This document shows positions 1 to 48,898 of a stretch of 48,898 bases of DNA, piece by piece; within the stretch, counting starts at the first letter, position 1; every line of letters begins with the position of its first letter. This stretch comes from Actinomycetes bacterium. Lineage in GTDB: Bacteria; Actinomycetota; Acidimicrobiia; Acidimicrobiales; Bog-793. The stretch is taken from NCBI GenBank assembly GCA_021809805.1, contig JAJZKA010000006.1:1-48898 (forward strand), in the 5' to 3' direction. The notes under the pieces are model-generated. The model saw nothing but the letters and a program-made list of their open reading frames with translations. It searched no databases and had not been told where the DNA came from. The position numbers and the translations under genes are program-made.

Positions 1-633
1 CGCCCAAGAAGGAGGGTTGTGCACCCCGAGCCCCCCGAGGATGAGCGTAAAGACCCCGCGGGTGTCATAGAGCCAGTTCGGTCCGTTGATCCCGAACAGG
101 CCGTGCAGGATCTGGTTCACGGCCCCTCCGCTTTGGAACAAGAAGATAAAGACGACCGTGATGGCAACCGAGCTCGTCACCGAGGGAAAGTAGAAGGCAG
201 TGCGAAACAAGCCGCGTCCTTTGAGGAAGCGGTTGTTGACGATGATTGCCAGCCACAGCGCGAGAACGGTCTGCAGGGGGACCGTAAACAGCACATAGTA
301 GAAATTGTTGCGAATCGACGTACCGAAGTTGCTCTGTGTGAGGCCGGTCTGAGTCAGAAGTGCCCGGTAGTTGGCGAGACCGACGAAGTGCACGGTGCTG
401 CCGAAGGGGCTAGTCACGCCGGACCAGTCGGTGAAGCTCACGTACAGCGCCAGGCCGATCGGTACCACCAAGAAAATGAGCAAGATCGCGAGCGCCGGTG
501 ATACGAAGAGCCACCCGAACACGTTGTGCCCGCGCGTCGCGCCGCCCCGTCGGCGCGACATAGGTCGTCGGAGTGGCCGCGGGCTCGACGAGGTGGTCGC
601 GCCCGACGTCGAATCGAGGGGGACGGTCGTCAT
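1..633 (-). CDS. ABC transporter permease, sugar type (MalF/UgpA-like), 3' end outside window
   Basis: This reading frame enters from the left edge and is missing from the ORF track because its stop lies outside the window. It starts at an ATG at 633 preceded by GAGGAG. The N-terminus (about 35 residues) is polar and Arg-rich. A membrane segment follows (GWLFVSPALAILLIFLVVPI), then LALYVSFTDWSG, which is typical of sugar-ABC inner-membrane permeases of the MalF/UgpA class. Further motifs typical of the family are VGLANYRALL and FRTAFYFPSVTSSVAI. It would move a carbohydrate through the cytoplasmic membrane together with the binding protein encoded just upstream (85 bp gap). The cytoplasmic EAA loop lies beyond the visible part. 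The substrate cannot be read from the sequence. Next to a LacI regulator and a debranching-type glycosidase, an alpha-glucan oligosaccharide is a reasonable guess. Confidence 0.85.
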   Translation of the reverse strand, partial: MTTVPLDSTSGATTSSSPRPLRRPMSRRRGGATRGHNVFGWLFVSPALAILLIFLVVPIGLALYVSFTDWSGVTSPFGSTVHFVGLANYRALLTQTGLTQSNFGTSIRNNFYYVLFTVPLQTVLALWLAIIVNNRFLKGRGLFRTAFYFPSVTSSVAITVVFIFLFQSGGAVNQILHGLFGINGPNWLYDTRGVFTLILGGLGVHNPPSWA

Positions 634-718
634 CGGTCTCCTCGTCATCTCGACACGCGAAGTGGATACCCCGCGGCGCCGGTGGCCGGCTCCGGCACCG
701 CGGGGATTGTTGGTCGAG

Positions 719-1975
719 CTACGGTCGGAGCAGCGCCTGAGCGTTCTGCTCGAGCTGGTTCAGCATTGTTGCCGGGTTCGACGCACCGGTGGCCAGGCCA
801 AGGACCTGGTTGTCGAAGCTCGCCTGAACCGTCGGCCAGCCGACGGTTCCAACCTGGGGCAGCGCGTAGCGGGCGCCCTGGACAAAAGCGGCCACCGATG
901 GATTGCGCTTGGCGTACAGGTTCGCCGTTGCAATGCGCGAAGGCAGCACGCCGAAGGCGTTCGCGAAGCGCAGCTGCTGGGCAGGCGACGCCAGGTACTT
1001 GACGAAGTTCACGGCCGCAGCGCTGTGTTGGCTGGAGGCCGGGATACCCCAGCAGTTCGTGAAGGTGAGGGTGCCCTTGATGCCCTTCGGGCCCGCGGGC
1101 ATCGGGACTGCCTCCCACTTGATGCTGGGATAGCTCGACTTCATCGCGCCGATGATCCAGTTGCCCTCGGTCGCCATCGCTGCCTTGCCCTCGCCGAAGG
1201 CCTCCCCGGCCCAGCTTGCGCCGACCTGCTGGGGGAACTTCATGATCCCCTGCTTGGCCATCGACTGGACGAAGTTGAGCGCTTGCAGGTTCGCCGGCGA
1301 GTTGAAGACGAACTTCGTCCTGGCCTTGTTCATGTACGAGCCGCCGTTCTCGGCAAAGAACGCCCCGATCCGGTCGAGGGTGTTCCCGATCGACAATCCG
1401 ACAACCGACCCCGTGGTGAGCTTCTTGGCATCTGCTTGCAACTGCGCCCAGTTCTTCGGAATGTTGGCGCTGGTGAGACCGGCGGCCTTCCACATCTGGG
1501 TGTTGATCTCGAGCGCCAGGTTCGAGAAGTCCTTCGGCACGCAATACCAGGTGTGGTTGTAACTGAAGGCCTTGACCAACGCCGGGTAGAAGTCCTTGGC
1601 TGGGCCGACGAGCGACGCGTACGGCAAAAGCTGATTCTGCTTGGCGAGCGTCTCCATCTGCGTCGAGCTCAGGTAGAAGACGTCAGGAGGCGTTCCTCCC
1701 GCGAATCCTTGGTCGAGCTGCTGCTGGAGGTTCGACGCGTTGATCACGTTGACCTTGTTATGGCTCATCTTGCCCCACGCCTTGGCAGCGGCATTCACCG
1801 CAGCCGTCTCCGCAGGTCCGGACGAGCCGAACATCAGCGTCAAGGTGACCCCGTGGGTCTTGCCCGTCAAGGTCACTTTGGCGTGCGAGTGCGCGGCTGC
1901 GAACCCGGTGCCGGATGCTCCGGCGAGCAGGGCCCCGGCCAGCGCCATCGACGCCAGCGCGTTGCGCTTTTTCAT
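719..1975 (-). CDS. Extracellular sugar-binding protein of an ABC importer
   Basis: The start is the ATG at 1975, with AAAGGAAG upstream. The longer ORF start at 2152 lies inside lacI and is rejected. The protein is 418 aa. It has a signal peptide (MKKRNALASMALAGALLAG...GFAAA) ending in an AxA-type site. No lipobox cysteine is visible, which is unusual for an actinobacterial binding protein that needs membrane anchoring. The body is a family-1 solute-binding fold: FGSSGPAETAAVNAAAKAW at the N-lobe, GGTPPDVFYLSS, and WAGEAFGEGKAAMATEGNW in the hinge region. It sits 1 nt behind the lacI stop codon, so the two are probably translationally coupled, with the permease 85 bp downstream. Role: periplasm/cell-wall capture of a sugar for the ABC importer. 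The ligand is unknown. Confidence 0.88.
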   Translation of the reverse strand: MKKRNALASMALAGALLAGASGTGFAAAHSHAKVTLTGKTHGVTLTLMFGSSGPAETAAVNAAAKAWGKMSHNKVNVINASNLQQQLDQGFAGGTPPDVFYLSSTQMETLAKQNQLLPYASLVGPAKDFYPALVKAFSYNHTWYCVPKDFSNLALEINTQMWKAAGLTSANIPKNWAQLQADAKKLTTGSVVGLSIGNTLDRIGAFFAENGGSYMNKARTKFVFNSPANLQALNFVQSMAKQGIMKFPQQVGASWAGEAFGEGKAAMATEGNWIIGAMKSSYPSIKWEAVPMPAGPKGIKGTLTFTNCWGIPASSQHSAAAVNFVKYLASPAQQLRFANAFGVLPSRIATANLYAKRNPSVAAFVQGARYALPQVGTVGWPTVQASFDNQVLGLATGASNPATMLNQLEQNAQALLRP

Positions 1976-1976
1976 G

Positions 1977-3107
1977 TCACTGCTTCCTTTCTTTGGTTTC
2001 AAGGGTGTGCGACGGCAGTGGCCGCCGTGCTTTGGGGGGTCTTGATGCGCCCGGCGCTGGTCCGCTGCTCTCGCGCACGACCAGGCGCGGCGCGAGGAGC
2101 TGTCGTGCCGGGGCGCGTCCGCGTTCGGAGAGCTCGGCGAGCAAGACGTCAATCAGCTCGTGCGCAACCGACTCGATCGGTTGGCGCACGCTTGAGAGGC
2201 CCGGTCGCAGCACCGCGGCGATGGGGCTGTCGTCGAAGCCGACCACCGATACGTCGCGGCCGGCCGACAGGCCGCCGTCCTCGATCGCGCGCAGGGCCCC
2301 GATCGCCATGGAGTCGCTGACGCAGATGATGCCGGTCGGAGGGCGCGCGCTCTCGAGCAGGCGCCGCGTCAGGGTGCGCCCCGACTCGATGCCGTCCTCG
2401 GCGCGCTGTGCGAGCCCTTTCACTGGCAAGCTGAGCTGCTCCGCGGCACGTTCCCAGCCGCGGTAGCGGTCGTCGCCAACGCCGCTGCCGGCAGGCACGC
2501 CGAGGAAGGCGATCCGGTTGTGGCCCAACCTGGCGAGATGCTCCACCGCTTCGCTGGTCCCCTTGGCGCCATCGACGTCCACCCACGAATGCGCCGTGCG
2601 GCGGACCCCCCAGGCACGCCCGAAGGCGACAAAGCGCGCGGCGTGCTCGAGGAGCCAGCCTGGACGGGTGTCGAGGTGGTGAGTATTCGTCAAGACGAAG
2701 CCGTCGACCGCCCCGCGGCGAAGCAGATCGGTATAGACCTCGATCTCCTCGTCGTCGTCTCGCGCCGAGAAGGTGAGCACGTCGTAGCCGCTCGCCCGTG
2801 CGGCATCACACAGCGCATGCAGGAGACGGTCGAGCACACCACCTGAGTTGCTCGGGAGCAGACGGCAGCCGATCACGCGCGTCGAATGGCTGCGCAACGA
2901 CCGAGCTGCCTGGTTCGGGCGGTAGCCGAGCTCATCGATCGCGGCCCGGACGCGCTGGAGGGTCTCGGGGCGCAGGCGGTCGGGGGCGTTGAAGGCATTG
3001 GAGACCGTCTGGCGAGATACGGCGGCATGGCGCGCGACCATCTCGATGGTCGGCGGCTTGCCATCTGCGCCGGGCTGCGCGCGTGGCGCCGCAGGACGAT
3101 CAGGCAC
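1977..3107 (-). CDS. LacI/GalR-family transcriptional regulator
   Basis: I place the start at the GTG at 3107, preceded by GGGGGGAG at good spacing. The track's TTG start (3143) would fall in the operator. The product is about 376 aa. The N-terminal LacI HTH is PPTIEMVARHAAVSRQTVSNAFN (about residues 18-40), followed by the hinge-helix region YRPNQAARSLRS. A periplasmic-binding-protein-like effector domain follows, with motifs such as GFVLTNTHHLD, DVDGAKGT..AVEHLARLGHNRIAFLG and TGIICVSDSMAIGALRAI...VSVVGFDDSPIA. It is the first gene of a leftward operon with the sugar-binding protein and permease, and is divergent from the debranching-type glycosidase. The perfect inverted repeat in the shared intergenic region is its probable operator pair, so it should repress both arms until an inducer sugar binds. 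Confidence 0.9.
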   Translation of the reverse strand: MPDRPAAPRAQPGADGKPPTIEMVARHAAVSRQTVSNAFNAPDRLRPETLQRVRAAIDELGYRPNQAARSLRSHSTRVIGCRLLPSNSGGVLDRLLHALCDAARASGYDVLTFSARDDDEEIEVYTDLLRRGAVDGFVLTNTHHLDTRPGWLLEHAARFVAFGRAWGVRRTAHSWVDVDGAKGTSEAVEHLARLGHNRIAFLGVPAGSGVGDDRYRGWERAAEQLSLPVKGLAQRAEDGIESGRTLTRRLLESARPPTGIICVSDSMAIGALRAIEDGGLSAGRDVSVVGFDDSPIAAVLRPGLSSVRQPIESVAHELIDVLLAELSERGRAPARQLLAPRLVVRESSGPAPGASRPPKARRPLPSHTLETKERKQ

Positions 3108-3142
3108 GACTCTCCCCCCTCTCGATCCCCCCGGACCGCGCA

Positions 3143-3193
3143 AGTTGATCGTTCATACTGCCGAGGACCATCATTGCAGATGAACGATCAACT
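3143..3193. promoter_or_regulatory. Paired LacI operators in a divergent promoter
   Basis: AGTTGATCGTTCAT (3143-3156) and ATGAACGATCAACT (3180-3193) are a perfect 14-bp inverted repeat separated by 23 bp. Each arm contains TGATCGTTCA, itself a near-palindrome with the central CG typical of LacI-family operators, so this reads as two operators rather than one long one. Reading rightwards, TTGATC (3145) and CATCAT (3169) with 18-bp spacing could be -35/-10 elements, so repressor would sit on the promoter. The site lies between lacI (left) and the glycosidase (right). Confidence 0.8.
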
Positions 3194-3291
3194 CGCTAGC
3201 GTTCCGTGTCACAGATGGCGATCGGTATCCACGCATCGTCGCCGCAAGACACCGTGAAGCGGCTTTGTGCCAGCGATCCGAGGAGCCAAGC

Positions 3292-5388
3292 GTGGTGCAC
3301 GAAGACCAATCCGCAACCGAGCCCACGAGCCAGCCTCAGCTGCACGAGCTTGTGGCGACGGTCTGCGCACCCGCGTTGTGCCTGTCCGCGACCGATGGAC
3401 AGATCCGCCATGACGGTGCACAGGGCCTGTACATCGACGACGTTCGTGTGTTGAGCGCACTCGAAGTCTCGATTGACGGGGTTGCCCCCACCCCACTCGG
3501 CCATGACCTTGTCGGCGGAAACCAGGGCCGCTTCCGGGCCGCAGCGTTCAACGTCGGAAGAGAAGGAGCCGATCCCCGGGTTTTTGTCGACCGAGACCGG
3601 CTCCTGCACGGCCGCGGTATGACTGAGTCGATCATCGTTCGCTCGTATGCGGCAGTGCCGCTCCACCTCCGCGTCGAAGTACGCGCGAGCTGCGACCTCG
3701 CCGGGATGGTCGACGTAAAGTCGGGGCGGTTCCCTCCCTCGGTCTGCGCGAGCCAGATGGGCGGTCGCCTCCTGTGGGGCTTCGGTGACGAGACGCGGGT
3801 CGTGCTCGCCACGGCGCCAACTCCCACCCGGATCGTCGCCAGCACAGCGACCCTTTCATGGGACGTTGAGATCGCGGCGCGCGGGGCAATGACCTTCGAG
3901 ATGGCAATCGCGCTCGAGGGCCGTGACCGCCACGTATCGGTCGTCGTCCCGGCCCGCATGGCCCGCCTCGAGAGGCCGTGCGTCGAGGCGGAGGACGAGA
4001 GGATCGAGCGTTTTGTCCAGCGCAGCGTCGCCGACCTCGACGCGCTCCGCTTAAGTCTCGCCGACTGCCCTAACGACGTCTTTCTCGCCGCTGGTGTGCC
4101 ATGGTTCCTCACGCTATTTGGCCGCGACTCGATCTGGGCGGCGCGCATGCTCCTGCCTCTTGGCACAGAGCTTGCCGCCGGTACGTTGCGTACCCTGACA
4201 GCCCGCCAGGGAAAGGTGCGCGATACGCGCACCGGCGAACAGCCGGGCAAGATCCTTCATGAGGTGCGCCGGGAGCGCACCGATCACCGCCTGTGGCGTG
4301 GAGAACACGGCGAGCCTCTCTCGCTGCCTCCCGTGTACTACGGGACCGTCGACGCGACCCCGCTGTGGATCTCCCTCCTGCACGACGCGTGGCGCTGGGG
4401 CATGCCCGAGGCCGAAGTCGCCGGCCTGCTCGAACCCATGCTCGGGTGTCTGCGATGGATCGCCCGGTACGGATGTGTGCAAGACGGATTCGTCAGCTAC
4501 GTCGACGAGTCTGGCAGCGGGCTCACCAACCAGGGCTGGAAAGACTCCCATGATGCCATCCAGTTCCGCGACGGTCGCCTCGCTCGGGCACCGCTCGCGC
4601 TCTGCGAGGTCCAGGGCTACGCGTACGAAGCGATGGCGGCAGGCGCGGCGCTGCTCGACGCTTTCGACCGGCCCGGTGCTGAGGAGTGGCGCGAGCTCGC
4701 CGGCGCGCTGGCCCAAGGATTTCGCAAGTCTTTCTGGGTCCACGACGCGGGCGGTCCATACCCTGCGGTGGCGCTCGACCGCGACGGCGCCGCCGTCGAC
4801 TCGCTCACCTCGAACATCGCTCACCTCCTCGGTACCGGGATCCTTGACGATGCAGAGGAGGAGTTGGTGGCGTCGCGACTCGCCTCGCCGGTGCTCGACT
4901 GTGGGTACGGATTGCGAACCTTGGCGGCGGACTCGGCGGGCTTCAATCCCTTGAGCTACCACTGCGGTTCGGTGTGGGGTCACGACACCGCGATCGCGAT
5001 CCTCGGTCTGGCGCGCAGCGGCGGGTCCACGGCGCGCCGCGCCGCGGTGTCGCTCATCGATGGATTACTCGCCGCCGCGGAAGCTTTTGAATATCGCATG
5101 CCCGAGCTCTATGGAGGCCACGGTCGAGCCTATGGCGGGGACCCGCTTCCCTATCCCGCGTCGTGCCGACCTCAGGCGTGGTCAGCCGCGGCCTCGATCG
5201 CCGTGCTTAGCGCGCTCACGGGCATTCGGCCCGATGTCCCGAACGGCATGGTGCACGTCTCCCCGCTTTCCTCACGCTTGAGCCGCGTCGGCGGCCTCCG
5301 CCTCGGGGGACGCTCGGTTGCTCTCGAGTTCGACGGTGGGACCCCGGCGCTGCTGGGCGCCGATGAAGAGCTCCACGTGGTGCCTTAG
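3292..5388 (+). CDS. Glycogen-debranching / amylo-alpha-1,6-glucosidase-type glycoside hydrolase
   Basis: I prefer the GTG at 3292 (or 3295), which has GAGGAG 6-9 nt upstream, over the track's TTG at 3265. The product is about 698 aa. The N-terminal ~220 residues match the bacterial GDE N-terminal beta domain (LCLSATDGQIRHDGAQGLYIDDVRVLS). The rest is an (alpha/alpha)6-barrel of the amylo-alpha-1,6-glucosidase type, marked by VPWFLTLFGRDSIWAARMLL, YYGTVDATPLWISLL, GLTNQGWKDSHDAI and the C-terminal YHCGSVWGHDTAIAI and CRPQAWSAAA. No signal peptide is seen, so it is probably cytoplasmic. It is divergent from the lacI-sugar ABC operon and shares its operator region. Inference: it trims the imported oligosaccharide. 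Related enzymes act on several alpha-glucans and other sugars, so the exact substrate is open. Confidence 0.85.
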   Translation: MVHEDQSATEPTSQPQLHELVATVCAPALCLSATDGQIRHDGAQGLYIDDVRVLSALEVSIDGVAPTPLGHDLVGGNQGRFRAAAFNVGREGADPRVFVDRDRLLHGRGMTESIIVRSYAAVPLHLRVEVRASCDLAGMVDVKSGRFPPSVCASQMGGRLLWGFGDETRVVLATAPTPTRIVASTATLSWDVEIAARGAMTFEMAIALEGRDRHVSVVVPARMARLERPCVEAEDERIERFVQRSVADLDALRLSLADCPNDVFLAAGVPWFLTLFGRDSIWAARMLLPLGTELAAGTLRTLTARQGKVRDTRTGEQPGKILHEVRRERTDHRLWRGEHGEPLSLPPVYYGTVDATPLWISLLHDAWRWGMPEAEVAGLLEPMLGCLRWIARYGCVQDGFVSYVDESGSGLTNQGWKDSHDAIQFRDGRLARAPLALCEVQGYAYEAMAAGAALLDAFDRPGAEEWRELAGALAQGFRKSFWVHDAGGPYPAVALDRDGAAVDSLTSNIAHLLGTGILDDAEEELVASRLASPVLDCGYGLRTLAADSAGFNPLSYHCGSVWGHDTAIAILGLARSGGSTARRAAVSLIDGLLAAAEAFEYRMPELYGGHGRAYGGDPLPYPASCRPQAWSAAASIAVLSALTGIRPDVPNGMVHVSPLSSRLSRVGGLRLGGRSVALEFDGGTPALLGADEELHVVP

Positions 5389-5465
5389 CCCGCGAGGAGG
5401 AAGAAATGCTCCACGCGCTCGAACAAGTGCCACGGCATCGTCGTCGATCCGGGCACGAGACGGCA

Positions 5466-6122
5466 TCAACGCGAAGCGCCGAAGATCATGGCGTTGGTGC
5501 GCCGGCCGAGCTCGACGCCCTCCGCGAGGGAGAGGGCCACCATTGCCGGTGGCACCTCCCTGCCTGAGCGGTCGCCGGCAATCCACGCTTGGGCCTCGCG
5601 CTCGCCGGCGAGGAAGTGGATCCAGCGGCAGAACTGAGCCTGGATCGCTCCGGAGTAGGGCGCGGGCGTTTCGAGGAACGACAGCACGGTGCCGGGCGGA
5701 GAGACGTGGCGCACGCCCTCGCGCGGGTCGATGACCAGGCGCACCACTGATCCCGACACCGGGCAGCGCGACTCGACGCGCGCCGACTGGCCAACGAGCG
5801 CGGGGAGAAAGAGCGTGTCCCAGGCGCACCATGCGCCGCGGCGCTGGTCACCGAACGTGATTTTGTGCCGGCCCGGCTCGCGCTGCAGGCCGAGAAACGC
5901 AGTGATCTCGTCGCCACCGACCGAGGCGGTTGGGAGCGATGCAGCGATCGTGGCGACGCGGTGCGCGGGCATGCCCGTGCTCGCGGCAATCGTCGCAGGC
6001 TCTGCGGGCAAGCCAGCAGCGATCAGGCGGTAGACCGCCCGGCCGACGGCGCGTCCCTCGGCATCGAGGCGCGGAAGCGCCGCGACGACATCGCATGCGA
6101 GTTGCTCGAGGACAGACGCCAT
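5466..6122 (-). CDS. merB: Organomercurial lyase (alkylmercury lyase)
   Basis: The protein is 218 aa, close to the usual MerB length. The active-site pattern of MerB is present. Cys99 and Asp102 lie in GAWCAWDTLFLP, Cys120 in ESRCPVSG, and Cys165 in QFCRWIHFLAG. The spacings match the Cys96/Asp99/Cys117/Cys159 arrangement of the plasmid R831b enzyme (3, 21 and 63-66 residues). MerB cleaves the C-Hg bond and releases Hg(II), which MerA normally reduces. No merA, merR or merT is in the window, so this copy is an orphan and is flanked by unrelated genes. The N-terminal ~80 residues form the winged-helix-like part expected for the family (ATIAASTGMPAHRVATIAASL). Activity as a true lyase is probable but not proven, since the family contains mercury-independent members. 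Confidence 0.85.
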   Translation of the reverse strand: MASVLEQLACDVVAALPRLDAEGRAVGRAVYRLIAAGLPAEPATIAASTGMPAHRVATIAASLPTASVGGDEITAFLGLQREPGRHKITFGDQRRGAWCAWDTLFLPALVGQSARVESRCPVSGSVVRLVIDPREGVRHVSPPGTVLSFLETPAPYSGAIQAQFCRWIHFLAGEREAQAWIAGDRSGREVPPAMVALSLAEGVELGRRTNAMIFGASR

Positions 6123-6391
6123 CGCGCCATGATGTCACTTGGTAGTCGACGTGACGGCAGGTCGAACGGTCCTCGGGAGCGTCCTTCGGCGAGTTCGAAC
6201 GTGGGGGCCTTGTCGACCCGCGGTGGAGATGTCGGCGACGACGAGTGCGCGCCACTCGAGCAGGCGCGTTCGACAAAGCCACGGCGGGTCGACGAACATC
6301 GCGCGCTCGGAGACCCCCAGCCAGCGCGGTCGAGGCGAGAAGGCGACCTTCGGCCCTTCACTTCGTCCGATCGCCGTGGCGCGATGAGAAC

Positions 6392-7300
6392 GTGCAGGGA
6401 AGGTCAGTTGAACGAAGCTCCCGGCAACGGCGGTTCGGTCGTCTCCTGGGGCTGGAATGGCGCTCTGGGAGTCGTCGGGAGCACCGCCTGATTGCAACGA
6501 TCGCGCTTGCAGTGAGCGTCGGGGTGCTCGGAACCGCAACGCTCCGGATCGGAGACGACTCGGCGGCGACCACGGCGCCGCGAACGACGAACGTCGCGCT
6601 GTACTGGCTTCGAGCGGGCAGGACGCTCGGTGTCTCACATCGCGCGATCCAGGCGACGCCGCGAATCGGAACGGCGACCCTGCAGGCTCTGTTGGGCGGA
6701 CCGAACCGTATCGAGCGAGCAGCGAGCCTCTCCAGTGCCGTCCCGTCCGGATCGCACCTGCGCGGCTTGTCGATCACGAACGGCGTGGCGCGAGTGGACT
6801 TCGATGCCCGATTCGCGAGCGGTGGAGGGTCACTGTCGGTGATCGGCCGCGTCGACCAGGTCGTGTATACGCTGACGCAGTTCCCCAACGTCCGCCGGGT
6901 GTTGTTGCTCGTCGACGGGAAGCTGGCGCGTCCCTTCACCGCCGAGGGTCTCGTCCTCGATCGGCCAATTGGGAGAGCCGACGAGCGCAGTCTGCTCCCG
7001 CCGATCTTCGTCGAGCGCCCGGCAGTGGGCGACGTCGTGGTGAGCCCCCTGCGCCTTACCGGCCTGGCCAACACCTTCGAAGCCACCTTTCAGATGAAGC
7101 TCGTGGATGCCCGCGGTCGCATTGTCGTGAGCCGCACCGTGCACGCCTCGGCTGGTACTGGGACGTGGGGGACCTACTCGCTGTCGCTCCCGTTTTTCGG
7201 GGCGAGATCTGGCAGCGGCTTTCTTGTCGTCTTCGCGCGATCCGCCAAGGACGGCCGCCCCATCGATGTGGTGCGCGTCCCGGTCCGCATTGCCGGTTAG
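6392..7300 (+). CDS. GerMN domain plus Gmad2 immunoglobulin-like domain membrane protein
   Basis: A membrane anchor (LIATIALAVSVGVLGTATL) follows a short Arg-rich cytoplasmic stretch. Next come a GerMN domain (about residues 60-165: GTATLQALLGGPNRIERAA...GSHLRGLSITNGVARVDFDARF...VVYTLTQFPNVRRVLLLVDG) and a C-terminal Gmad2 domain (VERPAVGDVVVSPLRLTGLANTFEATFQMKLVDARG...GTWGTYSLSLPF). This two-domain arrangement is common in actinobacterial cell-envelope lipoproteins of unknown function. The start is uncertain. The track uses a GTG at 6245. I prefer the in-frame GTG at 6392, because the sequence between is Arg/Pro-rich and lacks conservation-like features. No clear Shine-Dalgarno was seen, and no cysteine suits lipidation. 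It stands alone, divergent from merB. Confidence 0.8.
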   Translation: MQGRSVERSSRQRRFGRLLGLEWRSGSRREHRLIATIALAVSVGVLGTATLRIGDDSAATTAPRTTNVALYWLRAGRTLGVSHRAIQATPRIGTATLQALLGGPNRIERAASLSSAVPSGSHLRGLSITNGVARVDFDARFASGGGSLSVIGRVDQVVYTLTQFPNVRRVLLLVDGKLARPFTAEGLVLDRPIGRADERSLLPPIFVERPAVGDVVVSPLRLTGLANTFEATFQMKLVDARGRIVVSRTVHASAGTGTWGTYSLSLPFFGARSGSGFLVVFARSAKDGRPIDVVRVPVRIAG

Positions 7301-7454
7301 TCGCCTGCATGGCGATCGCCGCCTTCACCATCGCCTACGTCCCGTGCTTTGTGGCTCCGCCACTGTGCTCGGCACGCGGCGGCGCCAGTCGCGGTGCGCG
7401 GGCGACGACAACCTGGGTGCAGATGGAATGGGCGTTCTCTGTGGCCATCACGCG

Positions 7455-7765
7455 GCGCTCGGTGGTGGTGCATCGTCAGCGGCCAAGGTTGCGGTCAGTG
7501 CGCGCGCCCAGTCGCTTGTCGAGCACGATATTCGCGTCAATGCCGTGGCACCCGGTCTGGTGTGGACGCCCACTATTCCGGCGCCCATGTCTCAAGCGAG
7601 GGTCGAACGCTCCGGCGAGCAGGTACTGATGGGACGTGCGGCGCATCCCGACGAGATCGCCCAGTCGTAGGTCTTCGTCGCTGCCTCCCGCTTCTCGAGG
7701 CACGACACCGGCGAGGCGCTCGCACCGATCGGCGGCGACACGTTCCGCGGTTGGGCAAGGGCGCT
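7455..7765 (+). pseudogene. Short-chain dehydrogenase/reductase C-terminal relic
   Basis: Frame 3 reads SSAAKVAVSARAQSLVEHDIRVNAVAPGL then VWTPTIPAPMS...MGRAAHPDEIAQS, then TAG at 7668-7670, then VFVAASRFSRHDTGEALAPIGGDTFRG in the same frame. This is the C-terminal half of a classical SDR, with the substrate-loop region and C-terminal cofactor-side signature. The catalytic Tyr-x-x-x-Lys helix start has been altered, and the Rossmann N-terminus is absent. The stop replaces what is normally a Tyr codon. It is a dead fragment next to an IS relic. Confidence 0.75.
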
Positions 7766-7985
7766 CCGAGCGCGGCGCGATCTTTGCGTTGGCGGTCGCG
7801 CACTCACCTCAGCTGCAGAGGTGGCTGCTGGGCTGGCCGAGGAGTTGCTGTCCGGCCGCGGGGCCGCCGGCTCTGCTGGAGTGCCCTCGACGCGCAGAGC
7901 TTCCAGCGCACCGGCCGCTGCGAGCTGCACGGGATCGAGGACGGGGAAGCGGGCTTATCCTCCCCGCCCTGCAACGGGTTATCGG

Positions 7986-8033
7986 TGCGTGCGGGCGGGA
8001 GTGCGTGCGGGCGGGAGTGCGTGCGGGCGATGG
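7986..8033. repeat. Three tandem copies of a 16-bp unit
   Basis: The unit TGCGTGCGGGCGGGAG occurs at 7986-8001 and 8002-8017, and once more with a changed end (TGCGTGCGGGCGATGG) at 8018-8033. It lies exactly where the IS3-like transposase reading frame breaks off, so it may mark slippage at a deletion junction. Confidence 0.85.
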
Positions 8034-8993
8034 TGAGGTCGCTGAACAGCTCGGCCACTCCCTTGGAGGTCATCGAGGTGCCGCGATCGGCATGGATGGT
8101 CAAGGTGCCCTTCTCGATGGCCTGGTCAGTCACTGCTCTGGTGATGAACTCCTCGGCGAGCTCGGTGTTCTCCGTCGAGGCCACCATCCATCCCACGATG
8201 TAGCGGGAGAAGATGTCGATCGCCACGTAGCAGTCGAACCACACGCCTCTGTCGGGGCCGCGTAGCTTGGTGATATCCCAACAAGCGGCTCGAGCGGCTC
8301 GAGGAGGACCTCGCCAAGCACAAGCTGACGCTCGACATTGCGGGAAAAGCGCACGCGCGCTCTTGGCGATGCTTTGATTTTGCGAGCTGCAGCCCCTCGT
8401 TGGGACCGCTGCGGCCTGCCGGGCATCGGGGAGGTCCCGGGCCACCCACTACCGGGCCTTGTCCCGCCGGTGCTCGGACCGCCCCTCCCGCCCTCGTCAC
8501 CGGCGAATGCGCTCTCAAAACAGGAGGTCGCCGAGCTCCTCTGTGTGCTGCGCTCGCCGCGGTTCTGCGACCTTTCTCCCGCCCAGATCTGGGCGATTCT
8601 CTCCTCGACAGGGAAGCTACCTCGCCTCGATCTCGACCATGTACCGCGTGCTTCGGGCCAACGGCGAGGTCAACGAGCGCCGAGCACAGGCGACCCATCC
8701 GACGAGGGCCCGGCCCGAGCTGATGGCCGACCGGCCGAATATGTGCTGGGCGTCGCGGTGTCCGGGTCCACCTTGGTCTTGCGCCCCCTCGTCGCAAGTG
8801 CGCTCTGAGCTGCGTTGTCGCGTGCCCGGCGCCACTCGGTGATGTGGCTCGAATAGAGACCTTCTCGACGAGGCAGAGCGCTCTTGTCACCGTCACCGGC
8901 GTAGGCGTGGTACTCGGCCACGATTCTCAGCTTGTACTCGGCGGTGAAGCTCCGCCGTGCGCCCGCTATCTCGCTGGCGTGGCACACGCGCAC
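8000..8993 (-). mobile_element. IS3-family element relic with an internal inversion
   Basis: The minus strand encodes the OrfA N-terminus from 8993 (ARRSFTAEYKLRIVAEYHA...REGLYSSHITEWRRARD). Further on, at 8276-8034, it encodes the OrfB catalytic DDE region (DITKLRGPDRGVWFDCYVAI...SRYIVGWMVASTENTELA...IHADRGTSMTSKGVAELFSDL). The piece between them, 8281-8746, encodes its part on the plus strand: OrfA C-terminus (NKRLERLEEDLAKHKLTLDI) and OrfB N-terminus (EVAELLCVLRSPRFCDLSPAQIWAIL...ISTMYRVLRANGEVNERRAQ), with at least two frameshifts. The 3' end of orfB after THSRP and both terminal repeats are missing. The element is non-functional. Confidence 0.85.
8281..8746 (+). pseudogene. Inverted central segment of the IS3 relic (orfA 3' / orfB 5')
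   Basis: This segment is bounded by CCCA (8277-8280) and TGGG (8747-8750), a 4-bp inverted repeat. If the stretch is flipped back in silico, both junctions read in frame on the minus strand: VDPDTATP-NKRLERLEE for OrfA and RPNMCW-DITKLRGP for OrfB. Within the segment OrfB passes through three frames (RATHYRALSRR, then EVAELLCVLRSPRFCDL, then YLASISTMYRVLRANGEV), so single-base indels have accumulated as well. Confidence 0.75.
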
Positions 8994-9419
8994 GTGACGA
9001 GCCTCAGCTACAGCCCGCTCGGAACGAAGACGAGCGAGATCGGTGGATTACGGGCGCCGTTGCCAGGCTCGGAGACGTTGTGGGTGGTCTCGGTCCAAGG
9101 CAGGCGATTGCAGGCCCTCACGGGGCCGAGCGAGCACGGCCGATGGGCCGCGGTCGTGATGAATGCCGACGCTCGCCCGGGCGTTGCCGTCGACCTCGTT
9201 GTCGGCCTGAAGACCGGGGCGCTGCTGCCGCTCGGCTGGGGGGCATCCGGCCTTGGGCTCCTCGTGCTCGGCGGACCGGTGTTCTTGCTCCTCTTCGGCC
9301 TCGCCCGGCCGCGCACGGCCACGACGGCGCCAGGCGAGGGGGGGCTTCTGGCGAGGCGCTCGGCGCCGGCGAGCGTCCCGACGCCGTGCACGTCGAGGGA
9401 CGGATCGACCCTGGGGTGA
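8975..9419 (+). pseudogene. 5'-truncated membrane protein upstream of the DUF4389 gene
   Basis: From about 8975 the frame reads GVAHAHVTSLSYSPLGTKTSE...TLWVVSVQGRRLQALT...GRWAAVVMNADARPGVAVDLVVGLKTGALLPLGWGASGLGLLVLGGPVFLLLFGL. A beta-rich extracellular part is thus followed by one C-terminal membrane segment. Genes of this type commonly precede DUF4389 genes in actinobacteria, as here. The N-terminal half is missing because the IS3 relic abuts it. The track start at 8844 lies inside the IS and is an artefact. The stop at 9419 overlaps the next gene by 34 bp, which fits an old operon. Probably no longer expressed from its own promoter. Confidence 0.7.
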
Positions 9420-10063
9420 GTCGATGGCTGTGGATCATCAAGTGGCTGCTCTTCATCCCACACGCAGTCGTGCTCGTGCTGTTGTGGATCGCCTCGGGCG
9501 TGCGGACCGTCGTCGCGGGGATCGCCGTCTTGTTCAGCGGGCGTTACCCGCGGCCGATCTTCGACTTCAGCGACGGCGTGCTGCGCTGGAGCTGGCGCGT
9601 TGCCTTCTATGCCATCGGTGCGTTCGGCATGGACCGCTACCCGCCATTCTCACTGGCCGCAGACCCGAACTATCCCGCCGACTTGTCGATCGAGTACCCC
9701 GAGCACCTTTCGCGGGGCCTTGTGCTCGTGAAGTGGTGGCTGCTCGCGCTGCCCCGCTACCTCATCGTCGGCGTGTTCGCCGGCGGGTGGGGGCTCGGAG
9801 GTGACGTCATGACCCGCGCCGTCGGTAGCTACGGCCTGATCGGGATCCTGGTCCTCATCGCTGGGGTAATGCTGGCCGCTTGCGGCCGCTACCCGGCGGG
9901 CATCTTTGACTTCGTCATGGGCATGAACCGCTGGTGCGTGCGCGTGTTCGCCTACGTCACCTTGATGCGAGACGAGTACCCGCCCTTCCGTCTCGACCTC
10001 GGGGGTCAAGAACCTGGCGGTCGGCGACCGGCGGCCTCCTCGCCGCCGATGCCGCCCACGTAG
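9386..10063 (+). CDS. DUF4389 domain-containing membrane protein
   Basis: I start it at the in-frame GTG at 9386 (VHVEGRIDPGVSRWLWIIKWLLFIPH). The track start (8957) is in the IS relic. The product is about 225 aa. It carries the duplicated DUF4389 pattern: SRWLWIIKWLLFIPHAVVLVLLW and FSGRYPRPIFDFSDGVLRWSWRVAFYA...DRYPPFSL, then again SRGLVLVKWWLLALPRYLIVGVF and CGRYPAGIFDFVMGMNRWCVRVFAYVTLMRDEYPPFRL. About four hydrophobic segments suggest an integral membrane protein. The function of the family is unknown. Its usual partner directly upstream has been truncated by an IS, so any joint function is probably lost or changed here. Confidence 0.85.
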   Translation: MHVEGRIDPGVSRWLWIIKWLLFIPHAVVLVLLWIASGVRTVVAGIAVLFSGRYPRPIFDFSDGVLRWSWRVAFYAIGAFGMDRYPPFSLAADPNYPADLSIEYPEHLSRGLVLVKWWLLALPRYLIVGVFAGGWGLGGDVMTRAVGSYGLIGILVLIAGVMLAACGRYPAGIFDFVMGMNRWCVRVFAYVTLMRDEYPPFRLDLGGQEPGGRRPAASSPPMPPT

Positions 10064-10117
10064 TGCCCGCGGCCATCCACCGCGAGCGCATCGCTTGGCC
10101 GATAGCCCGGGCCGCGA

Positions 10118-10732
10118 TCAGGGCGTCTGCGGCTTGTGGCGAGATCGGAGAAGTCGCCGTCCTCGGCGGCCCACCTCCACGAGGGCGCTGATGGCGAGCG
10201 TGATGCCGAGCGCGAGGAGAAAACCGATCCAGGGCCGCTGCTCGAAGGCCTTGCCGCCCAGCCGGCCGACCATGAAGGCGTAGCTCGCCCACAACAGCGC
10301 GGCGATTGCCACCGCGGTGACAAAGCTGCGTCGGCGGTAGGCGACGATTCCGCACGTCAGCGTCACGGCGGTGCGGCCGCCGGGGATGAATCGGCAGACG
10401 AGGATCAGTCGACCACCGAAGCGGGCGAGCGCGTGCTCGGCCCAAGCGCGGCGGTGCGCGCCCTTCGGGCTCGAGAAAAAGCGCCGCGTGACGGCTGGGG
10501 CGAAGCGCTTGCCGAGCAGGTAGGAGAGATTGTCACCGAGGAACGCGCCGAGCGCGGCGAGCCCGACGATCAGCGCGATTCGCGGGTCCGCGCTGCCGGC
10601 GGTCGCCACCCCGAGCGCGATGATCGCTGTCTCGCTCGGCACGATAGGCAAGACCGCGTCGAGAAGTGGCATGGCGAAGGCCAAGAAGTACGAGAGCGGC
10701 GAACCGAGCTGAAGCGCGGTGAGCTGGCTCAT
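10118..10732 (-). CDS. DedA-family (SNARE-associated/VTT) membrane protein
   Basis: The protein is 204 aa with several membrane segments. The DedA core is visible: PLLDAVLPIVPSETAIIALG near the N-terminus, GAFLGDNLSYLLGKRF in the middle, and the family signature FGGRLILVCRFIPGGRTAVTLTCGI. DedA proteins are polytopic membrane proteins linked to membrane homeostasis and to lipid-carrier (undecaprenyl-phosphate) flipping in several bacteria. It overlaps the stop of the terC-like gene by 4 nt (ATGA), so the two form a leftward operon. The C-terminus is basic (VGRRGRRLLRSRHK). The lipid-carrier role is family knowledge; the specific substrate here is not known. Confidence 0.9.
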   Translation of the reverse strand: MSQLTALQLGSPLSYFLAFAMPLLDAVLPIVPSETAIIALGVATAGSADPRIALIVGLAALGAFLGDNLSYLLGKRFAPAVTRRFFSSPKGAHRRAWAEHALARFGGRLILVCRFIPGGRTAVTLTCGIVAYRRRSFVTAVAIAALLWASYAFMVGRLGGKAFEQRPWIGFLLALGITLAISALVEVGRRGRRLLRSRHKPQTP

Positions 10733-11652
10733 GGTTCTGTTCCAGCGCGCTCGGAGCGGCGGCGCCGCGAGCTCGCGAGGAGCGTGATCGCCAACACCGC
10801 CGCGATGCCACCGAGCGTCGCCGTCGTCGGCACTTCAAGGAGGGGGCGCACCAGCATCTTGAGGCCGATCAGGACGAGCAGCACAGCGAGCCCCTTGGTG
10901 AGCGCGCTGATGCGCTCCATCGCGTCCGCGAGGACGAAGTACAGCGATCGCAATCCGAGGACCGCGAACGCGTTCGACGTGAAGACGATGAAGACGTTGC
11001 TCGTGACGCCGAAGATCGCTGGAATAGAGTCCGCAGCGAAGACGAGGTCGGTGGTCTCGACTGCGAGGAGCGCCAACAACAGCGGCGTGGCAAGGCGACG
11101 GCCACTCTCGCGCGCCACAAAGCGCCCTTCGCTGGGCTGCGCGGTGATCGGCACCAAGCGCCGGATAGCCCGAATGAGCCGGCCATGCTCGATGTCGAAC
11201 TGGCCGCCGCGTGCCATGCGGAGCCCAGCGAGCACGACGATCGCGCCGAAGGGGTAGAAGGCCCAATCGACATTGCGTACGAAGGCGGCGCCTGCGGCGA
11301 TGAATCCGCCTCGTGCCAAGAGTGCTCCGAGGACACCCCAGTACAGCACGAGCCGCTGGGAGGACATCGGCACGCAAAAGCCTCGGAACAACAGCGCGAA
11401 CGCGACGACGTTGTCCACGCTGAGCGACTTCTCCAGCAGGTAGCCCGAAAAGTACTGCCCCGATGCCCCCCAACCCCAGGTGACTCCGACGACGACGCCG
11501 AAGACGACCGAGAGGGCGATCCACGCGGCGGTCTCGATGAGGGCTGGCCGACTCCCCGCGAGGTCGCGCAGGCGGTGGAGGGCGATGTCGCCGACGAGCA
11601 GTGCCGCGATTCCGATGAGGGTCGCGGCCCAGCCCCACGCCGGGACGTTCAT
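10729..11652 (-). CDS. TerC/Alx-family integral membrane protein
   Basis: The start is the ATG at 11652 (MNVPAWGWAATLIG). The track's upstream start adds only a polar leader. The product is 307 aa with eight or more hydrophobic segments. TerC signatures are clear: GYLLEKSLSVDNVVAFALLFRGF near residue 80 and the second acidic motif AVETTDLVFAADSIPAIFGVT around residue 200. Between them is a cytoplasmic loop, PITAQPSEGRFVARESGRR. The paired acidic motifs in membrane helices are thought to bind metal ions; Alx/TerC members export manganese or support metal-loading of exported proteins. It is the promoter-proximal gene of a two-gene operon with dedA. A manganese or other divalent-metal role is inferred from the family. 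Confidence 0.9.
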   Translation of the reverse strand: MNVPAWGWAATLIGIAALLVGDIALHRLRDLAGSRPALIETAAWIALSVVFGVVVGVTWGWGASGQYFSGYLLEKSLSVDNVVAFALLFRGFCVPMSSQRLVLYWGVLGALLARGGFIAAGAAFVRNVDWAFYPFGAIVVLAGLRMARGGQFDIEHGRLIRAIRRLVPITAQPSEGRFVARESGRRLATPLLLALLAVETTDLVFAADSIPAIFGVTSNVFIVFTSNAFAVLGLRSLYFVLADAMERISALTKGLAVLLVLIGLKMLVRPLLEVPTTATLGGIAAVLAITLLASSRRRRSERAGTEP

Positions 11653-11938
11653 CGGGTCCCTCGTACGTGCTCGATCCGGCAAGTCTCCCTCAACGGCGTC
11701 ACGCGCCCGCGCCGGGGCAACGCGCGCTGCGGTGGCTGGGACAAACCTCGAAGGCCCTGGTCAGGACTTCGTCCCCGGATCGCCCCAGAACGCGGAAGCC
11801 GGGATCTCAGAACGCCGGGTGGCATCTTCGAGAACGCCCCTTGCGGGCAAGCAGTCTCCTCCCAGCCCAACGGCATCGCGGTCCGCCGCCAACACACGCC
11901 GCGGATCCATCCTCCCTCGCACGCAGGACCGGCCGGCC
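11653..11938. other. Gap upstream of terC with no supported gene
   Basis: Only short, Arg/Pro-rich frames overlap here on both strands. I see no domain, no Shine-Dalgarno/start pair and no convincing promoter. It probably holds the terC-dedA promoter and decayed sequence. Confidence 0.5.
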
Positions 11939-12283
11939 CTATGTCTCGGTCGTCCGGGCCGGCGCGCCGTGCGGAACGGCAAGTTGGCGTCCCACCGGGG
12001 AACGGGCGACCATCTCGAGCCCGAGCCGGCCGAGCTTGCGGCTCTCCGGGGTGTGCCGCCCTCGCTTCATCAGCAACGCGGCCAGCTCGCGCGTCAGGAA
12101 CCGCAGCTCGCCGTCGCTCAGGTCGACAAGCGCATCGCCGGCCAGCTCGCGAGAGCGCAGCTCTCGAAGCCGCTCCAGCACACGCGCCTGCTCCTCGCCC
12201 CTGGCAGCGGCTTCCCTGAAGTGCGCGTACGACGATGCCCCGAGGGCCGCGAGAACACCCGCGTATGCGTCGCCGTCAAGCAT
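11939..12283 (-). CDS. Hypothetical protein, possibly 5'-truncated
   Basis: The protein is 114 aa and helix-rich, with normal composition (LGASSYAHFREAAARGEEQARVLERLRELRSREL; LSDGELRFLTRELAALLMKRG). No known domain is recognised. The same frame stays open and protein-like upstream of the ATG (about to 12340), with no Shine-Dalgarno before it. The reading frame may therefore have been cut by the junction with the helicase relic at about 12350. It is divergent from that relic. It may be the C-terminal piece of a longer protein. Confidence 0.4.
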   Translation of the reverse strand: MLDGDAYAGVLAALGASSYAHFREAAARGEEQARVLERLRELRSRELAGDALVDLSDGELRFLTRELAALLMKRGRHTPESRKLGRLGLEMVARSPVGRQLAVPHGAPARTTET

Positions 12284-12345
12284 GAGCGTCGCGACGTCGA
12301 CGATGGCCTCGCCGTCGTCGGACTTGTCCCTGTCGGACCCTCCAA

Positions 12346-13293
12346 CCGCGGCCAGGGCAGTACTACAACCTCGGGAAGTTCAGTCAGGTGATCTCGGACT
12401 TCGAGCAGATCCACCTCCAGTCCGAGGCGAACCAGAAGTATCGCTCCTTCGCCGATCACCTGACCTACCAGGCCGAGAGCATCTACCCCGAGGGATGGCT
12501 CGAGACCCGCTACGTCATGCCGAACGCCGTGCAGATCATGACGATCCACCAGGCGAAGGCCTCGAGTGGCCAGTTGTCTTTGTGCCCGGTCTCGTGCGCG
12601 GCCGCTTTCCTGTACAGGGCGCAGGCGGCGTGCAGCCCTGGAGCGTGATCCCCGACGGCGCCGTACGGAACAAGGACGACTACCGAACGACCGAGGAGGA
12701 CGAGCGGCGGCTCTTCTACGTCGCATGCACCCGGTCACAGAAGTTCCTCCGCCTCACCCACGGCGTCGACCCGACGGAGAAGCGCGCGTGGAGAGAGCCG
12801 TCCGTCTTCTGGGCCGAGGCCGAACAGGCCCTTGCCGAGATCGACCCGCCCGATCCCGCGCCTGAGCGCGCGCCGTTGGAACCCGAGCCAAATCGGCAGA
12901 TCGCTGAGGTAAGCCTCTCCTTCAGCGAGCTCAAGTACGCATTCGACTGCCCCTACGCGTTCAAACTGCGCTTCATGTACGGCTTCAACCCGCCTACCGA
13001 CGAGGCCCTCGGCCTCGGCAAGGGCCTGCACGACTGCCTCTTCGAGCTCCACGACCGGGCCCTCCACGGCGGCGACACCTCGCTCGACTGCGTGGACGAG
13101 CTCGTCGAACGCCACCTGCACACGCCCTTCGCCTACCCCGAGCTGCGAGAGAACCTCGCGACGGCCGCCAAGCGCCGACTTCGCGCCTACCTCGAGCAGC
13201 GCCAGCAGACCTTCGCCGAGATCGAGCACGCCGAGCGTCCGATCGAGCTCGAGCGACGTCCCCGCGTTGAACCGGACGAAGCGGTCGTGCCCG
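12346..13293 (+). pseudogene. UvrD/Rep-like helicase C-terminal fragment with PD-(D/E)XK nuclease domain
   Basis: Similarity begins abruptly at YYNLGKFSQVISDFEQIHLQ and runs through helicase motif V (VQIMTIHQAKGLEWPVVFVPGL) and motif VI (TEEDERRLFYVACTRSQKFLRLTH). It then enters a RecB-type nuclease region (LSFSELKYAFDCPYAFKLRFMYGF, ALGLGKGLHDCLFELH). In motif V the DNA reads AAGGCCTC where AAGGGCCTC is needed, a 1-nt deletion at about 12558 that shifts frame. The ATPase core (Walker A/B) is missing on the left and the end of the nuclease on the right. Intact relatives (PcrA/AdnA/RecB-like helicase-nucleases) act in DNA repair or phage defence. This copy is dead. Confidence 0.8.
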
Positions 13294-13755
13294 ACGCTTG
13301 GCGCCATCGGGCTGTTGCTTGAGGAGGACAACTTCGGGGCTCCGAGCGCGCGCTGTTGGCCTGTCCGCACGAGCCGTTCTCCCCGGGTGTTCGAGATCTG
13401 CGGCGATGACGATTGGCGGCGTCTGACCGAGCGGTACCCGATCGAAGTCACCTTCGGCCGCCGCGGGAACTGGGACCAGGCCACCGGGCGTACCGGGCGA
13501 TGGCTGCTCCCCGACTGGTCGCTCGTGCTCCAGGACGACGACGCGGTCCCTCTGAGCGCGATGGTCTACTTCGCGGCCTCGGGGCGGGTGCTCGCGCTCG
13601 AGCGCGACGTTGCGATGCTGATCGCTGGATGGAACGCCGATGAGACCTACTGGCTCACAGACGTGCTCGCCTTTGCGGGGGCGCCGACCGATTGGGCTGC
13701 CGCAGATCACCATCCGTCTCGGACGTGGCATCCCTTGAAAGGGCGAGTCGAATGA
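13294..13755 (+). pseudogene. C-terminal fragment of an uncharacterised family (paralogue of the gene at 43223-44311)
   Basis: The ORF from 13267 carries about 150 residues that align without gaps over long stretches with the C-terminus of the 362-aa protein at 43-44 kb. Examples are LGAIGLLLEEDNFGAP / LGAVGLLLEEDTHEAP, CWPVRTSRSPRVFEI / CWPVRPSGSVRVFEI, RWLLPDWSL / RWIIPDWSA and AGWNADETYWLTDVL / AGWDPDVSFWLSDVL. The N-terminal ~210 residues are missing. The fragment is joined directly behind the helicase relic, at about 13290. The reading frame is intact, so a short product is possible, but its TTG start (13267) has no ribosome-binding site that I can see. Confidence 0.7.
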
Positions 13756-13947
13756 GCATCGCCGCGCTCGCAGCTCCCCGGCTGTTGATCCAGTCTTTTG
13801 CCGGCGAGCCCCACCACGGGAGCTGACGATGGCAACGCCGATCGGGCGAGCGTCGCCATCGGCGCGAGCGACATGAGACGCGCGGTGTCACCGGAGCCTT
13901 CCCGAGCGGCGACGCTGCGAGCGCGGTGGAGCGGTGAGACGGTGGCC

Positions 13948-14248
13948 ATGCGCGAGCGTTTCGAACCTCTGCGGACCCCCCGGCTCTTCCTGGGGTCGAT
14001 CAGCCGAGCGGTCGCTTGCGCGATCGCCAAGGGGGCGGTCGGGCTCCTTCGGACCGGGGAAGAATGACGCCAGCCCGGCACACTGAACGGTGACCCTGAG
14101 GCTGGAGCACGGCCACGCCGCGGGGTGGCTGCTTCGTTCTTCCGGCATCGTCATCGGCGACTGCGGCATCCGTGCCTCCGTAGACGGTGCCGGTTGCATC
14201 GAGGTCGGCTCCGGGCTCGCCGAGTCCTATCGTCAACGATTCTCCTAA
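13948..14248 (+). pseudogene. GNAT-family N-acetyltransferase relic
   Basis: Reading starts at ATG 13948 with RFEPLRTPRLFLGSISRAVACAIAKG. It then continues in another frame after an indel near 14030, with a TGA at 14083. From 14090 it reads TLRLEHGHAAGWLLRSSGIVIGDCGIRASV...CIEVGSGLAESYRQRFS, to a stop at 14246-14248. This follows the GNAT order: N-terminal strand, helix, beta2-beta3 with IGDCG, then beta4 EVG.GL. The acetyl-CoA loop and the rest of the fold are missing. It ends inside the convergent MFS gene. An N-acetyltransferase origin is likely; it is not functional. Confidence 0.65.
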
Positions 14249-15474
14249 TGACGACCCTTGTCCGGCGACCCGCGACCGACCAGATGTCGAGGGAATCCGG
14301 CGGCGAGTGGGACCGTCGCGGCACTCAACGCGGCGATCACCCAGAGCGCGTTGGAGAGGTCGTGGTTGCTGACCGTCTGGCTGATGGCAAGGACCAGGAG
14401 GGCGCCGATTCCGTTCGCCAGTCCGAGCGCGATGCCCGATCCCATGGAGCGGTTCTCGGGGAAGATGTCCTGGCCGATCAAGATGGTGGACGACATCGTG
14501 AGGAAGAGCGCGATCCCAAGTGGCGCGGCGGTGATCCAGATCAAAACTCCGTGGAGGTAAATGATCGGGACGATGAGCACGGCGGTTGCGGCCGAGGAGG
14601 TTGCGAGGACGCTGAGGCGGCCGACGCGATCCGCGAGGTGGCCGCCGTAGAGGTTGCCGATCACGCCGACGACCAACATCACGGTGATGATCGAGGCTCC
14701 CGAGACGAGGGAACCGCCATGGAGATGCCAAAGAATAGGGATGAAGGTGGACATGGCATAGATCGCAAGGGCTCGGATTGACTGGTAGGTCACGAGCATC
14801 GCCATGGGGCGGCGGTGCCGACGCCACGCGATGGGCTGGTTTGGTCCTGACTTTGGCGCGAGGCGCGGGGCGGCGCGGATGAGCAGCGGCACCGTGGCGA
14901 TGCCCGGGATGCCGACAACCCAGAGGTAGCCAATGCCCAGGTGGGCGACAACAAGGCTGGCGGCGGTGGGCCAGACCCCTCGGCCCAGTTCGCCGCCGAC
15001 CAGGAACGCGGACGTCAGCAACCCGTGGCGACCGCGCAGCAGGCTGCGCACTCCTGCAAGGGCTTGGGGGTGGAACAGCGCGTTACCCATGCCGACGAGG
15101 AGCAGGAGCGCCACGAGCAGCCAGGTGTTGTGGGCCACCCCGAGCAGGCCACCACCGAGTGAGCTGACCGTCAGGCCGGTGACGATGAGAGATCTGCCAC
15201 CCATGCGATCGGCGAGCCAACCCGTCACCGGCTGCAGGGTTTGGCCGATCGTGAGCGCCGCGATGAGCACTCCAGCCATCCGTACCGGCTCGTGCAGCGA
15301 CACCAATACCGCGGGAAGTACGCCCGGGAGGTAGTTCGCGGCACCATCGTTCAGCAGGTGCGCCCACGACAGAACGAGCAACCGTTGGCGGTCAATGGTG
15401 GGAGCCTCTCGAGGTGCAGCGGGTGGTGCGTGCGGGCGAGTCGGCACGGCTGCCACGGTACGACGAAATGTCAT
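14245..15474 (-). CDS. MFS transporter, fosmidomycin-resistance (Fsr)-like
   Basis: The protein is 409 aa with about 12 membrane segments. The Fsr-type first helix signature is present (RLLVLSWAHLLNDGAANYLPGVLPAVL), with the MFS motif-A-like loop TGWLADRMGGRSLIVTGL, the helix-4 stretch GMGNALFHPQALAGVRS, and a second-half motif A NLYGGHLADRVGRLSVL. The N-terminus is a polar Pro/Arg-rich leader. In E. coli, Fsr exports fosmidomycin; other family members export diverse small molecules, so the substrate is open. It is divergent from a second MFS gene at 15611, with about 136 bp between the starts, and converges with the GNAT relic. No regulator lies next to it. Confidence 0.85.
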   Translation of the reverse strand: MTFRRTVAAVPTRPHAPPAAPREAPTIDRQRLLVLSWAHLLNDGAANYLPGVLPAVLVSLHEPVRMAGVLIAALTIGQTLQPVTGWLADRMGGRSLIVTGLTVSSLGGGLLGVAHNTWLLVALLLLVGMGNALFHPQALAGVRSLLRGRHGLLTSAFLVGGELGRGVWPTAASLVVAHLGIGYLWVVGIPGIATVPLLIRAAPRLAPKSGPNQPIAWRRHRRPMAMLVTYQSIRALAIYAMSTFIPILWHLHGGSLVSGASIITVMLVVGVIGNLYGGHLADRVGRLSVLATSSAATAVLIVPIIYLHGVLIWITAAPLGIALFLTMSSTILIGQDIFPENRSMGSGIALGLANGIGALLVLAISQTVSNHDLSNALWVIAALSAATVPLAAGFPRHLVGRGSPDKGRH

Positions 15475-15610
15475 CCCAGACGCTCAGCACCGTGGTCGAG
15501 CCTTAAGGCAGGAGAATGCGGGCGAGTATCGCCGGATCGGTCACCGTGGCGTTGACGCGTTGGCCGCTCGGGTTCGATCTTGGCGAGGGCTACCTGCTAG
15601 AAGCAGTTGC

Positions 15611-16849
15611 GTGAGTGCGGCCAGAGAGACTTCGTGGCGCAATCGGGACGTGTGGTCGATTGCGCTTTCCGCCTTCTTTGCTGACTCAGGGTACCAGTCC
15701 GTCCTCGCGGGCTTTCCGCTCTTCCTCGTGCTCATCCTGCACCAGCCCGTCTGGGAGTTCGGCCTGGCCTCGGCGCTCAGCTACGGCGGCGGCGCCCTCT
15801 GGTCGCTCGCGGGCGCCCGCCTCGGCGAGCGCCTCGGGCACCGTCGACTGGCGCTCATTGGCAATGCCATCATTCCCCTCCTGTCGCTGTCGGCACTGGT
15901 CGCGAGCCCAGTGGTGGCGATCGGACTGTTGTGCGGAGGGTGGTGGGCGAGGAATCTGCGTTCGCCGTCCCGACGGGTCATGCTCGTCGAAGCGGTTCCC
16001 GACGAGGCCAATCGCAGTGCAGCGTTCGGCTTCCTTCACGCCCTGGACGTCGGCGGGGGCGCGGTGGCTGGTTGCTACGTCCTCGCCAGCGTTCTGGCCG
16101 GCGTGTCCTTCCGCTGGATCTTCCTGGTCACAGTGGCGCCCCTCGTCATGTCGAGCCTGATGTTGTCCCGCGCGCGCACTGGCCGGCAGAGCGCGGTGAG
16201 TCCAGCGCCCGGCCGAGCTCACGAGCGCGTCGCAGGTGGCGATCCCGAACCGGCACTTCCCGGCTCTCGCTCGCTGCTCATCGGCGCCGCCTTGTACGGC
16301 TTCACCTATTACAGCGTCGGATTTCCCGTCCTCACCCTCGCCCAAGGCGGCCATCATTTTGGCTACGGGATCGGCGCGTTCCTGGTCTTCCAGGGCGTCT
16401 CGGCGCTGACCGGCTACCTCCTCGGATCGCGTTTTCACCGCGGTCTCGCGGCTCGCTTCACCGACCTTGGGGTCTTCGGGTATTTGAGCGCCGGGCTCGG
16501 CTCGGCCCTGCTCGCCGCCGCCTACGCGGCGGGCCTCGGGGTCGCGATATTGATGCTCGGAGTGGCCGTCCTCGGCTTCGCGCTCGGAGTGGTCGAGACG
16601 CTCGAGCCCTCCTTGATGTCGGTTCTCCGCCCTGGACGACATGCCGGTCGGGCCTTCGGAGCACTCTCCGCGGCGCGCAGCGTCGGGCTCGTGGTGGCAA
16701 ACCTGGCGCTCGGACTCCTCTATGGCCTCGGGCCAGCGTGGTCGTACGGATACGCCGCCTCGGTCGCCGTCATCGCCGCGGCCGTGATCCTCTTTGCCAC
16801 GCCGGCGGTCCGGGTCGCGGAGCTGAGTGCTGCGCCGGCAGCTCGGTGA
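15611..16849 (+). CDS. MFS transporter
   Basis: I start at GTG 15611 (VSAARETSWRNRDVWSIALSAFFADSGYQS). The track's upstream extension from 15395 has no hydrophobic or conserved features. The product is about 412 aa with roughly 12 membrane helices. The MFS loop-2/3 region LWSLAGARLGERLGHRRLALIGN is clear. The central loop NLRSPSRRVMLVEAVPDEANRSAAFGFLHALDVGGG resembles a subfamily seen in acidophiles and actinobacteria near metal-resistance genes. It sits immediately before the arsenic cluster (arsR converges with it, 51 bp apart). A role in metalloid or drug export is possible but unsupported beyond position. Confidence 0.8.
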   Translation: MSAARETSWRNRDVWSIALSAFFADSGYQSVLAGFPLFLVLILHQPVWEFGLASALSYGGGALWSLAGARLGERLGHRRLALIGNAIIPLLSLSALVASPVVAIGLLCGGWWARNLRSPSRRVMLVEAVPDEANRSAAFGFLHALDVGGGAVAGCYVLASVLAGVSFRWIFLVTVAPLVMSSLMLSRARTGRQSAVSPAPGRAHERVAGGDPEPALPGSRSLLIGAALYGFTYYSVGFPVLTLAQGGHHFGYGIGAFLVFQGVSALTGYLLGSRFHRGLAARFTDLGVFGYLSAGLGSALLAAAYAAGLGVAILMLGVAVLGFALGVVETLEPSLMSVLRPGRHAGRAFGALSAARSVGLVVANLALGLLYGLGPAWSYGYAASVAVIAAAVILFATPAVRVAELSAAPAAR

Positions 16850-16900
16850 TGCACCGCTCGTTTTGCGAGGCGGCGAATCGAGTGGAGGCTGTCAGCTCGC

Positions 16901-17251
16901 TCAGGAACCGAGTGCCTGGCGCACCTCCGCGAGGCGTGCGGGCTCGATCCGCCACCACACCCACCGTCCCCGTTTCTCGCCAACCAGCAAGCCGGCCTCG
17001 GCCAGCACCTTGGTGTGGTGCGAGATCGTCGGCTGGCTCTTGGCAAGTGGTGCCTCGAGGTCGCACGAGCAGACCTCGTGCTGCGCGGCGACGATCGAGA
17101 GCAGTCGGAGCCGCACCGGATCGGCGAGAGCGCCGAGGATCACCGCCAGCCGCTTCGCGTCGGCCTCACTAAGTGGCGCCGTCGTGATGACCCCGCAGCA
17201 CGGCGCGGCATCCTGCGCGCCGACTACCAGCTCTGCCGCACGTCGGCCCAC
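16901..17251 (-). CDS. arsR: ArsR-family arsenite-responsive repressor
   Basis: I choose the GTG at 17251, which has AAGGAGG five nt upstream. The ATG at 17269 and the track start at 17314 both fall in the operator. The product is 116 aa. The winged-helix core is ILGALADPVRLRLLSIVAAQHEVCSCDLEAPLAKSQPTISHHTKVLAEAGLL with wing KRGRWVWWRI. Candidate As(III) ligands are the CSC pair in the recognition-helix region (Cys61, Cys63) and the vicinal CC near the N-terminus (Cys18-Cys19). A Cys-Cys plus distant Cys arrangement is known for the Corynebacterium glutamicum ArsR type, so this site may be hybrid. It is divergent from the arsI-remnant/acr3/arsC operon, which it should repress along with itself. 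Confidence 0.9.
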   Translation of the reverse strand: MGRRAAELVVGAQDAAPCCGVITTAPLSEADAKRLAVILGALADPVRLRLLSIVAAQHEVCSCDLEAPLAKSQPTISHHTKVLAEAGLLVGEKRGRWVWWRIEPARLAEVRQALGS

Positions 17252-17267
17252 GGCATCCTCCTTACGC

Positions 17268-17315
17268 ATTGACAAGTGTCGATTGATTGAGAACAATGAA
17301 TCGACAGAGTTCAAT
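17268..17315. promoter_or_regulatory. ArsR operator pair and divergent promoter
   Basis: ATTGACAAGTGTCGATT (17268-17284) and AATCGACAGAGTTCAAT (17299-17315) form an interrupted dyad. ATTGA and TGTCGATT on the left are mirrored by AATCGACA and TCAAT on the right, around a 14-bp centre. The left half is itself a near palindrome. Rightwards, a consensus TTGACA (17269-17274) and AACAAT (17292-17297) are spaced by 17 bp, so the operators cover the -35 and flank the -10 of the ars operon. Confidence 0.8.
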
Positions 17316-17334
17316 CTATCTGAGGAGGCGTGCG

Positions 17335-17658
17335 GTGTCCCGTGGCCAGCTGGCCCTGAGCGTCACCGACATCGACGGGACCGTCGCGTTCTATCGCGTG
17401 CAGTCCACGCTCGATCCGCCACAGCGTCGGTTTCCTAGCGCGGACTTCGCCGTCGTCGATCTCACGCGCACGCCGACCGTGATCGGGTGTGGCGGCGCGC
17501 GCATTCGCGAAGTAACGGGCGCCGCGCGGGAGGTCTACGCGCTACTTGCCGGCGCTTGTTCCGAAGCGCGCAGCTCGGCCGCCGGCGGGTGCGGCGCGCA
17601 GGACGCGACGCCCAGGATGGACCCGATGTCCGCGGCGTTGTGCTGCGCGACTCCATGA
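17335..17658 (+). pseudogene. ArsI/CadI-like glyoxalase-family gene with an internal deletion
   Basis: GTG at 17335 has GAGGAGG six nt upstream. It opens as a vicinal-oxygen-chelate protein of the ArsI/CadI type (VSRGQLALSVTDIDGTVAFYRVQ..., FPSADFAVVDL). It then jumps to the family's C-terminal section (VTGAAREVYALLAGA...GGCGAQDATP). The reading frame is continuous but gives 107 aa, where full ArsI proteins run to about 150. The middle of the fold, including metal-binding positions, is missing. ArsI cleaves the C-As bond of trivalent organoarsenicals; this copy is probably inactive. It still has its ribosome-binding site and overlaps acr3 by 4 nt, so it may be kept as a coupling leader. Otherwise it is decaying. 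Confidence 0.65.
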
Positions 17659-18818
17659 GCAGCCGAACTCACGTCGGAACGGATCTCGTCCAGGACGGCA
17701 CGCCGGTCCCGGTGCTCGGCAGGCTGTCGTTTCTCAATCGTTTTCTGCCGGTATGGATCCTGCTCGCCATGGGGCTTGGGCTCGGCCTCGGGCGGAGCGT
17801 GCACGGCCTCAGCCGTGCGCTCGACGGCGCCCAAGTGACTGCCGGGGTTCCGGCGCCGATCTTCGTCGGGCTGCTCGTGATGATGTACCCGGTCCTTGCC
17901 AAGGTCCGCTACGGCAAGCTCGGCGAGGTCACGCGGGACCGACGGCTGCTCGTCTCCTCGCTGATCCTCAACTGGTTGATCGGTCCCGCCGTGATGTTCG
18001 CGTTGGCCTGGTTGCTCCTGCCCGACCAGCCGGCATATCGCACAGGGCTCATCGTCGTCGGGCTCGCTCGCTGCATCGCCATGGTGCTCATCTGGAACGA
18101 TCTCTCCGGCGGGGACCGCGAGGCCGCGGCCGTTCTCGTCGCACTGAACTCGCTGTTCCAGATCGGTGCGTATTCAGGGCTCGGCTACTTCTACCTCGTC
18201 GTCCTCCCGAACTGGCTCGGCCTGAAGAGCGGCGGTATCCACATCTCGGTAGGTCTCATTGCTGTTTCGGTCGCGATCTTCTTGGGCGTCCCCTTGGTCG
18301 CGGGCTTCCTCACGCGGATGGTGGGCGTGCGGGTGAAAGGTGAGGACTGGTACGAGACCCGGCTGATCCCGCGGATCGGTCCGATCGCTCTCTACGGACT
18401 TTTGTTCACGATCGTGGTCTTGTTCGCGCTGCAAGGTCGAGAGATCACGGGGCACCCGTTGGAGGTGTTGCGCATCGCGGCGCCGCTGCTCTGCTATTTC
18501 GCCGTCATGTGGACCGGTGCCTTTGCGCTCGGCAGGGCCCTGGGGCTGGATTACCCCCGAACGGCGACGCTCTCGTTCACGGCGGCGGGGAATAACTTCG
18601 AGCTCGCGATCGCGGTGGCGATCGGTGTCTTCGGCGCCACCTCGGGCGAGGCGCTCGCCGGCGTGGTCGGACCGCTGATCGAAGTCCCCGCGCTCGTTGC
18701 CCTCGTCTATGTTGCCCTCTTCGCGCGCCGTCGCCTCTTCAGGTCAGCCGCGCAGGATCGCGAGCAGGGTGGCGCGCCGCGAGCGGCCGCTCGTGCGCCG
18801 TCGAGGCTCGGGTCGTGA
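17655..18818 (+). CDS. acr3: Arsenite efflux permease, ACR3 family
   Basis: The start ATG at 17655 overlaps the previous stop (ATGA). The product is 387 aa with about ten membrane helices. The ACR3 hallmark is GLARCIAMVLIWNDLSGGD, whose conserved cysteine (Cys140) is essential in characterised members. A second conserved stretch, TLSFTAAGNNFELAIAVAIGVFG, is also typical. LPVWILLAMGLGLGLGR in helix 1 supports the family. It exports As(OH)3 using the proton gradient. It is preceded by the arsI remnant and followed, with TGATG overlap, by arsC, so efflux and arsenate reduction are made from one transcript controlled by the ArsR operator at 17268-17315. Confidence 0.95.
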   Translation: MSSRTHVGTDLVQDGTPVPVLGRLSFLNRFLPVWILLAMGLGLGLGRSVHGLSRALDGAQVTAGVPAPIFVGLLVMMYPVLAKVRYGKLGEVTRDRRLLVSSLILNWLIGPAVMFALAWLLLPDQPAYRTGLIVVGLARCIAMVLIWNDLSGGDREAAAVLVALNSLFQIGAYSGLGYFYLVVLPNWLGLKSGGIHISVGLIAVSVAIFLGVPLVAGFLTRMVGVRVKGEDWYETRLIPRIGPIALYGLLFTIVVLFALQGREITGHPLEVLRIAAPLLCYFAVMWTGAFALGRALGLDYPRTATLSFTAAGNNFELAIAVAIGVFGATSGEALAGVVGPLIEVPALVALVYVALFARRRLFRSAAQDREQGGAPRAAARAPSRLGS

Positions 18819-19225
18819 TGGCGCAGCGCCCGGTTGTGCTCTTCCTCTGTGTCCACAACGCCGGCCGCAGCCTCGCCGCCAAGGTGCTCCTCGACCACTA
18901 CGCGCAGGGCCGGGTCGATGTCCGTTCCGCCGGCTCCGCGCCCGGCTCCGAGCTCAACTCCTCCGTCGTCGCCGTCCTTCGCGAGCGCGGCCTCGACCCG
19001 TCCCGCGAATTCCCCAAGCTCTTGTGCGACGGCGACGCCGCGGCGGCCGATGTCGTCGTGACGATGGGATGCGGAGACACGTGCCCGTCCTTTCCGGGCA
19101 AGCGCTATCTCGACTGGGAGCTCGACGACCCTGCCGGCAAATCGGTCGCCGAGGTGAGGCCGATCGTCGCGGCGATCGACCGTCGCGTGCGCAGCTTGCT
19201 TTGCGAGCTCACCGAACCGTCCTGA
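18818..19225 (+). CDS. arsC: Arsenate reductase, LMW protein-tyrosine-phosphatase fold
   Basis: The protein is 135 aa from ATG 18818; the track's GTG at 18815 is an alternative. The phosphate-binding loop CVHNAGR (Cys11-Arg17, CX5R) is followed by SLAAKVLLDHYA. Redox cysteines Cys85 and Cys89 lie in MGCGDTCPSFPGKRYLDWELDDP. This is the pattern of thioredoxin- or mycothiol-linked ArsC enzymes, which reduce arsenate to arsenite for export by Acr3. In an actinobacterium either mycothiol/mycoredoxin or thioredoxin could be the partner; Cys85/Cys89 favour the intramolecular thioredoxin-type relay. It is the last gene of the ars operon. The following ~190 bp contain nothing recognisable. Confidence 0.92.
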   Translation: MAQRPVVLFLCVHNAGRSLAAKVLLDHYAQGRVDVRSAGSAPGSELNSSVVAVLRERGLDPSREFPKLLCDGDAAAADVVVTMGCGDTCPSFPGKRYLDWELDDPAGKSVAEVRPIVAAIDRRVRSLLCELTEPS

Positions 19226-19412
19226 GCGCACGCGTCCGCTCGCGGGCCGATCCCGACGGGCACGCAGCGAATGCCCGGATGCCAGGCTGCTTCATCGGTC
19301 GATCCGAGGCGCTCGCGCACCTGTTCTCAACAGCTGCTCCGCCCTCGTCTTCGCAAAGAGCCCGGCCACCGCTCGTCCGTCGGCGTCCACAGTGCCGGTC
19401 AGGTCCGATATC

Positions 19413-19432
19413 ATATGAACATCTCTTCAGAT
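19413..19432. promoter_or_regulatory. SmtB/CzrA-type operator overlapping the start codon
   Basis: ATATGAACATCTCTTCAGAT contains TGAA-N6-TTCA with AT flanks on both sides, the 12-2-12 type used by SmtB-family sensors. It looks much like the cyanobacterial smt operator. It covers the ATG at 19415, so the regulator would block its own translation start region or a leaderless transcript start. Confidence 0.75.
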
Positions 19433-19816
19433 GTTGCTCGCGCCCCTGGGACAAGTGGGAACTCTGGTCGGCTCGCGGGGGTCCGCGCCAGCCTGCCGCC
19501 AGATACCGACGTCGCCGACCTTGCCGACGTCTTTGGCCTCCTTTCCGATCCGGGGCGGCTCCGGCTGATGGTCGCCCTGCTCAGCGGTGAGCTGTGTGTC
19601 GCGGACCTTGCGGCGGCAGCGGGCATGAGTGAGTCCGCGACCAGCCACGCCCTGCGGATCCTGCGGGCGCATCGGGTCGTTGCCGTGCGCCGCTCGGGTC
19701 GCATGGCGTTTTACTCCTTGGCGGATGGGCACGTGCGCATGTTGCTCGAGGTCGCCTTGGTCCACATCGAGCACAGCGCGATGATCCACGATCATCCCGG
19801 CGACGGCCATGACTGA
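19415..19816 (+). CDS. SmtB/CzrA-type ArsR-family metal sensor
   Basis: The protein is 133 aa from ATG 19415. The winged helix reads DVFGLLSDPGRLRLMVALLSGELCVADLAAAAGMSESATSHALRILRAHRVV with wing RRSGRMAFYSL. At the C-terminal helix the motif D-G-H-x10-H-x2-H (DGHVRMLLEVALVHIEH) is a perfect alpha-5 metal site of the SmtB/CzrA type, which senses Zn(II) or Co(II). It lacks the CxC site of arsenite sensors (ELCVADL has one Cys). It is translationally coupled to the CDF exporter by an 8-nt overlap, and the operator sits on its own start. So it should derepress the exporter when zinc or cobalt is high. Confidence 0.9.
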   Translation: MNISSDVARAPGTSGNSGRLAGVRASLPPDTDVADLADVFGLLSDPGRLRLMVALLSGELCVADLAAAAGMSESATSHALRILRAHRVVAVRRSGRMAFYSLADGHVRMLLEVALVHIEHSAMIHDHPGDGHD

Positions 19817-20762
19817 GGCACTGGCCGGCCCGGGCGCATCGGGCGGCCATGGTGGCTCCGCTCACCACCACGGCGTGTCCGCGCATGCGGACGTGCGCCT
19901 TCTCGTCACGGCGCTCAGCCTCATCGCCGCTTTCATGGCCGGCGAGGTCGCTGCCGCGATCACCTCAGGCTCGCTCGCGCTCTTCGCGGACGCCGGGCAC
20001 ATGCTCACCGACGTTGGTGCCCTCGGCGCGAGCATCTGGGCGATCCGCCTCGCTGCGAGGCCGGCGGACGGGGTATGGACCTTCGGGTTGAAGCGGGCGG
20101 AGATCCTTTCGGCTGCCGGCAACGGGGTGACGCTTGTCGCTGTGGCCGGCGTGATCACGATCGAGGCGATTGTCCGACTCGTTCATCCGCCGCAAGTTGA
20201 AGGCTCCGTCGTGCTGGCCGTCGCGCTTATCGGCGCAGTCGTGAACCTCGCCGCAACGACGGTGCTCGCGCGGGCAAACCGCACCAGCCTCAACGTGAAG
20301 GGGGCCTTCGTCCACCTCCGCACCGACCTCTACGCCTTCTGCGGCACTGCGGCGGCGGGCCTCGTGATCCTGCTGACCCATTGGTCGAGGGCCGACGCCG
20401 TCGCCTCGCTCCTCGTTGCCGGGCTGATGGGGCGCGCCGCCTGGGATCTGCTCCGCGATGCGGGGCAGATCCTCCTCGAGCGAGCGCCGCAGGAGGTGTC
20501 TCTCGAGGAGGTGAGGGCGCACATTACCGATATCGAGCACGTTCTCGGCGTCCATGATCTGCATGCCTGGACGGTGACCTCGAACCTGTCCACTCTCTCT
20601 GCCCACGTCGTCGTCGAGGACCACTGCTTTGCCTCCGGGCATGCCCCGCAGATCCTGGACGCGCTCCAGCGCTGTCTCGGCGCGCACTTCGACCTCGAGC
20701 ACTCCACCTTCCAGCTCGAGCCGGCGAGTCACGCGGTCCACGAGCACGGCCAGCACCCATAA
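19809..20762 (+). CDS. CDF-family zinc/cobalt/cadmium exporter (CzcD/ZitB-like)
   Basis: The protein is 317 aa. The His-rich N-terminus (GHGGSAHHHGVSAHADV) is typical of Zn transporters. Six membrane helices follow. The two transport-site motifs are present: D61AGHMLTD68 in helix 2 and H169LRTD173 in helix 5. The second motif has an unusual LRT filling. The cytoplasmic C-terminal domain (SLEEVRAHITDIEHVLGVHDLHAWTVTSNLSTLSAHVVVEDH) matches CDF dimerisation domains, with His residues for Zn sensing. It ends in another His-rich tail (HAVHEHGQHP). It is coupled to the SmtB-like sensor. It should act as a proton antiporter exporting Zn2+, Co2+ or Cd2+ across the cytoplasmic membrane. Confidence 0.93.
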   Translation: MTEALAGPGASGGHGGSAHHHGVSAHADVRLLVTALSLIAAFMAGEVAAAITSGSLALFADAGHMLTDVGALGASIWAIRLAARPADGVWTFGLKRAEILSAAGNGVTLVAVAGVITIEAIVRLVHPPQVEGSVVLAVALIGAVVNLAATTVLARANRTSLNVKGAFVHLRTDLYAFCGTAAAGLVILLTHWSRADAVASLLVAGLMGRAAWDLLRDAGQILLERAPQEVSLEEVRAHITDIEHVLGVHDLHAWTVTSNLSTLSAHVVVEDHCFASGHAPQILDALQRCLGAHFDLEHSTFQLEPASHAVHEHGQHP

Positions 20763-21075
20763 GCGGGCTGGCGCTGCCTGCTGCGGTGGCGCGCGGTCCC
20801 ACCCGGGGCGAGGCCGCCTCGTCCTCACCGTCCTATCCCACATCCTCCTCGGCGAGCGCGCGCGAGGTGCGCGCATGACGCCGGAGCGGCCGAGGCCGCC
20901 GCGCCCTATCGTCTTTTTCTTGGCGTTCTTGCGCCATCGCGGTCGGTGCTTGGGCGGTACTCGGCGGGCCACTATCGGCGAACCGCCTCCCGATTCCGAC
21001 ACGGCCCTGGTCGCCTCGCGGACCTATTGAGCGATCGGCCCGGTTCCCCACCTCAATGGAGAGTCGGGTGGGGCG
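20763..21075. other. Gap with a possible decayed small membrane-protein gene
   Basis: ATG at 20875 opens MTPERPRPPRPIVFFLAFL. A +1 shift gives a continuing hydrophobic run AIAVGAWAVLGGPLSANRLPIPTRP. Together they look like a one-helix protein with a frameshift. Nothing else in the interval is recognisable, and I see no terminator for the CDF gene. Confidence 0.3.
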
Positions 21076-21423
21076 CTACAACGTGCGGGTGAAGCGGTGC
21101 ACCGCCTCAAGCAGCTCCTTGGTCTTCTCCGCTGCCACGGCGTCGTCCCCAGACGACAGTGCATGGCGTACGCAGTGATTGACGTGGTCGTCGAGGATCA
21201 TGCCAGCGACCGCCTCGAGGGCGGTCGAGATCGCGGCGATCTGGGTGAGGATATCGATGCAGTAGCGGTCCTCGGTGATCATTTTTTCGATGCCCCGGGC
21301 TTGGCCTTCGATGCGCCGCATGCGCTTGATGAGGGCGTCCTTCGCATCGACGTAGCCATAGGGCGGCCCTGCCCCGTGAGCGTTCGCTCCTGGATCACCG
21401 ACGGTTTTTCTTGCGCCGGTCAT
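21076..21423 (-). CDS. csoR: CsoR-family copper-sensing repressor
   Basis: The protein is 115 aa. The helical CsoR/RcnR core reads DALIKRMRRIEGQARGIEKMITEDRYCIDILTQIAAISTALEAVAGMILDDHVNHCVRHAL. Cu(I) ligands Cys55, His80 and Cys84 have exactly the spacing (25, 4) of the M. tuberculosis CsoR Cys-His-Cys site. It is the last gene of a leftward copZ-copA-csoR operon and overlaps copA by 4 nt. It should bind the palindromes at 23868-23884 and probably 25320-25334 when copper is low, and release them on Cu(I) binding. Confidence 0.95.
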   Translation of the reverse strand: MTGARKTVGDPGANAHGAGPPYGYVDAKDALIKRMRRIEGQARGIEKMITEDRYCIDILTQIAAISTALEAVAGMILDDHVNHCVRHALSSGDDAVAAEKTKELLEAVHRFTRTL

Positions 21424-23642
21424 CGGTGCACCTCGCTCGGAGAAAAGCGGCGCAGGCGGAGCGAGTTCGTGACGACGAACACGCTCGAGAAGGCCATCGC
21501 GGCGGCAGCGACGATCGGGTTGACCACCCCGGCGACCGCCAGGGGAATGGCGGCGACGTTGTAGCCGAAGGCCCAGAACAAGTTGCCCTTGATGGTCGAC
21601 AGGGTCCGGCGCGAGAGGCGGATGGCATCTGCTGCGGCACGCAGGTCACCGCTCACGAGGGTGATGTCGGAGGCCTCGATGGCGATGTCGGTCCCCGTCC
21701 CAATCGACAGGCCGAGATCGGCCTTGGCGAGCGCAGGCGCGTCGTTGACTCCGTCGCCGACCATCGCGACGACCTCACCAGCCGCCTGCAACCGGGCAAC
21801 TTCGGCCGCCTTGTCCTCCGGCAGCACTCCGGCGAGCACCCGCTCGATGCCCACCGCGGCGGCCACCGCTCGGGCGGTGGCTTCGTTGTCGCCCGTCAGC
21901 AGCACGGGGGTGAGACCGAGGGCGCGAAGCTCGGCGATGGCGGTCCGGCTTGTCGCCTTGATGCGGTCGGCCGCCGCGACGAGACCGGCCACTGAGCCGT
22001 CGGTGGCAACTGCGACCACCGTCGCGCCGGTGGCTTCGAGGCGGGCGACTTCGGCGGTGAGCTCGTCAGACAACGAGATTCCCCAGTCTGCCAGCAGGCT
22101 CGGGCGCCCGACCACGACGGCGCGTCCGTCCACGACCGCTTCGATGCCGAGGCCGGCGCGCGCCGAGAAGGACTCCACCTCGCAAAGAGTGCCGAGACGT
22201 TCGCGCCCATACGCTGCGATGGCGCGGGCGATGGGGTGCTCGCTCGCGTCCTCGGCCGCCGCAACTACGCGCACGAGCTCGTCCTCGGCCACCCCGGGAG
22301 CGGGCACGACGGCAGAAACGGCCATCTTGCCCTCTGTGATCGTGCCGGTCTTGTCGAGCACGATTGTCGTGATCTGGCGGGTCTGCTCCAAGACCTCGGC
22401 ACCCTTGATCACGATGCCGAGCTGCGCGCCTCGCCCGGTGCCGACCATGAGGGCGGTCGGGGTGGCGAGCCCGAGCGCGCACGGGCAGGCGATCACGACG
22501 ACGGCCACGGCGGCGGTGAAGGCAGCCGTCGTGGCGATGCCCCCGAGAAGGAGCCAGCCGAGAAGCGTGAGGGTCGCAACACCGATCACGATCGGCACGA
22601 AGAAGGCCGAGACGCGATCAGCGAGGCGCTGGACGGGGGCCTTCCCCGCCTGGGCTTCGGCGACCAGCCGGGCGATCTGGGAAAGTGCGGTCGTCGCGCC
22701 GACGTTGGTGGCCTCGACCACGAGCCGGCCCGAGCTGTTGATTGTCGCCCCGCTGAGTCGGTCGCCGGGACCGACCTCGACCGGGACCGACTCGCCCGTC
22801 AGCATCGACGCGTCGATTGCCGAGCTTCCCTTGATGACGATTCCGTCGGTCGCCACCTTCTCCCCCGGACGGACGACGAACTGCTCGCCGACTGCGAGCT
22901 CCTCGATTGGCACGAGGACCTCGGTGCCGTCCCGGAGCACGAGGGCCTCCTTTGCCCCGAGCTCCAGCAAGGAGCGGATCGCCTCGCCCGAACGCCGCTT
23001 GGCTCGCGCCTCGAGGTAGCGGCCGACCAAGATCAGCGCCGTGATGGCGCCGGCGGTGTCGAAGTAGACATTCGTTGAGATCCCGGCGAAAAGGACCACG
23101 GCCGACCAAGTCCAGGCCGACAGCGTGCCGATCGAGATCAAGGTGTCCATCGTCGCCACGCCGTGACGGGCATTGGTGGCGGCGGCCCGATGGAAGGGCC
23201 AGCCCGCGTACGCGACGACCGGGGTCGCGAGCACGAGCGACACCCACTCCCAGCCTGCCGGGCGCGCCGCGGCGACCCAGGCGAAGATCACGAGCGGGAT
23301 CGTCAGCGCGACGGCAAGCACGAGGCGGAAGCGGTAGGCACGGGTGGGGTCCTCGTCGCTCACCGTCTCGGGAAGCGCGGCGCCGTAGCCGGCGGCCTCC
23401 ACCGCGCCGATCAGATCCTCGATGTCGATCCGTGCCGGATCGAAGGCGACCGCGGCGTGCTCACTCGCGAAGTTCACGTTGGCAGCGACGCCGTCCAGCT
23501 TGTTCAGGCGCTTCTCGATGCGCGCCGCGCACGACGCGCAGGTCATGCCCGTGATCGCCAGTTCGACGCGCTGGCGCACCGGCGACTCCTTCGCCGAAGG
23601 AGCGTCTTTCGGCGCCGTAGGGGCGTCAGCGACGCCCGACAT
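21420..23642 (-). CDS. copA: Copper-exporting P1B-type ATPase
   Basis: About 740 aa. The start is ATG 23642, overlapping the copZ stop; GTG 23645 is the track start. An N-terminal HMA domain carries GMTCASCAARIEKRL (CxxC). Eight membrane helices include the transport motif CPCALGLATP in helix 6. Phosphorylation site DKTGTITEGK, nucleotide-binding SEHPIARAI (HP motif) and hinge GDGVNDAPALAKADLGLSIG are all intact. The ion-binding helices 7-8 show FWAFGYNVAAIPLAV (the YN motif) and MAFSSVFVVTNSLRL (MxxSS), which specify Cu(I). It pumps Cu(I) out of the cytoplasm, fed by CopZ encoded just upstream. All catalytic residues are visible and the length is normal, so it should be functional. Confidence 0.96.
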   Translation of the reverse strand: MSGVADAPTAPKDAPSAKESPVRQRVELAITGMTCASCAARIEKRLNKLDGVAANVNFASEHAAVAFDPARIDIEDLIGAVEAAGYGAALPETVSDEDPTRAYRFRLVLAVALTIPLVIFAWVAAARPAGWEWVSLVLATPVVAYAGWPFHRAAATNARHGVATMDTLISIGTLSAWTWSAVVLFAGISTNVYFDTAGAITALILVGRYLEARAKRRSGEAIRSLLELGAKEALVLRDGTEVLVPIEELAVGEQFVVRPGEKVATDGIVIKGSSAIDASMLTGESVPVEVGPGDRLSGATINSSGRLVVEATNVGATTALSQIARLVAEAQAGKAPVQRLADRVSAFFVPIVIGVATLTLLGWLLLGGIATTAAFTAAVAVVVIACPCALGLATPTALMVGTGRGAQLGIVIKGAEVLEQTRQITTIVLDKTGTITEGKMAVSAVVPAPGVAEDELVRVVAAAEDASEHPIARAIAAYGRERLGTLCEVESFSARAGLGIEAVVDGRAVVVGRPSLLADWGISLSDELTAEVARLEATGATVVAVATDGSVAGLVAAADRIKATSRTAIAELRALGLTPVLLTGDNEATARAVAAAVGIERVLAGVLPEDKAAEVARLQAAGEVVAMVGDGVNDAPALAKADLGLSIGTGTDIAIEASDITLVSGDLRAAADAIRLSRRTLSTIKGNLFWAFGYNVAAIPLAVAGVVNPIVAAAAMAFSSVFVVTNSLRLRRFSPSEVHR

Positions 23643-23845
23643 CACGACGCCTCGTAGCCGGCCTCTTCGATCGCCGCGCGCAGCCGCTGGTCGTCGAGGC
23701 CCTCACCCGTGACGGTCACGAGCTTGGTGTCGAGGTCCACCTCGACGGTCGCAACTCCGCCGACCGCGGAGATCTCGTTCGACACCGCATGCTTGCAGTG
23801 ATCACAGGTCATTCCCGCAACGGTGTAGGTCCTCGTCTCCGCCAT
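23642..23845 (-). CDS. copZ: CopZ-like copper chaperone (HMA domain)
   Basis: The protein is 67 aa. The start ATG at 23845 is preceded by GAGGAG; the track start at 24052 runs through the operator and is rejected. It is a single HMA fold: TYTVAGMTCDHCKHAVSNEISAV with the CxxC metal loop, then VEVDLDTKLVTVTGEGLDDQRLRAAIEEAGYEAS. It carries Cu(I) to CopA. The loop reads CDHC rather than the more usual CxGC/CxHC, which still fits copper. It is the promoter-proximal gene of copZ-copA-csoR, directly behind the CsoR box at 23868. Confidence 0.93.
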   Translation of the reverse strand: MAETRTYTVAGMTCDHCKHAVSNEISAVGGVATVEVDLDTKLVTVTGEGLDDQRLRAAIEEAGYEAS

Positions 23846-23867
23846 CTCGGTCTCCTCTCGAAGCCGC

Positions 23868-23884
23868 ATACCCCTATTGGGTAT
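23868..23884. promoter_or_regulatory. CsoR operator of the copZ-copA-csoR operon
   Basis: ATACCCCTATTGGGTAT is a palindrome (ATACCC-N5-GGGTAT) of the kind bound by CsoR in actinobacteria. It lies 23 bp upstream of the copZ ATG. A consensus TTGACA on the minus strand (23899-23904) is just upstream, so bound CsoR would cover the core promoter. Confidence 0.85.
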
Positions 23885-24015
23885 AAGTGTAGCCCAGATG
23901 TCAAGCCGTCGTCTGTGTGCTCCGGGATCGTCGCGCGGGACAACCTGGAGCTGGGGAGACGGCAAGATGACATGCGCGGGCCGTCGCGACGACCCGCGTC
24001 TCGTGCGGGGCACGC

Positions 24016-24888
24016 TCAGCTCGCGATCGGCGTGCCCGCGCCGCCCGTGCACTCACCGCCGTATTCGGGGGTGTACCGCGGACTCGTTCGGAATGTGTCG
24101 ACGAAGCGCTGCAGGCGGGGATCGTCCGGCGAGGTCACCTTGAGCTGGAAGCCCCACGAGGAGATCGCGATGTTCGACGACATTCCCGGAAATGGGGTGA
24201 GGTCGACGTAGCGCGATCCGGTGCCGGCGATGACGCGTTGTCGGTCCACGAAGGCACGCAGGGCAGCGACCTCGGCGTGAGCAAGGGAGGGCCGGTAGGT
24301 GATCCATACCGCGCCATGCTCGAGGTCGTGTACCGCCCGCTCGGCTGGGATCGGCTCCGCGTAGACGCCGCAGTTCGCCCACAACGCATTGTGGTCGCCT
24401 CCGACCGGTGGAGTCACCCAATAGCGGACCGGGCCGGCCACGTGGCGGTGGCCGAGTGCCCGGTCTGCCGGGCCGTTATGGCTTGTGGTCGGCCAGCCGG
24501 TCGTGTCGTAGGCGACGACGCCCTTGATGCCCGACCGATTGGCGACGACGAGCGCTGCGCTCTGGATATCGGCCTGCCCGGCTGCAACGGGGGGCGGCAG
24601 CACCTCGCGGTTCGCGTTCGCTGAGCTTGGTCCGCTCCCGAGGCTGAGGAAAAGCGACGTCCCGACGCCGACAACGATGACGACGATCCCAGCGGTTACG
24701 CGTCGGCGACGTCGAGCTTGTCTGGCCGTCCAGACACGCTGACGTGTCGAGGTATGCGTCTTGTTGGTCGGGCCGCCGGCCCGGCGTGGCGACGGTACCG
24801 GGTTGGCGGTACCACCGAGGCGCCGAGGGGAAGAGCTCCTTGATGTGGAGCTGCCGGTGCGCTTGGACGCACGCGGTTGCTTGGGCAT
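24016..24888 (-). CDS. DUF3105 membrane-anchored protein
   Basis: The start is ATG 24888 with GGGAGG just upstream; the track start is one codon earlier (GTG). The product is 290 aa. A basic, low-complexity N-terminus of about 65 residues (Arg/Ser/Thr-rich) is followed by one membrane segment (VTAGIVVIVVGVGTSLFLSL), so the C-terminal domain should be outside. That domain is DUF3105: ALGHRHVAGPVRYWVTPPVGGDHNALWANCGVYAEPI, then AVHDLEHGAVWITYRPSL and SSWGFQLKVTSPDDPRLQRFVDTFR. His and Cys residues in GGDHNALWANCG and HDLEHGA could bind metal; this is inference. The function of the family is unknown. It lies behind the copper operon promoter region, in the same orientation. Confidence 0.85.
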   Translation of the reverse strand: MPKQPRASKRTGSSTSRSSSPRRLGGTANPVPSPRRAGGPTNKTHTSTRQRVWTARQARRRRRVTAGIVVIVVGVGTSLFLSLGSGPSSANANREVLPPPVAAGQADIQSAALVVANRSGIKGVVAYDTTGWPTTSHNGPADRALGHRHVAGPVRYWVTPPVGGDHNALWANCGVYAEPIPAERAVHDLEHGAVWITYRPSLAHAEVAALRAFVDRQRVIAGTGSRYVDLTPFPGMSSNIAISSWGFQLKVTSPDDPRLQRFVDTFRTSPRYTPEYGGECTGGAGTPIAS

Positions 24889-25319
24889 CACGCCTCCCGC
24901 TCAGCTCGCCGGCGAGGCGATGACGTGTCCGGCGGTGTCCACGCGGCATAGCCAGGCACCGGCGAGCTGGAGCGGTCGCTGCCCATCACCAACGCGGGCC
25001 CGAGGCGCCGACGAGCGTGTGGTGGGTGCGATGGGGCGGCGCCCGTCGGTGACGATGAGCTCGTGCCGCACGCGATGGCGAATCCCGTCCCGAATCTCTC
25101 GGTTGGCGTCACTCCGCCCGCCACCATCGCGGCGGTCCGTCGCCGGCGTGAGCGATGAGCTGCTTCGCTGATGAGGGTCACGGTCCTGGCACCTCCAACT
25201 GTTTGCTCGGCCTCGAGTGCGACCCGTCGTGGTAGCGAGCCCCGGCGCGGAGCCATCCTGGGTCGGTGGCCACATCCAAGGCAGGGGCGTTCGCCCTCAG
25301 GGTTAGGGCCGAACGCTTC
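24889..25319. other. Gap without a supported gene
   Basis: Several overlapping minus-strand frames are open. One ends in GDGQRPLQLAGAWLCRVDTAGHVIASPAS, which reads like a protein tail, but I recognise no family and the upstream part is low quality. It may be a decayed gene. It also holds the upstream region of the SHOCT gene and the 5' region of the DUF3105 gene. Confidence 0.4.
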
Positions 25320-25334
25320 TACCCGGTAGGGGTA
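25320..25334. promoter_or_regulatory. Second CsoR-like box
   Basis: TACCCGGTAGGGGTA is TACCC-N5-GGGTA, the same symmetry and spacing as the box upstream of copZ. It lies 46 bp before the ATG of the small SHOCT protein at 25381, which places that gene in the copper regulon by inference. Confidence 0.7.
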
Positions 25335-25380
25335 TTTCGGGCCCAGCGTGAATCACACGGAGACCGAGGAGGCGCCGATC

Positions 25381-25644
25381 ATGATGTGGTACTGGGGTGG
25401 AGGAGTCCACTGGTGGGGTTGGTTGGTGGGCGGGCTTGGCATGCTGGCCTTCTGGGCCCTGGTGCTGTGGGCGGTCTGGTACTTGGTGGCGAGCCCTGGT
25501 CGCCGGCCGCCCGAGCGCGCGTCAAAGGGAGACGACCCGCAGCGCATCCTCGGCGAGCGTCTGGCGCGGGGCGAGATCGATGCCGATGAGTACCGGCATC
25601 TGCGCGACGTCCTGTGCGAGGGCGAACCGGCGACCCGCAGCTGA
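25381..25644 (+). CDS. Small Trp-rich membrane protein with C-terminal SHOCT domain
   Basis: The start is ATG 25381, with GAGGAGG eight nt upstream; the track's GTG at 25348 is less likely. The product is 87 aa. The N-terminus (MMWYWGGGVHWWGWLVG) is unusually rich in Trp, Tyr, Met and Gly, followed by a single membrane helix (GMLAFWALVLWAVWYLVA). A SHOCT motif follows (DPQRILGERLARGEIDADEYRHLRDVL). SHOCT is a short oligomerisation-type helix pair found at the ends of many membrane proteins. The aromatic and Met/His residues before the helix could interact with copper, and a CsoR-like box precedes the gene. The function is unknown; a role in copper stress is inferred from the box and neighbourhood. 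Confidence 0.85.
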   Translation: MMWYWGGGVHWWGWLVGGLGMLAFWALVLWAVWYLVASPGRRPPERASKGDDPQRILGERLARGEIDADEYRHLRDVLCEGEPATRS

Positions 25645-26155
25645 CGTCGGAGCCCTACCGGCGCGGATGCCCAGCACCTTGGGCGATGTCGGGGTCGGCT
25701 GAGCGCGACACTGCGACCTGGGCCGGCTGGGCTGAAGAACGCCGAGTGCTCCCGGCGTGGTTACCGGTTCGGGCCCGCGCGCCGCTGATGAGCGCACCAA
25801 ACTCCGCCGCCGCTGAGACCTGTGACCCTGGACGGCTCGCCGGCGGGATCGCCCGGCCGCGCGTGGCGGCGTTGGCCAGGTGGCCGTGCCCGGTTCCGCC
25901 AGCTCCATCGCTCGCCGCCCTCGGAGCGCCCAGAGCTCGAATCGCGCCGATACACCTGGCCGATGTGGCCGTTCAGCAGCGCGACGGCACCAGTTGCGGC
26001 GAGTTCGCGGGCCGGCCGTTCGTTGCGTTGTCCGAGGCAGCTGAGACGCTGCTCGTCATCGTCGTCACCGCCATCTGTGGAGATCCGCGCCGGCCAAGTG
26101 GGAGAGGCCCCGTAACGCCACGCTCGGTGCCCGAGAAGGGATCCTCGCTTTGGCG
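25645..26155. other. Gap without a supported gene
   Basis: Open frames on both strands are Arg/Pro/Ala-rich shadows with no domain. No promoter or terminator is convincing. It separates the metal block from the two-component system. Confidence 0.5.
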
Positions 26156-26815
26156 TTAGCGCTGATCCATCAGCCCTGACTCATAGGCGGTCACGACGAG
26201 CTGTGCTCGGTCGCGCGCACCGAGCTTGGTGAGCAGGCGGCTGACGTGGGTCTTGGCGGTCGCCGGGCTCATGTGGAGCCCGTCGGCGACCTCGGCGTTC
26301 GACCAGCCCTGAGCAACGGCGACGAGCACCTCGCGCTCGCGCGGGGTCAGCGTACCGAGCAGGGTCCGGTCTCCGCTGCGAGCCGGGGCGCGCTCGACGA
26401 ATTGTGCAATGAGGCGCCGCGTGATGCTTGGGGCGAGCAGCGCGTTGCCCGCTGCCACTGTGCGAATCGCGTCGAGGAGGTACTCGGGTGGGACATCTTT
26501 GAGCAAGAAGCCGCTCGCCCCTGAGCGGAGCGCCTCATAGACATACTCGTCGAGCTCGAAGGTGGTCAGGATCACGACGCGCGTGCAATCGGGCTCGGCC
26601 TCAGCGAGGATCTGTCGGGTCGCCTCGAGTCCGTCCATTTCAGGCATGCGGACGTCCATCAGCACGATATCGGGTGCGGTGGCCGCGACCACCTCGACTG
26701 CCTGGCGACCGTTGGCGGCCTCTCCGAGCACGGTGATGTCGGGGGAGGACTCGATCAGGACCCTGAACCCAGCTCGCACGAGCGTCTGGTCGTCGACGAG
26801 AACGACTCCGATCAT
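26156..26815 (-). CDS. NarL/LuxR-family response regulator
   Basis: The start is ATG 26815, overlapping the kinase stop (ATGA). The product is 219 aa. The receiver domain has acidic pair D8-D9 and phosphoacceptor D54 (DIVLMDVRMPEMDG), switch Thr in VVILTTF, and Lys in FLLKDVPP. The C-terminal LuxR-type HTH is LTPREREVLVAVAQGWSNAEVADGLHMSPATAKTHVSRLLTKLGARDRAQLV. It is the partner of the histidine kinase in the same operon. The pair is divergent from an ABC ATPase/permease, which is its likely target, as in the DesKR/LiaRS/BceRS-like arrangement common in actinobacteria. Confidence 0.93.
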   Translation of the reverse strand: MIGVVLVDDQTLVRAGFRVLIESSPDITVLGEAANGRQAVEVVAATAPDIVLMDVRMPEMDGLEATRQILAEAEPDCTRVVILTTFELDEYVYEALRSGASGFLLKDVPPEYLLDAIRTVAAGNALLAPSITRRLIAQFVERAPARSGDRTLLGTLTPREREVLVAVAQGWSNAEVADGLHMSPATAKTHVSRLLTKLGARDRAQLVVTAYESGLMDQR

Positions 26816-28077
26816 CTGCCACACACCCGATCGCGTGGGAGGCGAACGATGACCGCGAACCCGCCGTTTGATTGGGGACCGGCCTCGAAAGAGCCGCCGA
26901 AGAGTGCGACGCGTTCGCGCATCCCGATGACGCCGTGGTGTGCGGAGGGCTCATCGCTACGCGGGTTGGGCGCGAGCGGCCCATTCCCGTCGTCTAGCAC
27001 TTCGAGTACGAGCTCGGGCCCGTCGTCCCGCAGGCGGACATGGGCCTTGGCCGGGCCGGCGTGCTTGACGACATTGGTGAGTCCTTCCTGGACGATGCGG
27101 TAGAGCGACAGCTCGGCGGCGGGCGACAACGCGTCGGCCACCGAGCTCGAGATCTCGAGCTCGACCGGCACGCCAGCCGAGCGCACCTGGTCGACGAGGT
27201 GTACCAGACCTGAGATGCCCGGCGCAGGAGAGAGCTCGGCCGGCTGCTGCTCGTCGCCGCGCAGGACGCCGAGCATCCGCCGTAGCTCATCGAGCGCTGC
27301 CCGGCTCGTCGTCTGCACGGCGGTGAGCGATCGTTTGGCTTCTGCTGGGTTGCTGTCGATCACGTGACGTCCGACGCCGGACTGTACGGCAATGACCGCC
27401 AGGCTATGGGCGACGACGTCGTGCAACTCACGGGCGATCTGGAGGCGCTCTTCTGCGAGTGACCGCTGGGCGCGCTCGAGCTCCTCCCGCTGACGTTGCG
27501 CCGCCTGCTCGGCGAGGCCAGCGACGTAGACGCGCCGGACACGCACGCTGTCGCCGACGAACCAAGCGGCCGTCGCCACGAGCGCAGTCCCGACGGCCGC
27601 GCCAGCAAGGCCCCGCAGCCCGCTTGCGGCGGCCAAGCCGCCGAGCAGGAGCAGCTCGGCAGCGAGCCCGGCGAGCGAGGGAAGGCGGGGCGTCGTCGAC
27701 GCGACCTGGTACATCGGCACCGCGATCAGCGCGTCGGGCACATTGGTGGCTGCTCCCGACCGACCGAGCGCGACACCGACGAGCACCGTCGCCGTCATCA
27801 ACGCGAGCGCGGCGACGGCGTTGCGGCGGCGGATGGCGAAGCAGAGCGCTGCAAGGACCCAGACGAAGACCCCGTCTGCCTCGCCGGGACCGGTTCCGCT
27901 GGCGAAACGCCAGAGATGGATGACGGCGACGAGCACCATCAGCCCGGCGATCAATCGGTCGAGCAGGAGGAGCTGGCCCTCGCTCACCCGGTGGAGAAGA
28001 GGTGGCCGGGGGTCGGTTGCGCGCTCGCGCCGCGGTTGCACCGCGCGCACCCTAGCCATCGCGACGCCGAATGACAT
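26812..28077 (-). CDS. Sensor histidine kinase, NarL-system type (HisKA_3)
   Basis: I use ATG 28077; ATG 28059 is also possible, and the track start (28236) invades the ABC gene. The product is about 421 aa. A membrane-spanning N-terminal sensor of five or six helices has almost no extracellular loop (LLLLDRLIAGLMVLVAVIHLW ... FVWVLAALCFAIRRRNAVAALALM). A coiled region (AEQAAQRQREELERAQRSLAEE) is followed by the HisKA_3 box (ERLQIARELHDVVAHSLAVIAVQSGVGRHVI) with the phosphorylated His. A HATPase follows, with DALSPAAELSLYRIVQEGLTNVVKHA and LEVLDDGNGP. It probably senses a membrane signal and phosphorylates the regulator encoded next to it. Confidence 0.92.
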   Translation of the reverse strand: MSFGVAMARVRAVQPRRERATDPRPPLLHRVSEGQLLLLDRLIAGLMVLVAVIHLWRFASGTGPGEADGVFVWVLAALCFAIRRRNAVAALALMTATVLVGVALGRSGAATNVPDALIAVPMYQVASTTPRLPSLAGLAAELLLLGGLAAASGLRGLAGAAVGTALVATAAWFVGDSVRVRRVYVAGLAEQAAQRQREELERAQRSLAEERLQIARELHDVVAHSLAVIAVQSGVGRHVIDSNPAEAKRSLTAVQTTSRAALDELRRMLGVLRGDEQQPAELSPAPGISGLVHLVDQVRSAGVPVELEISSSVADALSPAAELSLYRIVQEGLTNVVKHAGPAKAHVRLRDDGPELVLEVLDDGNGPLAPNPRSDEPSAHHGVIGMRERVALFGGSFEAGPQSNGGFAVIVRLPRDRVCGR

Positions 28078-28223
28078 CGCCCCGCGGTCGCATCCTCGGA
28101 GTACCTGCGTACGACCGGGGGAGTACGTCACGAAGCGACCTGGGGGTGACGACACCGACGGATCATCCTGCGAGGCTTTCCACAGAGCGGGCGCAAGCAC
28201 GAGAAGCGAACAGGGACGAGGCG

Positions 28224-29156
28224 ATGATCGAGGCACGAGGACTGACCAAGCGCTACGGCGACAAGCTGGCGGTCGACCAGCTCAGCTTCACCGTGCGCCC
28301 GGGCGTCGTCACCGGGTTCCTCGGGCCGAATGGCTCGGGGAAGTCGACGACCATGCGCATGATCATGGGCCTCGACCTTCCGAGCGCCGGGACGGCGACG
28401 GTGAACGGGAGGCGCTACCACGACCTGGCCTGGCCGCTTCATGAGGTCGGAGCGCTCCTCGAAGCCAAGGCGATCCACCCCGGACGTTCAGCTCGGGCGC
28501 ACCTGCAGATGCTTGCGGCAACCCATGGCATTCCCCAAAGGCGTATCGACGAGGTCCTCGAGCTCGTGGGCCTCGCAGCGGTCGCTGGGCGCCGCGCCGG
28601 CAAGTTCTCCCTCGGAATGGGCCAGCGCCTCGGCATTGCCGCGGCACTTCTCGGCGATCCAGGGGTGCTGCTTTTCGACGAACCAGTCAACGGACTCGAT
28701 CCCGACGGCATCCGCTGGGTGCGGAACCTCCTCCGCTCGCTCGCTCGCGAGGGCCGGGCGGTGCTGGTCTCGAGCCACCTGATGAGCGAGATGGCACTCA
28801 CCGCGGACGAGGTCGTCGTCATCGGGCGGGGCCGACTGATTGCCGAGACCTCGATCGACGAGCTGACCTCGCGGAGCTCCCAGCGCTACGTCACGGTGCG
28901 CGTCGCTGACGAGCCGGCGCGCTTTGCCGCAGCCCTCGAGCAGCAAGGTGCGACAACCGTGCACGAACATGACGGCGCGTTGAGCGTCCGCGGCCTCGGG
29001 GCCCCCGCGATCGGCGATCTGGCGGCAGCCCGCGGCATCGTGTTGCACGAGCTCGCCCCGCACGCCGCGTCGCTCGAGGAGGCCTTCATGGAGCTCACCG
29101 AGGACAGCATCGAATACCACGGCGAGAGCTCGCCCGCTTTCGCGAACGGAGACTGA
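28224..29156 (+). CDS. ABC transporter ATP-binding protein (BcrA/DrrA-like)
   Basis: The start is ATG 28224; the track start (28071) overlaps the divergent kinase. The product is about 310 aa. Walker A is GPNGSGKST (34-42), the signature region FSLGMGQRLGIAAALLGDPGVLLFDEPVNGLDP includes Walker B, and the switch His is in SSHLMSEMALTADEVVVI. The C-terminal ~90 residues match the accessory domain of antibiotic exporters. It pairs with the permease starting one nt after its stop. The divergent two-component system implies control in response to envelope stress or an antimicrobial; the substrate is unknown. The ~146-bp divergent intergenic region contains repeated GAGTAC elements that may be regulator-binding sites. 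Confidence 0.92.
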   Translation: MIEARGLTKRYGDKLAVDQLSFTVRPGVVTGFLGPNGSGKSTTMRMIMGLDLPSAGTATVNGRRYHDLAWPLHEVGALLEAKAIHPGRSARAHLQMLAATHGIPQRRIDEVLELVGLAAVAGRRAGKFSLGMGQRLGIAAALLGDPGVLLFDEPVNGLDPDGIRWVRNLLRSLAREGRAVLVSSHLMSEMALTADEVVVIGRGRLIAETSIDELTSRSSQRYVTVRVADEPARFAAALEQQGATTVHEHDGALSVRGLGAPAIGDLAAARGIVLHELAPHAASLEEAFMELTEDSIEYHGESSPAFANGD

Positions 29157-29157
29157 C

Positions 29158-30015
29158 GTGAACAGCTCATCCAAGGCAATGGACGCGCCCCGCACTGTCA
29201 CGGGCCCCCCGGTAGATCAGCGCCTATTGCGGGCCACGCCGCCGGGCCACTACTCGCTGTCGGGTGCGTTGCGCTCAGAGTGGACCAAGCTGCGTACCGT
29301 GCGCTCCACGCTCTGGTCGCTCGTCGTCCTGGTCGTGATCTCCATCGGCGTGAGCGCGCTCGCCACCGCTGAAACGCGGGCACACTGGGTCCCGGGCGAC
29401 GCCTTGGGTTTTGATGCGACCCGGCTGAGTCTGATCGGTGTGTTCTTCGCCCAGCTCGTGATCGGCGTGCTCGCGATCCTCGTCGTCAGCGCCGAATACA
29501 GCACCGGCACGATCCGCTCCTCCCTCGCTGCCATTCCTCGTCGACCGCTTGTGTTGCTCGCAAAGGTCATGGTCTTTGGTGCAGTGGCGCTCATCGTCTG
29601 CGAGCTCGTCGCCTTCGCGTCGTACTTCATCGGCCAGGCGTTACTCAGTGCACCAGCCGTCCACACCACGCTCTCGAGCCCGGGGGCGCTGCGCGCCGTG
29701 GTCGGCAGTGGGCTCTATCTGTGCGTCCTCGGGCTCTTCGCGCTTGGTCTGGCCGCAATCATCCGCCATACTGCCGGCGCCATCGGCGCCTTTGTCGGGA
29801 TCCTGCTTGTCGCACCGCTCATCGTCTCGGCGCTTCCGCATTCCCTGTTCGTCTCCGTCGAGCGCTTCCTGCCCGACCGGATCGGTCAGAACCTCATCTC
29901 GTTCCATCAGCACCCGAGCTCTTTTCCTGTATGGGGCGGCTTTGCCCTTCTGTGTGGGTATGCCGTTGCGCTGCTCGTAATCGGTGGCGTCGTGATGGTG
30001 CGACGCGACGCGTGA
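29158..30015 (+). CDS. ABC-2 type transporter permease
   Basis: The start is GTG 29158, one nt after the ATPase stop. The product is 285 aa. A polar N-terminus and the permease motif LRSEWTKLRTVRSTLWSLVVLV are followed by about six membrane helices. FFAQLVIGVLAILVVSAEYSTGTIRSSLAAIPRRPLVLLAKVM is the conserved segment of Gram-positive ABC-2 permeases such as those of lantibiotic or bacitracin resistance systems. It forms the membrane channel for the ATPase next to it. The substrate is not determinable from sequence. Confidence 0.92.
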   Translation: MNSSSKAMDAPRTVTGPPVDQRLLRATPPGHYSLSGALRSEWTKLRTVRSTLWSLVVLVVISIGVSALATAETRAHWVPGDALGFDATRLSLIGVFFAQLVIGVLAILVVSAEYSTGTIRSSLAAIPRRPLVLLAKVMVFGAVALIVCELVAFASYFIGQALLSAPAVHTTLSSPGALRAVVGSGLYLCVLGLFALGLAAIIRHTAGAIGAFVGILLVAPLIVSALPHSLFVSVERFLPDRIGQNLISFHQHPSSFPVWGGFALLCGYAVALLVIGGVVMVRRDA

Positions 30016-30638
30016 CGACGCGGGGATCCCGACCGGGTACCGCCGTGCGGAGCGGTTCGCTTCTTCGGCGTGCACGTCGATGCGCCCCAATCCAGCCTCG
30101 CTGCATCGTTCCCCGCTCGCCTGCCTCGTGCACGCTTTGAGATCCGGGAACGGTCGGGCCGCCGGCGGCAGGGCAATCGCGCCGCTTCCCGTTGGAGGGG
30201 TAACGGTCCTGACGTCCTGGTGACCAGTCGGCGATCCGGCCTACGAAGGGCCAGACTCCCTTCGACACACGACGAGGTCCTCGTCGCTGCGACATCTTTC
30301 GAGCCGCCGCCGCGCTCGGCGCCAGCGTGCTCGCCGACACGGGATACTGCTCGTCGCGTTCTCGGCTCGGCGTTCGAGCCGGTTCGCTTCGCTGGCTTTG
30401 GGTGGTGCCCCGCTGCTTGCCTTGTCCACGCCTGGTAGCCGTGGGGCCCGTGAAAAGATATTGCTCGCAGCGCTTGTGAAACAACGGTGAGATAAGGGTG
30501 AGGGGTCAGTGATGACGCGCCTCTTTCCACTCTGCGAGGTGCCGACGCCTTATACTTCGCGCGCGCGAGCAGGTGACCGATCCGTCGACCGCCCGGTGGC
30601 GGAGCGGGGGGTCAGTCTTCAGGACAGAGGGGGGGACG
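30016..30638. other. Gap of about 620 bp with no supported gene
   Basis: Overlapping short frames on both strands are Arg/Ser/Pro-rich with no domain. TATACT at about 30550 could be a -10 for the secreted protein starting at 30639, but no good -35 matches it. It most likely holds the promoter and regulatory region of the secreted-protein cluster. Confidence 0.4.
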
Positions 30639-33017
30639 ATGACCGTTACGACCGCCCGTGAATGGAGACGAGGCCGGTGGCCTCCGTTCTTGCCCATGGC
30701 CGCCGCCCTCCTCACCGCCGGCTCGCTCGCCGCGGCGGGAAGCCCGTACCTTGCGGCGAGTGCGTCAGCGTTGCCGGCTTGGTCCTACACCGCGACGATC
30801 AGCTCATCGAGCGTGGCAGGGCTCCATGCCGGCGAGGTGGGCGACCTCATCCACCTCGACAACATCACGATGGAGGACATCGGTGCCGGCACCGTGGGCG
30901 AGGCCACCTTGCACGTGGTCGCCACACCCTCCCTGTACTCCTGCCTCGACGGGTCGACCGTGAACATCTTCGCCTTCCAGGGCGAGTACTTCCTCCACAA
31001 CGGCCTTGAGGGGCCGCAGTGTGTCTATGGGACGTGGGAGATCGCACCCTCCTCAATCACCTCGCCGGCCCAGGTGCCCGCGATCGCCGCGGCGAGCGAG
31101 GTCGGGGGACGGCTCGTCCTTGGGGGCCGGGGCTTTGGAGCCTCGCCGGGTGCCGTCGTCCTCGTCCACTACAGCTCCAACGTTTCGGGTCCCGTCTATG
31201 CCACGAACGTCCTCGCGTGGTCGTCGTTCCGCGCGAGCGTGGCCGTGCCCGCTGCGCTGCGCGCCGGTCCCTACGACGTGCTGCTCCTCACTGCCGCGGG
31301 CGCTGCCGCGACCACCATCGCCGTGCTGCGCCCGCCCCCGCCTCCTGGAGGACTGTGGGTGCAGGAGCCGTCGGGCACCACCGAGAGCCTGAACGCCGTC
31401 TCCTGCGTGCCGGGAAGGTCCCCGAACGGGGTGTCGACGGGCTACTGCTACGCCGTCGGCGACCACGGGACGATCGTCTTCTCCTCGAACGGGGGCCGCA
31501 CGTGGACGACCGAGGCCTCCCCGACCCCGGTCAACCTCAACGGGGTGGCCTGCGTCTCGGTCCCCTTGGCAGGCATGCGCGTGCCCGTGATCTGCTACGC
31601 CGTCGGCGACCAGGGCACGATCCTGTTCGAGAAGAACCAATTGCCCTGGATGGTCGAGTCACCCACGAGCCCTCCGACCACCGAACCGTTCTCCGCCGTC
31701 GCCTGCCAGTCGGCCAGCCGCTGCGATGCCGTCGGCACCGCCGTGGCGGCCGAGCTCACCTTCGCTAATCCGACCAGCCCGTGGCAGCTCGTCACGATCC
31801 TCGGTCCGTCCGGCTCGACGTGTGGCCCCGGCGGGCCCCAAAACGCCTGCCTGCGCGGCGTCGCGGTCGGCAACGCCGACGAGCACTTCGCTGTGGGCGG
31901 CGGCGGGAACATCTACGCCCAGTTCGACTACCGGGGTCCGTCGTGGACCAACCAGATCTCTCTCGGCGCCGGCTACTTCACGTCGATCTCCTGCGGTCCC
32001 CCGTCGATCGCCGGCCACAGTCACTGCATTTCCGTCGGGACCGATGACACCCTTGCCGCCAGCCGCATTTATGTGACCTTCGACAGCGGCACGACATGGA
32101 CGCCGGCGGCCTCCCCGCCCGAGGGGAGCCTGCCGCCGCTTCGGGGCGTGTCGGTTCTCCGTGGCGCCCGCGCCGACGGGCTTGCCTGGGCGGTCGGCGA
32201 CAGGGGCACGATCCTGCGCAGCGCCGACGGGGGCAGGACCTGGTCGAAGGAGACCTCGCCCACGAGCGCCGACCTGCTCGGCGTCAGCTGCCCCGCCACC
32301 TCGAACCCGCCACTTGTCTGTCTCGCCGTCGGGGCAGGAGGGACAATTCTCGCCCGCCGTCCGGGCGCTCCGTTGGCGACCTGGCCGTACACGGCGACCG
32401 TGACCGCCGCAAGCGTCCCCGCGCTCACCATCGGGCGGACCTACAACCTCATCCACCTCGTCAACCTCACCCTCGAGGACCTCGGCGCCGCTGAGGTGGG
32501 CCGGGCCACCTTGCACGTCAACGTGGCCGTCTCCCCCTACACCTGCCTGAAGGGCTCGACCGTCAACGTGTTCCGCTACGACGGGCAGTTCTTCCTCCAC
32601 AACGGTCTCGAGGGCTCCCAGTGCGTGTATGGGACCTGGGAGATCGCACCGGCCGCGATCACCTCGCCGGCACAGGTTCCCCTCCTCACGGCGGCGAGCG
32701 TCGCCTTCAGCCCGATCGTGCGACCGCCAGCGCCGTACGCAAGGCTGCTCGTCGCCGGGCGTCACCTCGGCCCCGCGCCCGGGAACGTCTCGCTCATCGG
32801 TTACAGCGCCACGACCTCAGGGCCGGTCGTGGCCACGCGCGCCATGTCGTGGGCGACGACGCGCGTCGTGGCGGGCCTCCTGGGCCACGTCACCCTCGGC
32901 CATCTCTATGACGTGCTCCTGATCTCGAACTCCGGCGCTGCCGCCTCGAGGTTGGTGAGGGTGCCCAGGATCGTCCCGCTCGCGCTGTCGCCGGTCTCGC
33001 TCCCCACGACGAGCTGA
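30639..33017 (+). CDS. Secreted propeller protein with a duplicated flanking module
   Basis: The start is ATG 30639 behind a GGGGGGG tract. The product is 792 aa. The N-terminal signal peptide ends near SASALP. Residues ~48-153 and ~582-687 are two copies of one module: WSYTATISSSSVAGLHAGEV / WPYTATVTAASVPALTIGRT, and FFLHNGLEGSQCVYGTWEIAP, with SPAQVP in both. Between them lies a YCF48/BNR-like beta-propeller with repeats of the kind AVGDHGTIVFSSNGGRTWTT, AVGDRGTILRSADGGRTWSK and AVGAGGTIL. Each module is followed by an IPT/TIG-like stretch (GRLVLGGRGFGASPGAVVLV / ARLLVAGRHLGPAPGNVSLI). It is exported, and surface or matrix function is likely. The ligand and role are unknown. It is followed 12 nt later by another secreted protein. 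Confidence 0.85.
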   Translation: MTVTTAREWRRGRWPPFLPMAAALLTAGSLAAAGSPYLAASASALPAWSYTATISSSSVAGLHAGEVGDLIHLDNITMEDIGAGTVGEATLHVVATPSLYSCLDGSTVNIFAFQGEYFLHNGLEGPQCVYGTWEIAPSSITSPAQVPAIAAASEVGGRLVLGGRGFGASPGAVVLVHYSSNVSGPVYATNVLAWSSFRASVAVPAALRAGPYDVLLLTAAGAAATTIAVLRPPPPPGGLWVQEPSGTTESLNAVSCVPGRSPNGVSTGYCYAVGDHGTIVFSSNGGRTWTTEASPTPVNLNGVACVSVPLAGMRVPVICYAVGDQGTILFEKNQLPWMVESPTSPPTTEPFSAVACQSASRCDAVGTAVAAELTFANPTSPWQLVTILGPSGSTCGPGGPQNACLRGVAVGNADEHFAVGGGGNIYAQFDYRGPSWTNQISLGAGYFTSISCGPPSIAGHSHCISVGTDDTLAASRIYVTFDSGTTWTPAASPPEGSLPPLRGVSVLRGARADGLAWAVGDRGTILRSADGGRTWSKETSPTSADLLGVSCPATSNPPLVCLAVGAGGTILARRPGAPLATWPYTATVTAASVPALTIGRTYNLIHLVNLTLEDLGAAEVGRATLHVNVAVSPYTCLKGSTVNVFRYDGQFFLHNGLEGSQCVYGTWEIAPAAITSPAQVPLLTAASVAFSPIVRPPAPYARLLVAGRHLGPAPGNVSLIGYSATTSGPVVATRAMSWATTRVVAGLLGHVTLGHLYDVLLISNSGAAASRLVRVPRIVPLALSPVSLPTTS

Positions 33018-33029
33018 TCGGCTCCCGAC

Positions 33030-35396
33030 ATGCCGAACCTTCGAATGGGGCGCTTACCGCGCCAGGCACGTGTCCGTGCGGCCGCGGCCGCGGCCGTTGC
33101 GGCTTGCGCCCTCGCCCTCGCCCTCGCGGGTCCGGCCGCTGTCGCTGCCCCGAGCCCGGCTCCCGCCACAAGGGGCGCGCCCTCGCTCGTGCCGGCCGGG
33201 AGCGGCCTCATCGCCTTCCGGGACGCCGCGGGGATCGGGGTGCTCGACCCGGTGACGGGGCGACAGCGCCTCCTGCTCGCCGTGCCGAGCGCCTGCACGG
33301 TGAGCCCTGTGCTCGGGGGCGTACCCGCCATCGAGCTGGCCGGCCCCGTGTGGGCGCCGTCGAGCGGTGCGGGCGCGCGCCTTTTCTTCTGGCTCACCGA
33401 CTGGCAGTACCACCCCACTCCGGGCTGCGTCCTTCCCCTCCCGCCGAGCTCTGTGCGCGTCGGCGGCCCGATCCTCGTGGAGATGGACCCCTTCACCGGC
33501 ACGCTCACCGCCGCCGCGGCTGCACCCACGGGGCTTCCCTGTCAGCCCGGCACCGACCTCGCCGCAGTGCCCGGAGCGCTCGGCTTCACCGACGGGGGGT
33601 GTGACGAGCCCACGATCGAGGCCCTCGCACTGCCGCTCCGCCCGGGCACCCAGCCGGTGGCTGCCGTGCTGCCGCCGCAGGCCTCGGCGCCCTGTCGCTG
33701 CCAGAGCGTCGACGCCCTCCTCGGACCCGGCCCAGCAGGCAGGCTCCTCTACAAACAGGTGCACCTCGGGTTGTCGAGCGCGCCACCGCCGTCGCTTGGA
33801 TGGTGGAACCCGGCCGGGCGGACTGCCGGGCTCCTCACACCTTCGCCACCGCGGGCGTTGTGGGGTCGCCTTGTGGAGTCTGCCGCCTCGCCGAACGGCC
33901 GCCTCGAAGCATTCGCCGCCGGTGAGGGTGGTGCCGGTGTGCTCGACCCGGCCACTGGGGCGTGGTCCCCGATGCCGCTCCCGGCCTGCGGGCGACCCTG
34001 CGCCGGCGCAGTCGCCGTATCGTTCTCACCGAACAGCAGCCACCTCGCCGTGGCCTCCAGTGGGGACCTCGTCGTCGACCCGGCGACAGGCAAGGGCTCC
34101 CCCGAGGTGCATCTCGGCGGCGCGAAGGTCGCCGACGTGAGCTGGTCGGGGCCAGTTGGTGCCCCGCTCGCCCCGGCACCCCCGGTGGCGCTCGCCCGGG
34201 CGCTCGGGTCCCTCTTCGCGTCCTTCGCCAGGCTGTGGGGATCGGGGCTCACGGCGACGTGGCGGGTGGAGCCGGCGGCGATGGCCGCCCCTGCCGTGTC
34301 GATCGTGTCCCTCCCTGGTCCGGCGAGCGCCCTCGTCATGGTCTCCGACGACATCGCCCTTGCCGCCGGAGGCGGCCGGACGTGGCGCAGCGCCGACGGC
34401 GGCCGGACGTGGACGACGGTGACCACCCACTGCGCCCAGCTCCAGATGGTTGGCCCAGGCTTCCCGCCGTGTGACGTCGCGCAGATGGCCGCCTTGCCCG
34501 GGGGAGTGGTGCTGGCCGCGGGTGGACCGGCCCTCGGACCGGCCGGCGGGTCGATGGGCCTGTGGCGCTCGACCGACACCGGGCTGCAATGGAAGCGCCA
34601 ACCGTTCCAGGGGCGCGTCGTTGAGGGAGGACCCTGGGTGGCAGGATCTGCCGCCTACTTGCTCGCCATTGCCGCACAGCCGAACGGCCGACCCGTCCCT
34701 ACCGCCGCCAGCCTTTCCTTGCTTGCCTCCAGCGACGCGGGCCGGACCTGGCACAAGATCCTCGTCGTCCCCCGGCGCGACCCCTCGAGCGGGGCGATGT
34801 TCCTCGATCGATTCTTCGTCCTCGGTCCGGGGCGCTTCGCCGAGCTGTACCGGGTCGGAGACTGCTCGCTGCCCGCTGATCTGCGGGTGAGCACTGACGA
34901 CGGGCGGACGTGGCTCCGCCAGCCGCCACCCGTCCCCCTCGAGCCCGTCGCCCTCGCCGAGGCGACCCCTGGGCGCCTCGTGCTCGGGAGCCGTTTTTGC
35001 AGCGCGGCAGCTCCCTCCTACGGCGAGGGCATCTTCACCCACCCCGCTCGCGCTCCCAGATCCTGGGACCCGGCCCGGCTACCCCCTCCGTACCTCGACC
35101 GCTACGGGCTCGGGGCGACCGGCCGCTTCCCTGCCTCGTCCGCGAGCGTCGAGCCGCTCTCGATCGCGGCGCTCGCCTTCCCGAGCGCAAGTGAGGGCGT
35201 CGCCGTCGGCTCCGCCGTGACAACGATCACGAACCGCCGCGGCGACCCGCAGGCCGATCCCACGGTGGCGGCGAGCGAGAGCCTCGTCCTCGTGAGCCAC
35301 GACGGCGGGACCACCTGGTCGGACGAGTCGGTGCCAGGCGGCGGACTCAAGCTGCTCGCCTGCGCGGGCCCGGGGCACTGTCTAGCGGCGGGCTAA
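33030..35396 (+). CDS. Secreted BNR/propeller-repeat protein
   Basis: The protein is 788 aa. The start ATG at 33030 is 12 nt after the previous stop, so the two form an operon. The signal peptide is unmistakable (VRAAAAAAVAACALALALAGPAAVAAP). The N-terminal half (to about residue 390) resembles WD/TolB-like blades (GLIAFRDAAGIGVLDPVTGRQRLLLAVPS). The C-terminal half contains BNR/YCF48 repeats: GGRTWRSADGGRTWTTVT, MGLWRSTDTGLQWKRQPF, SSDAGRTWHKILVV, STDDGRTWLRQPP and VSHDGGTTWSDES. Numerous cysteines are paired across blades and suit an oxidising environment. The function is unknown. There is no catalytic sialidase Asp-box set or RIP motif that would make it a glycosidase. Confidence 0.8.
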   Translation: MPNLRMGRLPRQARVRAAAAAAVAACALALALAGPAAVAAPSPAPATRGAPSLVPAGSGLIAFRDAAGIGVLDPVTGRQRLLLAVPSACTVSPVLGGVPAIELAGPVWAPSSGAGARLFFWLTDWQYHPTPGCVLPLPPSSVRVGGPILVEMDPFTGTLTAAAAAPTGLPCQPGTDLAAVPGALGFTDGGCDEPTIEALALPLRPGTQPVAAVLPPQASAPCRCQSVDALLGPGPAGRLLYKQVHLGLSSAPPPSLGWWNPAGRTAGLLTPSPPRALWGRLVESAASPNGRLEAFAAGEGGAGVLDPATGAWSPMPLPACGRPCAGAVAVSFSPNSSHLAVASSGDLVVDPATGKGSPEVHLGGAKVADVSWSGPVGAPLAPAPPVALARALGSLFASFARLWGSGLTATWRVEPAAMAAPAVSIVSLPGPASALVMVSDDIALAAGGGRTWRSADGGRTWTTVTTHCAQLQMVGPGFPPCDVAQMAALPGGVVLAAGGPALGPAGGSMGLWRSTDTGLQWKRQPFQGRVVEGGPWVAGSAAYLLAIAAQPNGRPVPTAASLSLLASSDAGRTWHKILVVPRRDPSSGAMFLDRFFVLGPGRFAELYRVGDCSLPADLRVSTDDGRTWLRQPPPVPLEPVALAEATPGRLVLGSRFCSAAAPSYGEGIFTHPARAPRSWDPARLPPPYLDRYGLGATGRFPASSASVEPLSIAALAFPSASEGVAVGSAVTTITNRRGDPQADPTVAASESLVLVSHDGGTTWSDESVPGGGLKLLACAGPGHCLAAG

Positions 35397-35453
35397 CAGC
35401 GACCTCATCGCGAAGCACGCGACGACGCTCGGTCCGCCAGCGGAACCGCGTTG

Positions 35454-37286
35454 CTACGGCGTCGCGACGACGGGCGGGCAGGCGGGCTCGGTGACTTGGA
35501 CCTTGGTGGCAGCGCTTCCCGGCGGAGCCGCAGCCAGACATGGTCCGAGGCTGACGGTGCTCGTCAAGGCGCCGCCAGGTGAGAGCCGGTAGAGGGCGCG
35601 AGCTCGATACGGCGTGGCACAAGCGTTGCAGGCGTCATTGAGGGGGAGCTGGACCCATAGCTCCTCGGCGCCGCCCGCAAGCGTCCGGGCCGCTTCGAGG
35701 TCGGGGGGAGAGAGGACGAAGAGCGGCTCGACACCCGGGCGGTAGCCATCGGCCAGGCGGTAGGCGCGCTGCAGGGGCCCATAGGCGGGGGTCGTGAGCG
35801 ACGGCGCCGGCGGACGGTGATAGGGGGGCTGGCCGTTCAGAAGGATCCAGCCCATGCAGCCACAGTCCATCGGGAACGCAGAGAGGGTGTAGCCGACGTC
35901 GACCTTTCCGGTGTCGAGGAAGCGGACGAGGTAGCTGTGGGTGGCTCCGAAGAAGGCGACGGCGGCGGCGGAAGCGCCGTGAGCGGCCATGTAACGGGCC
36001 ACGCAGGCCTGGAGCGCGGTACTCGAGGTCATTGCCGGGAGGCACACCGCAGAGACGCCCACCTGACCCCCTTTCGTCGCGTCCCGCCAGATGGCGCTCG
36101 GGCCGACTCGCCCGCCGACGGGCGGCGCAGGCACCGTGCCGATCGGGACCACCGACCAGGTGAGGCCGCCGTTGCGGGTCATGAGGAGCCGGTCGCGCCA
36201 CGGGTGCTCGGTAGGGCGCCCATCGACGACGAACCCGACCGAAGGGCTGACGAAGGAGAGCCCCGACAGCCCTACGCCCCCGTCGTTGAGGGTGGTGCGC
36301 GTCCAGTGCCGCCCAGCGTCACCAGAGCGGTCGAGGAATCCCGCAGCAGAGCTGGCTGCGAGCACGAGCAGCGAAGGGCTCGGGGCCGCGAACCCGTCGA
36401 CGAGCCCTCCGGACGGGGCGGCACCGATGGGGTGGGCGGAGGTTCCGGCGTCGGTGGATTCGAGGACCTGCTTGGCCTCCTGGCCGGCACCGGGGTTTCC
36501 TGCACACAGCTCGAAAAGGATCGAGCCCCCAGGAGAGGCCAGCTCGGCGAGGTCGATCGCCCAGCTCGGCCGGTAGCACGGGTCGGGGATCCGGCTCCAA
36601 GATGCGCCCGCATCGGTTGTTCGCCAGATCGTCACCGACGCAGGGAGACGTCGCGGCCACATCACCACCCAGCCGGTCTCTCCTCGGAAGACGAGCCGGG
36701 CTTGGTCGAAGCCGCTGACGCCGGGCACCACCCGCCAGGCGTCCGTGCCGGCCGGTGCGTGCTCGAGGTGCAGCGAGGGCGTCAGGCAGCCGGGGTTCTG
36801 CGGCCAGCAGCTGGCAACGACTGCCCAGAGGGTGCCGGCATCCACGCTGAGGTCGAGAACCGCTCCCCCCGGGTGCAATGCCACCCATCGGCCCGGGCTG
36901 GCGGTGGTGGCCCACAGCCCGGGCCCGTACGCGTAGCCGCTCGCGCCGGTGAACAGGATCGCGCCGACGGCGTTGGCCGGGACGGTGCCAACCCCCATGG
37001 AAGGGCTGGCGATCGAAGCGGGCGGAACCGGCGCACTCGTCCAGCTGCGTCCGCCATCGGAGGTGGTGGCAAGGGTGGTGCAGCTTGCCTTTCCACAAGG
37101 CGTGGCGCCGAGCACGAAGCCCTTGGTGGCCGATGTGAAGCTCGCCGAAAGCGGTCCGAAACGCGCCGAGACGGCGCGCCCGGGCCAAGCACGAGGCGCC
37201 GAACTCTTCATGACCATGGCAGGAAGGCCGAGGAGGAGCAGGACGGCAGCCAAGATTGGGCCTCTGGCGCCCAAGCGCCCGGTCAC
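35454..37286 (-). CDS. Secreted YCF48-like propeller protein
   Basis: The start is GTG 37286 with GGGGAG upstream. The product is 610 aa. The signal peptide is GPILAAVLLLLGLPAMVM. Blades typical of the YCF48/BNR family follow (TLATTSDGGRSWTSAPV, TIWRTTDAGASWSRIPD, FLDRSGDAGRHWTRTTL, LLMTRNGGLTWSVVPIG). A C-terminal ~200-residue part is rich in Cys pairs (PMDCGCMGWILLNG; LNDACNACATPYRARALYRL) and does not look like blades. It converges with the plus-strand secreted pair (57 bp between stops). It is probably transcribed with, and downstream of, the secreted 228-aa protein at 37372-38058. Confidence 0.8.
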   Translation of the reverse strand: MTGRLGARGPILAAVLLLLGLPAMVMKSSAPRAWPGRAVSARFGPLSASFTSATKGFVLGATPCGKASCTTLATTSDGGRSWTSAPVPPASIASPSMGVGTVPANAVGAILFTGASGYAYGPGLWATTASPGRWVALHPGGAVLDLSVDAGTLWAVVASCWPQNPGCLTPSLHLEHAPAGTDAWRVVPGVSGFDQARLVFRGETGWVVMWPRRLPASVTIWRTTDAGASWSRIPDPCYRPSWAIDLAELASPGGSILFELCAGNPGAGQEAKQVLESTDAGTSAHPIGAAPSGGLVDGFAAPSPSLLVLAASSAAGFLDRSGDAGRHWTRTTLNDGGVGLSGLSFVSPSVGFVVDGRPTEHPWRDRLLMTRNGGLTWSVVPIGTVPAPPVGGRVGPSAIWRDATKGGQVGVSAVCLPAMTSSTALQACVARYMAAHGASAAAVAFFGATHSYLVRFLDTGKVDVGYTLSAFPMDCGCMGWILLNGQPPYHRPPAPSLTTPAYGPLQRAYRLADGYRPGVEPLFVLSPPDLEAARTLAGGAEELWVQLPLNDACNACATPYRARALYRLSPGGALTSTVSLGPCLAAAPPGSAATKVQVTEPACPPVVATP

Positions 37287-37371
37287 GGCCCGCTCCCCAT
37301 GTCACTCCGTGGTCTTCCGGCCCGAGCAGCAAGGGCTCCGGCCTGGACGCAGGGGCATCCGGGAGGCACCG

Positions 37372-38058
37372 TCATCCGATGCTGGCCAGGGCCGACACGT
37401 ACCAGTGGCCGCGGATCAGCGACACGAGATAGGTGTCCGTGGCGCGGTTCCTGGCCGCCTCGACGAGGTGGGTGGTGACGGCGACCTTGGCGGTGCTTGC
37501 AGAGCGTGACAACAGCCGCGTGGAGTCGACCACGGTCCTTGGCGGGCTCGCCGTTACGGAGGATCCGAGTGCTGGCGGCTTGCCATCGAGGATCGCCTGC
37601 TCGACGACCTTCTTCTTGGCAGGCGTAAGGGCGTCCCAGGCCCTTCGGAGCAGGACGAACCCGTTCTTGCCACCGAGGGAACTGAAGGCAGCGAGGATTG
37701 CGACCGATTCGGCGATGAACGAGCTCGTATCGTACCCGCAAGAGGAGCGCGCAAAGCCAGTGTTGGACGCCACGATGCGCGCCGCGGCCTGCGGGCTCTT
37801 CGCACCCTGACCCGGGGGCATGGGCACGCCAGGGGGCCGGTTGTGTTGGAAGTAGGTCGCACCGCCGTCGATGACGCCGAGAAAGATCGTGAGCACCGCA
37901 CGCCCGCAGGGGGACGGTGCGCCCCCGCTGGCCGGGCGCGCGCGCTCCGGCGAAATGCCCGCGCTCGAGCCGGCAGCGGCACCCGTCCAATCCGCCATCC
38001 CGGCCAAGCCGGCGAGAAGAACCGCAACAGTACAGCCCCGTACGTGCCAGGTACTCAT
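37372..38058 (-). CDS. Secreted hypothetical protein
   Basis: The start is ATG 38058 with AAGGGGG upstream. The product is 228 aa. The signal peptide is VRGCTVAVLLAGLAGMADWTGAAAG. The mature part contains PCGRAVLTIFLGVIDGGATYFQHNRPPG, a central helix-rich section (AAFSSLGGKNGFVLLRRAWDALTPAKKKVVEQAILDGKPP) and a C-terminal beta-strand-like end (ATDTYLVSLIRGHWYVSALASIG). The last part resembles a short NTF2/DUF4878-like cap that ends many lipoproteins, but I would not name it. No domain is recognised with confidence. It is the first gene of a leftward pair with the propeller protein, 85 nt apart. Confidence 0.7.
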   Translation of the reverse strand: MSTWHVRGCTVAVLLAGLAGMADWTGAAAGSSAGISPERARPASGGAPSPCGRAVLTIFLGVIDGGATYFQHNRPPGVPMPPGQGAKSPQAAARIVASNTGFARSSCGYDTSSFIAESVAILAAFSSLGGKNGFVLLRRAWDALTPAKKKVVEQAILDGKPPALGSSVTASPPRTVVDSTRLLSRSASTAKVAVTTHLVEAARNRATDTYLVSLIRGHWYVSALASIG

Positions 38059-38401
38059 GTCGCTGCCCCCTTGCACCAATGCGGCATCGACTCGTCTCAT
38101 GCTACTTGTTCGCGATCGGGAGATCTACACGGTGAAGGACCTCGTTGCCACGTACCCCCGCCGAACTTGGCGGCCGCTCCCAGGGACTGCGCCTTCGAGG
38201 CTCGGGAGAAGTCGGCGGGGTCCGCGGTGAACTTGGTGGCGGACCGTGCAAATCGGGGCACCCTCGCGGCACGGTCATAGACCAACAGTTCCCGGGCCTC
38301 GACGTCGTATCGTGATGAACAGCCGCGGGCTGCCAACCGACAACCCTCGGTGTGCCGGCTCCTGTGGATTTCGACAGCATCGCTGCGAAAGGTGGACGGG
38401 A
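38059..38401. other. Divergent intergenic region
   Basis: It separates the 228-aa secreted protein (left) from the next secreted protein (right). A minus-strand frame here (FARSATKFTADPADFSRASKAQS...) has protein-like composition, but there is no start signal or family, so I treat it as non-coding or decayed. Promoters for both arms must lie here. Confidence 0.4.
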
Positions 38402-39910
38402 ATGCGTAACACGAAGTTGCAGAGATGGGTGATGCCCGCCGCCCTCAATCTGGTCGCCACGGCCGTTGTCCTCGTCGCGGGGAGCAGGCCTGCGTTCGCC
38501 AGCACGCCACCCCAATCTGTTGCCCCTCCGACTGTCGGCGACATCCTCATCGCTCCGCTCAGCTCGACCTCGGTCATGGTGGACGCGGCGCTCGATCCGA
38601 ACGGCCTGGATACCACCTACGTCGTCAACTTCGGCACCACTGCTGCGTATGGCTTGACGACGTCGCCGCAGAACGCGGGATCAGGAACGGCGATGCTCGG
38701 TGTGGCGGTGCGCCTTTCTGGACTGCTGCCCGAGACGACCTACCACGTCGACCTCCTGGCGACGAACGCGGCAGGTACCTCTTCGAGCGGTGACCGGACC
38801 TTTGTCACGCATGCATTAGCTACACCAACCGTGTCCACCGTACCGAGTCCAGGCTCGTTGCCGCCGGTGGGTCGGCCGGCGAACTCGCCGTCGGGGAAGG
38901 TCGTCCGCGTTCTTGTCATGAATCCCGCCAAGTCGTTCGATGGGCTGTCCGGCGTGTCGTGTGCGTCGACGACGTTCTGCCTCGCGGCCGGATTCCAAGG
39001 GCGACCTGGTGGCCTGGTGAGGCCGCTCGTCGAGCGCTGGACAGGACAGTCGTTTGCGACATTCCCGTCACCGACGTCGCCCGGTGCATCGTTGTACGCC
39101 ATCTCCTGCCCAAGCAGTGCAGAGTGTCTAGCGGTCGGGCGCGATGGGCATAGCACCTACTCAGCCCGCTGGACCGGGCACAGCTGGCTCGTTGAGCCGA
39201 CGCCGAGCCCTGTGACAGCGAACGGCGACATCTTGCGGTCGGTGAGCTGTGTATCAGCAGTCGACTGCTGGGCCGCGGGTTATACAGACGGCGCAACGAC
39301 GAACATGGCCATTCTGCTCGAGCACTGGAACGGACATAGCTGGTCGATCGTTGGTGCCCCCAGTCCGCACGCGACGGTTGTGAATAGCATCAGCTGTTCG
39401 TCAGCGGCGAACTGCTGGGTCGTCGGCGCGTATGACGCGTTTCCCGGTGTGGGCAACTTGCTCGCCGAACACTGGAACGGCAACAGATGGACGATCGTCC
39501 CGACGTCGGGCCCATCTGGATCCGCGGGTGAATTCGCTGCCGTCTCTTGCCAGGCAGTGTTCACGTGCTGGATGAGCGGATCAGGAACGAGAGCGAACTT
39601 CATGCTGCACTTGGTGCACGGGTCATGGAGATTGATCCAAAATCGTCTTCTCGGAGAGGTCGGCGCCGACGCCGTTACGTGTAGCTCAGCGCAAAGCTGC
39701 TGGACCGTCGGCCTCGGGTTCATGGTCGGCCACTGGAACGGAAAAGCGTGGAGTGCGGCGACGCAGCCGATGTTCGTCGGAGGGGGCTTCACCAGTGTCG
39801 TCTGCCCCACAGCGACGGAGTGTCTGGCCGTTGGCATATGGCAGAACAATCGGTTGAAGAATCCGATTGCCTCGCAGCGGGCAGTCGCATACGTGGCGCG
39901 CTCCACGTAG
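38402..39910 (+). CDS. Secreted protein with FN3-like domain and Cys-rich propeller repeats
   Basis: The start is ATG 38402; the track's 38246 start is untenable. The product is 502 aa. The signal peptide is ALNLVATAVVLVAGSRPAFA. Residues ~45-140 form a fibronectin-III-like domain (TYVVNFGTTAAYGLTTSPQ...VRLSGLLPETTYHVDLLATNAAGTSSS). From ~175 onward there are seven repeats of the form VSCxSxxxCxAxG...W.G.SW: VSCASTTFCLAAG, ISCPSSAECLAVG, VSCVSAVDCWAAG, ISCSSAANCWVVG, VSCQAVFTCWMSG, VTCSSAQSCWTVG and VVCPTATECLAVG. These disulfide-stapled blades are abundant in Acidimicrobiia and related actinobacteria. It is surface-exposed or released. The function is unknown. Confidence 0.85.
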   Translation: MRNTKLQRWVMPAALNLVATAVVLVAGSRPAFASTPPQSVAPPTVGDILIAPLSSTSVMVDAALDPNGLDTTYVVNFGTTAAYGLTTSPQNAGSGTAMLGVAVRLSGLLPETTYHVDLLATNAAGTSSSGDRTFVTHALATPTVSTVPSPGSLPPVGRPANSPSGKVVRVLVMNPAKSFDGLSGVSCASTTFCLAAGFQGRPGGLVRPLVERWTGQSFATFPSPTSPGASLYAISCPSSAECLAVGRDGHSTYSARWTGHSWLVEPTPSPVTANGDILRSVSCVSAVDCWAAGYTDGATTNMAILLEHWNGHSWSIVGAPSPHATVVNSISCSSAANCWVVGAYDAFPGVGNLLAEHWNGNRWTIVPTSGPSGSAGEFAAVSCQAVFTCWMSGSGTRANFMLHLVHGSWRLIQNRLLGEVGADAVTCSSAQSCWTVGLGFMVGHWNGKAWSAATQPMFVGGGFTSVVCPTATECLAVGIWQNNRLKNPIASQRAVAYVARST

Positions 39911-40049
39911 TCATCGATGCTCCGGAATGCGGCTTTGCGGGCATTGGGATAGGTGTTGGCGGTCGAGCGTCAAGCCGAAGCCGATCCTGCCACCCAGCGC
40001 CCGCGGCGCCTCACCGCTGAGGAGACTTGATGGCTAAACGGCGCTGGCG

Positions 40050-41815
40050 CCGACAATTTGCAGCGTGTTACTCGACTTCCTTCTCGCGCAAGCCGCCGAT
40101 CGCCCGGCGCATCGGCGGCCGGCGATCGCGGCGCTGGTTCAGAACGTGAGCAGAACCCGCGTGGTTCCCAGGTGGTGCCCCTCTTCGTGAGCGCCTTCGC
40201 CAGCACCCCTCAGCACTGCGTGTGCCCGTCGGCCGCGCTCCTGGGCAGCCGGCGAGCGACGGCGGGACGAACCCGCTCGCGAAGGCCCAGGGCGCGCCGT
40301 GCAAGCACAGCCGCCGCGCCCTGGTCCACCGATATCCCCCGCACCCCGGCGCAGTTCGCCTGTCCAAGGACGGACGACCACGCCGGGTTGACGGAGATCA
40401 CCGCGACATCTTCTCGTGCACAACGGCTCGAGAGGACGGCGAAGAACTTGTGGTACGCAAAACTGGAAACAAGTCGCTTGAGCCGCCGCGAGGAGGAGCG
40501 CAGCTGGGCGCGCGCCCGGGTGAAGTCCAGCGTTTCCACGGCGATCGCGGCACCGTGACGACGGGCGACTTCGACGAGGGCCGCGACCGCGACGCCGAGA
40601 CGGTCGCGGTTTTGCTCCGCGGAGCCGGAGAGGTCGAGGGCGATCCGCCCGAAGGAGACCGGGTTCCCGTCCGCCTTCAGGAGAGACCAGGCGAGGTGGT
40701 CGGGGTTGAGGTCGGCGCCAAGAACCAAGGTGGGTTTCGCTTGGGATGTCTTCGGCGGCCGATCGAACGTCGCTTGCACAGACCAGGCGCCGTGGCGCTC
40801 GTCGAAGTGGAAACGGACGCTGACGGGAGAGCTGCAATGAAGACTTGGCGCGGCCTTGGCCGGCGGCCGCGGCACCGGCACCTGCTCGCCGGCGGCAAGC
40901 GCGGCGCTCTGGAGCGCGTAGAGCTCACGCTGACACTCGCGGGTCTGGAGCCTCTCCTTGTGGGCGGCGAAGTCGGGCGACATCGCGCAAGCAAGGGCCC
41001 CCCGATTGTTGACAAAGCCCCCGACAGCGATGCGCACCGACGCCTTTCCATCCGACAGATGCCGCAGAAAAGACCCGGAGCACGATGGCGTCATCTGATC
41101 GATCCTCGGAGACCACGATCCGCGCCGAGTAGTTGCCGGCGGCTCGACTCGCTGTCGCCGTAGAGGACGAAGTTCGCGCTCCGCGCCCGATCGAAGCGTT
41201 CGCGCCACTGCTCGTGGCTCTCATAGCCGCGTGCGAGCGGGTCGTTGCCCGCCATCACCAGTGTCCGCCCGCCGAAAAACACGCGCACGTCGTCGTCTTG
41301 GAGACGCTGTTGGAGCCGCTCGCATCGCGACGCCGGCCGGTCCCGCCGCCTGCGAGCCCGTGGCGCGTTGCGCGCTGACTCGTTCGTCGCATCGCCGTCG
41401 CCAGGCGGTCCTCGACGACGGCGAGATCCTGGCTCGAGCGCTGGAGCGCCAGCTTGGTCGACTCGATCGCTGCGGCCTGGGCGGCCGTCGCGGTCGTGGA
41501 GATCGCGGTCGCTTCGCGCTGCGACCAGCCACGGGCGATCAACTGCGAGCGCACGCCGCCTGCGTGTGCGTCGTGGCGTCCGGCGACGAACCACGGCTCG
41601 CCGAACAGCACGCAGCGGCGGTAGGTCTCGCGCACCGCGGACTGGAACGCCACGCCGTAGGCGTCGAGGAGCTCGAGAGCAGACGCGTCCAGCACCTTGG
41701 CGCCGGATCCCGCGGGAGGCGTCCTTGTCTCTTGACGAAGCGAACGGCGAGACGTGCTCATTTCCCCTTCGTCCGGTGTGTGCCGGATTCCGTCAGTTGG
41801 CGCGCTCAGCGACAC
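40050..41815 (-). mobile_element. tnpB: Decayed IS200/IS605-type TnpB (OrfB) gene
   Basis: Pieces in successive minus-strand frames make up one TnpB-like protein. From 41815: VLDASALELLDAYGVAFQSAVRETYRRCVLFGEPWF...RGWSQREATAISTTATAAQAA. Then frame 2: LQDDDVRVFFGGRTLVMAGNDPL. Then frame 3: GNYSARIVVSEDRSDDAIVL. Then the long frame 40210-41208 with the RuvC parts: LGADLNPDHLAW (first Asp), AVETLDF (Glu) and SVDQGAAAVLARRALGL (third Asp region). After a TGA at 40210 the same frame continues (GVLAKALTKRGTTWEPRG...) to about 40050. At least three frameshifts and a stop make it a pseudogene. No tnpA is adjacent. A guide (omega) RNA, if any, would overlap the 3' end near 40.05-40.2 kb. The perfect stem CGGCGC/GCGCCG at 40041-40054 lies there. 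Confidence 0.75.
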
Positions 41816-41880
41816 GTCACCATCTGAGCGTCCATACGGTCAGCATTAACGGCAAGCAGGTGCTCGATAGAAAATAATGC

Positions 41881-42096
41881 TCAACGATTGGGCGAGCAGT
41901 TGCTCACCCGTCCTGCGAGCGGGTCGAACCACGCTCCGCGATGGATGTCGGCCTCGGTGATCGGCAGGTAGGCGAGCGCGTCGGACTTCGTAGCGAAGGT
42001 CTGGGGGGCGGCGTGCAGCCGGCCTTCGTGCCAGTAGCTGGCCTGCCAGCGACCGGACGACCTCTTCCGGACCAAACCGAAGTGTCGACGTGCCAT
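41881..42096 (-). pseudogene. Tyrosine-type integrase, N-terminal fragment
   Basis: The fragment is 71 aa from ATG 42096 with AAGGAGG upstream. MARRHFGLVRKRSSGRWQASYWHEGRLHAAPQTFATKSDALAYL is the arm-type DNA-binding domain of phage/ICE integrases, followed by EADIHRGAWFDPLAGRV. The frame then ends in unrelated residues, so the core-binding and catalytic (RHRY) domains are missing. The TnpB relic begins 65 bp downstream, which points to replacement of the integrase body. It marks this stretch as a former integrative element. Confidence 0.8.
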
Positions 42097-42421
42097 CTAG
42101 GCCTCCTTGGGGAAGGCGGTCCTGGTTGCAGCCGCTCGTACGTGGTTACCAGTCAACCCGTGTACGTCGGCGTGTTCCGCACGAAACCTGGTGCGGAAGA
42201 GCCGGACGGAAACTACGGACGATGGCGAGCGGAATGTGAATCAACCAGGTGATTTGGCTGAATTGTGGCGAGACTTGGGACGCCCGAGTCGGTGATCTCG
42301 CTCCGCCCCCTCCGCGCACAGAAGGACGCGACGGAATGACGACCCCTCGTCGTCGCGTAAGCAGCGCCGAACGGCACCTATGGCGTCGAGTCCTGTGCTG
42401 CGGCGCCGCCCTCGACCGGCT
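42097..42421. other. Gap with a perfect hairpin
   Basis: TTCCGCAC (42175-42182) and GTGCGGAA (42191-42198) can form an 8-bp stem. No T-run follows it, so it is not a standard terminator. The place, upstream of the integrase remnant, is where an excisionase gene or attachment site would lie in an intact element. No gene is seen. Confidence 0.45.
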
Positions 42422-42808
42422 TCATGCGCGAATGACGGATACGTCCGCTGCGTGGGCTGCGAGCGCCCGGAGGTCACCGATGTCGCCGGTGAGAACCGAC
42501 CCACTCGGCTCGGCAATGGCGACGATGAGCGCATCGACGGCCGATCCTCGCTGCGCGGCGGCGCGCAGTATGCCGGCTCGGCGAGCGAGGTGCTCGGGGA
42601 CCTCGTCGACGACGTCGCAGGTTTTCAAGAACCTGTTCGTAACGGCGTCGTGCTGCGGGCGGCCGCTGAGGCACTCGACGAGGACCACGGTCGACACCAC
42701 GGGCGGCCAGATGCCTTGGCGAACGAAGACGGTGATCAGCGCAGCGGCATCCTGGCTCCGTCGGGCGAGGCGAGATACGCCTCCGGAGTCCAGCACCAGT
42801 CGCGTCAC
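42422..42808 (-). CDS. vapC: VapC-like PIN-domain toxin
   Basis: The protein is 128 aa. Acidic PIN residues are in place: D7 in RLVLDSGG, E45 in VVLVECLSG, D92 in SAVDALIVA, and D109/D112 in TGDIGDL. VapC toxins are Mg-dependent RNases, often cleaving tRNA or the sarcin-ricin loop. It overlaps the antitoxin gene by 4 nt (ATGA), so it is the second gene of a leftward pair. The length and motif set are normal, so it should be active unless neutralised by its partner. Confidence 0.9.
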   Translation of the reverse strand: MTRLVLDSGGVSRLARRSQDAAALITVFVRQGIWPPVVSTVVLVECLSGRPQHDAVTNRFLKTCDVVDEVPEHLARRAGILRAAAQRGSAVDALIVAIAEPSGSVLTGDIGDLRALAAHAADVSVIRA

Positions 42809-43056
42809 GACGCCCGGCTTGCGTCCCCGGGGCGTCTGACCTGGTCTGCGACGGCCTCGGCCCTGGCCACTGCCGCGTCGTCAGGCGGTCCGACCTCGGC
42901 GACGAGCTCATCGACGTAGCGTGCCGTCTCCTCGAGCAGCGTCTGACGTCGAAGCTCGGCCTGCACGGCCCTGCGCAGCAGGTCCGAGGCCGGCAGACCT
43001 CGGTCCTTGACGGCGCGGTAGAGGTCGTCTGGAAGGTAGACCTGCATCCGGGGCAT
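42805..43056 (-). CDS. vapB: RHH-type antitoxin (VapB-like)
   Basis: The protein is 83 aa. The N-terminal ribbon-helix-helix MPRMQVYLPDDLYRAVKDRGLPASDLLRRAVQAELRRQ is followed by an acidic, helical tail (TARYVDELVAEVGPPDDAAVARAE) that would wrap the toxin. There is no Shine-Dalgarno before the ATG, and operator-like repeats directly abut it, so the mRNA may be leaderless. It should repress its own operon alone or with VapC. Confidence 0.85.
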   Translation of the reverse strand: MPRMQVYLPDDLYRAVKDRGLPASDLLRRAVQAELRRQTLLEETARYVDELVAEVGPPDDAAVARAEAVADQVRRPGDASRAS

Positions 43057-43074
43057 ACGCCTACTATACGCCTA
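43056..43074. promoter_or_regulatory. Direct repeat at the vapBC promoter
   Basis: TACGCCTA occurs at 43056-43063 and again at 43067-43074, 11 bp apart, about one helical turn. This fits binding of two RHH dimers on one face of the DNA next to the antitoxin ATG. Confidence 0.6.
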
Positions 43075-43182
43075 GGTCCGGAGTCGTTCGAGCACGATCT
43101 CCTGCTCGGTCGGTGCACATCGACCGTGGCGGATCAGGAGCAGATCGACAGCGCACAGCGTCACCGGGCGCCCCGACCTGGA

Positions 43183-43198
43183 CAGCGCAGATCGGCAC
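43183..43198. repeat. 16-bp direct repeat, copy 1
   Basis: CAGCGCAGATCGGCAC is identical to 44448-44463. The two copies lie on either side of the 362-aa gene. Confidence 0.7.
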
Positions 43199-43222
43199 GG
43201 CGGGCGCCGTGGGCTCCAGTTG

Positions 43223-44311
43223 TCACGTGGTCTCCGCCGGTCGCCACCTCCGCGCTGGATTGGACTCCTGGGCCGTCCATGACTGCGGCGGGCCGACCAC
43301 TTCGAGAACGTCAGAGAGCCAGAACGAGACGTCCGGGTCCCAACCAGCGAGGAAGGTTGCCGACTCCGTGTCCATCGACAGCGCTCGGCCAGAGGTCGCG
43401 AGGTACCCGTTTAACGTGAGGTGGACCGCGTCGTAGTCACTCGCGGCGGCCGACCAGTCGGGAATGATCCACCGGCGGTTGAGCCCGGTCGCGATCGACC
43501 AGTGAGCGATCCGTTTGCCCGTGACATCGATGCCGTAGGTCGAGACGAGTTCCATCCACTTGTCTGCGCCGTCGATCTCGAAGACCCGCACCGACCCGCT
43601 CGGGCGCACTGGCCAACACAGCGCCATCGGGGCTTCGTGAGTGTCCTCCTCGAGCAGCAACCCGACCGCACCAAGACCCGGGCGCGACCGCGTCGTGGCG
43701 GCGACGACCGGTGGATGCTGTCCGTAGCGTTCGAGATCCCTGGCGAGAATCGACCACTGCGGCGTGGACCACCACGGACCGCCCACCCATTGCCCCCGGT
43801 GGCGCGTGCCGGGACCGGTCACCTGGTCCCGCCAAACCTCGAGAACGGCTCGAGCGCCCTGGAAGGCGGGAGCCGCCTTGACGCTCCCCTCTCTTTTGTC
43901 GACGAAGACCTGGCGCGAAGGATCGAGCCCGGCCGACCACCACGTCGCTGCGGGCGACGCCGCAATGCGAGCCGCGACCGGCGCAAGCGCGGCGGAGAGC
44001 CGCGGATCAGCGAGCGCCACGTCCATCTCGTCGGGCTCCTGCCAGTAGCGCGCTTCGTCGACGGAGTCGGCGACGCACTCGAGGAGCTGCTCCTCGTTCG
44101 CTGGATCGGCGAGCGCGGCGAAGTCGATAGCCGGAAGGAACTCCTCGAGCACCCGTAGCAAGCTGTCCGGCTCGGGTTGGAAGATGGCTCTCCAGAATGG
44201 CGACGAGACCGGATCGGGATGGAGTCGATCGAGCACCGTCCAACAGAGACGACGTCCCCTCGGACCCTTGTCGAGACCGCTCCCAGCATCGCCCGCGGTC
44301 ATCGGGAGCAC
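43223..44311 (-). CDS. Uncharacterised 362-aa protein, member of a family with a second copy in the window
   Basis: The start is GTG 44311, or ATG 44302. I recognise no named family. The N-terminal half is helical and acidic (SLLRVLEEFLPAIDFAALADPANEEQLLECVADSVDEARYWQEPDEMDVALADP; LSAALAPVAARIAASPAATWW). The C-terminal half is beta-rich with many Trp residues. There are no membrane segments, no signal peptide and no nucleotide-binding loop. It lies in an island of toxin-antitoxin genes and mobile remnants, between VapBC and a PIN relic. A C-terminal paralogue fragment sits at 13294-13755, so the family has moved or duplicated in this genome. The neighbourhood suggests an accessory, possibly defence-related, role; this is inference only. 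Confidence 0.75.
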   Translation of the reverse strand: MLPMTAGDAGSGLDKGPRGRRLCWTVLDRLHPDPVSSPFWRAIFQPEPDSLLRVLEEFLPAIDFAALADPANEEQLLECVADSVDEARYWQEPDEMDVALADPRLSAALAPVAARIAASPAATWWSAGLDPSRQVFVDKREGSVKAAPAFQGARAVLEVWRDQVTGPGTRHRGQWVGGPWWSTPQWSILARDLERYGQHPPVVAATTRSRPGLGAVGLLLEEDTHEAPMALCWPVRPSGSVRVFEIDGADKWMELVSTYGIDVTGKRIAHWSIATGLNRRWIIPDWSAAASDYDAVHLTLNGYLATSGRALSMDTESATFLAGWDPDVSFWLSDVLEVVGPPQSWTAQESNPARRWRPAETT

Positions 44312-44447
44312 GTTATCGGCGAAGATCGCCCCGTTCCGAGCTACCTCGACTGGTCGCTAGGTACGTGGGCCGTCGGGGGAGCAGCTCCCGCACGGGCTTC
44401 GCTACCGAATGTCGCGCCAGAAACGTCAGTCATCGTCACTGGTCGAC

Positions 44448-44463
44448 CAGCGCAGATCGGCAC
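44448..44463. repeat. 16-bp direct repeat, copy 2
   Basis: It is identical to 43183-43198 (CAGCGCAGATCGGCAC) and lies upstream of the 362-aa gene. Confidence 0.7.
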
Positions 44464-44552
44464 ATATGGCGTCTCCTCGTGATGCGCCGGCGGCGGTCCA
44501 TCCCGGCAGGCGACGGGGTGGTCGCCGGCAGCTCAGGTGGGCGCCGGCTCGG

Positions 44553-44680
44553 TCAGAGTCGGCGGATCTCGAAGCGTCCTTCGAGTTGCGTGGCGAGGCC
44601 CGCCATGTCGCCTGGGTCCGAGGTGAGGATTTCCACCGGCCCCCAAATTTCTTCTGTGGTCCCCTCCAATTCGGCGCGGC
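44553..44680 (-). pseudogene. C-terminal relic of a PIN-domain toxin
   Basis: The minus strand reads EGTTEEIWGPVEILTSDPGDMAGLATQLEGRFEIRRL then TGA (44555-44553). This is the last strand-helix-strand of a PIN domain, including the acidic D/xxD segment (TSDPGDM). Everything upstream, where the first Asp and Glu should be, is gone. The 5' limit is approximate. It is too short for the ORF track. Confidence 0.6.
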
Positions 44681-44698
44681 TCGTACCGAGACCGTGCC

Positions 44699-44710
44699 GT
44701 TACATGTAAC
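44699..44710. promoter_or_regulatory. Palindromic operator of the mazEF pair
   Basis: GTTACATGTAAC is a perfect 12-bp palindrome ending nine nt before the antitoxin ATG. It is the likely autoregulatory site of the MazE-type antitoxin. Confidence 0.7.
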
Positions 44711-44718
44711 ATTGAGGT

Positions 44719-44937
44719 ATGGCTACCGACCGTGGTTCGTCCGTTCGGACTCGTGTGCAGGCGCATCGGGCGCGGCTTCGCGCGGAGGGGTTGCGCCCAG
44801 TCCAAATCTGGGTGCCCGATGTGCGAGCGCCCCAGTTCGTCGCGGAGGCTCACCGGCAGAGTGCGCTGGTTGCGTCCTCGCCGATGGCGCAGGACGACCA
44901 AGACTTCATCGACGCGCTCTCGGCTGACGAGGAGTGA
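44719..44937 (+). CDS. mazE: MazE-family antitoxin
   Basis: The protein is 72 aa. RVQAHRARLRAEGLRPVQIWVPDVRAPQFVAEAHRQSALVA is the conserved core of the short actinobacterial MazE family. An acidic tail (SPMAQDDQDFIDALSADEE) follows, which should occupy the toxin's RNA-binding groove. It overlaps mazF by 4 nt (GTGA). GAGG sits too close to the ATG to be an ideal ribosome-binding site, so translation may be leaderless. Confidence 0.9.
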   Translation: MATDRGSSVRTRVQAHRARLRAEGLRPVQIWVPDVRAPQFVAEAHRQSALVASSPMAQDDQDFIDALSADEE

Positions 44938-45263
44938 GGCGCGGCGAGGTCTGGACCGCGGCTGCGGGGTCTGGCTACGCCGGCAAGCCTCGGCCGGTCG
45001 TCATCGTCCAGGATGACCGGTTCGACGCGACTGACTCGGTCACAGTCTGCGGGTTCACGACCGACCCCACCGAAGCGCCGCTCTTCCGGCTCCTCGTGGA
45101 AGTGAGTGAGCAGAACGGGCTTAACGAGCCGAGCAGTCTCATGATCGACAAGTTGACGACGGTCCGGCGAGCGAAACTTGGCGAGCGAATCGGCCGCCTC
45201 GCTGATGAAGACATGGTCCGTCTCGATCGAGCCGTCGTCGTCTTCCTCGGACTTGCTGGCTGA
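44934..45263 (+). CDS. mazF: MazF/PemK-family endoribonuclease toxin
   Basis: The protein is 109 aa from GTG 44934. The PemK/MazF fold signatures are RRGEVWTAA at the N-terminus, GKPRPVVIVQDDRFD (with the catalytic-loop Arg), VTVCGFTTDPTEAPLFRLLVE (catalytic Thr/Ser region), and MIDKLTTVRRAKLGERIGRLADEDMVRLDRAVVVFLGL. MazF cleaves mRNA or rRNA at short motifs. It is an intact pair with MazE. Its 3' end from 45196, including non-coding sequence after the stop, is found again at 46385-46469. Confidence 0.92.
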   Translation: MRRGEVWTAAAGSGYAGKPRPVVIVQDDRFDATDSVTVCGFTTDPTEAPLFRLLVEVSEQNGLNEPSSLMIDKLTTVRRAKLGERIGRLADEDMVRLDRAVVVFLGLAG

Positions 45264-45280
45264 GAGTCCCAGGTGGGTCA
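45196..45280. repeat. 85-bp direct repeat, copy 1 (mazF 3' end)
   Basis: By my alignment 79 of 85 positions match 46385-46469, with no gaps. It covers the last 22 codons of mazF, its stop, and about 17 bp beyond it. The two copies flank the AlbA_2-domain gene with a period of 1189 bp. Confidence 0.9.
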
Positions 45281-45295
45281 CGGGGTCGATCAACC

Positions 45296-46372
45296 ATGAG
45301 CTCTCCTGGCGGCGATGAAGATCAGTCGCAGACCGGGCACGCCGTTCCTCATGCTCGGGTTTCCCGTCAGGTGCTCGACGCGCACATCGTCGTCCGGGGC
45401 GAGGGCGATGAGTGGGATTTCAAGGCCACGCTCGGCGACCTGACGAAGGCCGCTTCGCGCGTCAGCCTCGCGAAGGATGCGCTCGCCTTCGCCAACTTGC
45501 CGGAAGGCGGCACCATCATCGTCGGCGTCGCAAACGACTTCACACGGGTGGGGCTGGCTGACGCCGAGCACCTGGACACGACTGTCATTCGACGTGCCGT
45601 TGAGAAGTACATCGACGGCGATTTCGTGGTCGTCGCGGCCGAGCACGTCGTGACTGAAGAGGGAGACGTGCCCAAGCGATACGGCATCGTCCACTTCTCT
45701 CGGCGGTCCCTGCAGCCCGTGATCGCCGCAGAGGACGGGTCGTTTTCAAACGAACGACCGCCGGAGTTCCGAAAGGGAGACATCCTTGTCCGACGTGGCG
45801 CAGCCAGCACCCGCGCCAATACCGCCGATGTTCGTCGGCTGCTGACCAGTGGTGTCGTCAGCCAGGAGCGGATGGACGCGGCAAGGGAGCTGTGGGCATC
45901 AATCGTCGAGCTACGAGAGCTTCTGGGTGGAGTGGAGACTCTCTTCGACATCCTCACGGAGGACGAGTACGGCGACGTGCCCGGAGATGCGAAATTGCGG
46001 GCTTACGTCTCCGAGGCGACCGAATTTGAGATAGCCACCAAGGTGAGTGAGATCGGACGCCGAGTCCGGCTGCTCAGGCCCCTCCTTCCTGACCAGCTCT
46101 ACCTCAGCTATTGGCTCTACGGCGCGTTCGTCGGGCGGGTCCTCCTCAAGGCGGTCCGACAAATACGGGCGGGCGTCTTCAGGTCGTGGGCGGAACGCGA
46201 CGACGGGTCATCGGATGGATATCTGTACGAGATTGCTTCGCGGCTGCTTGGCGCTCCTGAGCTACAGGCGATCTGGACGGGAGGAACCTTCCGCAGCGTC
46301 AAGCCGGCTCTGGACGCTTTTGAACGAGACATCTGCGCGGCAATAAGGGACGTGCTGAGCGGACTTGCCTGA
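45296..46372 (+). CDS. AlbA_2 / Schlafen-like putative DNA-binding protein
   Basis: The protein is 358 aa from ATG 45296. The N-terminal ~150 residues are an AlbA_2 (Schlafen) domain: GEGDEWDFKATLGDLTKAASRVSLAKDALAFANLPEGGTIIVGVAND, then EKYIDGDFVVVAAEHVVTEEG, RYGIVHFSRRSLQPVIAAEDG and FRKGDILVRRGAASTRANTADVRRLL. The rest is helical with no recognised domain (LWASIVELRELLGGVETLFDIL; PLLPDQLYLSYWLYGAFVGRVLLKAVRQIRAG). AlbA_2 proteins bind nucleic acid or nucleotide, and several are linked to phage defence. It is flanked by two copies of the mazF 3' end, so it seems to have arrived as a cassette. The codon use and GC look slightly lower than in neighbouring metabolic genes. Its start has only a weak ribosome-binding site. 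Confidence 0.8.
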   Translation: MSSPGGDEDQSQTGHAVPHARVSRQVLDAHIVVRGEGDEWDFKATLGDLTKAASRVSLAKDALAFANLPEGGTIIVGVANDFTRVGLADAEHLDTTVIRRAVEKYIDGDFVVVAAEHVVTEEGDVPKRYGIVHFSRRSLQPVIAAEDGSFSNERPPEFRKGDILVRRGAASTRANTADVRRLLTSGVVSQERMDAARELWASIVELRELLGGVETLFDILTEDEYGDVPGDAKLRAYVSEATEFEIATKVSEIGRRVRLLRPLLPDQLYLSYWLYGAFVGRVLLKAVRQIRAGVFRSWAERDDGSSDGYLYEIASRLLGAPELQAIWTGGTFRSVKPALDAFERDICAAIRDVLSGLA

Positions 46373-46384
46373 TCCATACACGGC

Positions 46385-46469
46385 GCCTCGCTGATGAAGA
46401 CATGGTCCGTCTCGATCGTGCCGTCGTGGTCTTCCTCCGACTGGTTGGCCGAGAGTCCCAGGTGGGTCA
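46385..46469. repeat. 85-bp direct repeat, copy 2 (diverged mazF 3' end)
   Basis: It encodes RLADEDMVRLDRAVVVFL-like residues in a frame without the rest of mazF, and the stop position reads CGA, so it is only a remnant. Six substitutions separate it from 45196-45280. Confidence 0.9.
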
Positions 46470-46631
46470 TCACCTCAAGTTGCGACTTCCTATTTCACCT
46501 TCATTGACCGCTACTTACTGTTTCCTGTTCCGCCATTTACAAGGCCTTTCTCGCCTGTCATAACTGGCTCTCGTGCTCCCAATGATTGACACCGCTGCAT
46601 CGCCGATGCGTGGAGGTGCGACAGCGCCGTG

Positions 46632-47783
46632 ATGAGTCTCACGACGATGTCGCCCTCTGCCTGGCGCTACTACGTCGAGGAGATCGCGCGCGGTCGCGAG
46701 GACTACTTCGCGAAAGGTGCCGAGCGTTCGGGCCAGTTCTCTGGTCGCGGCGCGGAAGCGCTCGGGATTGCGGGGCACGTGGCCAACGCGGTGACGCTGG
46801 AACGACTCTTCGGACACGGCACCGATCCCCGCGACGGTTCCGCGCTCGGGCGCGGCTTCGATCCCGACAACGAGCGCGCCGTCGCTGGGTTCGCCCTCAC
46901 GTTCTCGCCGCCGAAGAGCGTCTCGGTGCTGTGGGCACTCGCCGACAAATCGGCCTCCGCCGAGGTACTCGCCGCGCACGAGGCAGCGGTCCGCGCGTCG
47001 ATGGGATTCGTCGAAGATCACGCCGCGTTTACCCGACGAGGGCACAACGGTGTACTCCAGGTCGACACTGAAGGACTCCTCGCAGCGAGCTTTCTTCACC
47101 GGACCTCGCGCGCCGCTGACCCGCAGCTCCACACGCACGTCTTCGTCGCCAACAAGGTCCGCGCGGAGGACGGTGCCTGGCTTGCGCTCGACGGACGTGA
47201 GCTGTTCGCCACCCAGAAGGCGACCGGGATGCTCTACAAGGCGGCGCTTCGCACGGAGCTGACCGAACGTCTCGGCTTGTCCTGGTCTGCGGTCGATGAC
47301 GACGGCGCAGCGGAGATCGAGGGTGTACCGCCGCTCCTGCTCGATTACTGGTCCGCGCGTCGTCACGAGCTGAAGGCCCTCGGCGACGAGCTGATCGCGA
47401 ACCGCTCCGCCAAGGTTGGCCGATCGCTCTCGCCGAACGAACGGGCCGAGTGCTTCCAGATCGCCGCCTACCGGACGCGGACCGCGAAGGTCGACGCGGA
47501 CACCCCGACCGAGGAGCTGCGCGGACATTGGCGCGCGGAGGCCGAGGCATGGGGACTCGCGCCCGAGACCTGGACCGCGGACCCTGGAAGGACCCTTAAG
47601 ACGCCGCGCTCGCGACTGCGATTTCTTGGGCGCGATCCGGGCGCGATCGGGCGCGTAATCCCAGGTCGTAAGGAAGACCACCGGTCAGTGACGGTCAAAT
47701 CAAGAAATCGCTTTGACCAGGGAAAACAGAAGATAATTGAGAGAGAGCACCGAGCACAACTCCTCTACCCAGGGAGAATGTGA
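46632..47783 (+). CDS. MobF-type conjugative relaxase, truncated (N-terminal nickase domain only)
   Basis: The start is ATG 46632; the track uses the GTG just before it. The product is about 383 aa, where MobF/TrwC relaxases are usually 900 or more. The TrwC nickase domain is complete in motifs: the N-terminal Tyr pair (AWRYYVEEIARGREDYFAKG), LTFSPPKSVSVLWALAD, and the three-His metal site (FLHRTSRAADPQLHTHVFVANKV). After about residue 310 the family similarity fades (WTADPGRTLKTPRSRL). The C-terminal end is lower in GC and unlike the rest (KSRNRFDQGKQKIIEREHRA). The TraI-type helicase half is missing. Relaxases nick oriT of an ICE or conjugative plasmid, so this is strong evidence of a former conjugative element. 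Confidence 0.85.
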   Translation: MSLTTMSPSAWRYYVEEIARGREDYFAKGAERSGQFSGRGAEALGIAGHVANAVTLERLFGHGTDPRDGSALGRGFDPDNERAVAGFALTFSPPKSVSVLWALADKSASAEVLAAHEAAVRASMGFVEDHAAFTRRGHNGVLQVDTEGLLAASFLHRTSRAADPQLHTHVFVANKVRAEDGAWLALDGRELFATQKATGMLYKAALRTELTERLGLSWSAVDDDGAAEIEGVPPLLLDYWSARRHELKALGDELIANRSAKVGRSLSPNERAECFQIAAYRTRTAKVDADTPTEELRGHWRAEAEAWGLAPETWTADPGRTLKTPRSRLRFLGRDPGAIGRVIPGRKEDHRSVTVKSRNRFDQGKQKIIEREHRAQLLYPGRM

Positions 47784-47834
47784 CCCCAGGCAGGTCCCGA
47801 TTCCAGGGGGGTCGTCGCCAGATTACCGACCGGG

Positions 47835-48260
47835 TTACAGCCGACGCAGAACCATGCCGCCGAACTCCACGAGGCCCTTGGCGTTGCGTAGAGCAGCTCG
47901 GAGGTCCTTGCCCGAGACGTAGATGACGCCGTAGTGCGCGGTGTCCTTTAGGTCAAGAAGGCGGTCGAGTTTCGTCGCGGCCTCGTCGCCTCCTGGCTCC
48001 ACTTGGCGAAGCAGGGTCACGGCTGCTTTGTGATCTTGCGAACGAGACCGACGGCCGAGCGCGGCGCAGCAAGCTGCGTCGCACGCGGCGATCCCCGCGA
48101 GGACCGCCAGTGACGCCGAAACGCTCGTCGCTGACTCCACCACGCCGGCTTCGGTCTGAACAAGCTCCGCGACCTCGTAGAACTTCTGTGCCTGCTTGAG
48201 ACGAGTGGCCGCGTCCGCCTTGGTGCAGGCGGCGGTGCGCTGAGGCCTGCGCTGGCTCAT
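47835..48260 (-). CDS. HEPN-domain protein, partner of an MNT nucleotidyltransferase
   Basis: The protein is 141 aa and helical. KADAATRLKQAQKFYEVAELV and SASLAVLAGIAACDAACCAALGRRSRSQDHKAAVTLL carry the HEPN core with an R-x5-H pattern (Arg71-His77), which in HEPN toxins forms the RNase site. The C-terminal helix LKDTAHYGVIYVSGKDLRAALRNAKGLVEF is consistent with it. It overlaps the nucleotidyltransferase gene by 4 nt. In HepT/MntA-type systems the NTase blocks the HEPN RNase, often by AMPylating it near the active site, so this is probably the toxin half. Confidence 0.75.
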   Translation of the reverse strand: MSQRRPQRTAACTKADAATRLKQAQKFYEVAELVQTEAGVVESATSVSASLAVLAGIAACDAACCAALGRRSRSQDHKAAVTLLRQVEPGGDEAATKLDRLLDLKDTAHYGVIYVSGKDLRAALRNAKGLVEFGGMVLRRL

Positions 48261-48880
48261 TGCCGAGCCCTTCTCGACGGTGCCAGGACGTGGGTCTCAG
48301 TGAGGGGAACGGCGTCCTCCCGCAAGGCGACAACGATCGGCTCCCCCCTTTTGATCATCTCGGCGATCTGCTTCGGGGTGGCCTGGATGATGCTGGCGTG
48401 GTTCCCGGACCAGCGGGCGATGGCGCGGGACAGATCATCGACCGCACCGCCCCAACGCGGATCGTCCGGATCGATGTTTGCCGGTCGGACGACGAGCACG
48501 TCGATGTCGGAGTCCGGGGTGCCGTCGCCTCTCGCCGCTGAGCCGAATACCGCTGCCGCCACCGGCGGCACGGGCCATTGCTCGAGGTGCGTTCGTATTC
48601 TCTCGAACAGCCGACCCCGTAGGTTCGACAGCGTGACGGCGGCTTCAGCCGCCACGTGCTCCCGGTTCAGCGTGTAGAGCCTGGCGGGACCGGCCTCGAC
48701 CACATCGACCAGGCCATGGTCGGTCATGCGGTTCAAGATGGCCTGGACACGCCCCTGACTGTGCCCACAGAGCCGTTGCACGTCGCGGCCTGTGAGGGGG
48801 CGGTTGGTGCCCACGAGAACGGCAAGCACGGCGGCGTCGAGCGTCGGCACGACCGCACGGGCCGGGTTCGACAAGTCCAC
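48257..48880 (-). CDS. Winged-helix plus MNT-type nucleotidyltransferase
   Basis: The start is GTG 48880; the product is 207 aa. An N-terminal winged helix-turn-helix (AAVLAVLVGTNRPLTGRDVQRLCGHSQGRVQAILNRMTDHGLVDV...RLYTLN) is followed by a Pol-beta-type nucleotidyltransferase domain. The domain has the GS-x10-D-x-D motif (FGSAARGDGTPDSDIDVLVV; GS 113-114, Asp125, Asp127). It overlaps the downstream HEPN gene by 4 nt. The fused DNA-binding part suggests the protein both neutralises the HEPN partner and regulates the operon. The upstream region lies outside the window. Confidence 0.85.
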   Translation of the reverse strand: MDLSNPARAVVPTLDAAVLAVLVGTNRPLTGRDVQRLCGHSQGRVQAILNRMTDHGLVDVVEAGPARLYTLNREHVAAEAAVTLSNLRGRLFERIRTHLEQWPVPPVAAAVFGSAARGDGTPDSDIDVLVVRPANIDPDDPRWGGAVDDLSRAIARWSGNHASIIQATPKQIAEMIKRGEPIVVALREDAVPLTETHVLAPSRRARQ

Positions 48881-48898
48881 TGCTCACCCCTTCAGTCG

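Follow-up and report, generated by a model that had tools for sequence, protein, structure and literature searches.

The gene at 30639-33017 of the window (the whole 48,898-nucleotide stretch of Actinomycetes DNA that was analyzed) encodes a protein in which a seven-bladed propeller is bracketed by two copies of a module. The module belongs to a real domain family, with about 40 known copies, that has no name in any of the libraries searched. We tentatively propose, with somewhat less than even confidence, that this is a secreted binding protein that uses its two arms to hold a polymer, probably a glycan. Its features, those of its neighbors, and the architectures of its relatives (designated by locus) are collected in Table 1.

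TABLE 1 Features of the two-module propeller gene, its neighbors, and the architectures in which the module is found
Feature	Position or locus	Strand	Basis or remarks
Secreted two-module propeller protein	30639-33017	+	792 aa from ATG; same architecture in orthologues L022, L024
Signal peptide, likely	30639-30770	+	Inspection: basic N terminus, hydrophobic core, ASA preceding module 1
Module 1, first copy of unnamed domain	30771-31079	+	Arm alignment; beta structure plus a single short helix in AlphaFold2 model (pLDDT 79)
IPT/TIG-like domain 1	31077-31331	+	Arm alignment, profile comparison
Seven-bladed BNR/Ycf48-like propeller	31350-32372	+	Blade repeats by inspection; PSII_BNR below cut-off; Foldseek to 2xbg
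Module 2, second copy of unnamed domain	32373-32681	+	Arm alignment, tree
IPT/TIG-like domain 2	32679-32963	+	Arm alignment, profile comparison
Second secreted BNR-type protein	33030-35396	+	Starts 12 nt past the module-protein stop; location of family next to module proteins is conserved at other loci
Third secreted BNR-type protein	35454-37286	-	Family adjoins module/Cu-amine-oxidase-N proteins in L015, L016 (65-67% identity)
Two-armed propeller	Window, L022, L024
One arm and propeller	L018
ECF sigma, zf-HC2, membrane helix, Pro-rich linker, module, IPT, propeller	L017 3686-6571		One ORF
Module, IPT, Cu_amine_oxidN1, He_PIG	L015, L016, L020
Tandem modules	L031, L034, L038, L039, L076
Three modules	L035		Micrarchaeal
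Small single-module proteins, little else	L036, L073		Frames of 158 and 127 aa, respectively
GH18, Thr/Pro-rich linker, C-terminal module	L077		GH18 E 6.4e-25; one case
Big domains (Big_1/Invasin_D3), PA14, Cu_amine_oxidN1 with module	L074, L075
Module, Ig-like, propeller-like repeats, Cu_amine_oxidN1	L033		Bacillota

The open reading frame can also be read from a GTG at 30573 to 33017 on the forward strand, giving 814 residues. The ATG at 30639, which is closely preceded by the purine-rich GAGGGGGG, is most likely the start, and residues 48-153 and 582-687 counted from it correspond to 70-175 and 604-709 of the longer frame, in agreement with the alignment. The protein is predicted to be exported, with a signal peptide followed by module 1, IPT-like domain 1, the propeller, module 2, and IPT-like domain 2. 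Every domain is under purifying selection (dN/dS 0.26-0.50 in comparison with L024), and a search for paralogues found no second copy in the genome of the window.

The similarity between residues ~48-153 and ~582-687, which had been noticed in a first-pass annotation, is real: the two modules are identical at 64 of 100 residues, with a score of 354 compared with 27±5 (maximum 51) for 500 shuffles, and the DNA is indeed still alike (76% identity, ungapped, over 255 nt; 30844-31098 versus 32446-32700). That annotation described a duplicated module of ~106 residues; the module does repeat, but the full repeated unit is an arm of ~185 residues, since the IPT-like stretches are likewise duplicated (29/70 identical, score 137; shuffles 33±7) and the complete arms are identical at 97 of 183 residues (score 482; shuffles 41±7, maximum 67). 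In the tree, module 1 clusters with the first module of the orthologues L022-L024 (support 95/92), and module 2 clusters with the second (support 98/88), in a group that includes the module of the sigma factor fusion. Because each module clusters with its counterparts in L022 and L024, the two-armed form is inherited and the duplication is old.

An IPT-like stretch had also been proposed to follow each module. At the level of profiles this has support, as a profile of 13 such copies matches the corresponding domain of cyclodextrin glycosyltransferase (E 2e-4) and the IPT/TIG protein 8co1 (E 0.004), but single copies fall below the Pfam threshold for TIG, 2 of 13 reaching a match (best E 0.013). 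Between the arms, inspection indicates seven blade repeats that close the ring there, and Foldseek matches the propeller to Ycf48 (2xbg; E 2.7e-11, TM 0.71 by target length), so that the bracketing of a propeller by two modules is borne out. The match spans a stretch of ~350 residues and many module proteins have no propeller, which places the module outside it; the alternative that the module is part of the propeller is ruled out by the seven closed blades, the extent of the Ycf48 match, and the propeller-free relatives. The protein resembles Ycf48/HCF136 and the BNR/sortilin-type propellers in its seven blades and Asp-box-like repeats, 2xbg being the best fold match. Unlike Ycf48/HCF136, however, it lies below the family sequence cut-offs (24.5 versus 326 for NCBIfam Ycf48; 26.3 bits versus 27 for Pfam PSII_BNR, the BNR match also being weak), is apparently secreted, and has flanking module-IPT arms.

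The module itself has no family match in curated Pfam, NCBIfam, or PHROGs, nothing below E 1.6 among PDB sequences, and nothing at E≤0.001 when its model is compared with solved and viral structures, so that the earlier view that no named domain covers it stands. Matches to CrcB (3e-4, one member) and dermaseptin (0.019) were rejected as single-member chance matches. The AlphaFold2 model, built from 31 sequences, is all-beta with one short helix and is of moderate quality (pLDDT 79, pTM 0.71), which makes a new fold possible at most; in a full-length AlphaFold2 model the module regions are too poor for the modules to be placed.

Members of the family are about 75-110 residues long and share the signature motifs N-x-[ST]-x-E and H-N-G-x-x-G-x-Q-C-x-Y-G-T-W. 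In an alignment of 39 modules, Asn31 and Thr88 are invariant and Glu35, Gly43, His76, Gly78, Gly81, and Tyr86 are nearly so; from sequence conservation, Asn31 and Thr88 together with Glu35, His76, Gly78, Gly81, and Tyr86 have the appearance of a core that serves binding or structure. Cys58 and Cys84 behave as a pair: all 39 modules have either both or neither, and each cysteine changes five times on the tree. This joint retention and loss makes a disulfide probable, but with three strongly supported independent pairs the covariation falls short of statistical significance.

The module was found in 6 of 35 genomes of the window's family, in 3 of 296 genomes of its class and 2 of 397 sampled genomes of its phylum (its own included in both counts), and at 19 loci in a scan of 84,980 species genomes, which covered loci carrying the peptide pattern HNG-x-x-G. 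The hosts are Actinomycetes MAGs, one MAG each from Bacillota, Proteobacteria, and the micrarchaea, the isolate Desulfurella acetivorans A63, and a second Campylobacterota genome. Most are acid mine drainage MAGs: the site codes DBS, TL, and MAS in MAG names are mining areas of an acid mine drainage sediment study (PMC12153355), and the remaining site codes probably derive from the same study. Contigs may have been misbinned among MAGs from a single study; the Desulfurella genome, however, is complete. A phage or plasmid origin of the module was considered and rejected, as no relatives were found in viral contigs or in plasmids, the latter being a weak test because the query was a hand-made, consensus-like sequence.

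Single-module proteins, for which the first-pass annotation had suggested a search, do exist (Table 1), and the partner domains are varied, the GH18, PA14, and sigma fusions being represented by one instance apiece. In the proteins of two loci in low-GC MAGs, L037 and L040, which Pfam does not name, a single module precedes a low-complexity tail rich in Pro, Trp, and Tyr. The families of the two BNR-type neighbors in the window adjoin module/Cu-amine-oxidase-N proteins in L015, L016, and L020 with 48-67% identity, which argues for a joint function. A further secreted repeat protein (38246-39910) matches fn3 weakly and contains SC..C-AVG repeats resembling the blades. At 21076-24052, inspection by eye indicates a small CsoR-like ORF and two HMA-containing products, one a P-type metal ATPase and the other a separate HMA protein, all typical of metal-rich habitats. 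A VapBC-like pair (42422-43056, by eye), a PemK/MazF-like toxin (44934-45263, E 2.2e-20), and a TrwC relaxase (46629-47783, E 3.6e-80) suggest an integrated mobile element at the right end of the window.

The company kept by the module favors a two-armed binding protein, as a binding role fits all of its contexts: an appendage of a hydrolase, the outside of a sigma switch, tandem repeats, and stand-alone proteins. Tandem and triple modules are also what avidity would lead one to expect. A putative glycan ligand is favored by the GH18, PA14, and PASTA partners and by the ECF52 sigma factor SCO4117, which has a carbohydrate-binding domain as its extracellular part (PMC8999054). The module is like the carbohydrate-binding modules of glycoside hydrolases in its Thr/Pro-linked placement on GH18, in occurring in tandem copies, and in being combined with IPT domains, as also happens in cyclodextrin glycosyltransferase. 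It differs from catalogued CBM families in having no detectable similarity to them in sequence (Pfam, PDB sequences) or fold search, and carbohydrate binding by the module is putative.

In the mechanism that we propose, a protein exported to the cell surface or extracellular matrix would present a Ycf48-like propeller carrying two near-identical arms, each composed of a disulfide-stapled beta module and an IPT/TIG spacer. Both modules would bind the same polymer of repeating units, for which an envelope or biofilm-matrix glycan is the likeliest candidate, the two arms providing avidity or cross-linking and the propeller offering a second binding face. In the GH18 relative the module would target the hydrolase, and in the ECF sigma relatives it would act as the outside sensor.

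The sigma relatives also lend themselves to a different and rather unlikely interpretation, that the module mediates protein-protein contacts or signal input in the sensing of envelope stress, detecting a protein or the state of the envelope and relaying it to ECF sigma factors, with the window protein as a soluble partner of such a sensor. The fusion in L017 (Sigma70_r2 9.5e-17, Sigma70_r4_2 2.9e-14, zf-HC2 6.2e-9, membrane helix by inspection) speaks for this interpretation. The fusion is like ECF52 (SCO4117) in having an ECF sigma factor, the zinc-finger anti-sigma domain zf-HC2, a membrane helix, a Pro-rich linker, and an extracellular binding part (PMC8999054), but differs in that the extracellular part consists of the unnamed module, IPT, and propeller. 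The tandem-module gene of L076 is followed, on its own strand, by an ECF sigma gene that has a membrane helix and a PASTA match just under the cut-off, and the same genome has an ORF with a membrane helix, a long Pro-rich stretch, and a module (L032:3-680, truncated by the end of the contig), which may be another membrane-anchored sensor like that of L017. Ycf48-type propellers, moreover, bind peptides (PDB titles). Against signal input, the window has no sigma gene near 30639-33017, the protein has no sigma domain by sequence inspection or Pfam, most module proteins have no sigma link, and the GH18 and PA14 partners better suit a glycan. As regards the surroundings of the L017 fusion, directly upstream (1673-3514) is a module-IPT-propeller relative that has lost the module core (CL...HNG...YGTW missing), the module of the fusion itself being intact, and downstream is a Cu-amine-oxidase-N/He_PIG protein without a module, a counterpart of which was not found in the window's own genome in a search without a control.

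Less probable still is that the module serves in acid stability or anchoring, for example in an S-layer or matrix, with no specific soluble ligand, and that the propeller does the binding. The predominance of acid mine drainage MAGs among the relatives, the disulfide-like cysteine pair, and the association with Ig-like and Cu_amine_oxidN1 surface domains are in keeping with such a role; the proteins L036 and L073, which have little beyond one module, are not, nor is the position of the GH18-linked module as a terminal appendage past a linker, and the near-invariant polar residues Asn31, Glu35, and His76 suggest a site. A role of the module as a small enzyme, or as a metal-binding domain, that acts on the matrix polymer is improbable, for although Asn31, Glu35, His76, and Tyr86 are near-invariant, the domain is small, occurs in up to three tandem copies, and matches no catalytic family, and the GH18-linked copy has Gly, Asp, and Thr in place of Glu35, His76, and Tyr86, keeping only Asn31 of the four.

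The two-armed binding protein remains our preferred, though tentative, interpretation. The module family has a clear anatomy that has been missed by curated libraries. More speculatively, and with rather low confidence, the module may represent a novel polymer-binding fold, spread among bacteria and micrarchaea that share acid habitats and used there as a common surface grip: by itself, in duplicate on a propeller, attached to a chitinase-like enzyme, and as the outside part of membrane-bound ECF sigma switches. The sigma fusions open the question of the ligand to transcription-based testing, and because the module occurs in several bacterial phyla and in a micrarchaeal bin, for the most part from acid mine drainage, it may provide a direct route to a surface or matrix ligand that is shared in those biofilms.

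What the first reader, a model, noticed from the sequence alone, without database searches (positions are those of the whole stretch)
45196..46469. AlbA_2/Schlafen gene sits between two diverged copies of the mazF 3' end
An 85-bp segment (last 22 codons of mazF plus bases after its stop) recurs downstream of the 358-aa AlbA_2-domain gene, 79/85 identical by my count. The second copy has lost its stop and the rest of mazF. The gene thus looks like a cassette inserted at, or exchanged through, a mazEF locus in a toxin-antitoxin-rich island. Because the copies differ at six sites, they are not a fresh target duplication. They point to recombination between paralogous mazEF loci, with the gene as cargo. 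AlbA_2 proteins with uncharacterised C-termini in such spots are candidates for new defence genes.
Basis: partly seen in the sequence, partly recalled or inferred. Interest (0 to 1): 0.65.

Follow-up and report, generated by a model that had tools for sequence, protein, structure and literature searches.

The report
Schlafen-like gene at a recombination seam
A probable anti-phage gene of the Schlafen type lies directly behind a toxin-antitoxin pair, at a point where two pieces of bacterial DNA have been spliced together through a short stretch of the toxin gene; this looks like ordinary shuffling of mobile DNA, although the gene belongs to a small, undescribed branch of its family.

Summary
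The repeat is real: 86 bp, 80 identical, at 45195-45280 (last 22 mazF codons plus 20 bp) and 46384-46469. These are its only full-length copies in the genome. The 1,103 bp between them hold a single 358-aa gene with a Schlafen AlbA_2 domain. One orthologous locus (L006, another metagenome bin) has the same gene order and both copies, so no empty site was found. It does show a seam: window and L006 differ by 0.5% left of copy 2 and by about 10.6% from just after copy 2 through the relaxase gene, then by 0 of 107 again. Recombination at or next to copy 2 is therefore well supported. That mazF 3' ends are a general cargo port is not: none of 20 other fetched mazEF neighbourhoods has such a repeat, and no other member of the gene's family lies beside mazEF or between such repeats. 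The protein family is rare (5 more members at about 52% identity), sits near other defence genes or in a prophage, keeps the Schlafen nuclease residues and has an unnamed helical C-terminus. Best reading: a single-gene anti-phage RNase carried as cargo of an integrative element, joined by homology-assisted recombination between two mazF alleles.

The parts
44719..44937 (+). mazE-like antitoxin, 72 aa
   Evidence: PF11455 E 7e-26
44934..45263 (+). mazF/PemK toxin, 109 aa, GTG start overlapping mazE
   Evidence: PF02452 E 2e-20
45195..45280 (+). repeat copy 1: mazF 3' end (22 codons) plus 20 bp
45296..46372 (+). 358-aa Schlafen/AlbA_2 protein; AlbA_2 at residues 36-174, helical C-terminus at about 176-358
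   Evidence: PF04326 39.9 bits; family alignments A1/A2; model
46384..46469 (+). repeat copy 2: orphan mazF 3' end, stop lost (TGA to CGA), at the block boundary
46494..46628 (+). native upstream flank of the relaxase gene, shared with other relaxase loci only from about 46492-46494 on
46629..47783 (+). TrwC-type relaxase gene, 3' truncated; about 10.7% different from L006 up to 47537, identical after it
   Evidence: PF08751 E 4e-80
41881..42096 (-). N-terminal fragment of a tyrosine integrase (relic)
   Evidence: 43% identity over 56 aa with the integrase next to the related relaxase in G007; no Pfam match on its own

Best explanation
The locus is a mosaic. The variable region between an integrase (now a relic) and a TrwC relaxase gene of an integrative mobilisable element received a mazE-mazF-AlbA_2 block. 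Its right edge was joined to the relaxase side by homology-assisted recombination in the 3' end of mazF: copy 1 ends the incoming, intact mazF, and copy 2 is the left-over 3' end of another mazF allele that belongs to the relaxase side. The AlbA_2 gene is cargo. The most likely function is a stand-alone anti-phage protein: the Schlafen-type N-domain is an RNase, probably against tRNA, and the helical C-domain senses or gates it. Shown: the repeat, the divergence step at copy 2, the shared relaxase flank that starts after copy 2, the family and its defence contexts, and conserved catalytic-type residues. Inferred: the order of events, the origin of copy 2 from a second allele, the RNase activity, the anti-phage role and the gating.
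For: Window against L006: 21 differences in 4,278 bp left of copy 2, 4/86 in copy 2, 16/159 in the flank, 97/909 in the relaxase, 0/107 beyond; the boundary lies between 46345 and 46419, at or just before copy 2. Copy 2 fits the left-hand rate poorly (p 9e-4). Relaxase differences are mostly third-position (16/7/74; 68 synonymous, 21 non-synonymous codons), so the two relaxase segments diverged as working genes before being spliced in. The two copy-2 sequences share changes against both copy 1s at three sites. Relaxase loci of G007 and G009 share the flank only from 46492-46494 on and carry other material upstream: a DUF433/DUF5615-type pair plus integrase, or an xis-like gene plus integrase. 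Family members are beside CBASS cyclase plus Cap15 (L009), ThsB-TIR/8xMP plus ietAS (L007), and inside a prophage next to terminase on the opposite strand (L066). E36-x4-D41-x-K43 is invariant in 7 sequences with D at 80 or 81, fitting E205/E210/K212/D248 of rat SLFN13 (PMC5862951, PMC8789055). Model matches to Schlafen N-domains head the PDB list (E 0.01).
Against: Only one orthologous locus exists for comparison and it has the same arrangement; no empty or donor locus was found. Copy 2 also fits the right-hand divergence rate only loosely (P 0.04), as expected if the crossover is inside it. A local duplication that later drifted is not excluded. The structure model is weak for the AlbA_2 part (mean pLDDT 53.9), so fold matches are only supportive. 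The second carboxylate is D rather than E. No activity data.
Confidence: 0.5

Rival explanations
1. Local origin: when the AlbA_2 gene entered behind mazF, the mazF 3' end was duplicated in place (staggered repair or illegitimate recombination), and copy 2, being non-coding, drifted. The step in divergence came later from unrelated replacement of the relaxase segment.
For: The 1,103-bp insert is almost exactly one gene. Copy 2 has drifted without coding constraint in the window lineage (stop loss, A to V). The relaxase segment is flanked on both sides by near-identical DNA, as in replacement of that segment alone.
Against: An 86-bp duplication is long for target-site repair. Copy 2 evolves with the relaxase side, not with the AlbA_2 side (4/86). 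Changes at three copy-2 sites are already shared by both genomes.
Confidence: 0.25
2. Integration at an attachment site: the mazF 3' end is the attB of a small integrative unit that restores the 3' end of its target, as many islands do, and the AlbA_2 gene is its cargo.
For: A direct repeat that restores a gene's 3' end, with a diverged second copy, is the usual look of such integration (general knowledge).
Against: No recombinase lies in the 1.1 kb. None of 20 other fetched mazEF neighbourhoods shows it. Family members elsewhere have no flanking repeats or shared flanks.
Confidence: 0.08
3. Assembly artefact: a short-read assembler joined two contigs through a mazF 3' end.
For: The close data are metagenome bins, and some contigs end in this region (L006 at 47644; L011 starts at 45339).
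Against: The same junctions, to the base, occur in L006, a separate assembly with about 10% divergent DNA next to them. The genome has no second mazF of this type that could be collapsed.
Confidence: 0.04
4. The AlbA_2 protein is a DNA-binding regulator or a third member of the MazEF operon rather than a stand-alone defence RNase.
For: Same strand, 32 bp behind mazF, no promoter- or terminator-like site between them. Not all Schlafen proteins cleave RNA: no activity was seen for SLFN5 (PMC8789055).
Against: All five other distinct members lack mazEF. The catalytic-type residues are invariant.
Confidence: 0.13

Closest known systems
Schlafen N-domain RNases (SLFN13, SLFN11) and PF04326 SLFN_AlbA_2 proteins
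   Same: AlbA_2 domain above the Pfam cut-off; E-x4-(E/D)-x-K and a later D in register with E205/E210/K212/D248; GG motif
   Different: 358 aa, no helicase part; D in place of the second E; a helical C-terminus of about 180 aa without a named family
Bacterial Schlafens in anti-phage defence (Taboada et al. 2025 preprint, cited in PMC12839542; preprint not held or read) and Schlafen-histidine kinase-wHTH proteins beside BREX (PMC12839542)
   Same: AlbA_2/Schlafen domain in defence-type neighbourhoods
   Different: No histidine-kinase or wHTH part was detected; neighbours are CBASS, TIR/8xMP, ietAS, a prophage or MazEF, not BREX
PADLOC candidate PDC-S50
   Same: Weak match over residues 32-91
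   Different: 15.9 bits, only 58 of 387 profile positions: not a member
Islands inserted at the 3' end of a gene with restoration of that end
   Same: Direct repeat of the gene's 3' end at both edges
   Different: No recombinase in the insert, one gene only, no second example
Cargo regions of integrative mobilisable elements (defence and TA genes beside int/relaxase)
   Same: Int relic - TA genes - AlbA_2 - relaxase layout, with alternative TA cargo at the same place in G007
   Different: The element here is decayed: integrase and relaxase are both truncated

Membership tests
SLFN_AlbA_2 (PF04326) | Pfam score above the gathering cut-off over most of the domain | tested here: met
   39.9 bits against 25.3, profile 1-117 of 118; all six members scanned match
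Schlafen RNase | Three-carboxylate site plus lysine (E205, E210, D248, K212 of rat SLFN13) | tested here: inconclusive
   E36, D41 (for E), K43 invariant; D at 80 or 81 in all. Mapping is by motif spacing, as the model of this part is poor
Schlafen RNase | tRNA/rRNA cleavage | not testable with these tools
   needs an enzyme assay
[quoted passage not shown]
   No Pfam family in the C-terminus and no NCBIfam match when it was searched alone; model is all-helical there
PDC-S50 (PADLOC) | match across the 387-position profile | tested here: not met
   residues 32-91 only, E 0.0013
MazEF toxin-antitoxin | MazE-like plus PemK/MazF pair | tested here: met
   PF11455 and PF02452
Island integrated at a gene's 3' end (att-flanked element) | recombinase inside the repeat-bounded unit | tested here: not met
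   only the AlbA_2 ORF in the 1,103 bp
Island integrated at a gene's 3' end (att-flanked element) | empty site in relatives | tested here: inconclusive
   none found; no locus without the gene but with this flank plus mazF

The most novel reading that the evidence does not exclude
MazEF and the Schlafen protein form one three-gene system, in which loss of MazE control or MazF cleavage switches on the Schlafen RNase; mazF 3' ends serve as repeated exchange points by which such third genes are swapped.
Probability: 0.04. Interest if true: 0.6.

Novelty: new member of a known kind. Interest (0 to 1): 0.3.

Why it matters
It gives a clear small example of how defence cargo is joined to a mobile element: a short run of toxin-gene homology marks the boundary between a nearly identical block and a strongly divergent one. 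It also points to a compact, rare, mainly actinobacterial Schlafen subfamily with a conserved helical C-domain that recurs beside CBASS, TIR/8xMP, ietAS and in a prophage, and is a reasonable candidate for a simple one-gene anti-phage test.

Tried and rejected
Empty-site search with the copy 2/flank DNA in 298 genomes of the order and all 35 held of the family: none. Other mazEF loci with 3'-end repeats: 20 fetched neighbourhoods; two have repeats beside mazEF, but these lie in downstream DNA (a recombinase 3' end in G042; a HicB-like segment in G292) rather than in mazF. Exact 19-mer of the post-stop tail in viral contigs: none. The tail resembles, in antisense, a tRNA nucleotidyltransferase motif in two genomes, but no relative in the family has it: treated as chance. 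Integron-like cassette: no attC-type core was recognised in the repeat by eye; no formal attC model was run. Plasmid and phage collections: no match to the AlbA_2 protein. Structure: model of low confidence; PDB search gave weak Schlafen matches, viral library nothing usable. Rfam: nothing in the window.

Full report
Observation. The window holds an 86-bp direct repeat, 45195-45280 and 46384-46469, 80 of 86 identical. Copy 1 is the last 22 codons of mazF plus 20 bp; copy 2 stands alone 11 bp after the stop of the 358-aa ORF 45296-46372. The genome (3.57 Mb, 210 contigs) has no other full copy. Between the copies is one gene and almost nothing else: 15 bp before its ATG and 11 bp after its stop. 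The gene is 32 bp behind mazF on the same strand, with no terminator-like or sigma-70-like site found between them.

Comparison with an orthologous locus. L006 (contig JAJZMD010000248.1, MAS3.bin166) carries mazE, mazF, the AlbA_2 gene, copy 2 and the relaxase in the same order, with identical junctions. Its copy 2 keeps TGA and differs from copy 1 at 3 sites. The stop loss named in the finding is thus a late change in the window lineage. Differences between window and L006 are 21 in 4,278 bp up to 46383, 4 in 86 in copy 2, 16 in 159 in the flank, 97 in 909 in the relaxase, and 0 in the last 107 bp. The step is highly significant (Fisher p about 6e-59) and falls between 46345 and 46419, that is, at the end of the AlbA_2 gene or in the first 35 bp of copy 2. 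Relaxase differences are mostly synonymous (68 against 21 codons), so the two relaxase alleles diverged under selection and were then brought into otherwise nearly identical surroundings. The direction (block in, or relaxase segment in) cannot be told from one comparison.

The relaxase side. Related relaxase loci in G007 and G009 share the upstream flank with the window only from 46492-46494 on; before that they carry other material, in G007 a DUF433/DUF5615-type toxin-antitoxin pair (DUF5615 by Pfam, DUF433 by eye) and an intact integrase, in G009 an xis-like gene and an integrase (by eye). The window has an integrase N-terminus relic at 41881-42096. The mazEF-AlbA_2 block therefore sits in the variable cargo region between integrase and relaxase of a decayed integrative element, and copy 2 lies within 25 bp of the conserved relaxase flank.

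Is the mazF 3' end a general seam? mazEF of this type occurs in many genomes of the order (28 of 298 with some match). Of 20 neighbourhoods fetched, none has a second mazF 3' end nearby. G042 and G292 have repeats beside mazEF, but in downstream DNA. None of the other five AlbA_2-family loci lies near mazEF, has flanking direct repeats, or shares flanks with the others. The seam is a single case.

The protein. PF04326 is the only family matched. Relatives at about 52% identity are in JA1.bin20, Lentzea, Actinacidiphila, a Solirubrobacterales bin and an IMG/VR prophage. It is rare: 2 of 298 genomes in the order, the window's own included, none besides the window's own in the phylum sample of 397, no match in phage or plasmid records. 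E36-x4-D41-x-K43 and the GG(T) motif are invariant, with D at 80 or 81, in register with the catalytic site of SLFN13 (PMC5862951; PMC8789055). The C-terminus (about 176-358) is conserved, predicted helical and without a named family. The model is poor for the AlbA_2 part (mean pLDDT 53.9), and Schlafen matches in the PDB search are weak but top the list. Neighbours are a CBASS cyclase and Cap15 (L009), ThsB-TIR, 8xMP and ietAS (L007), and a terminase/portal module with the gene on the opposite strand (L066). A bacterial Schlafen role in anti-phage defence is already described (PMC12839542 and the preprint it cites).

Mechanism. Shown: repeat, junctions, divergence step, shared relaxase flank, family and contexts. 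Inferred: that copy 2 is the 3' end of another mazF allele left on the relaxase side when the mazEF-AlbA_2 block was joined by homology-assisted recombination, and that the protein is a phage-triggered RNase gated by its C-domain. A local duplication followed by drift is the main rival.

Verdict.

Noticed in passing
46494-47537 against L021 (G007) and L022 (G009): Relaxase loci of the family share a variable cargo region between integrase/xis and relaxase; G007 carries a DUF433/DUF5615-type TA pair there.
   Followed up: partly
47538-47783: The relaxase gene is cut short; identity to L006 returns to 100% for at least 107 bp just where relaxase homology ends, so a second block boundary lies at about 47538.
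   Followed up: partly
47722-47774 and L011 108-159: A stretch of about 50 bp (GAAAACAGA..TTGAGAGAGAGCA) recurs, 79% alike, in WH2.bin64 right after a cut-off 104-bp fragment of the AlbA_2 gene that is identical to the window; only these two places in five genomes searched. Perhaps the end of an insertion element.
   Followed up: partly
L006:497-1463: About 970 bp absent from the window at 42112; by eye it holds a HicBA-like pair and an xis-like fragment.
   Followed up: no
47835-48880: Nucleotidyltransferase (MNT-type, with winged helix) and HEPN-like pair; the HEPN match is below its cut-off.
   Followed up: no
L054:2573-2864 / 4142-4433 and 3371-3512 / 4553-4704: In G292 mazEF is bracketed by two sets of direct repeats (95.5% over 292 bp, 89% over 152 bp), the longer one with a HicB-like start.
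   Followed up: no
L046:4535-4643 / 5759-5867: In G042 mazEF is bracketed by 109-bp repeats of a serine-recombinase-like 3' end, one copy running into a tRNA-like 3' end.
   Followed up: no
46450-46476: The tail behind mazF resembles in antisense the EVMTHLGL motif of tRNA nucleotidyltransferase genes in G189/G293 (27-30 bp); probably chance.
   Followed up: partly
40210-41208: ORF that looks TnpB-like by eye; no Pfam match.
   Followed up: no
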